Assembly: GCA_019096065.1 (NCBI GenBank) | Contig: JAGUCH010000002.1 | Coordinates: 15,450,501-15,514,500 of the forward strand | DNA length: 64,000 nucleotides | Direction: 5' to 3' | Origin: Paracyclopina nana | Lineage: Eukaryota; Arthropoda; Copepoda; Cyclopoida; Cyclopettidae | Shown: piece by piece, positions 1-64,000 of the stretch | Position numbering within the stretch: the first letter of the stretch is position 1 | Layout: each line of letters opens with the position of its first letter | Position numbers and translations under genes: made by a program | The notes under the pieces: generated by a model | What the model was told of the DNA's origin: nothing | Database searches by the model: none | The model's input: only the letters and a program-made list of their open reading frames with translations

Positions 1-2
1 CC

Positions 3-705
3 TTTCAGTACGCCAAAAAAGATACTCCGGATGGCCATTGGACCAAAGTTCAAATTGGCTTGATGAACTCCGGAGGAATCCGGAGCAGCTTTGACGTTGG
101 CAACATCACCAACGCGGACATCCTCGGAGTGCTGCCATTCCAAAACACCGTGGACCTGATTGAAATTCGTGGCAAGTTCCTGCGACAAACGCTAGAAAAA
201 GCAGCTGGGAGGATGTCAAGCGATGGGTCAAACACCGATGGGGGATTCCTCCAGATCTCAGGGTTGAAAGTGACCATTGACTTGAGGAAGCCCGCGGGCC
301 AACGCTTGACCAGCCTCAAAGTGCATTGTGCCCAATGCCCAATTATGGAAGATGCCTCGTTTCTGGAGCTGGACGACGAATCAGTGTACACAGTGACTTT
401 GCCCAGTTACATTGCCAATGGAGGAAATGGCAATGACATTTTAGTGGCCAACAAAATCTCTCATATTCCAGGTAAGATATTTTATGTGTTTCAATATTGT
501 AAAGTGCTGTCATTCTTTTATAGGGCCATTGGATACTGATGTCTTCAAGGAGTACTTGGAAGCCAAAAGTCCGGTCGTTCAAGGCGTTGAGGGCCGAATC
601 ACGATAATTACCGCCGATTCGTCACAGTCATCATCGCCGTGTGTCATTAGCACAATTACACTCCTATTTATCGCATTGGTTGTTGTTGCAGTAACTTACG
701 AATAA
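3..705 (+). CDS. 5'-nucleotidase, C-terminal part (GPI-anchored)
   Basis: 3' end of an ecto-5'-nucleotidase of the CD73/UshA family, which hydrolyses nucleoside monophosphates outside the cell. The frame is open from base 3; an AG at 7-8 could be a splice acceptor. Exon 3-471, intron 472-523 (GTAAGA...TTATAG), exon 524-705; the split GGG codon joins in frame. The C-terminal domain signature is clear: MNSGGIR near base 63, a substrate-loop-like LPFQNT, and YIANGGNGND near base 405. The protein ends in a hydrophobic stretch (TITLLFIALVVVAV) after a small-residue/Ser-rich run, as expected for a GPI-anchor signal. The metal-binding N-terminal domain lies outside the window. The stop codon sits inside an AATAAA at 701-706. 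The family is certain; the exact paralogue is not. Confidence 0.88.
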
Positions 706-706
706 A
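701..706 (+). promoter_or_regulatory. Poly(A) signal overlapping stop codon
   Basis: AATAAA contains the TAA stop of the 5'-nucleotidase (703-705), so the 3' UTR must be very short. Confidence 0.6.
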
Positions 707-1538
707 GATGAGCAGAAAAGAAAGCAAAGGAGAAATTCATCATTTATTTTTGCTGTTGTTTGCAGTACGAGTAGTAATTGTTTGAAATGAAATATTTTAG
801 CTGTAATCATGATATACCAGTTTCGACCTGAGATATAATGGCTGAAAAAAGTTTGTAGGGCTTTGTCAGGGGAGGAAGAAAATTGATTCGGGTTCGAATA
901 TTTTTGTTGCGCAGCATTTAACTTTCTCAGACTTTTTTCAGACGAAATTCTGTTGTAGTACAAGCTCGATTTTACTGTCGTGTTCTCTTAACTGCAGAAG
1001 AAAGAAGAAACTTTGCTTTCGCTCCAAATATTGTATTATCATGAGCTTCTGCGTCAGAGATCCCATTTTCACTTCTTCAATAGCATTCATCAAAAATTTT
1101 CTCAGCGTGGTTTTGTTTGTAGTTGGGTGGGTGGCAAGAAAAAGAAGCTTTTTTGTGGGGGTGGTCATGAATAATCAAACCAAACTTTGATGATTATTGC
1201 AGTCGAAAAATTATGCGCAGACAATTATGCTTGCGGTGCCAACATCATCATCATCATCGTCAATGAAAGAGAAAAGAGCTTGTTGTCACACTCAAAGCAC
1301 CTAGTATAATTAGCGAAACTTAAAAACTGTGTCTGCCGCAGCGCTGTCACATACAGAGGGAAAATATATATAGGTTATCTCTCTTTCTACCCAGAAAACT
1401 AAACTTAATCTTTTCAAGTGGCATGATCATACATCATTTAGTCGTCGAACCAGGATTTGTTGCAAATTCGCTTTTTGGCTTGTGGAACATGTTCACCAGT
1501 TGTTCAATCACTTTGTCACTGTCTATCATGATTTCTCT
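706..1538. other. Convergent intergenic spacer
   Basis: Gap between the 3' end of the 5'-nucleotidase (+) and the 3' end of Smad2/3 (-). I see no gene or clear repeat. Only short AT-rich ORFs without family features are present. Confidence 0.6.
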
Positions 1539-7044
<5,506 letters not shown>

Positions 7045-10000
7045 GCCACTCCCTCTTACAACGCTAGCCACGCCTCCACACTGGCGCAGTTTTCCTCAAT
7101 CAGTCCACGCCGAAAACTGCAGCAACTACACAAGTTGGTGATGAAGCCACAGCAGCAGCAGCGGCGGCGCAGGGAGAGAAATTCAAAGGCGCACTAAAGT
7201 GTCGACTCTTTTGTCGGATAAGCTGTTATTGGGCCTGATGTCTATGGCTTGTCAATCATCATATCTGGAAAAAGATGGAAAACTATGATTTCAACGAAGA
7301 GCTCCGTTTTTCGGCTGAATGATTGTAATAACGACCTTGACAGACAAATTGCTGGGGAGTTGCGCAATGACCACGTGGCCTTTGATTGAGGCACGGAAAA
7401 GCAAGTATTTTTAAGTCTTCAGTAGTGGTTTTTTGATGGGATGCAATAACAGCAGCAACATAAGTATATCTCTGATGCGTTGCGCTGATTTGAAAAAACT
7501 GCAGCAGCACTTCACAAAAACAGCTGATGTGGTGTGTTTACTAAAGCAACTTTTGGCTGGCAACTTTACTAGGCACTGAGGGCACAGCTCCTGCTAAAAG
7601 GCTGAAATGCGTGACCTTTTTCATAGTTGTAAATTTGGACCCTTGGTGCTCCATAAAGTAGCTGTAGCTGCAATGTGCACTCTAAAAAAATACGGACAGG
7701 GTGTCAATTTTTCCACTTTCTTTTGCAAGCTCTTGGCAACAGAAATGGCGCGACGAACAAAGCGCCCACATCAAAACCACTTTCATTCACATCGCGCTGA
7801 GCTATGTAGAAAATGGCAATAAATTAGCTATGAGGCCTCATTTCAGTGTGCCCCAAAAAATGAGCCATTTGAGCAATCTGAGAAATAAAAAATAGCTTAA
7901 ATGCAAAAGTCAAAGCATTTTTATCTGCCAAATGCTGTAATGTCAAATGTTTTGAGTAGCCCGAGTGTATTAGTGCATTTGCTCACCAGAAATCTCAAAG
8001 GGAAAAAAAAACACTGCACAAAATGCATTTTCTCTTTTTCTCAACAGCTTCTTAAAGTGATATTGTAGGCGTTTAAAAAAAGAGTATTTGTGCTGGCTCC
8101 GAAATGGCAAATTTGCAGAATCCACGAAATTCGATAGATTTTCTTAATGTGCTTAATCACTGAAGGAATGAAGGCGTGACCTACTTTTCGTTCCCACCAA
8201 ATTAGCGCTTTTGAAAACACCACAAAAAATTCGAATTACTACTTTTGTAAAGTAATAGGTTGCGTGACACATTTTTCAAAAGTTCCGACAACTGCAGTAC
8301 GTTTTCCGCAATCTTTGAAGAATCCGTGCCATAAAAAAATCAAATTGAATTTTGTTGCCGGGGGAAGAAGACAATGAAAGGTGTTTAGTCAATAATAACG
8401 TGTGTCACGTAAACGCCATTAATTCCAGCCACCTTGTTTATGGCTCTCAATTTAGACACCAATTTTAATTTACGGTGTCTCCTCCTCAATACCAAGCCAC
8501 TTTTGCGGTAACAGCAAGCAACAAAGATTTTTACTATTTACTAATTTTGCCGGAAGAAAATAAAGCAAATGACTGCCTTTTTACTGAGTCGAAGCAAAAT
8601 CGGCAATAAAAAGCACTCATTTCAAAAAAGGCAGTGAAAAAACATTTTAATGCGAAAAGTTCGTTCGTGAAGTCATAATTTGTGAAGCTGTTAAAAGTAT
8701 GCGAGATTGAAAGGCTCTCTCGCTATTCTCATTCCAAATTGTAGTAATACCATCATGTGTGCACATTGGACTAAACCAGACAAAAGTTGCATCGTCCGCC
8801 AAGTCTATCCGTGTAAATGCACATCACGCAATAGATCGCCCCCATGCCTGCTTTTCAGACGAGCAAAGCTGGCTCAATTCAATTATGCACCACAAAGCAG
8901 AGGGAATTGTAAAAGAGCTAGGGGTGGGTGGGGGAGACACACGAGAGTGAGCACTCTTATTTTCGGCCATGAGAACGACCCCATCTCATGCACACGTACA
9001 CACAATGTGTGGCCAGACAGACGCCCTAAAGAGCTTCTGCAAGCAGAGAAATGACTCCGAGACCCGGGAAAATCCAATTAATGCGTCCAGAGGCCAGAAA
9101 AAGCCCAAGCATTTGAATTTTCAATGGCCCTCAAAACATTCTTGAAATCATTACAGTGATGCTCTATGTGAATGGAAAAATCTTTTGGGCTGATGCAGAG
9201 CTTTAGTCCGCACCCCAGGTCGCTTTTCTTGCTTGCCAACAAACACACAAAAATGTGTGTGGAAATGTGCTTTTTTCGGGATTTTCCGCTCCTGAAACCA
9301 ACATTTGATTCACATCACGTATGTGCACTTTTCAAACAGTTATTTTCCGCCCAAAATAGAAAAGGAGCGAGCGTTAGGCGCAATGGAAAGCGCCTTAACT
9401 TCCATTTATGCTTTGACTCTAATCAATCATCTGCTCCTAAATTGCCAGCACATTTTTTCCGCTCTCCATTTTTTGCATTTTTTATTTCTTCTTTGTAGTA
9501 GTGTGCCAGACATTTGCACTTCAGCACGAAATGCGTGGCCAATTTTTTGAGCGAGAAAAAAAGATGGAGGAAAAGAGGCACAATGTAGCTTTTTTACATG
9601 CATCCTTCTCCTCCTAGTTAGCAATTGGAAATTCAATTATTCATGGACAACAAAAAAGCCAATTACAATGAACGGCCATTAAGTGGCAATTATAGCTGCT
9701 TTTAATGGCCTGAAATGTTGATCGTAGTGCACGCAAAATAGGCGAAGGGTTCACTTTTTACGGTTGGCTTAAAATTTGCGCGCACAACTTCAAACAGTTG
9801 CTCGTCTAGACCGAGAAGTAGCCACACTTTTTGCAAACGTAGCGTCAGCGAGCTTCGTGTGGTTTTTATGTGGTTTCAGCCCGAGGGCGATTTACGTCGG
9901 ATCGTTTCACTTGTTTCAAAATAGCACAGTTATCACCTTTTTGATGCGAATCGTAAAAAATGAAACTTGAAAAGTATGCACAAGTGTGCAACGCCAAAAA

Positions 10001-10943
10001 CGTTTCCAACTTCTTGATGCCATAATGAGCGGGACATTACTTTTTTTATAGTTTGCTAATTTTTTATTTCGCCAAACAGGCTGGCAAACAAGGCAAAACG
10101 CGCGCTACGCCCGACGATTTCGCGACATAAACAAACGAAGTGTAGAGATGGAAGCGAGTCGCAAGCCTAAACCCTGGAAACCATCCAGCTTTTTTGTCAA
10201 GTTGGCCAAAAAATCAAGGTTTCCATTTGTCTGGGGCCCGTCTAGCAACAAAGGCCGTCCTGCCGCGCGCCGCCAATCCGGCCCGACTAGGGTCACGGGC
10301 GGTCATGTTCACAGGGCCTGAAAAGGGCCAGTTTTCAGTCCCTGATCAACTGCAAAGGCCACGTGCGTCAAAGCTGGCCCTTTGTTGGTGGTAATGAAAT
10401 GCTGCCTACCTTGTGTCATGGCCATTGAACTGGATTCTTTACCCGATCCGCAGAGATGTTGGTCCGCACACTGCACTAAAAAGCCAACAAACTGCTGCTG
10501 CTACTGCAGTCGATGTTGGAGGCCAAATTAATCGGCCATTCTCCCTAGCAGAAAAGCCGCAATGGCTCCTCTTTGTGACGCCGAGAACCCGCTTGGTAAC
10601 TCTGTAAGTGCAACATTGCTTGGGACGCTAGTGCATGTTCAATGTGCATGCATTTTACTTCACCACCGCGCCCTCCTTGTTCAACGGAGCTGCCAGATGT
10701 GGACAGTTCTTCGAGATCAAATAACCGAATTTGGCTCTTTTACGCGAAACAACTCGACGCAAACGGTCGAATTCCACTGAAAACATTGCAGCATTAATCG
10801 ATCCGTCCCGACTGCGTGCAAGCCGTGCATGCGTGTGATGAGTGACCTACCGAGCACGGCGCATTTATTTTCCGCGAAATTCAAAAACGTAAACAAACAA
10901 AAGCGACTGCCACCCCCCATTTGACAGGAAAATTCAACTGGAC
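7045..10943. other. Gene-free spacer upstream of two divergent genes
   Basis: Separates the Smad2/3 start (-) from the DUF1295 gene (+). No ORF with recognisable features. G-rich runs lie at about 8918-8941. It probably holds the promoters and 5' UTRs of both genes, but I cannot point to elements. Confidence 0.6.
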
Positions 10944-11829
10944 ATGGCGCACTACGTAAAGCTCTTGGCCGTTGACATGGGAATTCAGTGGGTGGCTTGG
11001 GGATTCGCCAGCTACTTCCAAACGGAAAAGTTTTATGATATGACAGGTAACGACTTTTACCCGGACATCTTATAACGTTACGTAAGCAGCCTCATTAATC
11101 ACGCTTTAGGTTCCGCGACCTTCATAATTTTATCGTATTTGAGCCAAAAATGGAGCCCCGGCTTTTCAAGGCAAATGATCCAGTCGAACCTTGTCATTGC
11201 ATGGGCATCCCGATTGGGGCTATACCTGTTCACAAGGATCCTCAAGGACGGCAAAGACAAGCGTTTCGACAACGTACGCAATGACCCCAAGAGGTTCTTC
11301 GTCTTCTGGACAATCCAGGGCGTTTGGGTGTTTGTTACCCTTCTGCCCACCATCATGCTGAACAATGACAAGCAGGACAAGCGCTTGGGAATGCAGGATT
11401 ACTTGGGATGGGGACTGTGGGCTTTCGGAATGGTGTTCGAGGTTGTCGCTGACTTGCAAAAATCCATGTTCAGGTCCGACCCTGCCAACGAAGTGAGCCA
11501 TTTAGTTATTGCCTAAAACTAGTGTCGCTATCGCTTTATTTCATCAGGGAAAGTTCATTTCATCCGGACTTTGGTCCATCAGCCGTCATCCAAACTACTT
11601 TGGTGAAATCACGCTGTGGTTTGGCCTGTTCATCTCCTCCTCGAGCGTGTTCAAGCGCTGGGAGTACTTGTCCATTCTCTCACCGCTATTCATCCACTTT
11701 CTGATTACGAAGGTGTCGGGCATTCCGCTGCTAGAGAAATCTGGCATGAAGAAATGGGGTCATACCAAGGCTTATCTCGACTATGTAGCCAACACTCCCG
11801 TCTTAATTCCCTTCTTTGGAAATAAATGA
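10944..11829 (+). CDS. DUF1295 / steroid-reductase-like membrane protein
   Basis: Polytopic membrane protein of the DUF1295 family, related to the C-terminal domain of 3-oxo-5-alpha-steroid dehydrogenases and isoprenylcysteine methyltransferases; the substrate is unknown. Exons 10944-11046, 11110-11492 and 11548-11829 join in frame to give 255 aa. Several hydrophobic segments are visible (for example FFVFWTIQGVWVFVTLLPTI). The C-terminal signature GLWSISRHPNYFGEITLW is the typical RHPNYxGE cofactor-site motif of this superfamily. An AATAAA (11821-11826) overlaps the last codons. The ABCD1 gene starts only 95 bp downstream on the same strand. Confidence 0.9.
11821..11826 (+). promoter_or_regulatory. 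Poly(A) signal inside coding end
   Basis: AATAAA formed by the last two sense codons, directly before the TGA stop (11827-11829) of the DUF1295 gene. Confidence 0.5.
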
Positions 11830-11924
11830 CACATCAGCTGAGTGCTTCATTTTATCTCTTTGGGCCATAGGTCACATTAATAAGTTTGCATGAGATAAGA
11901 AGTTCAGCCATCTTCATCATCATC

Positions 11925-14900
11925 ATGGCCATTCTGACCAAGTTTTTGCAAGATTTTGGCAATGCTACTGGCATTCCGGCAATTGCCATATCTCGCACAG
12001 TCTATTCGGCGGCCATTCTTGGCTACGTGGCCAACGTTGCACTTCCAGCGTGGAAGGGAACTAAGCAAAAACGTGAAAAGATTGATGAGGATGAGACGGA
12101 ACTTGAATTATCGAGACAAGTGTCTTTGTCTCAACGTAATGCATTAGAGGGTAAAGCGAAGGGACCTGGTGTGAACAAGTAAGTATTTTTTCCGCTCAAT
12201 CGAATTGCAGGGTAACCAGATGTGGCTATTTTGGCCCAAGAGTGGCTACGGAAATTTAGGCCGAATAGCCATAACAATTTGTGGCTATTTTTGAAAAGCC
12301 CTAAAATTGGATATTCTTACTTAATAAGCTCTCGAAAATCTTCAGAAAAGCTGGGGGGAAAAACTTACTATGCGAAAAGGCTGAAAACTTCTGCCACCAA
12401 AATAAGATGAAAATCGTTATTTCAGTCAGAGTAATGCCGAAAGTTGGATCAAATTTTGCAAAGTATTTTTCATCATCTTGAACGCCCTAAAAAATGCGGC
12501 TATTTTTGCCCATTTGTGGCTATTTGAGTCATGTTTCTGATATAGCCGAACGTGGCTATTTCTGCGAAAAATCTGCCTACAACTCGCTCAAATGTTCTGG
12601 TTGCCCTGTCGAATGCGGGAAACGGAAATGTAGACAAAGGAAGCTAAATTTCTGACATTTCTTTCAACTCTTTGACAGGGAATTCTTCAAACGACTGCAA
12701 AGGCTGCTGAAAATCATGATTCCAAGCCTATGGAGCATCGAGGCTGGCCTTTTGTCCCTGCACACTCTAACCTTGGTCGCTCGCACCTTTCTGTCAATCT
12801 ATGTGGCCACTCTCGAGGGCAAAATGGTCAAGTTCATAGTGAGAAGAGATGTGAGAAGTTTCGCATTGATGATGCTAAGGTGGTTTGGTGTGGCCATTCC
12901 TGCCACGTTCATCAACTCTGTCATCAGGTTCTTGGAATGCCAACTGGCCCTGGCCTTCAGGACCAAGTTGGTCAACTACAGCTACGAGCTCTATTTCAAG
13001 GACCAAACTTACTACAGAGTGTCCAATTTGGACTCGCGTCTTGAAAATGCAGATCATTGCCTCACAGATGACATTCAAGCATTCACGTCCTACATTGCTC
13101 ACTTGTACTCGCATTTGACCAAGCCGATGCTGGATTCTGCGCTCATAACCTACTCGATTTTTCAAGTGCATTTCCTATTAGCGTTCACTTTTTCCTACTC
13201 GTGATCAAGTCTTTTCTATAGCTATCCAAGAAAAGAAAAGCCAATACCACAGCTGGACCAATCATCAACACTCTGGTCGTCTTTTTCACTGGCCAGCTTT
13301 TGAGGCTCGTTTCGCCCAAATTTGGAAAGCTTGTCGCGGACGAAGCAAATCGCAAGGGCTATTTGCGTTACGTCCACTCTAGGGTAATTGCCAATGCTGA
13401 AGAAATTGCTTTTTACGGGGGCCATAAAGTTGAGCAGCAGAGCTTGAAAAAGGCTTACAAGAGCTTGGCTAAGCAGAATGTTGCCATTTTCAAGCAGAAA
13501 CTGTGGTATGTGATGCTCGAACAGTTTTTGATGAAATATGGCTGGGCAGGTCAGTTGACTCTTTCTGTTACGAAGCTTCTTGTAAACTAAATATTTTAGG
13601 CGCTGGCATGGTCACGATGGCCATCCCAATTTTCACCACCAAGGAAACGGTTGGCAGTCACAGTGACAATGTAGCTGATCGTACCGAATACTACACCACT
13701 GCCAAGAACCTGCTCGTATCTGGTGCTGATGCAATGGAAAGGCTAATGACAGCTTACAAGGTAACCCACGCAAAATAAGCGGAAGCGTGAACAAAGACGC
13801 AAGAAAGACCGGAAACAATAACAAAGACTCGCTCTAAAATCTAGGAAATTGTCGAACTGGCTGGTTATACCGCAAGAGTTGCCACAATGATTCAAGTTTT
13901 TGAAGATTGCTCAAAGGGCCAATACCAAAGGTCAGTTGTAGCTGCTGCGTCCAAGGCCACGAAAGGCCAACAAAAAGGCTCCGCTCCGACTGTCAGCTTA
14001 GAGTTTCAAAATGGCAGACCCATCATCAGAGGCACTGTCACTGAGTCAAAGGATGGCACAATTGTCATTGACAAGGTGAAATAAGTAATGGCTCATTATT
14101 TTCAATTTATTAACCTCTTTGATTTAGGTTCCAATTGTGACTCCCAACTGTGACATTGTGGTACCTAGTTTATCAATCAAAGTTGAGCCCGGGATGCATT
14201 TGCTCATCAGCGGTCCAAATGGCTGTGGAAAAAGCTCCCTGTTTAGAATCATTTCGGGATTGTGGCCAATTTATGATGGGTTCTTGCAAAAGCCACCCAT
14301 TTCTTCTTTGTTCTACATTCCTCAAGTAAAGCTTAAATTTTCTTGAGAGATACTTTCATTTGAACTGTCCTTCAACAGAGGCCGTACATGTCAGTTGGAA
14401 CTTTAAGGGATCAAGTGATCTACCCAGACACAATGGAAGACATGTCACGTAAAGGAATCAGGGATGATGACCTTGAGCACATTTTGGACATTGTTCACCT
14501 GAAGCACATTGTCAGGAGAGAGGGTGGATGGTCAGCAATCGGAGATTGGAAAGATATCCTGTCAGGTAAAATGAGACATACTATATTGATATCTGGGAAT
14601 TGAGCTAGTTGTTGATTTTTGCTTGATTTCCAAAGGTGGAGAGAAGCAGAGAATGGGGATGGCCAGGATCTTCTACCACAGGCCTCTGTACGCTCTGTTG
14701 GATGAGTGCACCTCTGCGGTGTCAATCGACGTGGAGGGGAAAATGTACCAAACGGCCAAAGATCAGGGCATCACCCTATTGACAATTACTCACAGGCCAT
14801 CACTATGGAAATTCCATTCACACCTACTACAGGTTTGTTAAATTAGCTACGCAGTTCATGGGCTTCATCTCCTAGCTTTTTTCTAGTTTGATGGTGAGGG

Positions 14901-15130
14901 TGGATGGACATTGGACATTCTTGATAGCGGAGCTATGATGTCCCTGAATGAGGAAAAGCAAAAATTGGAAGCCCAGTTGGCTGGGGTTTCTAAGCTAGAG
15001 GATAGATTGAAGGAAGTTTATGCTCTTATAGGTAAGATTGAGCCATGAAAATGAAAGTGCATATGTCACACATTTCTTCCTAGGTGAAGGAGGAGATTTG
15101 GAAGAAATCGAAGAAGACAACGGTTCTTAG
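11925..15130 (+). CDS. Abcd1: Peroxisomal ABC half-transporter ABCD1 (ALDP)
   Basis: Imports very-long-chain acyl-CoA into peroxisomes and works as a dimer. Ten exons: 11925-12178, 12679-13165, 13222-13549, 13600-13760, 13845-14075, 14128-14325, 14379-14565, 14636-14832, 14887-15031 and 15084-15130; all introns are GT-AG with matching phases, giving 744 aa, the length of ALDP. The N-terminal membrane domain includes the EAA-like motif [10 protein letters not shown] (exon 3) and [12 protein letters not shown]. The nucleotide-binding domain has Walker [10 protein letters not shown] (exon 6), signature [13 protein letters not shown] (exons 7-8), Walker [13 protein letters not shown] and the switch histidine in ITHRPSLW. 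The C-terminal [14 protein letters not shown] coiled coil matches ABCD1/2, not the shorter ABCD3 (PMP70). Intron 1 contains a hAT-like MITE. Confidence 0.94.
12208..12608. mobile_element. hAT-like MITE, copy 1 (ABCD1 intron 1)
   Basis: 401-bp element with terminal inverted repeats CAGGGTAACCAGA / TCTGGTTGCCCTG. The flanks TCGAATTG and TCGAATGC match 6 of 8, suggesting an eroded 8-bp target duplication. GTGGCTATTTT motifs occur throughout in both orientations. A diverged relative lies at 17508-17950. Confidence 0.75.
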
Positions 15131-15556
15131 CAACTGAATCAATCGCCAACGGAAAATATGTATGGCTCATTGGCTTTTAAAGAATGCAGGAAATATATCA
15201 TTTCAAGCCTTTTTGACCAAGTCACAGGCTGTTACAGCTAGAGGCTTGAGAACACTATAGGTGATCAGGCTGCATGATTGGCTTATAAAATCAACTTGCG
15301 CACGGCTCGCGTTTCAGTTTCGTTATCTCGAGGAGTGGACACTGGTATTCCATAAACTAGTTTGCCTTCGTTTAATGAGGCACATGGTGGAGAAATAAGA
15401 CCAAAAAGACCCATCATAAAAGTAAAAGTTCATTAATAACAAGGGTACTTTCAAAAATGCCACTTTGGTTCTTTCCGAGGAAAAGTTCAGCGACTTTAAC
15501 AATTCTGAGCTCAGTAATCAGCAGGTACAGTGTGAAACTGTGAATTTAGGCAATGA
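15131..15556. other. Intergenic spacer
   Basis: Spacer between ABCD1 and the 373-bp element. A TTATCTCGAG stretch is present, but I see nothing that can be assigned. Confidence 0.5.
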
Positions 15557-15557
15557 C

Positions 15558-15930
15558 AAGATGATCTATAGTAATAAGGTGAGTTCTTGTCGCTGCTTTA
15601 CTATAGCACACAGTCTGACTGAGCTGTGGTAGGCTTCAAGACAAAATTTCAATAGAATTCTGTGGATTTCACTTCCAAAAATTTCCATAACCAGCCTTAA
15701 ATTATCAAAAAGTGCCCAAATTGCATACTTTTTTAAAAAAGACAGAACTTATCTAGGAGCTCTGTTGAAGACGCGTGAGATTAGCCTGCTTGCCTCCATG
15801 ACTGACACGTCACTTGAGCTCACGCGCTATGTAGTAAGAACTACTAGCGCCACCTAGGCTAAGACAAACAGATTTGGTGATTTTAGCATGCAAAACTTGC
15901 GTCAAGAACTCACTTACGAGACCCCCCTGG
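15558..15930 (+). mobile_element. 373-bp non-autonomous element, copy A, with 8-bp TSD
   Basis: Flanked by perfect direct repeats GCAATGAC (15550-15557 and 15931-15938). The same 373 bp occurs in reverse orientation at 58213-58585 and looks identical over the stretches I compared. It has no obvious terminal inverted repeats, but both ends carry the subterminal inverted motif GTGAGTTCTTG. It ends 17 bp before the ATG of the dienelactone hydrolase, so it lies in the 5' UTR or core promoter. Confidence 0.85.
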
Positions 15931-15947
15931 GCAATGACAGTTTTAAA

Positions 15948-16912
15948 ATGAACTGGGTAGGAGCAGCGTTCATCTATCTCGGTACGTGCATTCCTTCGTG
16001 AATCATTTTATTAATTTAAATGTTGAAACACTGGACTTCAGCTTTGGCATTTGGAAAGGCTGATGGCCAATGCTGCCCAGAGGGTGCATGGAACCAACTA
16101 AATAACCCTGATTATGAAGAATTGGGCTCGGTTGAGAAGGTATGTAAAAATGAGCTATCAAATTGGAATCTCTGCTAATGCTTTAATAGGTGGGCGATAT
16201 GGACCTATACCGCATAGGAAACTCTACTAAGGCCGTCATTTGGAATTACGACATTTTTGGCTTCAACTCTGGAAGGACAAGACAGATGGCCGATTTTCTG
16301 GCTGCCAATGGTACACCAACATATTCTACTTATTTTAAAAGTATGGCCTCCGATCAATGCTGAATTCAACTAGGCTACATGACTGTCATTCCTGATTATT
16401 ATCGTGGCACGTTCGTGGACCCGTCACAATCCCCAAGGGAGGTGACTGTTCAGTTCCTCAAAGATCAGTCTGATTGGAACGGACAGCTCAAGCAGGACTT
16501 CATCGCTGTGAAAGACCATTTAAAATCTCTAGGCGCTACGAGCATTGGAGCTATTGGAACATGTTGGGGTACATACCCCGTCATCCGAATGGCAGAGGAC
16601 GTTGACATCAAGGCCGGAATTTCAATGCATCCAAGCCATCCCAATGTGATCGACTTGTTGGGTGAAAACGAGGAACTGATTCTGAAAGAGGTCAAGTCTC
16701 CCCAGTTCTTTCTCCCGTCACAGAGCGACTCCGAGTCAGTCAAAAAGAACGGATTAGGACATCAGGTGCTGGGTGACATGGTTGACATCGTTGAGTTTCC
16801 GGACATGAGACATGGCTGGACAGTCAGGGGTGACTTGAGCGATCCAGCGGTGGACAGAGACGTGAAAAGGGCCTTTAATCTGGTGCTGGCTTTCCTCAAA
16901 AAATATTTGTAA
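15948..16912 (+). CDS. Secreted dienelactone hydrolase-family protein
   Basis: Alpha/beta hydrolase of the dienelactone hydrolase (carboxymethylenebutenolidase-like) family; the natural substrate in animals is unclear. Exons 15948-15981, 16042-16139, 16190-16310 and 16374-16912 join in frame to give 263 aa. The first two exons encode MNWVGAAFIYLALAFGKA, a convincing signal peptide, followed by QCCPEGAW. The nucleophile elbow is GTCWGTYP (cysteine, as in the family), with the catalytic histidine in MRHGW near the C-terminus. A conserved DIFGFNSGRTRQMADFLA segment precedes VIPDYYRG. An AATAAA follows at 16919-16924. Export is inferred from the leader only. Confidence 0.9.
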
Positions 16913-16918
16913 ATACTC

Positions 16919-16924
16919 AATAAA
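16919..16924 (+). promoter_or_regulatory. Poly(A) signal of hydrolase gene
   Basis: AATAAA 7 bp after the stop codon. Confidence 0.6.
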
Positions 16925-17507
16925 AAAAAGTTGTGAAATGGCAAAGGTGAAAAACTGAGTCTTTGGCTAACCAGAGTTGTCTAAAAAGCCGCAGTGGCGC
17001 AGTCATTCATCGTGCAACCGCGAATCAGCCGATGGCTCTTGGAATTTGCCCCAAAAAGGGCTGAATTTTTACCTAACAAAGCAGAAGCATTACCCTGCAT
17101 TTTACACCAAAATGAGCCGGTTTTCCCGAATTTGGATGATCTCCAAAACGGCCGATTAAGCGGAACTTTTACGACACCTAGATATGGCGCAAAACCTAGC
17201 AAAAATCTAGCAGCGCTGCAACACTGAATCTCTAGCAGCTGTTCAGGGCTGCCAATTTGCCAAATGCGGCGGTTTTCCGAAGCGGCTACTTTAGAGGCTG
17301 CAGCGGCGTGGTCAAATATTGCAGAGGCGACCTCGCCGCATCAGCTATTTTTGAGAATGCCCCAAACTAGTTAATTTAGGGCAATATTTTACAAATTTGC
17401 GGCGTTTTTTCGCTCAAATTTTTCGACAAGGCTGATCCCGGCTATTTTTGACAAAAGTGCGGCGTCTTTTCTTCAAAAAAATCTGGCAGCCCTGCCGCTG
17501 TTAATCA
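16925..17507. other. Intergenic, no gene seen
   Basis: Contains scattered repeats of GCGGCGT...TTTT and CGCCGCA character (17270-17480), perhaps degraded element sequence. No supported ORF. Confidence 0.5.
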
Positions 17508-17950
17508 GGGTGACCAGATGTGGCTATTTATAGCCAAAGTGGCTATTTTTTACCCATGTGTGGCTACGGAAATTTAGGCCAAATAGCCATAGCCATTCGT
17601 GGCTATTTTTGTAAAGTCCGAAAATTTGATATTTTTACTTAATAAACGCTTGAAAATCATCAAAAAAGCAGGGCAAAAAATGAAATTTGGAAAATTGGCC
17701 AACTTATTTTTCTGATCTTTTGCCACCAATATATGAAGAAAATCATTATTAAATCCTTGATTTCATCCACAGCAATCCCAAAACTTGGGAAAAAATTTCA
17801 GAATAACAAATATTATCTTGAAAAATCCTAGAAATGTGGCTATTTTTCACCAATTTGTGGCTATTATGAGCAATTTTTCTGAGATAGCCAAACGTGGCTA
17901 TTTTAAGTGAAAATCTGGCTACAACCCGATCTAATTTTCTGGTCACCCTG
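17508..17950. mobile_element. hAT-like MITE, copy 2
   Basis: 443-bp element bounded by perfect 13-bp inverted repeats CAGGGTGACCAGA / TCTGGTCACCCTG. The interior repeats GTGGCTATTTTT in both orientations, as in the copy at 12208-12608. No ORF. Target duplication unclear. Confidence 0.8.
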
Positions 17951-18428
17951 CGCTGTTTGCGGTTCCCAAAAGCAATATCTTAAGCGAAAAGATTCCGTCG
18001 CCTGACTTAAGGCCGCTAGCCTGACTCGTGTAAATGTGATATTACGTCAGCTAGCATCGTAGCTTCAAGATTGTAGCCTCAGCTCATGAAATCGCCTTCG
18101 GTGTTTGAACCTGATCGCAGCTTTTTAGAATTGTGAAAGCAGGCTATTTGGCTCAACTGGATAAAAATGGTCCTACTAGTCTTTGAAGAAAATCAACCTT
18201 TTCGCACTTCAGAGGAGCTTTTTCTTTAACTGTGAGTAGTATTCGGGCAATTCCGCTATTTTAAAGAAAAATTCATTTTGCGCTCTTTAGATATCAACCC
18301 GTCATACGTTCACCGTATTTAATCAAGATTTTTATTTGTCAAGGTCTAGAGGAGCTCCAATTTTCCTACGGTCGACAAACGCTTGGTGTCAGTACTACGA
18401 CAATTTCGTAAGTTCATTTATCATTCGA

Positions 18429-18598
18429 ATGGCAGAGAAAGTTTCAAACGTAAGTCGATCGCAGCACTCATGTAGCTTATTAAGGGTTCGCTAAACTCAT
18501 AATGGTTATCTCATTATTACAGGCTTGCTTGACCCGAGGCCTAAACATGGGACTTGGGAAGGTCAAGGAGAAAAAGGCGGACTCCAGTGGCCAAGATG
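18429..18598 (+). CDS. Predicted 5' coding exons of the ZNFX1-PARP gene
   Basis: Two short exons: 18429-18449 (ATG, then GTAAGT donor) and 18523-18598 (after TTATTACAG, ending at a GTGAGT donor). They form one open frame rich in Lys/Asp/Ser and end in phase 1. The main helicase exon at 48987 needs exactly one upstream base, so joining completes a Gly codon and an uninterrupted frame. No closer exon with an ATG is evident. The link crosses 30.4 kb and is an inference. An alternative start is the ATG at 18547. RNA evidence would settle it. Confidence 0.55.
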
Positions 18599-18894
18599 GT
18601 GAGTTCCCTTTGATTAGCTGCAATCTTTGAATAGCACACTCTCATTGCAATGAATAGCACACTCTCATTGCAGATTAGTATTTTATCCCAGCGCCTTAGA
18701 GTTACTCCGCCAGTATGGCAACTCTAAGCGGAAATATCGGAATTTTATCTATTTATATATTTGTTAGACAGCAGCATCATAACAAAGACACTCCATCTAC
18801 CGAGTTTTTTGAAGAAACACTTGTGAGCCGGGTTCAAAATCACATTTTGTATGCATTAGTCTAGCCACTTTATTTAGGGCAAATAGCTATAGTA

Positions 18895-19668
18895 CACATC
18901 AACCTGAGGGCTACTGTAACCCAGAAAAAATTGCCCACCCAAAATATGTACATATTCTGAAAGCTAATGCTCTGGGGGTTCATTTGGTAGTAATTTTAAA
19001 ATCCTGGCCTAGCGCTTCCCATAACATAAAAGGAGATGTCTCAAAATCGGGATTTGGCGCGCGGGATTTCTCCGCGTGTACATAAGGTCAGTAGCGAGGC
19101 TGCAGCAGCAGCTCGCTTAACTTCGCTTCTGTCCTCTTATGCATATGTGGAGAAATCCCGCGCGCCAAATGCCGATTGTGAGACATCCCCTTTAAAAAAA
19201 CTTCTTGCGCCAAAAGCATTGACTTGGTCGAATTTTTCCTGTTAAAATACCCCCACTAAAATGGCAAGATCTATCTTTCTTTACTTCATAAGAAAATCGC
19301 TAGGATGCCCTGGAATCGAGATATATTGGTCAGATCGGCCGCTGATGAAGAGATATTGAATTCATGCCATTTGACAATAAAGAGAACTGCCACCGCTATA
19401 TCTCGATTCCAGGGCATCCTAGCAATTTTCTTATGAAATGAAGAAACATAGATCGTGCAATTTTAGTGGGGGTAATTTAAGACGTAAAATCTGACTTAGT
19501 CCATACTTTCGGCGCTAGAAGTTTTTTAAAATTTTATGTTATGGGAAGCGCTAGGCCAGGATTTTAAAATTACCGCCAAACAAACCCCCATAGCATAAGC
19601 TTTCAGAATATGTATATATTTTGGGTGGGCAATTTTTTCTGGGTTACAGTAGCCCTCAGGTTGATGTG
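18895..19668. mobile_element. Nested-palindrome MITE
   Basis: 774-bp element with outer inverted repeats of about 170 bp (CACATCAACCTGAGGGCTAC at the left, its complement at the right). Inside lie two further independent inverted repeats: about 19036-19074 versus 19148-19187 (containing TTTGGCGCGCGGGA) and about 19250-19324 versus 19398-19472 (ATAAGAAAATCGCTAGGATG type). No ORF of note. The structure could fold into a three-hairpin cruciform. Confidence 0.8.
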
Positions 19669-20534
19669 AGTAAAGGGTTACTTTGTTCTTACAAATGCAT
19701 AGCTTCAGGACTCTAACGTCTTGATGTTTTAAGTTTTTTTGGGTATAACAGATTTAAAACCATTTTATTTTACCGTCATAAAGTAATCCTTTACAAAAAT
19801 TGATAACTCTTATGTGCTTGGGTCTTTATTTCGAATTACTTTACGAGTCGCAAAAACGCGCTAACTCAGTTTTTTTGCTCGAGTAGTGTCAGCTGAAAAT
19901 CACAAATGTTGCCCATAAAGGCCGCTGGGATCGCCCTACATCAATGTTATTGTTATGATACTTATGTGATGTCCAGTGCCGTAAATAAAGAGGGTTTCGT
20001 GAAAAGCTTACTCAGCTTTTGCTGAATATAAGGTTTTGCCGAAATATCAGTGCATTGCTGCCATTAGGTGTTTGGCCGGCCTGTGCTAGGAGGCAAGCTG
20101 CCAAGTACACTAGAAATTGCCAAAAACAAGCCCTTTAGCTGAAACTATGTTGCTATTTTTGACTGGGGATTGCATTTTTTCACTAATGCCTTCCTACAAC
20201 TACCTTCCATGCAGTGAAAAAGTCTAGAAATTATAAATAAAATCATTGCTGGTTTTCATCCCACCCTCACCAATTCCTCACCCCCCTCTCAATTGCTTCA
20301 GTGTGACATGAGTCTCAAACAAAGTTTCAAAATGTGCCAGGTCTAAGGCTTGATTTTTTACAGAAATTGAGCTTCCCTGCATTACTTAAAGTAGTATTTT
20401 ATTCTCTTTGTAATGACACCCTTTTAAGACATTTCTAACCTGTAATTTCTCTGTTTCAATCCAATTTTGCTAGAACTATTTGCAGAGAACCAAGACAGCT
20501 AGCCAGCATTCCATGCCATGCCAGTACAAAAACT

Positions 20535-20538
20535 GTAG
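20535..20538. repeat. Target-site duplication GTAG (left)
   Basis: The four bases GTAG directly before the left LTR are repeated directly after the right LTR at 43775-43778, as made by retroviral-type integrases. Confidence 0.85.
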
Positions 20539-21463
20539 TGGTGTGCGACGGTCACACCCTCTGAAGCCTAGGATGGTTAGCATCGGCTTCATGGTCGCGG
20601 TACCGTTCGCAGCCTCCGGGTGCTGGCCGGATGTCTACCCGCCTTGGACCCAAAGCCGCAGCCTCGGTGCTCCAACTCTGGCGAGATACATCACATGGCA
20701 AGCTTCAGTGCTGTAGACCTGTGATTGGGCCTCCTATCCAAGTCCTCAGTGGCCTTAACAGCCTCAGGTTAGGATGCATAACTGCCCAGGAAACCTCTAT
20801 ACAAGTTATGGTCGAACAAAATCCATCAAGGTTGTCTTATTCACTCGGCTTTTAACACCACACAAATTAATGGCAGCAAATACAAAGAAATAAGTACTGC
20901 AGTAAATATTCTTGTGGCCATCTTCTTCATGCCTCAGCACACTTTGGAGAACTTTGGTGGGACAATAGCAGGGCAGAGCTCACTCAATGGGCCATGTGCA
21001 CTTGGTCCATGTCTTGTTTCTCTGAAGTCCCCCCTCGAACTCCCCGAGTCTTCTCCTTCTTCTCCACTTCATGCATCGCAGCAAGTTCCATCAGCTTCCA
21101 TCTGCTTCTCTCCGTTATCATGCAGCTGCAGGTCCTCTCTATGTGGCAGCTAGCAACTCCTCCACACAATAGCTAGCAACTTCTCCACTCAAGGTCAGGT
21201 GAATTGCCATAGGTGAGGCTCAATGCATAGGTAGTAGCAGCAGCAGCAGCAACAATCAGAGAGTTGGAGGAGATGAAAAGGTGTTTTTAAGAAAGGAGGT
21301 TTTGTGATTTTGAGGTGGTGATGTAGCGGTGAATGGGCAACCTTCCGGACTTCTGGCGGCTCCACGGGCTCCACGGTTTCCACAGGTTCCACTGGAGGGG
21401 TCCAATCAAGTCCTATTCTGGTCGTAACGTGCACCAGAGACATGATGTACTTATTGCCCATCA
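20539..21463 (-). repeat. 3' LTR (element sense)
   Basis: 925 bp, TG...CA. Overlapping translated stretches covering most of it are identical to those of the 42850 copy. Contains (CAG)n-like AGCAGCAGCAGCAGCAAC near 21236. In sense orientation it follows the env-like stop by 103 bp. The preceding purine run (GGGCCGGGGAA) is a weak polypurine tract. Confidence 0.93.
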
Positions 21464-21566
21464 TTCCCCGGCCCTAACTTTTTCAGCTTTTGAAATAGTT
21501 TTAAGCTCTAAAAGTATAAAAAAGGTGTCATTGATCGCTTACATCACATTAATGTTGATACAGTTA

Positions 21567-23453
21567 TTATACTAACGTCGCGCCTCCCAGGCCACCCATT
21601 CGCACAGTAAGGCGCTGATTTTGATCAGCATCTTTCTTGCGATCTCCTCTATTGTAACGAAGCCGTGAGCGGGACGTATTAGGTCTCACATAGCCTCCAT
21701 CATCATAACATCGGCTGCATACTCGCCGCCTTTTCCAAATCAGTATGCCCATACACGTGAATCCTAGTGCTGCAGACAATAGGCTCACCGTCAGGATTAT
21801 TTCCCAATTATTGAATAAACCTCCAAGTTCATCTTCAGGGAATTTTGTAAAGAACTTCACCATATCACTTTCCCAAGGAGAGTCCTCGTATCCAGTACTT
21901 TGAGTTCCAAGGGAAACCTTACAATTGCTAAGGATCTGATAGGATCCTGGTTCCAATACCATCGAGTTCTTGAAGTCATTTAAACAAGTCCTATTAATCA
22001 TTGCACTTGAGACCAAATTTAAGAACCCTTTATAATTTGCACATCCCACATCAGTGAGCGTGTTAGTTTTAAGTGGCTCTAATTCACAGGCGTCAAAAGG
22101 GTCACCCAGAGCTAGCCCTAAAAGTACTTTAGCACAGTGTTGGACCCCTTCTGTCAAGTCAAAGTCCTTGTTTTCACACACAGTTAAATTATGGTCATGA
22201 ACGAAGCAATCACTATAGATGGGTATTTCTCGAGACACAAACACTAGATCATTTCGGCGGGTCAAATACCTATCATGCAGTAAGAATCCGTTTTTGCTTC
22301 GTGACACAATATGATATGTGACCTCAGGGGTAGGGTCCATTTCTTTATACCCAACTATTCCCTGAGTGACAAAGTCTCCACTCTGCTCAGTGTTCGCCAA
22401 AGGTTCATAAACATTAGTAATAGTGGCCGCATTTCTGTCACTATTATGCGCCAGAGTTGGTATGCTGAACCGTGTGCCTGCCTGTCCAAAATTTCTGGCA
22501 AATTGCACAACTGTGTCAGCATATGACAATACTTGCTGCAGATCATTTGGTATTAATCCAGACTTCAAAAAGACCTTGCTAAAACCTTTCAATAGTCGAA
22601 AGGCCAAAGAAACTTTCGGTGGTACTCTCAGTGGAGTGGTATTTGCTATCATGCCATCGGTGAATTTTGTCGATTTACCTGATTCTGCTAGGGCCATCAC
22701 GGCGTTGTAGGCTTTTTCAAGGAAGCTTTTCCTCCCAGACAATTCAGATTTGACAAAGTCCTTATGGGTGATGACAAAGTCATTTTGGACACATATTGTT
22801 GCCTTCCCATCACTGTGTGGTGCATGGGCTTTAACTGACGTCATGGTCCTCGGCCCTTGTCCCACAGTGAAATACCCCGTGATACACGGGTAACCTGCAA
22901 TTATCTCATCATCCGGTTTTTTCTCATACCCCACTTGAGGAAATGTGGTTTTCCCATCCAAGGACATAGGTACCTCATTGACGATCCGAAACTTTACACA
23001 TAAAGTTACCTTAGTGGCAAGAGGGCTTTCCTTTGCCGTATAACGTAATAGTTCTAGAAAAACGTCCATGTCTTCATAAGTTTTAGGGGCAAATGGTACA
23101 AACCCTTGACGTTTGGAACAAGCTTTGTCGATGGTGTTAGGGGTACTCTCTTCGCCAACTGCCAACATATTCCCAATATGGACCAAGTCCTCCTTGTCCT
23201 TGACTTCTTTTACCACGGTGTCAATATTATTCAGGACGCCAATTGTTGATTGCAAAAGGCCACTGTAATCCTTCGTATCTAACACCATAGCCTTTTTCAC
23301 CATTCTAGGATGATGGACCACTCTAACTGGAACTAGGGCATGTCCGGAATGGCAAAGTGCCTCATCCAGTACGAACTGAGTGTTTGGGTAGTTGGACAGG
23401 CCCCAAGTGCCAGATCCCAAAAGGGTGAGTATGAAGACCAATTCAAACAACAT
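21567..23453 (-). CDS. Envelope-like type I membrane glycoprotein, 628 aa
   Basis: Putative env-like surface protein of the retroelement; family not recognised. It starts at a real ATG with a clear signal peptide (hydrophobic LVFILTLLGSGTWG, cleavage near residue 19). The ectodomain of about 530 residues has many cysteines and N-glycosylation sequons (NTT, NLT, NRT). One membrane helix lies near residues 548-573 (ILTVSLLSAALGFTCMGILIW), followed by KRRR and a tail of about 50 residues. I see no dibasic furin-type site followed by a fusion peptide, so a baculovirus-F-like origin is not supported; a class III or other glycoprotein is possible. It sits directly upstream of the 3' LTR, the usual env position. 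A GGTAAG lies just before the ATG; expression by splicing is likely but the acceptor is unknown. Confidence 0.75.
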   Translation of the reverse strand: MLFELVFILTLLGSGTWGLSNYPNTQFVLDEALCHSGHALVPVRVVHHPRMVKKAMVLDTKDYSGLLQSTIGVLNNIDTVVKEVKDKEDLVHIGNMLAVGEESTPNTIDKACSKRQGFVPFAPKTYEDMDVFLELLRYTAKESPLATKVTLCVKFRIVNEVPMSLDGKTTFPQVGYEKKPDDEIIAGYPCITGYFTVGQGPRTMTSVKAHAPHSDGKATICVQNDFVITHKDFVKSELSGRKSFLEKAYNAVMALAESGKSTKFTDGMIANTTPLRVPPKVSLAFRLLKGFSKVFLKSGLIPNDLQQVLSYADTVVQFARNFGQAGTRFSIPTLAHNSDRNAATITNVYEPLANTEQSGDFVTQGIVGYKEMDPTPEVTYHIVSRSKNGFLLHDRYLTRRNDLVFVSREIPIYSDCFVHDHNLTVCENKDFDLTEGVQHCAKVLLGLALGDPFDACELEPLKTNTLTDVGCANYKGFLNLVSSAMINRTCLNDFKNSMVLEPGSYQILSNCKVSLGTQSTGYEDSPWESDMVKFFTKFPEDELGGLFNNWEIILTVSLLSAALGFTCMGILIWKRRRVCSRCYDDGGYVRPNTSRSRLRYNRGDRKKDADQNQRLTVRMGGLGGATLV

Positions 23454-23690
23454 CTTACCAGCACAAATTCTGATCAGAAACTATATGGGCCCCAAGACTG
23501 CTAACTTTCCTTATAAACCCAGACAAGTGTGGGCACGCCACCTTACTATGTCTAGACACTCTTTGCTTTTTTCCATTGGTTTTTATTATCATAGCATGTC
23601 GACATGTATGGTGAAAAGTTAAGAGTATTGGCCCACAACCAAGTATTTTATCAATATGTACAATTCGATTCTGAAGGGTAATTTCATTTT

Positions 23691-25067
23691 TCAGAACTGC
23701 CCGACAAATCCATTAATCGCCTCAGTGAATACCTTGATGTCGCTGGGGGTCATTTCCTCCATTTTAGCTTGGAGGAGATAGTTCACACGTTCCTTATTCT
23801 TATCGACTTTGGAGCGCTTAGCGTGCAATATGTCTGGTCCATTCGTTCCTGCGCCAAAAGGGCGCCCGCGCGCTACATCGGCGTACAGTCTAGGTCCTCG
23901 CCTTGGTTTTTGTTGCCAAGACTTCTCCACAAATGCGGCTAGTTTTTGGGGCCTGGCCCCGGCTGTGTACCTCACGCATTGCGGGTACGTTCCAATGGCT
24001 CGATCAACAAACTGGGCTACCATGGTAGGCAGGAGTGCGGTCATATCGATCTTCACGTCCAATTTTCGTGGTGCTTGGGCCACACCATTGTTAAGGCAGG
24101 ACGGCGGTCCCACATACAGTTGCAAGTAAGGTGACGTCAAATCATGGAACATCCGCGGATCCCAAAATGATGAGTCCAATGTTGGCATGATCTGAATGCA
24201 GCCTCGCTTGGTATAATGTTTGGAGACTACTACAGGGAGTTGAGCTCCACCCTGTCCACGGATTCCATGAACATAATACCCAACAGCTGTTGGGCTCTGG
24301 ACGGCAGACCAACTCCTGACATTGGCCAACTTATGGACATTCTCGTCATATTCCATCTTGTCAGGCAAATTGTAGACTGGTAGATTGTCTAGCATCGGAA
24401 ATATAACAAGAAAATCGGGAATCTCCCCTCCTTTACTCACTGGCTCGATAATCAATTCAATGCAGTCAAAGTTTTTCACCTTCAATGGCCTACGAGGCTC
24501 GGTCCGTTCATAGGGTTCTCCATTTATCCTAATCGTTAGGTCAAAAGGCACCTCCTTTCCAACAGTCATGACCTCTTTCGTAGCTATCTTCAACAGGCTT
24601 GCATCATAATGCTGCTGTATAGTAGCTCTGGTCCGGCTCGCCTCCCTCGCATAGGCCTGTAGACCCTCCATGTGGGGAGGCCTGATCAAATCCTCAAATG
24701 GCAATGGGTACCCCAAACTGGAGGATACCCTTTCCAATGGGACCTCGAGGGGTTCCTCTTGGTCCTGGTGCCTAGTCGTCTGATTCTGGGCTTGGTTCTC
24801 AATATTGGCAGCAGGCATGTTGCGATCCATAACTGGCTCATCATCCTTTAGGAGCTCACTAACCTCTTGTTCGTTGAACTCTCCAGTCTTATCAGTCTCC
24901 ATCATAGAGACCAATGCAGATTCTCCTTCCATGGATTCGGTGATCAGAGACATCCTTAGATTATCGAGGCTATTCAAGCTATCGCTCATTTCCAGACTGT
25001 TGCTGTAAGGCCGTAACCTGCCCTTTTTATACGCATCTTTACAGGTATGCCCCACACTCTCGGGCAT
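23691..25067 (-). CDS. Retroelement ORF of unknown function, 458 aa
   Basis: Intact ORF from a real ATG. The N-terminal 140 residues are acidic and Ser/Glu/Gln-rich and probably disordered. Residues about 170-360 look like a compact beta-rich domain with aromatic and proline-rich turns (VPFDLTIRINGEPYERTEPR, PYLQLYVGPPSC, LDVKIDM). The C-terminus is basic (KPRRGPRLYADVARGRPFG). No signal peptide or membrane helix. It lies between the antisense gene block and the env-like gene, in the same direction as env. A structural or matrix-like role is conceivable for an extra virion protein, but nothing in the sequence proves it and I recognise no family. Confidence 0.65.
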   Translation of the reverse strand: MPESVGHTCKDAYKKGRLRPYSNSLEMSDSLNSLDNLRMSLITESMEGESALVSMMETDKTGEFNEQEVSELLKDDEPVMDRNMPAANIENQAQNQTTRHQDQEEPLEVPLERVSSSLGYPLPFEDLIRPPHMEGLQAYAREASRTRATIQQHYDASLLKIATKEVMTVGKEVPFDLTIRINGEPYERTEPRRPLKVKNFDCIELIIEPVSKGGEIPDFLVIFPMLDNLPVYNLPDKMEYDENVHKLANVRSWSAVQSPTAVGYYVHGIRGQGGAQLPVVVSKHYTKRGCIQIMPTLDSSFWDPRMFHDLTSPYLQLYVGPPSCLNNGVAQAPRKLDVKIDMTALLPTMVAQFVDRAIGTYPQCVRYTAGARPQKLAAFVEKSWQQKPRRGPRLYADVARGRPFGAGTNGPDILHAKRSKVDKNKERVNYLLQAKMEEMTPSDIKVFTEAINGFVGQF

Positions 25068-25353
25068 TTAAATGCGTGGGTTGTCCCTTTTAAAAAACCC
25101 AAGGTCATTTTTTGTCTAGGTAAAAAAGAACAGGGTAACAGGACTTATACCACTTCCTTATAAGATGGGCGCGTGCGCGCACGCTCATCGTCGAGTTGCA
25201 CGGACATTTTTGACTTCCTAGGTCGAGAAACGTAGCGAGGGTGCAACAGGCAGTTGCAACTCTCAGCTTTCACTTAATGTTGATCATTCTCCCATCGGAC
25301 TTCGTCCAAGCTGGTCACTTTTCTAGAGATATTCCAATCCCAATCAACTCGCG
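25068..25353. promoter_or_regulatory. Divergent promoter region inside the retroelement
   Basis: 286 bp between the start codons of the 458-aa ORF (-) and antisense gene A (+). It holds a TTATAAGA box at about 25158 and a perfect 14-bp CG-rich palindrome GCGTGCGCGCACGC at 25171-25184, the only such CG cluster nearby. The head-to-head layout suggests shared control, but promoter activity is inferred. Confidence 0.4.
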
Positions 25354-26405
25354 ATGGTCATTTTAGCCTGGGTTTCTCTAACTCCAGAGGGCAGCTCTAC
25401 AGAGGCTCCCACTGAGGCTCCAATCCAGCCATCAACGGTGGATCCTGCGCTAGTGGATTCTCAAACCACGGGCCCAGTAGGTCCTACTGTTGCTATTCCT
25501 GAGAGTGGCATTTCTGAAGCCAAGGGTGGACCTGGATTTGGCCCAGCTCCTGTCGACCCCTTTGAAGTGGAGGTGTTTGACCCCCGAGATTTAATGCCAG
25601 CGGTACCAAATGGTTATCGTCCCATTGCCCCTCAGAGGGACTGGATCGAGGAAATTTTCAATTACCACCGATACGGTGTAATGGGATGGATCGGTCTTGG
25701 AGCGTCCATTGGGATGGCTTTGGTAAGTTCAACCTTATAGCTAGTTTTGCAACTATGGCCAAACTTTTATTTACCACCTTCTTTCTTACAGATTTTGCTT
25801 GGCATGTTGGTGTACTTCTGCGTGTGGACGTCACGATGGTGCCGAAGGTTCGTGGCCACGTTTCGAGCTATTCGTACGGAGTCATCGACTGCAAGTGGAG
25901 CCATGCAAATGCTTCCAACAAAGGCCCCATCAGAGCATGCAGCGGTATTTCACTGCTGTACCCCAGAGGTCCGAGCTTTGCCACCAGCCCCGATTATGCG
26001 TGACCCTGACGTCCATTCGCTCCAAATGGCAATGGCTGCCATGGACCCCTATGGAACACTACGCCGGAATCCCAGCATCATGTCCGGGCTGGCCCACATC
26101 TATGACGTCCCTAATCCCAAGGGCTGGGTAAGGACCTATCAATTTATGAACTGTAAACAGGTTGCTCATGTACTCTTTTTCATGCACCTTTTCAGGTACC
26201 TGTTACTGAAGGGTGCGGACCGCGGACTTTGAAGAGACGATCTCGCCGGGCTCGAGCCCGAGATAACCGTCGCTTGGATTCGGTAGCGGGGTCCATTCCG
26301 GACAAAGAAGAAGTCAATGAGGCTGAACCTCTCTCCATCGAAGATGAGGACCAGGATTCAGCTGGATCAAAGGCTTCCCAAGACGTCAACAGCGATGCCA
26401 ACTAA
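25354..26405 (+). CDS. Antisense spliced gene A: single-pass membrane protein
   Basis: Lies on the strand opposite to gag-pol inside the retroelement. Exons 25354-25722, 25792-26127 and 26196-26405, with introns GTAAGT...TTACAG and GTAAGG...TTTCAG, both phase 0, giving 304 aa. The N-terminal 100 residues are Pro/Thr/Glu-rich (STEAPTEAP) and end in an RDWIEEIF segment. One strong membrane helix spans about residues 110-135 and crosses the first exon junction, which argues for real splicing. It is followed by a basic patch (WCRRFVATFRAIR), a proline-rich middle, an Arg-rich run (KRRSRRARARDNRR) and an acidic tail. A poly(A) signal is at 26726. Function unknown; family not recognised. Codon structure is clean with no internal stop. 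Confidence 0.68.
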
Positions 26406-26725
26406 GGATCGCCACAAACTTATTGCAAGACGAAGAACACTCTCTTTTGCACGTATTTAGGCGCGTTTTCTGTAACTTTTCGCACCTTGTTCTTCTTATC
26501 GCGTGCAAATTCTCACTTTATAACTAGCATTTCCCGCAGTCTTTGCGGGCTTTTCCACTTTTTCGAGACCTCACAAACTTTTCGAGGCCTCGCAGACTTT
26601 TCGAGGCTTCCAAGTCTTTTTTAAAGCCGGCTTCTTGCACTTGCACTCGTCTTGTTTTTATTTTGATCTCAAAGCTTCCAATATACTCGAGTATATACTA
26701 TAGTACTTGTATTCTATATATATGT

Positions 26726-26731
26726 AATAAA
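26726..26731 (+). promoter_or_regulatory. Poly(A) signal for antisense gene A
   Basis: AATAAA on the plus strand 321 bp after the gene A stop, supporting transcription against the retroelement. Confidence 0.4.
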
Positions 26732-26906
26732 GAATTCGAATTCAAGTGGGGTAGCAGGTATTAGCGAGGCCGTTACCTTCATCTAACAGCGCTCCCAGAC
26801 TTCACGTAGAGGCGCGTATTAAAAAGAGGCCTTTTTACACGAAATTTGGCCGATTTCGGACCGGATTCATCTGGTAGCGCGCCTTGTTTACTAAAAAGTT
26901 CAAAAC

Positions 26907-27442
26907 ATGGCGGGCTTCCTTCACGGTTTGTTCGTAAGTTTTTATTTCGAATCGAATCCGTTGAATCCTTTCATAAAACTGTATCTTTTCATTGGGAATG
27001 TAGAATCCTTCAACCACAACGGTGGCACCGGCCACCGAGGCTCCCGTAGGGGCGCCCCCCGCGGCCGAGTCCGCGGCGGGGTGGCCCCAGCCACCTGCGG
27101 CCCCGCCCGCAGCCCCTTTGGGCAACGAGGAGGCGTGCCCTCCCTGCCCCGTTCAGGGCTTCGTAAGTGCACTTATTCGTTATCTATTTGGTCAAAGCTC
27201 GACTTTTTCTCGTATTACAGGCCGAAGAGATCCTCTAGGGCGTGGCCCTGAACGTGGCAGGGGCGGCCACCTACTATTTGGTGGCCTTGCCCGCCCTCGC
27301 CTGGGTCCACCGGACCAGGCCCAGGGGCCTGTATCGGCTCGTCAGCCGGGTGTGGGACGAGCCCACGGATCTGCCCAGGGTCTCGGCCTGGGTCCTCCAC
27401 CTGTTTGTGGGGGAGGAGGACCCCCTCGAAGGAGTCGTCTAG
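26907..27442 (+). CDS. Antisense gene B: GC-rich diverged paralogue of gene A, with in-frame UAG
   Basis: Putative exons 26907-26933, 27004-27162 and 27221-27442 (introns GTAAGT...TGTAG and GTAAGT...TTACAG). Layout parallels gene A: a Thr/Pro/Ala-rich N-terminus (VAPATEAPV against STEAPTEAP), an EEI(L/F) segment, then a hydrophobic helix (VALNVAGAATYYLVALPALAW) and a basic stretch. The frame is interrupted by TAG at 27236-27238 between EEIL and the helix. Open reading resumes and runs to TAG at 27440. Another donor/acceptor pair (27441 to about 27503) and an AATAAA at 27607 follow. G+C is far above the neighbours. It may be a pseudogene, a readthrough gene, or two ORFs. Homology to gene A rests on layout and short motifs only. 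Confidence 0.4.
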
Positions 27443-30400
27443 TAAGTCTAACTTATTCATTTAAGCTATCACAGCTTCACTATATTCGCCTTATCTTTTG
27501 CAGAACTCGTCTCGTTATCGGTAGGCCACCGCACCGGCCAGGGCTGGCCCCAACGTGGCCCAAGGCCAGCCCGCCCCCACCAGCCAGGAGGCCTCCCTTT
27601 CGGGACAATAAAGTCCACGTGCCTAATACTTTTTGTGTCTACTGTGTTTACCGCAACTCATTTCGCGTTTACCTCAGCAGATAGCTCAGCCTTATGAAGC
27701 TCAGCACCTTTCTAGTCAAGTTCAGCAGTTCATTATCATAGCCAAGCACATTTCGAGTCCAATTTTTTACATTTCATGGCCAAAAGGACCGTAGACCATA
27801 TCTCAGGTGTCAAGAATTGCATTTTAATTGCATAATTAATCATTAGCGAATCATTAGCGGCCCAAATCCACAGATTCGGGCCTGTAAATAAGATAGCATT
27901 CCAGCTCGACCTTGACGGCCTTGACACTGCAAACGATGCTTCAATGTTCAAGAAAAGCGTTTACTATAGCCCTGCATTCCAGCTCGGGCTTGATGCAGCA
28001 CCATATTTGAGTGTCTGCGATTACTACCGGCCAAGCGTTGGTGCTTATGGGCTACCAATGCCAATTTGGCATCCTTTTTTCCTTGGGCATTCCTGCTCGG
28101 CCTTGAGTGCGGCGAAGGAAACGTAGTCCCTACAGGACTGGAAAACCGGCCGTATGTCATTGCACATAGCAAAAGCAAGCTCAAGCACTAGGCAATGGCA
28201 CAATATTCTTTTCCATATCAGGCTAGAAGACGTGTATTTTTCATTTTCTCACATGTCAGTCTACAATGTGTGCTGACCTAGCTTGTTTTGCTAGTGCTGT
28301 GTTTAGCGTAAATTGAATTCTCCACCAAAAAAGAGGGGATTCATGTGGCAACTGCAAGATAGCCACATTTCAGCACTTCTTTTATTTAACAATATGCCTA
28401 ATCTTTGTGCACTTTGAACCTTCTCTTCTGTTAGTCCATCTGGCGATCATTAGCGGTATCATTATAACATTAGTCATTTTCATTCTCTTGACTTTTATGC
28501 AACGTTTGATTTTATTCCTTGTACCCGCATAATAAATCCCGGAATTTGGGTCACCACTCGAGCCAAGTATGGCCATTTTTGAGTTTAGATAAGTTCAAAA
28601 ACCTTCCCAGGTGAATTGTAGGTGCACCGGCGGTTCCAATCTTCATTGTTCGTTTTAGCCTTGGGCAAAACGTTTTTAGTTTGTGGTTAGGCGCGTGGTG
28701 GCGCCACCATTCTACATCTCCAAGCGAAGCCGCTCAAACTGGATTTTTCTAGTGTGGGAGCGTCTCTGGATTTTTGTTCCATAACAACTTTTTGCCCCCC
28801 TTGGAGTCGGGTATCTGTTCAACAGAAACTGGCTCAGCGTCTTTGCGCCATGCAACTCACATTTCAGTCTATCTTGCTCAAATGTTTTTTGTCTAGCCAT
28901 TTTGAACAGACTCATCGATTACGTTTTTATCTGTTATCACTGAATTGCATAGCTATTATAGCTCTGCATTCCAGCTCGGTCTTGATGCGTGCATCAAGTT
29001 CGGGTGCTCATGACCGAAATTAATTTAAAAGATTGAGGTTATCAGCACCGATCTTTTCAGCTAATTTCGGTTAGCACTAATAATAAGATCCATAAAGCAA
29101 ATTTTGCACCTTTATGTGCTAGTGTTCAGATTTATAGTTTTTGTGGCACTTTGCCATTTCCAGTTTTATCTAGAAATTTTGTTTACAATACTTTCTCAGA
29201 GCGCGAGTGCGCTCAAAATTTGTGAAATTTTTGGGGCGCAGGCTGCATTTCCTGCGGCTACGTATATATACTCCCCCCTCCACAATTTTCTGCATTTTGT
29301 GGGAACTGTAGTGAGCAGTCACACAAAATTCAGGTAAGTATGTTTTCGAATCTTTAACTATAAAAGATTTAGCAGCTAGGCTAATTTTATTCAATTTTTT
29401 ATTTGAACTATGGCGCCCGTGGGCACCCTCCATGATATCAAAAACCTAAATCGTGCCACTGTAAGGAAGGAAGGTCGGCACATACTAAATTTTATTTTTA
29501 TTTAGAATTACGATTTCCAAAACAAGTGCAGTTGTCACACATAGACTGTTGTGGCAATCGAACTTAAAATGGTATTTTATGGGGAAACACTTGTTCAACC
29601 CCCAAAATACCCCAGTGGTATCCAAAGCTGAAGAATTCACCAGCATATAGGATTTTTGTTGTCTTTATTAGCCACAAGGGAGCGGCCTATTCCAATAGAG
29701 AGTGGGTCCCCACATATTGTTGAGGCAAGAAGGCCATAGTTTGGGCTGATTATTCGCCCAGGCACAAAGCTGTACTTAGTATTTCAAAATCCCTTTTAGG
29801 GAGATGAATCCCATTTTTGTACAGATTTCCATGTTCCATTCTACTCAAAGTCCGGAGGCGCCACGACCAGGCCTGCAGTTCGAACCAGGTCATGGTCCAG
29901 ACACTCTGATATTATAGGCACAGTAGTCGCTACACCCGAGTTTTTATTTCGTGGCATGTACTACTATGATATTGGTATCGTTTCCATGACAGAACAATTT
30001 AAATTCATAGTCATTCTTTTTATCAAAGCTCATTCCTCATTTCGGAGGGTGGGCAAGTTTTTCTAAATTCTTCTGAGATTTTCTAAAATCTTTCCAAGAT
30101 TTTATAAAGTAATGCGGCCAACACAAGTCTTCCCACGTATTGTGAGGTTTTATTGTGTCCCACTTGCACAGTGCCTAGGGCCAACTTTTGCTGTACTAAG
30201 GTACGAATGTCCCAGTAACTATCGACTCACGTGAGGCGTGGAGTGGATAATGGTTCTTGGACATAGCTCAGTGGAGCTTTAACCATAGTTTTCAAAACAT
30301 ACCTATTCAGATGGGGCATTTGCCCCTTTGGTATTACGCCCATCTGCAACTTCCCTCTTGCATGGCGTGCTTGTAGTACTTTACTTTAACTAACAGTCAA

Positions 30401-31031
30401 ACTTTATCCAGGCCAATCGGCCCAGCGAAGGCATTTTAACTTTATTAAAAACTAGTGTAAGTCTAACCCCCTACTATAGTAGTATGGGGCAGAGACACGT
30501 AAGTACCGAGCAAAGCTCGATTTGCATCGGTATTTGTCAGGAAACAGGACGGAATTATTTGTCCCATCAATATTGTAAAAATAACCTACGCAAACTTCAT
30601 TTATTTTGTCAAAGCAAGCGAGGTTTGGTTTGTTGTTGGATTGAACAATCCCTGGAGGAAGTCCAAATCCAGTGCCTTGTGGCTTCCATCATTTTTATAC
30701 ATACTTCTAGAACCGCTAACGAACTGCAGAGAGTATGTTTCGTTAGTTGTTCTCTTGCTGTCAATGTACTGTTCAGCAACTTATCACCTTTATGCATATT
30801 GTACCTTACTGGCGGGCATGTGAAGAGACATTGCCCGTTCGTATCCATTTCTATGATCTTTTTGGCAAGTGGCCAAATTCAGGTCCGCAATCGACATTTT
30901 GCATTAACTTACTTTTGGGTGCGCTTGATTGGTAAAACGGTGCGCCCATATTGGACTGACAAAGTAAAGGTAGTGACCCCATAAAATATGGGCACTACGA
31001 TTACCGTCATCACGTCCTTTCTTACGAATCT
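27443..31031. other. Retroelement segment without supported sense ORF
   Basis: About 3.6 kb between antisense gene B and ORF3. Contains four copies of a CATTCC(A/T)GCTCG-N-CTTGA motif (about 27898, 27971, 28086, 28971), a plus-strand TATA box and splice-like signals at 29263-29544, and only weak ORFs on either strand. It may be regulatory, a non-coding RNA locus, or decayed sequence. Confidence 0.5.
29263..29544 (+). promoter_or_regulatory. Possible antisense promoter and leader exons
   Basis: TATATATA at 29263-29270, then a strong donor CAG|GTAAGT at 29334. An ATG at 29410 opens a short frame reaching a GTAAGG donor at 29461. A 45-bp intron with TACTAAAT branch-like sequence and TTTATTTAG acceptor leads to a frame closing at TAG 29542-29544. 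The product would be about 29 aa. The signals are good but short, and chance is not excluded. Confidence 0.25.
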
Positions 31032-33053
31032 CTATTTAAACTTCTTAAAAGCTAGCTTGTATAGTTCATCATAGGTGAGACGCAGCCGCTTCATTTCATT
31101 TATGTTGCTATCATCTTGGTGATCCATGCCAGTCGCTTTAAGAAACTGAATATAATCAGGGACTGCAGCCATGTTTTTATTCAGTTTCCAATTAGGAATT
31201 ACCTCTTCTAGTAACTCTCTCTCTTTTTGGTCAGGCCTTTCTTTCGTATTTGTAAACCTAACACGGGCGAATTCCTTGTCCTCCCAATCTAAAGGAGCTA
31301 TTCGTGGAATATTAGGAAAGTATTTTTGTTCTTTACCAGTTTTGCTTTTCTCTTTCTCATACTTTCTTATGCCCGCTAACTTCCTGTAATCTACAGTTCC
31401 CTTTCTCTCCCGCAGTTGTCGCCTGGGAAGGATCCGTATTGGAGTGGGCTTACTGATTTCGGGATCAACTGCTGATTGAGCAGCGGCCGAAGCCTCTGGT
31501 TCATTTGGTTCAGCAAATGCTGTGGTTGCCGAGCTACTCGGTTGGTCCGAGGACGCCACAGGGTGCGTGTCTGGAGGCTGTTGGACAGCCCGAGGACTAG
31601 TCTCTTGTTCAACTGTCACTGCTACTTCCGGACGAGTCAATGCTTCCGGAGGATCAGGCTGAGCAATCGCAGGAGGACCCGCAGGTACGTTATTTTTATT
31701 ATACTCTCGAAACCCTGCCAGGGAGCGATAGTTAACGTTTTTTCTTCTCCTTAGGTTATGAGGAAGAAAACGTAATGGGGACAACTTTTCTGGTTCATAA
31801 GGAGCTCGTACAGCAGCCTCAGGTGGTTTCTGAGTACCCGGTTGTGGAACTACAGGGCTAGTTTGCATGACAGTGGGGCGTGCAACCTCAGGAGTAGCTT
31901 GATGAGCAAGGTGCTCCTCAGTCATAGCCGGGTCACCCAAAGGTGTAACATCTGCTGAGGAGTGCTCAAGTACGTTCGTGCTTGGCACAATTTGTGGTAC
32001 TCCCACATTAGGTAACTCACTAGGACTTGGTTGCAAATCAGGTTTTCTTACTGGACTTTTCATTACAGTGTAACGAACTTGTGGCTCTCCTCCTTCAGCT
32101 CCGTAAATCTCCGGTTTCGGGGCACTGGGCCCTTCCATAGGATTATCGATTGGTGGAGAGGGAGGCCGTTTACGTGGTGAGAGTTCTAACTGGCGTCGTA
32201 CAATATCGATTGCTTTTTGAACATTCTGTTTAATGCTTTTTGTCAGCGGTGTACGCCGCAGATTTTTACGAGCAGTATAATAAATTGTGGTTGTGTCATC
32301 ACTATCACTACTTTCATTTTCATCGTCGTGTGTATTTCCGCCGAATGGATCAGTAGGCAGTGCTAATTGCATACTTTCCAGGCCAGCAGATAAAGATTCT
32401 AGGTCAGTGTCAAATTTGGAAGGTGCGATGAAAGATGCTGCTTTTTCAACAACCTCCTCTATTTTATCATTGTCCTTATTAGGAGTTGCGGACATACTTT
32501 GGTCAGGAGTGTGATATTTCTCCGGACTTTCAGGTATATCTGGCACACGTTGATCACGGTATTGGCCACGAAAGGCCCACTTTACAGGGCTGACCCCTGC
32601 AAGTGTCCCTTCACTGACGTTCGAGCGATCAGGAGTACTAATATGGTCAGGTTTGACACTTGGTAAATTCGGGTATAACCGTTCTTGTTGGGCCATTTCA
32701 GCAAAAGTCGGAGGGCCACGTTGGCTTAAGGCCAGCATGTCCTCATAAAATGCTTCATTGGGCCCTGTATTTGCACTTAGTGCAATTGCTTGTTCAATAA
32801 AATCATCAGTGTCAGTCTCCGACAAAGATGCACTCGTATCTTTTTGCGCATTGTTATTAACGGCATTGTTAGCTAGGTATTTTTCTTCTAACTTTTTACG
32901 ATCATATTGTTCCCATTGCTTTTGCACGAGTTGCTTATTTTCCTCCTGTATTCGCAAAATATCTGAGGGCTTAAACAAGCTCGCTGCCTTTTGCATGAGA
33001 ATAGAACCAGAGCGCTTATAGGTTTGGTGAATCGCACTTGGCTCTGTGTCCAT
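31032..33053 (-). CDS. Retroelement ORF3: proline-rich, basic protein with duplicated module
   Basis: 673 aa from the first ATG (33053); the same frame is open without ATG up to 33221 and overlaps the end of pol, in the +1 frame relative to it. So the protein may be made by splicing, frameshift or internal initiation. It is largely low-complexity (Pro, Ser, Glu, Thr). Two copies of a basic module are clear: PLRFLPHNLRRRKNVNYRSL (about 31697-31790) and PIRILPRRQLRERKGTVDYR (about 31345-31450), each continuing as LAG-(F/I)-R-x-Y-x-K. A KRPPSPP patch after a basic helix-like segment (IKQNVQKAIDIVRRQL) lies near 32180. No membrane helix. A nucleic-acid or chromatin binding role is a guess. Family not recognised. 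Confidence 0.7.
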   Translation of the reverse strand: MDTEPSAIHQTYKRSGSILMQKAASLFKPSDILRIQEENKQLVQKQWEQYDRKKLEEKYLANNAVNNNAQKDTSASLSETDTDDFIEQAIALSANTGPNEAFYEDMLALSQRGPPTFAEMAQQERLYPNLPSVKPDHISTPDRSNVSEGTLAGVSPVKWAFRGQYRDQRVPDIPESPEKYHTPDQSMSATPNKDNDKIEEVVEKAASFIAPSKFDTDLESLSAGLESMQLALPTDPFGGNTHDDENESSDSDDTTTIYYTARKNLRRTPLTKSIKQNVQKAIDIVRRQLELSPRKRPPSPPIDNPMEGPSAPKPEIYGAEGGEPQVRYTVMKSPVRKPDLQPSPSELPNVGVPQIVPSTNVLEHSSADVTPLGDPAMTEEHLAHQATPEVARPTVMQTSPVVPQPGTQKPPEAAVRAPYEPEKLSPLRFLPHNLRRRKNVNYRSLAGFREYNKNNVPAGPPAIAQPDPPEALTRPEVAVTVEQETSPRAVQQPPDTHPVASSDQPSSSATTAFAEPNEPEASAAAQSAVDPEISKPTPIRILPRRQLRERKGTVDYRKLAGIRKYEKEKSKTGKEQKYFPNIPRIAPLDWEDKEFARVRFTNTKERPDQKERELLEEVIPNWKLNKNMAAVPDYIQFLKATGMDHQDDSNINEMKRLRLTYDELYKLAFKKFK

Positions 33054-33186
33054 TGATGTGGACTGTGAAATCAATGAACTTTGCGAGGCCACTATACTAG
33101 AGGCCTTTGTATGACCCCGCAAACTATAATCATGACTTTCAGGGGCTGCCCCTTCAAGAAATTCAATAACCTCATTCCTTGCTTTT

Positions 33187-36100
33187 TTACGTAGAATTTC
33201 TTTCTGGAGTGTAAGGTCGTTTCAAGAGGTTGGACAACTTTTCCGGAAGAAATCTATATAGTTCATGGAATCGGTATAACTTTACATGATCTAAGCTTAC
33301 TTCACGAGTAAGCCCATCATAAAGATACGGCTTTACAGTCACAGTTGAATGCTGTCCAATGTCTATGACTTCAAATAAATCATCCATAAATTTATACCGT
33401 TGTTTATTTATGGGGTGTTTTATAACCAAAACTAAAGATCCAATCTCAGGTTTAAAGGAAGGCCTTTCAGTAGCCTTCATTTTTTCTAAGTGGAACTGTT
33501 CTTCTAGATCATATTCGCGCATGCGTTGACGCCATTCAGCTTTATGAATTTTGTCCTCGCTTTCACTAAGTATTTCAAACACATCCCGTCCTAAGTGATA
33601 GAACGGCATTTTGTCGAAAAATAATGAGAAAGGGGTGGGGGTGATCTTCACCCCTTTATCATCAGTATATGCCAAATAAGTAAGAGGGCGGTTATTTATT
33701 GCGTAAATAGAAGTCTTAAACACATCGCATAACTTCATATTGTATGAGTTCGAGTTTAAGACTAATGCACTCCTTATTATTCGTATAGCATTTTCAGCGT
33801 AAGCGTTCGAATGCTTGTATGGCGATAAAGTTCGGTAATGACATAACTCCTTAATTTTATAACGATCAACAAGGCGTTGGAGGGCCTTATTAGTCGTTAG
33901 CTGGGCACCATTATCTGCAAGTAATGTTTTTGGCACCCCAAACAAAGAAATTACTTCTTCCATAGCATTCGCTACCTGCTTATATTTAGCATCCAATAGT
34001 GGTTTAGCAATTATCATCTTAGAATAAACATCGACAAATACTAACAGGTCTTTCGCGGAAGACCCTTTGACTAAAGTGTCATCGAACTTGGCCAAATCAA
34101 TCATTACCAATTCCCATGGCTGAGTCGGGATGCGGAAACGCCCCTTCCCAACAAACCTAGTATTAGCTTGGCGGTATAAAGCACAATGCATGCACGCACC
34201 AATAATAATACGACTGATTCTGGCTGAGTAAGTTGAATACATAGATTGAGTAAAAAGGGTATTGGTCTTTTTACTCCCCAAATGGTTATGTAACAGATGA
34301 ATACATGCCATAAGGTACACACAGTTAGGCATACTCATATACACTTTTGTATTAGTAGCAACACTGAAGGGTAACTTTACATTCTTGCGTATAACCAACA
34401 AGGCACCATCAAGAACTCGGTATTTTACCGCAACATCTAATGGTACTTTCTCAGGAGGCGAAAGCATAATTAAATTTATTATCTTTTGTGTTTCTTCACA
34501 ATTTTGTTGCAACTTAATGAGTAGGTTGCGTGTAATTCCTGGTAAATGTGGCGATATTCGCCGTTTAACCGTTACTGTATCTACTCTTAAGTTATTTTCT
34601 ATATGATTTACTGGTGAGTCAAAATCAGCTTCCCCATGAAACGAATGAGATAGTTTTGAAAGTATCTCGTCCTCAAGAAATTCATCATCATCATGTTTTG
34701 CTTGAAGTAAGGTTGACGTGTCGTCGTGCACAAATGGCGGCTTCGTGCCGATCATGTCAACCCATTTGTCATTTAGGCAATGCAACCTTTTCTGGAGTAG
34801 AGTCTTACTCATAGTTCCAGAATTCACAAGTGTATCATACACGTGTGTAAGTAATTCCTGGGTTGTAAGCACCTTATCTTTGATCGCATCGGGTAGAGGG
34901 TATTTATTTGAATAAATATCCTTAGTAATCTGCCCCGCAATAGAGTAGGGTGCATAAAATACAGTTTCGCCTTCTGGCGTTTGATGGTATTTATTTAATA
35001 ATACATCTACTACTTCTACCTCTGTGCGAGGTACAGCCCTCAATTTCCATGCTACAGGCAGGGAATAAATACGAGCTGCTAGTCTATGAGTAAATGCATC
35101 TTTACCAGTAAACGAACTAGCCAGCACGCTGGCTATTGATAGACAGTCCGTAACTATGACTAATCGCTCATAGGCGAATAGTATACTTTTAAAATGATTT
35201 ATCATTGTTAACACTCCTAATGCTTCACGTTGAAACGAGTGGTACGAGAGGCAAACTGATAGAGGGAAGCGTGCGCTGTGTGCACCAACACACACAGCTT
35301 TCCCATCCTCATTTACCTCCATTAATAAAGCTGAGGTGCTTATTACCCCTGAGTCAACCACTAAATAACCTTCTTTAAAACGTGGCAATGCCAGCGACAT
35401 ACCTGTTTTAATCTCATCTATTACTTTATAGAAACATTTTTCTTGGAAAGCAGTGAAGGTGAACTTTCCTGTTTTCCCTTGTGCTGTTTGTAATACATCT
35501 AGCAGTGGGGCTGTGTATGTAGCCATATTAGGGCAATACTGGCTTAACCAGTTTGTCATCCCAATAAACTTTTGCAGCTGTTTCTTGGTTGTAGGAATAG
35601 GGAAATCATCAAATGCAGACCTGAATTTATCGGGCATTCGCATAGTCATAATCCCATTTTCATCAATAAATATTAGGTGCCCTAAGACTGTAGCTTCTTT
35701 AACACCTAATTGCGTCTTTTTAATTTGTAATAGGGCATTTAAGTCCTTGAGGCTTTGAAACAACTTCCTCAAATCACCTAAATGTCGTATGTAATCGTCC
35801 AATGTAGCAGGCCTAGGCTTGCCAGGGTTCTTACAGGCCACGACCAAATCGTCTACATATACACATGTAAAGGGCAATATCTCAGGGTTAAGGGCCTGTT
35901 GGAGGAGCTCTGCGAACATTCTCGGAGCAATGGCGATCCCTTGTAGGCATGACTTACTTTTCAAAAAGACTGATCTATATATACTGCGAGGGGACGTTAC
36001 TGCGAAGCAGCACATATCAGCACTATCAGAGTCCACAGGTAAGTTATCGTATCCGGATGTCACATCAAAAGATGACATCAAACATGAATTAGATAACATC

Positions 36101-38805
36101 CCTAGCAAGGTAGGGATAGGTGGCACTATGTGCTCTGAAGTCGTAAATATCAGATTTTTATTAAAAGATGTTAAGTCAACTAGTAGCCGAGGCTTGCGTT
36201 GCTTCATAGGCAGCTTTTCATCATTTGGCCTTGAAGTCAAGAAACAAGGGCAAGCCGAGTACCTATTAAGTGACTTATCCACAATCTCAATTAATCCAGA
36301 TGACAGCATTAAAGCTATTTTACGGTCAACCTGGGTAGTTTCATACTCTGACATGTTAAATACTTTTGGCACTAATGGTTTATCGTCCTTTAGCTGGAAC
36401 TTCATGGGTTCAACATTCCATAGCCTATATGATCTAGGGTCCTCCGAGAATATAGTCTTATATTCTATTAAGAGGTCCCTAAAGTCCTCTCTAACTTCAT
36501 CCGGAATGTGTTCTAGGTCCATGTTCAGGATCGTTTCTGGTTTCAATGGAAATGTGTAACCTGCTACTCCATTTAAAACACGGAGAGGGTCAAATTCACT
36601 AGGGAATTTCAAAAGGAGATTATAAACCTCATCATATAGTTTTTGGTTATTTCTCTCATCCTTAGAAAGCTCCAGGCTAGCTGATACAAGGTCTAGTTCA
36701 GAAGGGCTTTTCAGGACTGTTTGCCTGATACTGGTATCAACAATAGGACCTTCATAAATAGTAGTGAAGCTTTTAAGTGGCACTTTGATGCCCATGTTCT
36801 TTGCCAAGCAAGGCTTGCATGAGCAACCATGTGGTTCAAGTACAAAAGGTATAAATTTACCAAATTTTGTCTTTATATCCTCTTTGGTAAGGTCATCAGG
36901 GTACATTTGTAACCCAGATAACACTAGCAATGCAGCGGTGGTTGCCATACAAAGTGGGTCACCTACATGCACGTCACCATCCATAAGTGTTCTAATCCAC
37001 ACATCGTCAGCTACATTTTGGTATCGTAATTGACCAATTATTATGTACATAAGTGTGGTTAGGTAGCCAACATTCTCTGCATGTTCGCTAGGGACATGGA
37101 ATATTAACTCAACATTGTTGGACAACTTAAACATGATACCATGAGCTCCAAGAACGTTTAGTTCAAAATACTTATCTAGTTCATTTCTTTGATAAGCAAG
37201 TGGGTAATTCTCATACTCATGTATCATCATAGTTATTATGACCCTATCCATCCCATTGAGGTAGGATTCAATAGGACACAAGGCAATGGTCATACATGGT
37301 GGGCAAATATACTTATATTTTAGCCATACTACTTTAAGTTTATCCACCATCATATTCATCTTTATTACAATGCGCTTTTGTTCGCCAGACAAAAGTTTAT
37401 GTCCTGGGACAATAACAGCCCATGGTAATTCATCCCATTTTTCTCGTTTCATAAATTTGCTAATTATCACATCAGTTATCTCTTCGTAACCGTCACTTTG
37501 GTTAGCTGAGATAAATACGTAATTTCCTTTTCTACTAATCATAGGCTTGTGGCTTCCCCTTAATGGCTCATAGGCATTGAAAAAATGCATATCAGTAAAG
37601 GAAAGTCCATTTATATCAGTAAACTGCACAATTACGTGCGAATCTAAATAATTGCAGTAACATGACTCCATCTCATGCTCCAGAGCCTTTAGACTAATGT
37701 TAGCCACATGGGCTGCAACCGTACTTTTAAACTTCTGTTTCTTGACAATCCTGGCTCGCCCAATCACTGCATGTGCATTTAAGTAGATGGGATCCTCAGT
37801 ATTATTCCCAATATTTACTGGGAAAGTACCTTTACGAGTGACTGCAGTAAGTGCCCCCTCAGAGGTCACTCCGCGGTACTCGTTACTAGGCATAAAGTTT
37901 AAGTACTTATCCACCAATCCGGAATAAACATTTCTCTGGTGATGAGTACGACCAAGGTCGTCATCTTCGTCAGAGTCAGAATCTATTTGGATGTCATTAC
38001 TGATGACAGGTAAATCATGAGGTAAACTAGCCATGGTGGTCACTTCTTCTCCAGGGAGTAGAGTGATCCCTTCATTTATTGCCACTGGGTAGAAAGCCTC
38101 TTTTGATAGTAAGAGTGGAATTTTCTTATGTTTGGACTTTCCAGGGAAATCCATAAAGTGCTTTCCATCTTTACTAGTCATCCGGACATTATTGTCCACT
38201 AATAACGAGTTTCCTATCATTAATAGTGTATCGCAATCAGATACAAGGAAAACAGCCTGTCTGATTAAAACACGATTCCCAAATGCAACTTGAATAGAGA
38301 CAGCTTCATTCCCTGGGAATTCTTCCCCATTAAAGTTCTTAATTACATAATTAGTTTCGACCCGAGGTAGAGTGTAACCAATTTTGTCTTCGATCAGTTT
38401 TACAAGAGTGCGTGATATTATCTGCACCATTGCTCCACTGTCAAATAAAGCATGCAAACGTATTTTTCCAGTTATCTCCACTGGTATAAAATACCTTTCA
38501 CAAACATTATGTAGTTTTAATGAGTATATACTCAGCACGTCATCTTCAAGTTCCGGATTCGGTAAAGGTTCAAAATGTGTTACTGGCTCTGCTTCATTAG
38601 CATTTACTGAGGCCAGATGTGTAACGATACCATCATTACTACAAGTTTTTTGCTCATCACTCGTGCTACCTTTTACAAAGTAGTACCATAAAGCTATTAT
38701 TGCTCCACTACAGATTACTGTAATTGGCCAATAATCCCAACCAAATAAGCAATATTGACATATTGTTATTGCAAACAGTATTATGCTAATCTCAATTACA
38801 GTCAT
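33187..38805 (-). CDS. pol: Pol polyprotein (protease, RT, RNase H, integrase), 1872 aa
   Basis: Replication polyprotein of the retroelement. Two hydrophobic segments lie at residues about 4-22 and 27-44. Aspartic protease DSG is at about 122 (ALFDSGAMVQIIS). After a long unassigned region of about 550 residues comes reverse transcriptase (about 800-1010; SFDVTSGYDNLPVDSDSA, catalytic YVDD). The Gypsy-type connection FIGMTNWLSQYCPNM follows, then RNase H (acidic residues in VVDSG, QREAL, VTDCLS) and integrase with HHCC finger (HNHLG, CMHC) and DDE residues in MIDLAKF, LADNGAQ and YAENAIR. A C-terminal GPY/F-like tail ends the protein. No internal stop. Pol has its own ATG 36 bp after the preceding small ORF, in a different frame from gag. 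Confidence 0.93.
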   Translation of the reverse strand: MTVIEISIILFAITICQYCLFGWDYWPITVICSGAIIALWYYFVKGSTSDEQKTCSNDGIVTHLASVNANEAEPVTHFEPLPNPELEDDVLSIYSLKLHNVCERYFIPVEITGKIRLHALFDSGAMVQIISRTLVKLIEDKIGYTLPRVETNYVIKNFNGEEFPGNEAVSIQVAFGNRVLIRQAVFLVSDCDTLLMIGNSLLVDNNVRMTSKDGKHFMDFPGKSKHKKIPLLLSKEAFYPVAINEGITLLPGEEVTTMASLPHDLPVISNDIQIDSDSDEDDDLGRTHHQRNVYSGLVDKYLNFMPSNEYRGVTSEGALTAVTRKGTFPVNIGNNTEDPIYLNAHAVIGRARIVKKQKFKSTVAAHVANISLKALEHEMESCYCNYLDSHVIVQFTDINGLSFTDMHFFNAYEPLRGSHKPMISRKGNYVFISANQSDGYEEITDVIISKFMKREKWDELPWAVIVPGHKLLSGEQKRIVIKMNMMVDKLKVVWLKYKYICPPCMTIALCPIESYLNGMDRVIITMMIHEYENYPLAYQRNELDKYFELNVLGAHGIMFKLSNNVELIFHVPSEHAENVGYLTTLMYIIIGQLRYQNVADDVWIRTLMDGDVHVGDPLCMATTAALLVLSGLQMYPDDLTKEDIKTKFGKFIPFVLEPHGCSCKPCLAKNMGIKVPLKSFTTIYEGPIVDTSIRQTVLKSPSELDLVSASLELSKDERNNQKLYDEVYNLLLKFPSEFDPLRVLNGVAGYTFPLKPETILNMDLEHIPDEVREDFRDLLIEYKTIFSEDPRSYRLWNVEPMKFQLKDDKPLVPKVFNMSEYETTQVDRKIALMLSSGLIEIVDKSLNRYSACPCFLTSRPNDEKLPMKQRKPRLLVDLTSFNKNLIFTTSEHIVPPIPTLLGMLSNSCLMSSFDVTSGYDNLPVDSDSADMCCFAVTSPRSIYRSVFLKSKSCLQGIAIAPRMFAELLQQALNPEILPFTCVYVDDLVVACKNPGKPRPATLDDYIRHLGDLRKLFQSLKDLNALLQIKKTQLGVKEATVLGHLIFIDENGIMTMRMPDKFRSAFDDFPIPTTKKQLQKFIGMTNWLSQYCPNMATYTAPLLDVLQTAQGKTGKFTFTAFQEKCFYKVIDEIKTGMSLALPRFKEGYLVVDSGVISTSALLMEVNEDGKAVCVGAHSARFPLSVCLSYHSFQREALGVLTMINHFKSILFAYERLVIVTDCLSIASVLASSFTGKDAFTHRLAARIYSLPVAWKLRAVPRTEVEVVDVLLNKYHQTPEGETVFYAPYSIAGQITKDIYSNKYPLPDAIKDKVLTTQELLTHVYDTLVNSGTMSKTLLQKRLHCLNDKWVDMIGTKPPFVHDDTSTLLQAKHDDDEFLEDEILSKLSHSFHGEADFDSPVNHIENNLRVDTVTVKRRISPHLPGITRNLLIKLQQNCEETQKIINLIMLSPPEKVPLDVAVKYRVLDGALLVIRKNVKLPFSVATNTKVYMSMPNCVYLMACIHLLHNHLGSKKTNTLFTQSMYSTYSARISRIIIGACMHCALYRQANTRFVGKGRFRIPTQPWELVMIDLAKFDDTLVKGSSAKDLLVFVDVYSKMIIAKPLLDAKYKQVANAMEEVISLFGVPKTLLADNGAQLTTNKALQRLVDRYKIKELCHYRTLSPYKHSNAYAENAIRIIRSALVLNSNSYNMKLCDVFKTSIYAINNRPLTYLAYTDDKGVKITPTPFSLFFDKMPFYHLGRDVFEILSESEDKIHKAEWRQRMREYDLEEQFHLEKMKATERPSFKPEIGSLVLVIKHPINKQRYKFMDDLFEVIDIGQHSTVTVKPYLYDGLTREVSLDHVKLYRFHELYRFLPEKLSNLLKRPYTPERNST

Positions 38806-38840
38806 AGTATGCTGATGGACAAACCGACTTTTTCTACCCC

Positions 38841-39029
38841 TTATTGCAAGGACCAGAGCCTTTTTGTCCTCACTTCCACAGTCATAATTTCGGCATTTTT
38901 CACAGATTGCTCCTTTAAATAATCAAAGTAAGCTCGTCCTACTTCTTTGTTACATTCTCCCCTCATAAATGAAGGCAAGATGTAACTATCTTTATCATTC
39001 TTATTGGGAGTTTTTGTACTTGGTCCCAT
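38841..39029 (-). CDS. Small ORF between gag and pol, 62 aa
   Basis: Its ATG overlaps the gag stop by one base (TAATG), a layout used for termination-reinitiation in some viruses and retroelements. The product is hydrophilic and basic (KTPNKNDKDSY, VRTKRLWSLQ) without recognised domain. It may be a translated relay between gag and pol, or part of a pol frame reached by recoding. Not proven to be expressed. Confidence 0.4.
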   Translation of the reverse strand: MGPSTKTPNKNDKDSYILPSFMRGECNKEVGRAYFDYLKEQSVKNAEIMTVEVRTKRLWSLQ

Positions 39030-41593
39030 TATTGTTTACGAGCAGGTCGTGTCTTCCAACACTGTTCTCCCCTAAACTCAAGGTGCAATCCTTTACACAA
39101 CGGGCACAATGTGCCATCGTTTCTAATTGAGGTCAAATTCGTGTTCGGGTAATTCGTACACTGTGTAGCGTAATGCAATTGGTTGCAGAACAAGCACCCA
39201 TTAGTCTGAAGAGGGTTTCCTTCAGGCAACTTAGATGTATCTATGTTAAAAGTTTTTCCCAGCCTATTTATTTTCTCGGATGGTGATTCAGCTTTCATCA
39301 TAGCTACTTCAACAGCTTGCCTACTCAATTCAAAATTTGCTCGAGCCAACTCGCTTTGTAGCTCATTTATTATTTTAGCACTTCGTTGACTACGGCCAGA
39401 GGCTGCCGACATAGTGCTAGCACTGTCTAACACCTCTTCTTCAGTAGCTTCAACCATAGCAATTCTAGGTTTGGCACGCATATTGGGTACCATTGGCAGC
39501 CTCTCCTCTTTATGAGCCCTATCCAGGTCCCTTGGCACATAGGTACCTAGGTCACTGCCAATCAAGTTCATCATGATATTGTAGGCGTGCAAACTCCTAG
39601 CAGGTATATTCGCTCTCAGCAGATAGTCGTTGTATTTGTTTACTAATGACTGGTAATTCTGAGGCCAATGACGTCCTAGGAGTGCAAAACCATCAGAGAT
39701 GGCTTCAGAGACTGCATGAGCATCTCCGCCATCTCCAATGGTTGTGCTGTGTATCTTCATTCGCAGTCGAAGAATTGCCTTAAGTGTGGCAGTGAAGCAC
39801 TCAGTAGGCTTCCGGATCATCTCCTGAATGAGGAAATATGGATCCTCTTTACGCACAAACTGCGTGTAGTTAAAGATATCTTGCCATAGCAATTCCATAC
39901 CATCTTTTCCTTCTCCAGCCATCCCCTTAAAATACTCACTAGTATTCTGGGATGAAGCCTCACACATGGCTGTTAACAAAGCTGCATGAGACCAATGCTG
40001 TCTGCCAGCCTCGTTCGCCATATAGTCCAGAAAATTTATTATATTCTCAGCAGTTAATGAGGAACTATGTTGATCAAACTTTTTAGTATATTTGTGCCTA
40101 ATCTCCTTCATTGACTGCGAGCTTGCATACTTAACATGGCCATTCGTAGGTGCAGCAATGTAACCTCTCATGGTGGTCGGATCATAAATGCTCCTAGAAG
40201 TGTCAGCTGATACTCCAGCGGCCACACTTATTTCAGGGGTCTTCAAGTAGCCCTCTGCCAATATCTGCTTTTGGAGAGAAGTAAACTCGTCCCTCGTGCT
40301 AAGTACACTAAAGAGCTTCTGCATCTCAATCAATTTCTTTCCTGAGGATAAGTTTGGGTCAACCATCTGAAGGATTACTCGTCTGGCTGATTCCACATCC
40401 TTAATCTCGTCGGTGTTAATTAACTTCAGCCTCTCTGATATCGGAGCAGACTCATCGTAGATGACGTCAGTTTCCGGCACCATTCTTTCCTTCGTCGCAG
40501 CATCTACTATGCTTAAGGTTCTTTCTAAATTCTTACTGAAGATAGACTCTACTTTTGCCCCAACCATGTGCTTAGCCGTGATTTGTGCAGAGGCAATAAT
40601 TTTATTTGCCGTGCTTGCATCATGCATTTTCGTGTAGTAAGCTTTTACCGTGTTCAATTCCTGAATATTCAAATGGCCTCCTGACAACATCTTTTGTACC
40701 ATCCTATGTACAACTTCCATTGGAGGAAGTGTGACAGAATTAGTCAAGTTGTGCAAATCACGAGGATTCATCTTAGTTGAGGTCAGGACTGACTTATTTT
40801 GGCCATCCAGTTCAGCTCCTGTAGTGAACTCGTGATGGTTAGTCCCAGGTGGACTTGCTATCGAAGACATATCTGGAACAGCATTACTCGTCTCATGGTT
40901 TGGGAAATGCACACTTTGGCCTGGGGTTTTCTGTGGCTTCAGGTTAAGCGGTTCATTTAGGAAATAATCGTTTTGTAGGCCATAAAGCCTCGCTACAATA
41001 GCAAATCCATCTCCAAATGTCCGTATCTTTAGCCAATTCCTAGATATCAATGTCGCAACCATTTCATGCGTCCCTGACAGTGCATAGGTCATGGAGCTTC
41101 CATCAACTTCTTGGATGCGCTGCAGATCTTTCTTTTCCTCAATACGAGTTAGGAACTCATCCAGACCAAAACAAATGCATAATAAAGCACATGTCGTGCT
41201 TGTCAATGAATTAGGGTCAAGAGCATCAATATATTTAACCACATTTACAACCTGGCCTACTGGGTCTTTAAGAGGCATAGTCCTAATGATTGCCATAATA
41301 TGATCATCCAACGGTCTAATTGGCTCCCTGGGAACAATTACTATTCGAGTCCTATCCCATACAGCTGCTATTTGTGCTGGGGTTACCGTAACAAACTCTA
41401 GTGCTTCAGGGTAAGCAACGTGTGGCAGAAATCTTTGCAAGACAGTCCTGCTGGTCCCATTTGGGTGGCATTGGGATAAGTACCCTTGAAAAGTGTCCTC
41501 ACTAATCCCAAGATGTTGCAACAATCGATCCTTTACTTTCGTAACTTCCTCAGCCAGAGTAGGTCCAGTGATCCTAGAATCCTGATTAGCCAT
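39029..41593 (-). CDS. gag: Gag polyprotein with C-terminal zinc knuckles, 854 aa
   Basis: Structural protein of the retroelement, about twice the usual Gypsy Gag length. Starts at ATG 41593, 1.26 kb after the 5' LTR. Mostly helical middle part with no recognisable family motif. Near residue 805 there is a CX2CX3HX4C knuckle (CLFCNQLHYATQC), followed about 30 residues later by a second Cys/His cluster (CPLCKGLH...C, last spacing 7). The C-terminus is basic (TRPARKQ). A coiled-coil-like segment (SAKIINELQSELARANFELS) precedes the fingers. The CX2CX3HX4C spacing is more typical of BEL/Pao Gag than of the classic CX2CX4HX4C. Confidence 0.85.
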   Translation of the reverse strand: MANQDSRITGPTLAEEVTKVKDRLLQHLGISEDTFQGYLSQCHPNGTSRTVLQRFLPHVAYPEALEFVTVTPAQIAAVWDRTRIVIVPREPIRPLDDHIMAIIRTMPLKDPVGQVVNVVKYIDALDPNSLTSTTCALLCICFGLDEFLTRIEEKKDLQRIQEVDGSSMTYALSGTHEMVATLISRNWLKIRTFGDGFAIVARLYGLQNDYFLNEPLNLKPQKTPGQSVHFPNHETSNAVPDMSSIASPPGTNHHEFTTGAELDGQNKSVLTSTKMNPRDLHNLTNSVTLPPMEVVHRMVQKMLSGGHLNIQELNTVKAYYTKMHDASTANKIIASAQITAKHMVGAKVESIFSKNLERTLSIVDAATKERMVPETDVIYDESAPISERLKLINTDEIKDVESARRVILQMVDPNLSSGKKLIEMQKLFSVLSTRDEFTSLQKQILAEGYLKTPEISVAAGVSADTSRSIYDPTTMRGYIAAPTNGHVKYASSQSMKEIRHKYTKKFDQHSSSLTAENIINFLDYMANEAGRQHWSHAALLTAMCEASSQNTSEYFKGMAGEGKDGMELLWQDIFNYTQFVRKEDPYFLIQEMIRKPTECFTATLKAILRLRMKIHSTTIGDGGDAHAVSEAISDGFALLGRHWPQNYQSLVNKYNDYLLRANIPARSLHAYNIMMNLIGSDLGTYVPRDLDRAHKEERLPMVPNMRAKPRIAMVEATEEEVLDSASTMSAASGRSQRSAKIINELQSELARANFELSRQAVEVAMMKAESPSEKINRLGKTFNIDTSKLPEGNPLQTNGCLFCNQLHYATQCTNYPNTNLTSIRNDGTLCPLCKGLHLEFRGEQCWKTRPARKQ

Positions 41594-42828
41594 TCTTATC
41601 TTGTAAAAAGCGTGACGGAGTCACACGAAGTATTTCTTATCTCTTAGAGGTGCAACGGAGTCACACGCAATATTCTGGTCTTAGTACACTACTGTGTGTA
41701 CTAAATTCGGTAATACCGAATTAAAAGCTATACGCTGTTCAAAGCACAGGGAAGCTTGTCCTAATTACTACGCCGCGTCAAGTGACACAGAGGAAAAGGT
41801 TGCAGTTGCTAAGCTCGTTTATTTATTTTTTGTCAAGGCTATGAGCGGCCAAGACAAAACACACACACAAACGCACGCACAACTACCCACACTCACTTAT
41901 TACAATATAAAAGATGGAGTAAAATTTGGCACTACTGGTGCCAACAGGTGTATGGATGGTAATTTCTTCTAAGTCTCTGAAACAAAGGTGCATCAACTTT
42001 TTACGCAAAAAAGGTATGCCACTTCGCCAACCAGTGTCGACTCAGTGAATGAAAAAATAAAAGTTTGCCCACTCCTCCTCGAGTTGCGGGCCGGCCAACC
42101 TTCCCAGTGCCCTCGGCAACTTGTCCAAGGTTAGCCAGTTTTTTGGGCCCCAAACACGCATTTTCCTTTGTGGCTCCCACTCTGGCTCCACGCGTGGCCT
42201 ATTTGGGGTTCATTGACTCGCAAGTCATGGATTACATCATCTTCTTCCATCTGTGTGGCCAAACCCACGGACGAGACCCACTAGTGTCGCAACACTCTTG
42301 CGCTCACTCGCCCCATAATGGATAGGCAACAGAGGCTCAGGTCGCAACCTGCACCTTGGCTGGCTTTCCGGCTGCCATGGCACCCATACTCCAAGCTATG
42401 CCATGCGGAGCCTGCACGCATGCATTCACCTCCGGGAAAGACAGTGTCATTGTTACTTTGTGTAGGCCCATCATCATAACAATGGTCCATGGAAGACATC
42501 ATCAACGGGCTGGTGGTACGTCACGGCCTGTACCTTATTGCACTCCCCGCGCGCCAGTTCCAACCCGCCAACGGCATCAATGCGCAATTTGGGTCTAAGG
42601 GAATCTAAAGCCTACGCACCACATAGGCCCAAATGCCATCGGAGTGACCCCCATCGGCTCGTCAGCCTTCGGGATTTTTCTTTTGTACTGTATTGAACAC
42701 ACCCTGATCGCAATCAGCGTGCGGCCCAACCTGCACCGCAGAGCAGGAATCCTGATCCACACCAAGACATTTTCCGGGACTTCATTGTATTTTGGTCATC
42801 AAACCTTTAGGAGAGAAAGTGGCCTTCA
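41594..42828 (-). other. Retroelement 5' leader
   Basis: 1.2 kb between the primer binding site and gag. A short direct repeat with core CAACGGAGTCACACG / GTGACGGAGTCACACG lies at 41608-41668, and an (AC)n tract near 41862. It probably carries packaging signals and the major splice donor, which I cannot place. Confidence 0.6.
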
Positions 42829-42846
42829 ATCCCTCCGGGGCCTCCA
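42829..42846 (-). other. Primer binding site, tRNA-Thr-like
   Basis: In sense orientation the 18 bases begin TGGAGGCCCCGGAGGG, 3 bp after the 5' LTR. The complement ends CGGGGCC-T-CCA after a T-arm-like TTCAATCCCTC, which fits a tRNA 3' end with U discriminator; the GGGGCCTCCA end matches what I recall of animal tRNA-Thr. Identity of the tRNA is an inference. Confidence 0.6.
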
Positions 42847-42849
42847 AAA

Positions 42850-43774
42850 TGGTGTGCGACGGTCACACCCTCTGAAGCCTAGGATGGTTAGCATCGGCTT
42901 CATGGTCGCGGTACCGTTCGCAGCCTCCGGGTGCTGGCCGGATGTCTACCCGCCTTGGACCCAAAGCCGCAGCCTCGGTGCTCCAACTCTGGCGAGATAC
43001 ATCACATGGCAAGCTTCAGTGCTGTAGACCTGTGATTGGGCCTCCTATCCAAGTCCTCAGTGGCCTTAACAGCCTCAGGTTAGGATGCATAACTGCCCAG
43101 GAAACCTCTATACAAGTTATGGTCGAACAAAATCCATCAAGGTTGTCTTATTCACTCGGCTTTTAACACCACACAAATTAATGGCAGCAAATACAAAGAA
43201 ATAAGTACTGCAGTAAATATTCTTGTGGCCATCTTCTTCATGCCTCAGCACACTTTGGAGAACTTTGGTGGGACAATAGCAGGGCAGAGCTCACTCAATG
43301 GGCCATGTGCACTTGGTCCATGTCTTGTTTCTCTGAAGTCCCCCCTCGAACTCCCCGAGTCTTCTCCTTCTTCTCCACTTCATGCATCGCAGCAAGTTCC
43401 ATCAGCTTCCATCTGCTTCTCTCCGTTATCATGCAGCTGCAGGTCCTCTCTATGTGGCAGCTAGCAACTCCTCCACACAATAGCTAGCAACTTCTCCACT
43501 CAAGGTCAGGTGAATTGCCATAGGTGAGGCTCAATGCATAGGTAGTAGCAGCAGCAGCAGCAACAATCAGAGAGTTGGAGGAGATGAAAAGGTGTTTTTA
43601 AGAAAGGAGGTTTTGTGATTTTGAGGTGGTGATGTAGCGGTGAATGGGCAACCTTCCGGACTTCTGGCGGCTCCACGGGCTCCACGGTTTCCACAGGTTC
43701 CACTGGAGGGGTCCAATCAAGTCCTATTCTGGTCGTAACGTGCACCAGAGACATGATGTACTTATTGCCCATCA
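42850..43774 (-). repeat. 5' LTR (element sense)
   Basis: Second 925-bp LTR, at constant offset to the 20539 copy. Holds the element's promoter in minus orientation. Short ORFs inside it recur in both LTRs and are not supported as genes. Confidence 0.93.
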
Positions 43775-43778
43775 GTAG
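43775..43778. repeat. Target-site duplication GTAG (right)
   Basis: Matches GTAG at 20535-20538. Confidence 0.85.
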
Positions 43779-44994
43779 CATGAGCAACAGTATTTCTTGA
43801 CAGCAATGTTTTAGGGGAATATCTAAATATATGGCTTTTTTATCAAAAAAGTGGCCAATTTAGAACCATAGTGTCCAAAGCTACAAGTTTGTTGTGAACT
43901 CTTGAGCTATCTGATCAACTAAATGTAAGGCAATTTTCATCATAATTCGATCTGTCATGCCAAAGACAGGTTTCTGGATATGAAGTGACTGAATGAAGCA
44001 AATTGCCTTGACTTTCATGAAAATTGACCAAAAGTATGCCAAATGAATCCTAAAATAATTAGAAAAGCTACAAGCTTAGTCACAGCTCTTTTCTTTGCCA
44101 GTTGAAGGAGGAAATAGGCAAAAAACATATGTTTACTTTTCAAAAGTGATGTGATGACATCATGAATGGGTGGGCCAATGGTGTAAGAATTTGCCCTACT
44201 TTCATAATGGCTGCTGTGGTATGGGATGGTAGTGTTTTAGACACATCCTTTTAGAGACAAATTTTACTGCAATTTTGGCACTTCTTGGAACAAAATAAGA
44301 ATTTGCAACTAATAGTTCAGAGCTCCACTTCATGCTAATTTGGCGGAAATTTTAAAAATCAAAGCAAATGCAAAAATGCAAATATTTCCTTGAGATTCAA
44401 TCAGAACTTGACTTTAGTTAATATTTACGTACTTATTTCACAATTACTTAATTCCTTGACAATTTTTTCTTCAGCAAAGTTGTTTTTTTGCCTTCTGTTG
44501 TAGTATTTTATTTTTCCATCACTGACTTTTAGCTGCTCGGTTTGTTAAACTCTAATATGTACAGCTCTGGTGATGTCGAGATTTTGTGCAAAGTTTCGAG
44601 ATTAGAAAATTGATCTATTATGGTCAAATGGCATTTTTTTGCGAAAAGAAGCCACAAGTCAGCGATTAATCTGGAAACGACGAGCTGGCTTCGTTATTTT
44701 CTTTTTAGCCAATCAGAATTGCCAATTTTTAATATTACTTTTTTAATTGGTCAGCCTATCAGACTATCATTACAAATATTAAACAACACTTTAACTTGGC
44801 TGATGAACTAAAAGCATGTCATTCTGCGGTTTGATTGGTCTAATTTGGCTTTAAGAGAAAGAGATGACAGCTCATTTTCTCGCACAGGTGGAGTGATGCA
44901 TGCAAGGATGCAGCCATTTAAGATTAAAAGTTTGCTTATCATTATGCGTTACCAAAAGATTTAGAATACAAGGATATTGTTGAAACTGTTTTTC
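43779..44994. other. Intron sequence, no gene seen
   Basis: AT-rich; only short unsupported ORFs. Confidence 0.5.
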
Positions 44995-45233
44995 ATATGA
45001 TTTTTATAGCTTCTCATTGTTATAAAGAATCAGGGTCATTATGCCCCAAGTTTGAGCCTACTTTAAGAAAACGTGCTCGACCCTAGCTGGTGGACATGTA
45101 CATCTGGTTTCAACTGATTTTTATAGCTTCTTATTTTTATAAAGAATCTAGAGTCATTATCCCCTCAGTTTGAGCCTACTTAAAGAAAACGTGCTCGACC
45201 CTAGCTGTCCACAATGTGGACATGTACATCTGG
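44995..45233 (+). repeat. Tandem duplication, about 120-bp unit
   Basis: Two adjacent diverged copies run from TGATTTTTATAGCTTCTYATT to GTGGACATGTACATCTGG. They share AAGAAAACGTGCTCGACCCT. Confidence 0.75.
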
Positions 45234-45390
45234 TAAAGAATTTATAAAACAAGCTAATAAAATAGCTGAGCTGTAAAGTACAAATCGAGTGGCAACATTG
45301 CGGGCTCGAGCTTGCGAGAGCCAAGTGATGCTACTAGATTTTTTCTATAATGTGTGTCACTTGATAAAGTAAAACGTCAGAGCTTTTATA

Positions 45391-46117
45391 TACAGTCTGT
45401 CCCTTAGATTTCTGTACAGTTTGAAATCAAAAGTTTGTGTTAAAACTTCTGGAAATACTCGACACAATGGATGCTGTTGGAAAGCTTGAAACTTAAGTCA
45501 TCTTTTTTAGCTTTGAGATTTAAAAAAAAATATCAATGCAAATTTTGTTTAAGACTACAAAATTGATAGTTACTCCAAATTCACGCCCATTTTCACTGAT
45601 TTTTTTATATGAAAAGTCACTTTCACGAAAAAATTATTTACTCAATTTCACATAAAATTGGTTAAACATTTGATCTTCATAAACAAAAAATCCCTAAGAT
45701 GTGATGTTTAAAACACTAATTTTGAAACTTATTTAGTAGGCAGTGGCCTTATTGTCTTTTTTCTTTTTACTGAAAAATATCCTTTCCAATCATCCACCTT
45801 TCTGATGAGCCAGCACAGTGCTACAAGATTTTTTTTCATGAAAAAATGTCAAAAAATTGCCAGGTTTAGCTTAGCTGAAAATTTGGTCAATAATAGCCGG
45901 TTTTGACAAAGTTGCTTTTTGGGAGAAAAATAAAGGGTACCTCAGGAAAATTAAGTTCTCTCATTTTCTTACTTTTAATTTCTTTCATCCATTGAAGCAA
46001 AAAAAGGTTGGAAAAGATTCAAGCTTTCCAATGATATCCATTGTGTCTATTATTTTCCGAAGTTATAACACAAACTTTTGATTTTTAAGTTTGTAGTAAT
46101 CTCCGAGACAGTCTGTA
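45391..46117. mobile_element. MITE with about 100-bp imperfect TIRs
   Basis: Left end TACAGTCTGTC...; the right end reads TACAGACTGTC in reverse complement. The arms stay alignable for about 100 bp (CAAAAGTTTGTGTTA, GACACAATGGAT, GGAAAGCTTGAA shared). No ORF. Confidence 0.7.
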
Positions 46118-46440
46118 TGTGTAGTTATATGAACTGAGACGAATTGCTAAACTGAATTATACATGCGAAAATTGCTTTCCATCATATAAAATTAGCTCAT
46201 ATGTTTACTAAGCATGTTTTATAATTTGTTGGAAGGTAATTTTCAAATGTTAATGAAGTTACTTGACATCATTAATCAAACAATTAAAAATTGTGCATTT
46301 TCAATTTGGTACTTTTTTTAGCTAAAAGATGTGTCAAAATCAAGTTTTGTCAGGTATCTCTGATACTAAGCTTAGAGCAGCCTTTTTACAAGAGGCTTAT
46401 GCACGTTTATCAGATGTATGATGAATGAAAGGGCTCCATC

Positions 46441-47108
46441 ATTTTGTCCGACACATTTAGTCAAGTTTTAAAATGTCCGACACATTTGGTATAGTTGCAA
46501 AAAGACCGACACATTATTGGCGACGGGTACATTTTTTGCCCGACACATTTGGTATAGATGCAAAATGACCGACACATTTTTGGCAACGGGTGCGTTTTTT
46601 GCCCGACACATTTGGTATAGATGCAAAATGACCGAAAAAAGTTGGAAATGGCCATGTGAAAAGTCCAAAAAGTTTAAAATAGTTGTAATAAGCCTGACAG
46701 TATTTTTGGGCTTTCTTTTAAGACATCACAATATCAAATCTCAAGAAATGATAAGTCCGGTTTAACTGTTTCTCAAAATATCTCATCATTGTTGTTGATT
46801 ATTTCAAGAAAGCTTTGGAAATGCAATTCTAATAGCAAAGTAAGTCACATTTTCACCCTTGCATTAAATTATTTGACTATAGAAGCTCCTAGGTGTAAGA
46901 TGCAACTTGATAACATCTGTCGGACATTTTACATCTGGGTCGTGTCGGACATTTTGCAACTTGACAAATCCTGTCGGACATTTAACATTCTATTTGTCGG
47001 ACATTCTACAACTATGACAAATCTGTTGGGCAAAAAACGCAGTAGATGTCGGACATTTTGCAACTAGACTTGTCGGTCATTTTACAACTTGATTTTCGGA
47101 CAAAAAAA
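46441..47108. mobile_element. Inverted array of GTCCGACA repeats
   Basis: Left arm (46441-46640) has tandem CCGACACATTTGGTATAGxTGCAAAATGA units; the right arm (46915-47108) carries the same motif inverted (TCATTTTGCAACTxGACxxxTCGGACA). A unique centre lies between. Looks like a foldback element with repeated termini. Confidence 0.65.
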
Positions 47109-47137
47109 GTTCCCCCGAATGAAAGCTGAATAATAGT

Positions 47138-47321
47138 ATTTTACTTGCTGCTTTTCGGGACTGAGAAGGTAAGTAAAAATTGCCCTAGGTGAGTAAATGA
47201 AACCAAGCCGAATCTTGAACCGAGCGAAGCGAGGGGAATAGTGAGGCGAGGTTTTATTTTACTCACCGAGGGCATTATTTACGTTACCTTCGAAGTCCTG
47301 AGAAGCAGCAAGTCAAATTTT
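47138..47321. mobile_element. Short palindromic element
   Basis: About 60-bp imperfect arms (TTTACTTGCTGCTTTTCGGGACT and its inverted counterpart AGTCCTGAGAAGCAGCAAGT) around a short loop containing CGAGCGAAGCGAG. No coding potential. Confidence 0.6.
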
Positions 47322-48986
47322 ATTAACTGTGACCGATTTTCCGAGCGAAATGAACTTGCCGGAATGCCATGTTGTGACGTCACGGGGTTTGCAAAAAGCT
47401 GACACGATCGGCAAAGTGAATTTACTCGCGAGTAAAACCGGTTACAGTTAGTAAATGATGATGATCACTTTGAACGCAGCAATAGAAACTCTCGAGATCT
47501 CGATAAAAAGACGTTTTATTGTCTGTATCAAATGAAATCTAGAAAGTAAGTGATAAATATGAACGCGTGAAACGAACAGTTGACATCTATTTCCGCGTAC
47601 TCAGCTGGTGTTGACGGCATCTCGCAATACTCCGCTCCATCTGTACAGCCTAAGGTTACTGATAAAATAACAATATTACTAACCAGAGGCTTCGATTAGT
47701 AATCTAAGTCTCTGTGACTAACTTGTTTATCAGTAGCTCAGTCGGATGTTCAGGGTTTGATCCCCATACGAGATTAATGTACTTTTTCTCCTTTTTTCTG
47801 CAATGGGATTTACTTCTTGGACAATATCCAGGTCCCTAAATTATATATGCAAAAATTGCTTTCGATCATATAAAATAAGTAACTGAAAAAATAAGAAAAA
47901 CTGCCTTTGCTTTGGGCCTGGTCACCTAGCTAGGGCTTTTTGTTACAAAGCGACCATAATTTTAACCTTACTGCAGCAAAGTTACCAAAAATTGTCACAT
48001 TCTAACGCAGCACAACTGAGAATTACACAAACTTAAAAGTTTGTTTTGCTTCGTGAGTTACCTGTGCTGTGTAAACAGAAAGTCACAAGAGTCAAACTCT
48101 GGCTGCTTTTGGTGATAAAAAGTGGTAAAATGAATCGAGTCATCTGGTTAAGTTTGTTTAGGTAGCTAGTAACATGGTCATCTGCTTGTCATCAAGTTAC
48201 CTTTTTCATGACACTCCAAAAACGTCCATATACTGCAATATTTTAACACACTAAATGACAAGGCCCCTAGTCACTCAAGTGCCCAAAAAGTAAAAAAGAC
48301 TTAGCAATGAAAGCTTTTTTTTTGTACCTCAAAAGTGAGCACACGGAAAGGACCTTACGTCTTGAGAAATTCAAGGGATGCTTATGGGCAATGCTGATAT
48401 TTTAGGACTTGTAAGTAAAGGGGGAATAAATGAAGGGGCTTTCCATGGGTTGATTTTTTGACACTAAGTTACCAAAACTCGACACAACAATCAGTGCTAA
48501 ATTTTCTAAGTTACCGAAATTTGTCACATCGCAGCGCAGCACAACGCAACACAACACAAGTCAGATGGACAAAAGCAAGATGGACAAAAGCATAAAAGTT
48601 TGATTTCCATCAAGAGTTACCAGACTAAGTAGAAAGTCCCAATGGAAATTGGCCCAATGAGTTAAGAATTAAAGTTTGTTTTGGTTGCTTACTACATGTT
48701 TATCTATATGTCACTCCTTGATACGGTTATAGGGAATGATAGATTTATGGGAGCGTGACGAAACAAGACCATACTTAGCGTGATTTCAGGAAAGGGTTTA
48801 TTTTATAGTAAAAGATATCTGACTGATTTCCCGGAGGAATATCAAGCCAGAAAACCAAATATATAACCAATTGTTTTTCATGAAATAATTTTGCAACTCC
48901 CCAACTAGCTCTACTTTTTCCTTGCCAATTTGGCTGGCCAGTCTTAAGAAAAAAAAAACATGGATAATTTTTTTTCTTTTTTTCAG
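47322..48986. other. Intron sequence before main helicase exon
   Basis: No gene. Two related segments near 47990-48060 and 48500-48560 share GTTACCxAAATTGTCACAT and repeated GCAGCACAAC. The T-rich tract TTTTTTTTCTTTTTTTCAG ends the intron. Confidence 0.55.
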
Positions 48987-51900
48987 GGGAGCCATTCAAT
49001 GACGAGGCTGAAGATGCTAGTTGGTTGAGTCTTCCAGATACTCTGGTAATCCAACCTTCTCGAAAATCATTACAATTGAATGATGACCATCAGAGCGGTG
49101 TTATCAACATATTGGATGCTTCAAGTGGGTTGTGTTCCATCTCCTTGCCATCGGGATGTGAAGAAATAGTCAAGCTTGATTGTTTGGCAAACTTAACCAA
49201 CAACTCTGTCACCATTCAAAAAGGACAGAGAGTCAAGGTTGGGACAAGAAAAGGAGGCATGAGAAAAGGACACGTACCCGTGAAAATTGTTGTTGTGGCC
49301 CCTATTGCTCGAGAGGGATGGATCCCAGGGTTTGCAACCCTTGTGAGTGATGAGGAATTCTTCTTCCTCAAAGTTGAAGAAAGTCCAAAAGATGTATATG
49401 TTCACAAAGCAAAGCTGTCCAAGTACAGTTTTCCTGTGAAAAAAGGTGATTGCTACCAATGTCAGCTTGGGACCAGAAACCCTGGAAAGCCTGTGGCAAT
49501 TAATGTAAAACCGTTGGTGTTAGTGAGGAGGACTGACATTGAGGTCCTAAAAATTATAGAATGTGTGTCTTCAGATTTGGAGTCGGAGGAGAGGAATGTT
49601 GCCATGGCGGAAATATTTGGAATTGCTGATGTCTGGTTGCACTTGATCTCCGAGGCTGCGAAATCCGAGAAGGTAGCCATTGAACTCATCAGGCTCCTTG
49701 CAAAATTGATCAACGCTAACACAGCTGTTGGTCTTATGAAAAGGTTCTTGGAAGATATTTTCTCGCGAAGCTGTTTAGTCGCCATTTTAGAGAAGTTGTG
49801 TGGCAAGCATGTGGAGTTGGTCGAGTTATTCAGTAAATCGTGTCTCAAGAGAGTACCACAATTGAAAGAAAAGCTGGCAGCTTTGTCCTGGAGACTAGTC
49901 AAGCATTATTTCTTAGGTGCGACACATCCTCGAGAACAGCAAATTTTGGACTGGTTCAGAATCTACCTCCCACTCAATCCAGAAGAGCCTTCAAACAGGG
50001 CAGACATAACTTTATCTAGCGATCACATCATTCCTCAAAGCAGCCAAGTAGTGAGAGGTATTTCTAATGTCATAGATCTATTACCCGTCCGAACCAACGG
50101 ACCTTACCAAGATTGGCAAGACTACCTTGAGACCTACTTTAGACTCACTTGGGCTGAAGCCTTTTCTGCAGTAGCAAAGGGTATTCAAGCTTTCAACAAT
50201 GGAGCATTGGACAAGAGAGACATGGAAGTGTATTTCAATGTTTCCCTTGTTGGCATCGAGAGACGTATGGATCAGCAAGTTGCTTTTGCGTTGAAATTTA
50301 CTCCGGGGAGAAGCGTGAAAAATTGGAAGCACTCAACAAAGCTCATGTTCGGCAATTTGCTAGCAATTTCATCGATGGGACAAGGCTTTAGCAAGATCAT
50401 TTGGGCTGTTGTGCATGAGAGAGATGAGGATCTCTTAAACCAGGAATCAATCATCGTGGTCACGCTTTGCGAAAATCAAGGGAATGCTGAGGCCATCAAA
50501 TCCATGGCCTTGAACTCTGGTCACATGATAATGGCTGAGTCACCTACGTACTTCAGAGCACTGGAGCCTATTTTGAGAAATCTGCAGAGGCTAAGCTCGG
50601 AGAAATATACCTTAGAAATGGATATTGTGCTTGCCCAAAAGGTGCCTACAGATGTGATTACTGAGGAGAGTGATGACATCATCAGGGACACTAACAAATT
50701 TACTGAGTCAATGGATGAAAGCCAGAGGGCAGCCTTTGATCATGCTCTCACAAGCAAAATTGCCATAATTCAGGGGCCTCCAGGCTGTGGCAAGACCTTT
50801 TTAGGAGTGCGCATTGCCAACTTCTTTGTTGAAGCCGAACTGGGCTCTCCCATTTTGGTGCTAACCTACAAAAACCATGCCTTGGATGAGTTTTTGAAGC
50901 ACACCCTAAAATTTTGCCCCAAGGAGAAGCTTGTCAGAATTGGCGGAAGATCCTCTGAGCCGGCTTTAGAGGAGTGTTCCATCAGAAATCGCGTCAAACC
51001 CTCCAAAGACTCTAAAAGATCGCTGCCCTCCCATTTGGCGTTTCAATTCCACAGTGTCAGGGAAGAAATCAACGATCTCACACCCAAGATTTTGGAACTT
51101 TGCCAGAGCATTATTTATGTCGGAAGATGGGCTGAGAAAGATATCCTGTCGTTGTTGAAGGAGCAACACCTAGAGAGCCTATTGTGTGGTCAGTCTTGGC
51201 ACACATTTAAGTTGAGCAGCAAGCGCCAATCCTTATTTGCTGGTCCTAAATTCGTGCAAGAGTGGATAGCCGAAGCCAAGGCTAATCATGGCTCTCTGGC
51301 CCAATTTGTGAGGGCTCATTCAAAACTTAGTGAGAGAGAAGTATATCTGAGGGGAACTCTTGAACATGCCTTCAACAAATGGCGGCCTACCACCAAAGCT
51401 GTACGGGACCTAAGCATGCTATACTCGTCCAAGCCCCAAATGCCTTTAAGTCAGGCGGGCAATCGCAAGACTGCGAAAGAAGATGATGCTATTGACGAAG
51501 AAGATGTCTTGAAGATGAAGGCACTGAGAAATGGAGGGTTGGCTTCAAACAAAGAGCCTGGGGATTCTTTGGTGATGTTTGGTGCAAGAGAAGAAAGTGA
51601 CCCTGTTGGAATGTATGACTTTTCTTGCTTTCCGGAAGGATGCTTTGCTGATGCGAATTTGCTGGATCGTAACACAGACCTGTGGGCTTTGAATTTTATG
51701 GAAAGGATCAAGTTTTTGGCTACTCTGTCTGTGTGTAGCAATGCTGACATGGACGAGTTCTCCGCTTTGGTGACGCGCATGGAGAAATTACAGCAAAGCC
51801 TTCGTGATCTGAAAATTTTGGAGCAATATTATGCAATCCAGGACGCATGCATTGTTGGTGCGACTATCACTGGAGCTTCTATCTCTGCTGACCTGATAAA

Positions 51901-54900
51901 CATGTTGTCACCAGAAGTTGTGATTGTTGAAGAAGCTGGTGAAATTCTCGAGAGCGCGTTGATCTCTGCTTTGAGCAACAAAACCAACCGTCTCATCATG
52001 ATAGGCGATCACAAGCAGCTGAGGCCATCCGTGAGTGACTACGACCTGGTGAAAAACTTCCACTTTGATGTGTCTATGATGGAGCGCTTGATCATGAGTG
52101 GATACCCTTACAAATCACTGACAAGGCAGAGCAGAATGAGGCCTGAATTTTCCGCCCTTCTCAAAGACATCTACCCCAATCTGCTTGACAATGAAGAGGT
52201 TGTATGCCGAAATGAGCCTATCAAGTGGATTGACAAGTCAATCTTTTTCTGGTGCCATGAGTTTCTAGAGGACAACCTCAGAAAAGGAGACAATGATGTA
52301 CTCATGGGAGATGGCAATCGGACCAAGACCAACAGGAAAGAAGCAGAAATGGCGATGGCTCTAGCCCTGTTCATGCTAGCTTTTGGAAATGCCAAGCCAG
52401 AAGAAATAACAATTTTGGTGTCCTACCTTGGGCAAAAAAAGCTCTTTCGCGACATGCTAAGGCAGAAAGCGAAAGAATTTCCCCGCTTATTTCCAAATGG
52501 AGAGACCATTCAATGCGAAACAATAGATATGTACCAGGGCGATGAAAACAAGTATGTCATTGTGTCTTTGGTCAGGTCTGAGCATCTTGGATTTTTGAAA
52601 GTTAAAAATAGAAGGTGTGTGGCTCAATCAAGGGCAAAGTGTGGCCTCTACTTTGTTGGGCACGCCAATCTCTTTCACTCCTCTCCTTGGCTCCATATTG
52701 TGAAAAGTCTCAAGGAAGTTGACTGCTATGGTCCTGCAATGCCCCTGGCATGCCCCAGACATCCGACAACTAAGCACCTGGTGAAAAGTGTGCCAGAAAT
52801 AATGGATTTTGTGGCCAATCCAGAAAAACTCTGCAGCATCCAATGTGGCACAGAGATGCCTTGCAAAGAACACAACTGCAGTTTGTGCTGTTCCTCAAAG
52901 GGACACAAACATGACAAATGCTTAGCCAAAGTAGTCAGAGTTCTTAAAAAGTGTGAACATCAGAAAACTGCTTTGTGCTATGAAGATGTGAATCGTCTCA
53001 AGTGCGAAGTCAAAGTGGAGTACCAGCACAAAAAATGCCCTTACCAACATTGGCTCAAGAAAAAGTGCTATGTTGATGAAGCTACTCTCAAATGCACCAA
53101 GCCTTGTGAATTTGTGTATGAGGACTGCAAGCACACTTGTGGCAAAAAATGTGGTGAGCCTCATAAGCATGGAGCTTGTGAGGCTTTAATTGTCACATCA
53201 TTTCCAGACTGTGGACATAACCTTCCTGACAAGGTTTGTGGCGAGACCTTTGAAAGATACTCCTGCAATGCAATTGTGACCATTAAAAGACTGTGTGGCC
53301 ATGATGTCACTTTGAAGTGTCACAAGGTCAAAACTGGCAATCTTGGTCAATGCACATCAGTTTGTGATCAACTTTTGAAATGTGGCGATCACAAGTGTCC
53401 TGATGAGTGTGGATCCAATCACAGCCATGATGTGTGCAATGCTGATGTCAGAGAGAAATATCCTCACTGTGACCATTTCACCACAAGGAAGTGTACTAAG
53501 AAAATCACATGGGTCTGCTCTATAAAAGTTGAGGGCAAATTTCCAGACTGTGGCCATAACCTTCCTGACAAGGTTTGTGGCGAGACCTTTGAAAGGTACT
53601 CCTGCCACGCAAGTGTGACCATTAAAAGATCATGTGGCCATGATGTCACTTTAGAGTGTCACAAGGTCAAAACTGGCAATCTTGGTATATGCACATCAGT
53701 TTGTGATCAACTTTTGAAATGTGGCGATCACAGGTGTCCTGATGAGTGTGGATCCAATCACAGCCATGATGTGTGCAAGGTTGATGTCAGAGAGAAATAT
53801 CCTCACTGTGACCATTTCACCACAAGGAAGTGTACTAAGAAAATCACATGGGTCTGCTCTATAAAAGTTGAGGGCAAATTTCCAGACTGTGGCCATAACC
53901 TACCTGACAAGGTTTGTGGCGAGACCTTTGAAAGGTACTCCTGCCACGCAAGTGTGACCATTAAAAGATCATGTGGCCATGATGTCACTTTAGAGTGTCA
54001 CAAGGTCAAAACTGGCAATCTTGGTATATGCACATCAGTTTGTGATCAACTTTTGAAATGTGGCGATCACAGGTGTCCTGATAAGTGTGGATCCAATCAC
54101 AGCCATGATGTGTGCAAGGTTGATGTCAGAGAGAAATATCCTCACTGTGACCATTTCACCACAAGGAAGTGTACTGAGAAAATCACATGGGTCTGCTCTA
54201 TAAAAGTTGAGGGCAAATTTCCAGACTGTGGCCATAACCTTCCTGACAAGGTTTGTGGCGAGACCTTTGAAAGGTACTCCTGCCACGCAAGTGTGACCAT
54301 TAAAAGATCATGTGGCCATGATGTCACTTTAGCGTGTCACAAGGTCAAAACTGGCAATCTTGGTATATGCACATCAGTTTGTGATCAACTTTTGAAATGT
54401 GGCGATCACAAGTGTCCTGATGAGTGTGGATCCAATCACAGCCATGATGTGTGCAAGGTTGATGTCAGAGAGAAATATCCTCATTGTGACCATTTCACCA
54501 CAAGGAAGTGTACTGAGAAAATCACATGGGCCTGCGCGAAAGAAGTTAAAGCTAAACTCAAGTGTGGACACAAGGGAAGCAAGCTTTGTTATGTGAAGCT
54601 TGATGATGTCAAGTGCAAGACTCTTTGCGGCAAGATGATCAGCAAATGTGGCCATCCTTGTGGTAACATGTGCTGGCAGGAGTGCCAGACTGATGATTGC
54701 TCTGCATGCTTGGCTTCTTTCAAAAGAAGTGCAGAGAAAAAATGCCAAGAAATCGAGGCTAAGATAAAATCATCATCATCCACCTTCGAAATTGAGACCA
54801 TTGATATGAAGTCGCCAGAGTTTGAGGATGTTGTCAGACAGGTTGACTCTACTCGGCTGGCAATGCACAACTGGAACAGAAGTGTTACTAAGATTGAAAA

Positions 54901-55948
54901 AATCACCAATCTTGAGCTTGAAGCCAAGTTTGAACTGGCCAAATCAAAGGCATTCGGTTCCTATGAAGTCCTGAAGTTTCATGGAACTGGTCTAGATGGA
55001 ATTCAAGCGATTCCCAAAAACGGATTTAGGATGCCATCAAAACCAGGAATGTACGGCATGGGCATTTACTTTGCGACAAATTCCTCCAAAAGTGCACAAG
55101 AAATCTACACGAAAAACTCGGGCAAGTTGCTTTTCTGCAGGGTCCTGCTTGGTAAGGCGCACCGAGTTGATAAGCATGACAATACTTTGAACGCAGAGAA
55201 AATTCGGCAACTCCGCTGCGACTCGCTGTTCGCTCCAGCTGGAACCAAACACACCGGTGGAGTGGCTAATGACGAATTTGTGGTATACAATCCCTTCCAG
55301 GCTCTACCAGTGTACATCATTCATTTTGGACACGGACATGACAACCTTATCAAGGCCTTGATTTCAACTCCAACTATGAAGGCAAGTAGCGGGCAGAAAG
55401 TGACCAAACACACTGTCTCCGCATCAAGGACTATGAATCCAAATGACCCATTTCAAGAGGAGTTCTTGAAGATTTATGGCGAAGTGTCGAGAAAACGTAA
55501 TATTCGGGGACAATCAAGACCTCTCAGCTTGACCGAGATTGACTTTGTATACAACGCCGAGTTGCAAAGAAATTTTGATGCCATGCAGTCTGAATTCCGC
55601 AAGAAACGCCTCCCAGTTCACACCATTTTTGCCTACCATGGAACTGATCCAAAGAATATTGACAGTATCCTTGAGAACAATCTAAACAAAATCGATCGAA
55701 CTGCTTTTGGGCACGGCTACTACTTCTCGGAGTTCCCTGATGTGAGTCAGGGCTATGGGAATGGTATGATTCTATTCCGACTCCTACCTGGAAACGAGTA
55801 CAGCGGACCATCCCATCATGAGCATCACGGTGCCAAGGCTTTGTACCAGAGTAAGAAGGTCACTGGGAATCCTGATGGATTTGGTGAAATGATGATCATC
55901 GCAAACAACCATCAGTTCATTCCCTATTGTGTTCTGCATTTCTCCTAG
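48987..55948 (+). CDS. ZNFX1: ZNFX1-like SF1 helicase with NFX1 fingers and two PARP domains (main exon)
   Basis: RNA-surveillance type helicase; ZNFX1 proteins bind RNA in innate antiviral and small-RNA pathways. The 7-kb exon is open from the acceptor at 48986; no ATG occurs at its start, so it continues from upstream (see 18429-18598). Order: N-terminal beta-rich domains; a DWQDYLETYFRL segment near 50110; helicase core with Walker A GPPGCGKT (about 50773), DExx-type box VIVEEAGE (about 51920), TIDMYQGDE and VAQSRAK (52520-52640). Then Cys/His NFX1-type zinc repeats (52740-54760), including four 113-residue units. Then a PARP catalytic domain (54960-55330) with H (FHGTG), Y (GIYFA), E (NDEFVVY), and a second (55620-55945) with H (YHGTD), Y (GYYFS) and probable E (FGEMMII). 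Vertebrate ZNFX1 lacks PARP domains. About 2,320 residues in this exon. TAG 55946-55948. Confidence 0.92.
53201..54556 (+). repeat. Four tandem 339-bp coding repeats (NFX1-finger unit)
   Basis: The motif TTTCCAGACTGTGG(C/A)CATAACC starts units at 53201, 53540, 53879 and 54218, exactly 339 bp (113 codons) apart. Units 2-4 differ by only a few bases; unit 1 is slightly older (AATGCAATT for CACGCAAGT, among others), and unit 4 diverges at its end. The frame is kept. Confidence 0.93.
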
Positions 55949-56053
55949 AACGTTGTGATTACATTGAGAATATGTGATAATTATGCTGATAACTATGTGT
56001 GATGAGTAAGTTGACTCAAAAAGAGGTTTATTGTTTGCCCATGTAGTGTGACA

Positions 56054-56059
56054 AATAAA
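56054..56059 (+). promoter_or_regulatory. Poly(A) signal of helicase-PARP gene
   Basis: AATAAA 105 bp after the stop codon, only 73 bp before the next gene's ATG. Confidence 0.5.
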
Positions 56060-56131
56060 CCTTTGCAACTTCCGCTGCTGCAGTTTATGTAAACTTTGAC
56101 AAAACACTCGTGATAAGGGTTGATTGCTGAA

Positions 56132-57952
56132 ATGGGGCCAGTGTGGCAACTTGTTGCTTTTCTTGTTATTTTTGCTCCTTTTGGATCCAGCCAGAAATGG
56201 TGGGAGCACGAGGTGGTCTACCAAGTTTACCCTAGGTCGTTTCAAGATTCAGACGGAGATGGCATTGGTGATTTGGTAGGAATAGAATCGAGACTTGGCC
56301 ATTTCACTCATCTTGGCATCAAGACTATTTGGATTTCGCCTATATTCAAGAGTCCCATGAAAGATTTCGGCTATGACATTTCAGACTTCAAGAGCATTGA
56401 TCCCATCTTTGGCACAATGGAGAGCTTCAAGTCACTCCTCTCATCTGCCAAAGAGAGGTCGCTCAGGGTCATTCTGGATTTTGTTCCCAATCACACTAGT
56501 GATGAGCATGAGTGGTTCATCAAATCTGCAGCCAAGCAAGATCCATTCACGGACTACTACATATGGAAGGATGCTAAGGGCTGCAACGGTTCTGGCCACC
56601 CAATTCCACCTAATAATTGGGTGAGTTTATCCATGTCATCAAAATTCAACACGCAGATCTTTTGTTTGTAGTTAAGTAACTTTAGAGGATCCGCTTGGAC
56701 CTGGAATGACCAAAGGAAGCAATTTTATCTGCACCAATTCAGCTCAAGCCAGCCGGATCTGAACTATAGGAACCCATCTGTGATTGAGGAGATGAAGCAA
56801 GTCTTGGGCTTCTGGTTGGATTTGGGTGTTGATGGCTTCCGGATGGATGCAGTGGGGTTCTTGATTGAGGATGATCAGTTCAGAGATGAGCCTTTGAGCT
56901 TCATATCCATCGATCCTAATGCATACATCTATTTGTTCCACAAATACACCTACTCGCTACCAGAGACAAGGACAATCCTGGGTCAATTCTATGACCATAT
57001 TCAGGCTTTTGATGCGACAGACAAGCTTGTCATGCATGAGGTCTACCTTCCCCCCAATTCGGATGTGGCTTACCACAATGTCTCAGATTTTCCATTCAAC
57101 ATTGGTCTCATCCTGATGGGGAAAATCTTGACAAATGCTCTCTACATTGATTTCATCATTGACTCGTGGATGTACTTTTTACCAGAAGGAAAAACGCCCA
57201 ATTGGGTCTTGGGCAATCATGACTACTGGAGGATTGGCTCACGGACTAGGCCCCAGCTCCGGAATGCTTTCAATTTGATGATCCTAACTTTGCCAGGAGT
57301 TGCTATCACCTATCAGGGCGAGGAAATTGGTATGCTCAATGGCAATGTGACATTTGAGCAGACTGTAGATCCAGCTGGGATCAATTGTGGACCAGATCAC
57401 TATGCTGACTTTGGCTGCTCCAGAGACTTTGAACGCACTCCTTTCCATTGGAGTGGAACTGAGAGGAACGCAGGCTTCTCCACTGCAAACAAGACCTGGT
57501 TGCCCATCAGCGAAGACCACGTCACCTTGAATGTCGAGTGTGAAACAAATGACCCTTTCAGCCATTTCAACTTCTACAGGAATGTCCTTCAAATCAGGAA
57601 CTCTGCAAAGGCATTTTCTACGAGAGGGGATTTCAAGTCACTGGTCAGGGGCCAAGTGTTGGCTTTTTCAAGAGTGTCTGAAAGCTCCATTTATGTGACA
57701 GCCATCAATTTTAGCGAGGCTGCAGTCACAGTGGATTTGAGTGGGAAATTTAGCTCGATTCCCCATGCATTGGTGGTCATTAGTACACATGGCCCTACTA
57801 GTCAGTACTATGCCAAGTAACTAAATTACTCCATTGAAAACAACTTGCATGCAAGCATAATAATTTTACCTCTTTTCAGTGATCTGGTGGATATGGGTAG
57901 CTTGAAGCTTGATGCCAATGAGGGACTCTTACTCTACATTTTAGATCCATAA
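56132..57952 (+). CDS. Secreted/membrane-associated maltase (alpha-glucosidase, GH13)
   Basis: Digestive alpha-glucosidase releasing glucose from maltose and similar sugars. Exons 56132-56620, 56672-57816 and 57880-57952 give 568 aa. I chose splicing at 57817 (AA|GTAACT) over the TAA that would close the frame at 57818-57820, because the third exon restores the usual C-terminal LKLDANEGLLLYILDP beta-sandwich end. Signal peptide MGPVWQLVAFLVIFAPFGSS. GH13 regions: VYQVYPRSFQDSDGDGIGDL, DFVPNHTS, nucleophile Asp in DGFRMDAVG, acid/base Glu in VMHEVY, and transition-state Asp in LGNHD. It starts 183 bp after the helicase gene on the same strand. AATAAA at 58075. Confidence 0.95.
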
Positions 57953-58074
57953 AAATCCATACATTTTTTAGATTCATGAAAATCTATCTTAATATTGTAA
58001 TACATCTAGTGAAAAAGGCTTGCTACAAATTATGCAGAGTTGTATCAGAGCTAATGTAATCAATGCGAATCATC

Positions 58075-58080
58075 AATAAA
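58075..58080 (+). promoter_or_regulatory. Poly(A) signal of maltase gene
   Basis: AATAAA 123 bp after the stop. Confidence 0.5.
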
Positions 58081-58212
58081 CACTAGCTGCAGTGCGTATA
58101 GAGTCTCTTGAAAGCTGGAAAACTGCTTTTTCGAGCAGCTTTTTCGACTCTAGCATATCTGGCAACTCCACTCTTTAACAACGAAAGTCTCTCATCATAA
58201 TAGTAGCTGCAG

Positions 58213-58585
58213 CCAGGGGGGTCTCGTAAGTGAGTTCTTGACGCAAGTTTTGCATGCTAAAATCACCAAATCTGTTTGTCTTAGCCTAGGTGGCGCTAGT
58301 AGTTCTTACTACATAGCGCGTGAGCTCAAGTGACGTGTCAGTCATGGAGGCAAGCAGGCTAATCTCACGCGTCTTCAACAGAGCTCCTAGATAAGTTCTG
58401 TCTTTTTTAAAAAAGTATGCAATTTGGGCACTTTTTGATAATTTAAGGCTGGTTATGGAAATTTTTGGAAGTGAAATCCACAGAATTCTATTGAAATTTT
58501 GTCTTGAAGCCTACCACAGCTCAGTCAGACTGTGTGCTATAGTAAAGCAGCGACAAGAACTCACCTTATTACTATAGATCATCTT
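58213..58585 (-). mobile_element. 373-bp non-autonomous element, copy B
   Basis: Reverse complement of 15558-15930 with no indel and no difference seen by eye. Flanked by AGCTGCAG (58205-58212) and GGCTGCAG (58586-58593), an 8-bp duplication with one mismatch. It ends about 80 bp before the ATG of the DUF1772 gene. Confidence 0.85.
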
Positions 58586-58666
58586 GGCTGCAGCAGTAAA
58601 ACTTCAGGTAGTCTCAGTCATTAGTAACTGTCCACAGTTCATGCTATACACTTACATACAAAGAAC

Positions 58667-59221
58667 ATGGCTGCCTCACTTCTGACTCAAGACAACATTG
58701 GAGCCACTCTCAGGATTGGCACATTGGCATGCTCTGGCATTTGGTATGGAGCCTCCCAATATGTCTCTTGTGTGGAAGTTCCAGCTAGGTGAGCATTTGC
58801 CTTAATTGACTCCTAATAAATTACAAATAAATCAAAATTAAATGCTTGAAGGAGGAATTTGCCAACTGCTGAGCAAATGGTGGATCACTTTCAAAATACC
58901 TTCCCCAGAGCAAAGGCCTTCCAAGGTGGCCTTGCCATTTTGGGTGGCATTGATGGAGTAGCTCAGTATTTTCTGGACAAGAACCATCCTGGAGCAAAGT
59001 TGCTCTTGGGCTCTGGCTTGATCCTCCTGGGCTTGTGGCCTTACACCTTGGCTGTAATTATGCCAATTAACAACCAGTTGATGAATGGAGAGGAGCCCAA
59101 GAAAAAGGGCGAGTCGTGGGTGAAAGAGATGGTGGAAAAGTGGGCCAATGTGCATTTTGTGCGCACTGTTGCTGGGGGAGTGGCCTTCGGCCTTTGCATC
59201 AAGGCCTTCATGACCAAGTAA
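58667..59221 (+). CDS. DUF1772-type small membrane protein
   Basis: 163-aa protein resembling DUF1772/anthrone-oxygenase-like four-helix membrane proteins; function in animals unknown. Exons 58667-58788 and 58852-59221 join through a split Arg codon. Hydrophobic segments: residues about 16-36 (IGTLACSGIWYGASQYVSC), about 63-80, about 90-112 (LLLGSGLILLGLWPYTLAVI) and a C-terminal one (TVAGGVAFGLCIKAF). The family trait of a conserved MPINNQLM after the third helix is present. AATAAA at 59275-59280. It ends 103 bp from the convergent transaldolase gene. Confidence 0.8.
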
Positions 59222-59324
59222 CACTAAGGTGAAAAGTCCAACTTTATATTCGATTCTAAGACATTTCATAAGAAAATAAAAGCAAAGTAGATTTTAAAAT
59301 TATGAATTAGTATGGCTGATATAT

Positions 59325-60349
59325 TCAATTTTCGATGCGTTTTCGCACCATCTCGTCCAATTTTCGCTGATCGATGGCAAATTTGCGGATTCCTTCAGCC
59401 AACTTGTCAGTGGCCATTTGGTCCTCGTTGAGCATCCACCTGAAGGTGGCTTCATCCATGTGGACCTTTTCCACATCCATCTCCTTGGCCTTGTCGGCAT
59501 CAAGCATCTTGGGGACGGGCTCAGTGGAGGCTTCCAGTTCTCCCAAAAGCTTGGGGCTGATGGTCAGCAAATCACAACCTGCCAAGGCCATGACCTCTCC
59601 AACATTTCTGAACGAGGCACCCATAACGACAGTCTTGAAGCCAAACTTTTTGTAGTAGTTGTAGATGCTCGTCACGCTTTGGACGCCCGGATCTTCGAGG
59701 GGCGCAAAGGTTTTTTGCTCCCCATTGGCAACATGCCAATCCTAGATGAAAATATACTTAAATATTACGATTATCATTTTGAGCAATTGAAAAAGCTTAC
59801 GAGGATCCTACCCACAAAAGGTGAGATGAGAGTGACTCCAGCTTCAGCACAAGCAATGGCTTGTGCCTTGGAAAAGAGCAGGGTCAAATTGCAGTGGATG
59901 CCATGTTGGGACTCCAACACTTGAGCTGCTTGAATGCCTTCCCAAGTGGAGCTGAGTTTGATCAGGACTCGCTCCTTGTCCACGCCAGCCTCTTTGTAGA
60001 GGTTAATCAAAGCAATGGCTTTCTTGACCTGGTTGTCGACGTCAAAGCTCAGCCTTGCGTCCACCTCAGTGGACACGCGACCAGGTACAACTTTGAGGAT
60101 CTCAAGGCCAAAGTCCACAAAAAGCTTGTCAACCGCCTTGGTCACCTTCTCTTCAGTGGATCCGCCAAAGGATTTTCCATACTCAATAGCTTTGGTGACC
60201 AACTCTTGGTACTCCGGCATGGTGGCAGCTTGCAAAATTAGGGATGGATTGGTGGTGGCATCTTCAGGGCAGAACTTTTGCATGGCAGCAAAGTCACCAG
60301 TGTCAGCCACAATTTTGGTGACAGCCTTGAGTTGATCAAGAGCGGACAT
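59325..60349 (-). CDS. Taldo: Transaldolase
   Basis: Pentose-phosphate enzyme moving a dihydroxyacetone unit from sedoheptulose-7-phosphate to glyceraldehyde-3-phosphate; cytosolic. Exons 60349-59801 and 59741-59325 (intron 59 bp, GTAAGC...ATCTAG) give 321 aa, the normal length. [20 protein letters not shown] is the standard N-terminus. [10 protein letters not shown] and the Schiff-base lysine in [12 protein letters not shown] are present, then [13 protein letters not shown] across the exon junction and [13 protein letters not shown]. The C-terminus [18 protein letters not shown] is intact. Tail-to-tail with the DUF1772 gene. Confidence 0.96.
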
Positions 60350-61485
60350 TTTCTTCGGTGGTTGTTGATCGTGTCAGGGACGCCAATGAACTGGTAGGTA
60401 TATCACGACAGTTGCAGCAGCGTCTTGACCCCAAGCTGACCGCAATAGCGTCGTGAAAACCGTTAGAAACGGTAATAATTACCTGAAACAGGAGGAGGAG
60501 GAGAAATGTTTTATTATCAAGGCTGCGCTACATAGCCAGCTGATTATCGACCACACTCTACAATGAATACAGTGACACAATGAGAAACACTAAAATAGTG
60601 ATTTAAACATCAAATCATGCTCCAGCTGCAATTGGAATAGCCATCGTCTACCGCTTTTGTCTTTCCTTAATGAAGACAGTCATAGTAATTAATTATAGTA
60701 ATAACATTCTCGCAAATGGAGGAGTGCTACCTTTTTTGCTGCTTTCCCTTCTGCCCATGCAATAATAAAGTGATGCCCATTCGCTGTGGCCATCAAAAAC
60801 GAGCTACGAAGAATACAGGCCCCAATCCTAACCATTTAAGTGAGTAATTTTTAAGGGTTTTTTATTGGTAGGTTGCGTGAGCAAAGCTAAAAATGTTGCG
60901 GTTTATAAGAGGCACATTTAACACACCCAGGCATGCACGAGACGTCATGCACACACATTTATTGCTCACCCACCACTTGCCAGAGCAGCTGATACATAAA
61001 CTTCAAAAGCAATACGTGCCTTTAAAGAAAAAACAGCAATTATTAGAAGAGTAATTTTTGTCATATGCACAATTGGCTATTTTAGAGCTGGCAGACAATT
61101 TTGCCGCACACAAAACTTCACAGGAATTTTCGCACTCTAGCGCAGTGCAGTACCTGCCTATAGGTCTACCTGTGATGATCTCATCGGCCTAAAAGAAACC
61201 AAGTTTTTGCAGTAGAAGAGAAAAGCATGACAATAAGTGACAAAGATGTGGGTAAGTGTCACAAGGTGGAATATTGCATGTTTGCACTTGGGATATCTTT
61301 GATTTGAACGCAAATCTCTGTTGTTGCGGTTTGATGAAGCTAGCTAAAGTGAGTAGAGATAAGCAGTTTGCAATGGCGTCCTGGCCTAAAAAGTCCTTCA
61401 GAGGCACATTGAACATCCGGCCCAAAGGCTGGAAATCATATGTGGAAGGTTCATTTCAAGCCATGCACAATTGCTCCGATTTCAT
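60350..61485. other. Divergent spacer between transaldolase and PLC
   Basis: Holds the promoter side of transaldolase (-) and of the phospholipase gene (+). A short ORF at 61373-61480 overlaps the PLC start but has no family features. Upstream non-coding PLC exons may lie here. Confidence 0.5.
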
Positions 61486-63811
61486 ATGCCAATCTTTGCA
61501 GAGGTCCTCGCCAGAGCCACATCAATCAAGGATGCCATTGATCACCTCAGGCAAGGCACGGTCCTATGGAAGATTCGCGACAAGGGGATTCGTGGGCTTG
61601 TCATTTACAAGAGGAAATATCGGCTTGACATGGCTGAGCTGAGGATCCACTACACACCCAACAAGATGATCACGGGCAAAAACTGCACAGCAGGAGGGCC
61701 TGGATGTAAGCAATGTACAAGAAGGAATCCGGACAGCTAAATCATATAAAACCTACTTTAGCTATGCCTGCCATTGACCTCGGTGACATTGCTGAAATCA
61801 GGGCTGGACACAGCACCGACACCTTCAACACGCTGGGCAAGCAAAATAAGACCCTATCTGATGGGCGGCTGGTGATTGACAACGTCAATTGCCACAGGGA
61901 TTTTTGCTTTTCAATCGTTTTCAACGATGACACTGCACCACTTGATTTGGTGGCTGACAACGAGACCACTCGAGATTTATGGATCAATGCCCTCACTCAT
62001 TTAGTGGTGACGATCAAAAGCCTAGGCCAACAAAAGGAGTACGAATTGTAGGGCTTTTCGAGAAATCCCCAACAAGTGCCGTTCCATTATTGCATGCATA
62101 TTCTTTCGATAGGTTTTTGAGGAAACAGTTCAAGAAAGCTGACAAGAACGGCAATGGCGCTCTCAACCTGAAAGAATGCCACGACCTCATTGAGCAGCTC
62201 AACATCAAAATGTCCCTGGATGAGCTGAGAGGTCTGTTCAAAGCTGCCAACTTCATCAAAGCCAAAGGCAACGAAGAGGAGGCCTTGGACGAGGCCGAAT
62301 TCGTCACATTCTACTACAGCCTCTTGAAACGGCCAGAATTGGACGAGGTGTTCATTAGGTATGCCACAAAAGAGGGGCCGCGCATGTCACCAGAGGATCT
62401 GCTCAAGTTCCTCACTGTGGAGCAACAAATGGAAATGACCACTGAGGAGGTGGAGAAAATGATCGATGCATTCGAGCCCACGGCTGACAAGAGCACGTTG
62501 AGCAACGAAGGCTTCACCCACTTTATGATGTTCTCTGACTGGCAAGAAATCACAGATCCGGCCAAACGGCTCGTGTATCAGGATATGAACCAGCCTCTCT
62601 CCCATTATTGGATAGCAGCCTCGCACAACACGTACAACCAATTAGCATAGTTTCGAATCAGCGATATATGAGCTTTTTTCAAGGTACTTAATGGGTAATC
62701 AGGTAACTGGCGAAAGCAGCGTGGATGCTTACATCAAGGCTCTCAAAGAAGGCTGCAGATGCGTTGAGTGTAATAAATTCCAAAGCTTGGTCACAAGCTG
62801 TTTTTTCACTAATTAGTTTGATTGCAGTGGATTGCTGGGATGGATCCGACGGCGAGCCCATCATTTACCACGGATGGACTCTGACGTCCAAGTAATTTGC
62901 ATGTTTTTATAGCTTCATTACTTGCATTACAATCAACTCTTTGTAGGATCTCGTTCGAGGAAGTAATGAGAGATGCCATTAAGCCTTATGCTTTCCACTC
63001 AAGCGATTATCCCTTGATTTTATCGATTGAAAACCACTGCAGCATTGAGCAGCAAGATAAAATGGCTGATCACATGAAGGCAATCCTTGGCGATTCGCTC
63101 TTCACTGATCCGACAGACGACGAAAAGTTGGCTTAATATAATTGCTCTTTTGAGCTCGCATTCGTAACATGCTTTTTGATTGCAGGAACGAATTGCCATC
63201 TCCTGAAGCTTTGAAGCACAAAATTCTTGTGAAGGGCAAAAAGTTGCCCCCTGGCCAGAGCCAAGGAGATGACATCGATGAGGATGACAACGATGACGAC
63301 GATGTCGAAGACCTTGACGAAAAGCGGAAAGAAAAGGCCAAGGTAAAAAATTGAAATCTTTTCAAAAGCGATACTTTCATTTCCTCAATTCTTGAAGGGA
63401 AAAGAGCAGAAGAAAACTGAGGTAAAAACACAGATTTCAGTTTTTGTCCTTGTTTTGCACTCGTTTTCAACTTTGGGACTAACTTTTTCACGTTTGCCAT
63501 GCTTACAAATGTATTGTGCATGATAATTTAAAAGGCACACTTACCTTTTCAGAAATTATCACAAAAACTCTCCGATTGTGTTAACTATGTGGAGGCAGTT
63601 CACTTCCATGGATTTGACGATCAAGCCAAGTACTATCACATGTCCTCCTTTGGTGAGACGAAGGCGTTCAAGTTCCTCGAAAGCGCTGAAAGTGCAAAGC
63701 AACTTGTTCGTTACAATAGCAGGCAAATATCCCGAATTTATCCTGGAGCCAAACGCCAAGACTCTTCCAACTTGAAAGTAATTCCGCCTTGGAATGCAGG
63801 CTGCCAAATAG
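61486..63811 (+). CDS. Phospholipase C, delta-type (5' part; runs off window)
   Basis: Hydrolyses PIP2 to IP3 and diacylglycerol. Exons read: 61486-61705, 61762-62047, 62113-62631, 62684-62769, 62828-62891, 62947-63126, 63186-63342, 63398-63421 (24 bp) and 63553-63811; all GT-AG, phases match. PH domain ([12 protein letters not shown] to [14 protein letters not shown]), EF-hands ([14 protein letters not shown]...[11 protein letters not shown]), X domain with catalytic [20 protein letters not shown] and [10 protein letters not shown]. The X-Y linker is acidic ([23 protein letters not shown]), with the tiny 24-bp exon at its end. The Y domain begins [14 protein letters not shown] and reaches [14 protein letters not shown] and PWNAGCQI. 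The rest of Y and C2 lie beyond 64000. The start ATG at 61486 is the first in frame; an acceptor-like TTTGCAG at 61500 leaves open an upstream first exon. Delta is favoured over beta/gamma by the PH-EF-X-Y order without SH2 domains; eta is not excluded. Confidence 0.9.
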
Positions 63812-64000
63812 GTAACTTTTACATTTGTCAAATTTTTTTATGGTTAAATACCCTTTTGTTGCTCAAAGGTTATTAATGACCTACTTACTACTGTACTTAC
63901 GGGTATTTAGTAACCATGTTAGGTAACTAACGAATAACCTGACAAATGCCAAAACACTGATTTCTTTTCCATTACTCTAATGTCATCCCACTTTTTTTAT

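Follow-up and report, generated by a model that had tools for sequence, protein, structure and literature searches.

Two spliced antisense genes for predicted membrane proteins in an envelope-bearing LTR element of an arthropod

Each round of copying should cost an LTR element its introns, a loss that genes placed antisense escape. Can such an element then keep spliced genes of its own? The question is raised by a locus in the window (the whole stretch of 64,000 nucleotides that was analysed), where an earlier note had described, opposite to the genes of a retroelement, an intron-containing gene for a membrane protein. We report that two neighbouring antisense genes, with short GT-AG introns and one membrane helix each (borderline by score in gene 2), lie in this arthropod LTR element, which is Ty3/gypsy-like and bears env, and that both are found under purifying selection and in two element families.

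Results

The host element

The element is 23.2 kb long and lies on the minus strand of the window; copies were searched for in the 92 Mb of the genome (10 contigs). The host is placed among the arthropods by 80 matches to Chitin_bind_4, a family of arthropod-type cuticle proteins; a nematode host was considered and rejected, nematode cuticle collagen having given 0 matches in a search run without a positive control. A GTAG target-site duplication, read by eye, flanks it at 20535-20538 and 43775-43778. Its sense parts are as follows.

42850..43774, minus strand: 5' LTR, 925 bp, TG...CA, 100% identical to the 3' LTR
39029..41620, minus strand: gag-like ORF, 863 aa between stops, presumed gag from its position
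33187..38922, minus strand: pol with protease, RT, RNase H and integrase (Ty3/gypsy-like), from Pfam domains
31032..33221, minus strand: Pro-rich ORF of 729 aa, sharing 35 nt with the end of pol
23691..25067, minus strand: ORF of 458 aa, divergent to gene 1
21567..23453, minus strand: envelope-like glycoprotein, 628 aa, with a C-terminal membrane anchor (by eye)
20539..21463, minus strand: 3' LTR, 925 bp, identical to the 5' LTR

Within pol, RVT_1 (7.6e-13) was the sole domain over its Pfam cut-off; rve (4.2e-7), RNase H and Peptidase_A2B were detected below theirs, and the RT region had 18 relatives at E <= 1e-5, 21 to 29% identical. Judged by a PR-RT-RH-IN pol placed between LTRs and by the target-site duplication, the element is classified as Ty3/gypsy (Metaviridae-like). 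The gag-like ORF had no significant match in Pfam, and no family was found for the 729-aa ORF in Pfam or NCBIfam. Beyond the latter extends a 6-kb stretch without any sense ORF longer than 105 aa.

The 458-aa and env-like ORFs occur in two element families (42 to 45% and 44% identical, respectively), without convincing relatives in the libraries tried. Neither protein matched a Pfam or NCBIfam family or a single-sequence PDB relative, and two peptide patterns for each retrieved no relatives from IMG/VR. The 458-aa ORF had no match among PDB profiles; the env-like protein had just four weak ones, to unrelated molecules (E 0.027 to 0.3), and no relative by shared words among 5.8 billion proteins.

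Two features of the surroundings were also recorded. A 374-nt inverted repeat, 100% identical, flanks the element on both sides (15557-15930 and 58213-58586). On the plus strand, 48968-55948 holds an ORF of 2326 aa between stops that looks, by eye, like a helicase with NFX1-type zinc fingers; it contains a 339-nt tandem repeat (53200-54535) whose units are 94 to 98% alike.

Gene 1 has two introns and encodes a predicted membrane protein

The gene described by the earlier note, hereafter gene 1, has this structure.

25354..25722, plus strand: exon 1, Pro/Thr-rich ectodomain and first half of the membrane helix; pN/pS 0.30
25723..25791, plus strand: intron 1, 69 nt, phase 0, within the coding sequence of the membrane helix
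25792..26127, plus strand: exon 2, second half of the membrane helix and cytoplasmic tail with YGTL and YDVP; pN/pS 0.13
26128..26195, plus strand: intron 2, 68 nt, phase 0
26196..26405, plus strand: exon 3, Arg-rich and acidic tail, stop included; pN/pS 0.17
26726..26731, plus strand: AATAAA downstream of gene 1, read from the sequence

The proposal that three exons with GT-AG borders join in one frame into a membrane protein proved exact in its coordinates, the joined frame being 304 aa long. It had also been noticed that the membrane helix is created across the first junction, and indeed neither exon 1 nor exon 2 makes the helix without the other: the best 19-residue Kyte-Doolittle mean is 2.21 for the joined sequence and 0.82 for exon 2 alone, while exon 1 read into the retained intron reaches 1.43 and meets a stop after 5 codons. 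The description of the gene as antisense to gag-pol holds for its orientation, but there is no overlap with the gag or pol ORFs. Gene 1, which starts about 3.9 kb inside the element from the 3' LTR, sits between the block of gag, pol and the 729-aa ORF (31032-41620) and the block of the 458-aa ORF and env (21567-25067), and no sense ORF of at least 80 aa overlaps it. It is thus a conserved coding sequence antisense to gag-pol, located between pol and the 3' LTR, that is, an antisense aORF.

The frame of gene 1 is under selection and its introns are kept

Close copies of this region (95 to 100% identity) were found at no fewer than 40 places, window included. The window and the 20 best-scoring of the 39 others were read, a choice that may bias the intact share upwards. 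In this set, a frame of 304 or 305 aa is intact in 18 of the 21 copies (L014, L020 and L021 are broken), and all four splice dinucleotides are kept in 21 of 21. Among the 18 intact copies, pN is 0.0151 and pS 0.0762 (pN/pS 0.20), with 50 nonsynonymous changes where random placement would give 80.5 +/- 4.8 (z -6.4). The shifted plus-strand frames gave ratios of 1.78 and 2.09. Of the three antisense frames, two gave 1.34 and 2.10, and the last is low (0.26) since it shares its third positions with the gene. By domain, pN/pS is 0.39 for the ectodomain, 0.03 for the membrane plus juxtamembrane segment, 0.16 for the exon 2 tail and 0.17 for exon 3, and the tail core (residues 197-235) shows no amino-acid change at all in the 18 intact copies. 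Intron and exon DNA diverge about equally among close copies, so the evidence lies in the codon pattern and not in overall conservation. To the eye, these copies (L009-L028 compared with the window) look mosaic, shared variants switching partners along the region, which suggests recombination between copies.

Eight more diverged loci (L029-L036) also have both introns in place. The frame is intact in L029-L033, has a stop in L034 and is broken in L035 and L036. Between the window and the five intact diverged copies, dN is 0.15 to 0.17 and dS 0.81 to 1.55, giving dN/dS of 0.10 to 0.21; in three of these five, intron 1 is 56 to 62% and intron 2 70 to 76% identical to the window's. The expectation that other copies keep the open frame under selection was therefore borne out in close and diverged copies alike. 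So was the claim that the introns persist through transposition, both being present in all 41 loci read. Pointing the opposite way, they would not be recognised in the genomic RNA and for that reason would be copied unchanged at each transposition.

Spliced junctions were searched for in the genome, allowing up to 3 mismatches. No match was obtained with two patterns for gene 1 in the window's family, one for gene 1 in the L045-like subfamily of the second family (see below), or one for gene 2 of the window's family joined through its second acceptor; a control pattern of equal length inside exon 2 matched 48 places. Among the junctions searched there is, then, no intronless copy, in keeping with the persistence of the introns, and no processed retrocopy that would be an indirect sign of splicing.

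A second antisense gene lies directly downstream

The earlier note had missed a second spliced antisense gene of 129 aa (26907-27441, plus strand), directly downstream of gene 1.

26907..26933, plus strand: exon 1, MAGFLHGLF
26934..27003, plus strand: intron 1, phase 0
27004..27162, plus strand: exon 2, Pro/Ala/Thr-rich ectodomain; pN/pS 0.15 for exons 1 and 2
27163..27220, plus strand: intron 2 to its first acceptor (to 27238 with the second)
27221..27238, plus strand: spacer between the two acceptor AGs, 18 nt, reads AEEIL-stop; foldable hairpin
27239..27441, plus strand: exon 3, borderline membrane helix and basic stretch; pN/pS 0.27
27442..27503, plus strand: intron 3, donor right after the TA of the stop codon; GT and AG in 21 of 21 close copies
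27607..27612, plus strand: AATAAA downstream of gene 2, read from the sequence

The position of its donor, immediately behind the TA of the stop codon, places intron 3 in the 3' UTR. The gene 2 frame is free of stops in 19 of the 21 copies (L014 and L020 are broken), one of the 19, L021, having a stretch in shifted frame. Its pN/pS is 0.24, with 41 nonsynonymous changes compared to 74.9 expected (z -7.0). For exon 3, the shifted frames gave 1.30 and 1.61 and the antisense frames 0.47 (sharing third positions), 1.79 and 1.66. The predicted helix scores 1.57 on the Kyte-Doolittle scale, just under the usual 1.6, and is followed by a basic, amphipathic stretch (K+R 4, D+E 0; moment 0.73). Gene 2 had no match in Pfam.

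The two acceptors of intron 2 would give two products. Use of the first would lead to ...AEEIL-stop before the helix, and use of the second to the membrane form. The 18-nt spacer does not vary among the 21 close copies. Of the 20 other loci, 19 share it bar one synonymous site, and in L029 the motif was not found. Since selection acts on exon 3 in the frame beyond the UAG, its translation would have to come about through the second acceptor or through read-through of the UAG. We consider it possible that the two acceptors, with the UAG in frame at the second, form a switch between a soluble and a membrane product, operated by splicing or by stop read-through. A read-through signal or conserved RNA structure at this stop was looked for: the hairpin is invariant, but of the 34 pairs predicted over 150 columns just 2 showed changes on both sides, in an alignment of 27 of the 29 distinct sequences (L032 and L037 left out). 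Synonymous diversity in exon 3 is about threefold that of gene 1 (0.25 compared to 0.08), an excess that looks like a different recombination or mutation history.

Across the exons of genes 1 and 2, codon-period polymorphism was clear over most, not all, of the windows scanned, reaching 4.5-fold. The same scan of 27.6-30.9 kb revealed no run of codon-periodic windows that would indicate further antisense genes; one isolated window, at 28726, gave 2.4-fold and the rest 1.7 or less.

Both genes recur in a second element family

In a second family (L037-L048), whose 458-like ORF is 42 to 45% identical to the window's, a homologous antisense gene occupies the equivalent position. It presents, in order, a Thr-rich ectodomain, a helix split by a phase-0 intron, a cluster of Cys and basic residues, YxT[LM] with an RRPL stretch after it, YDVLRP and, beyond another phase-0 intron, an Arg-rich exon 3. 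Since the protein is only 20 to 25% identical to that of the window, the case for homology is made by its position, its intron phase, the helix and the order of the motifs. Whole frames were read in 8 of the 12 loci (L037, L039, L040, L041 and L045-L048); L038 misses 2 nt relative to its close kin, and L042-L044 have their splice sites and an open exon 2. Gene 2 is found in the second family too, shortened in L037, L040 and L041.

Gene 1 and the 458-like ORF travel together. With rows merged into loci, a divergent 458-like ORF lies no more than 5 kb from gene 1 at 56 of 57 first-family loci and at all 16 in the second family. Conversely, among the 458-like loci (from 92 of 111 candidates scored), 72 of 73 have gene 1 within 5 kb, the exception being one decayed locus. 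No internal stop was seen in exon 2, either in 62 rows of the first family or in 16 of the second; four first-family loci are split into two or three pieces, the pattern expected of frameshifts. A host gene as the source was considered and set aside: the sole gene 1 match without a 458-like neighbour is 35 aa long (E 0.048), and a genome search for Commissureless, run without a positive control, found nothing.

Three readings other than plus-strand protein-coding genes could be weighed at this point. That these are chance open frames in a repeat was rejected on the selection counts (z -6.4 and -7.0), the shifted-frame controls and the intact copies; the second family has the same architecture, nothing was found in favour of this idea, and its chance of being right is negligible. 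Coding in the sense direction beneath both genes was set aside, the low antisense ratios (gene 1, and exon 3 of gene 2) being those of frames that share third positions with the genes; the minus strand under gene 1 has no ORF of 80 aa or more, and that under gene 2 has two candidate ORFs, of 81 aa (27215-27460) and 105 aa (26835-27152), counted between stops. Finally, the antisense transcripts might act mainly as regulatory RNA, through dsRNA, silencing or transcription interference, with the proteins secondary. Such roles are discussed for antisense RNAs of other elements in sections of PMC7264820, but in both genes it is the amino acids, as read in the spliced frame, that are constrained, and the introns drift; we regard this reading as very improbable. 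We conclude that gene 1 is, with near-certainty, a gene.

A promoter-like motif precedes gene 1

Upstream of gene 1, the two families share a short motif.

25263..25273, plus strand: TCAGCTTTCAC, promoter-like motif, 81-91 nt upstream of the gene 1 start, in both families

It is exact in 9 of the 13 upstream stretches examined, and the other four differ by one base (first five letters TCTGC in L029, L030 and L035, ACAGC in L043); in L041 the gene start was not located. In the second family it is preceded by CATAAAAGG in four of five stretches and by AATAAAAAG in L037. The motif may represent an antisense core promoter. Transcription of gene 1 would be driven from within the 286 bp that separate it from the divergent 458-aa ORF, and gene 2 would have a transcription start of its own.

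What the two proteins may do

For gene 1, no relative was found among 5.8 billion proteins and no match among PDB profiles. In the second family, the Pfam model of Commissureless (PF15957) matched the membrane plus juxtamembrane segment in all eight proteins scanned, with E values from 6e-6 to 0.15 and scores of at most 26.9 bits, never reaching the Pfam cut-off of 27. Shuffles of this segment from one second-family protein gave no match at E <= 1 in 10 trials. DUF3149 also matched the stretch weakly in seven of the eight (E 0.005 to 0.18), as did SIT and other membrane-segment models (E 0.09 to 1), and none of four proteins of the window's family matched Commissureless. Sections of PMC2583054 describe two conserved stretches in Comm, the membrane/juxtamembrane segment, which is required for association with Robo, and the LPSY sorting signal. 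The resemblance here concerns the former, in the second family only and below the Pfam cut-off, whereas LPSY was absent by eye from seven aligned gene 1 proteins. All seven do have, by eye, a YxT[LM] in the tail, which we take to be a YxxPhi-type signal; it does not fall in one alignment column across the two families, its distance to YDV differing between them. The second tyrosine motif of the window's protein, YDVP, is not of the YxxPhi type.

Our best explanation, which we put forward tentatively and at somewhat less than even confidence, is that both proteins are accessory membrane adaptors and that gene 1 is a cargo sorter. Gene 1 would be oriented with its N-terminus outside and would bind other membrane proteins through its membrane and juxtamembrane segment, its YxxPhi-type tail routing them to endosomes, as Commissureless does with Robo in flies. 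Nef and Vpu do likewise for receptors. Gene 2 may be a smaller partner, made as a short form ending before the helix and as a membrane form, by means of the two acceptors or of UAG read-through. The constraint on gene 1, strongest in the membrane segment and tail core and weakest in the ectodomain, is as expected if the working parts are those in the membrane and the cytoplasm.

The same distribution bears on another proposal, in which gene 1 encodes a mucin-like glycoprotein for attachment or shielding, acting together with the env-like protein at the surface of particles. Its ectodomain is Thr/Pro-rich and the gene adjoins the env module; moreover, ASP of HIV-1 is likewise an antisense membrane protein and does reach the envelope of the virus, as reported in part of PMC10186651. 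The ectodomain, however, is the least constrained part (0.39) and the membrane segment and tail core the most, and a role on the virion seems to us decidedly unlikely.

A further possibility is that contact or fusion between cells is brought about by these small membrane proteins, chiefly by that of gene 2, so that capsids of the element may pass from one cell to the other, a role proposed for sORF2 of Drosophila MDG1-group elements in sections of PMC11952523. Gene 2 is suggestive in this respect, with 129 aa, one borderline helix and a basic amphipathic stretch behind it; insect LTR elements with sORF2 or FAST-like proteins of this kind, short, single-pass and with a basic patch after the helix, are known (same sections of PMC11952523). 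With regard to the FAST/sORF2 criteria, gene 2 has fewer than 200 aa and a basic patch, a helix of 1.57, and an N-terminus outside by the charge rule only. It lacks the MGxxxS/T start, beginning instead with MAGFLHGLF, MAPFLDGFF or the like; in those sections this start is found in 4 of 6 fly sORF2 proteins and served as a search criterion for the rest (PMC11952523). Its ectodomain has about 62 aa compared to about 30, and gene 1 has 304 aa. The candidates reported there are all forward, of 63 to 107 aa (PMC11952523), whereas the present genes are antisense, and the element already has an env-like gene. A fusion role is unlikely in our opinion.

Discussion

If antisense genes escape intron loss, then splicing and alternative isoforms become usable to an LTR element. 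In the element described here this logic of intron escape is realised twice, in an animal, and has been selected across two diverged families; the conserved antisense genes suggest that its back strand is a source of accessory proteins. The adaptor reading can be extended to a fuller account, which we advance with slightly more reserve than its core: a two-gene antisense module, with promoters of its own and transposition-proof introns, would provide a cargo-sorting adaptor and a partner with a conserved soluble/membrane switch, by which the element would manipulate membrane proteins of the host, or its own Env, along a pathway whose timing and control would be distinct from those of gag-pol-env. 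It thereby becomes testable how one DNA copy of an LTR element runs two expression programmes.

Comparison with known systems

The earlier note considered a spliced membrane protein inside an LTR retroelement to be new. The novelty is narrower than that. A literature search by titles and abstract beginnings found no spliced antisense membrane-protein gene in an LTR element, but antisense genes between pol and the 3' LTR are described for plant elements (PMC7264820, PMC11963269), and HIV-1 encodes a membrane protein in antisense (PMC10186651). What appears to be new is the presence of two spliced antisense genes for membrane proteins, kept in one animal LTR element; antisense genes per se are known in plant LTR elements and retroviruses.

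Among retroviruses, HBZ of HTLV-1 is spliced. Both HBZ and APH-2 are transcribed from the 3' LTR and are nuclear, whereas here we find an internal promoter-like motif and predicted membrane proteins. As in the present element, HBZ of HTLV-1 and APH-2 of HTLV-2 are antisense genes, and the APH-2 transcript is spliced, according to sections of PMC10186651. HIV-1 ASP, covered in the same sections (PMC10186651), shares with our genes that it is an antisense membrane protein. It has two membrane domains and lies over env, in contrast to the introns, the single helix and the absence of overlap with a sense ORF of at least 80 aa seen here. For bdelloid LTR elements, extra membrane ORFs are described and no antisense ORF is mentioned in the text consulted (PMC5408684).

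A close parallel is offered by the aORFs of plant Ty3/gypsy elements (gene23 of Grande, RIRE2, TRP28 of Retand), which, in the sections consulted of PMC7264820 and PMC11963269, are likewise antisense to gag-pol, located between pol and the 3' LTR, and kept in most copies. Grande gene23 is transcribed from its own upstream promoter, as stated in those sections (PMC7264820, PMC11963269). The products differ, gene23 being nuclear and TRP28 predicted to bind DNA (same portions of PMC7264820 and PMC11963269). The plant aORFs are described as ORFs, the word 'intron' being absent from either main text (PMC7264820, PMC11963269), while here two spliced membrane-protein genes stand beside an env-like gene. 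To the unexplained antisense genes known from plants, the present element adds a counterpart from an animal, one that encodes membrane proteins.
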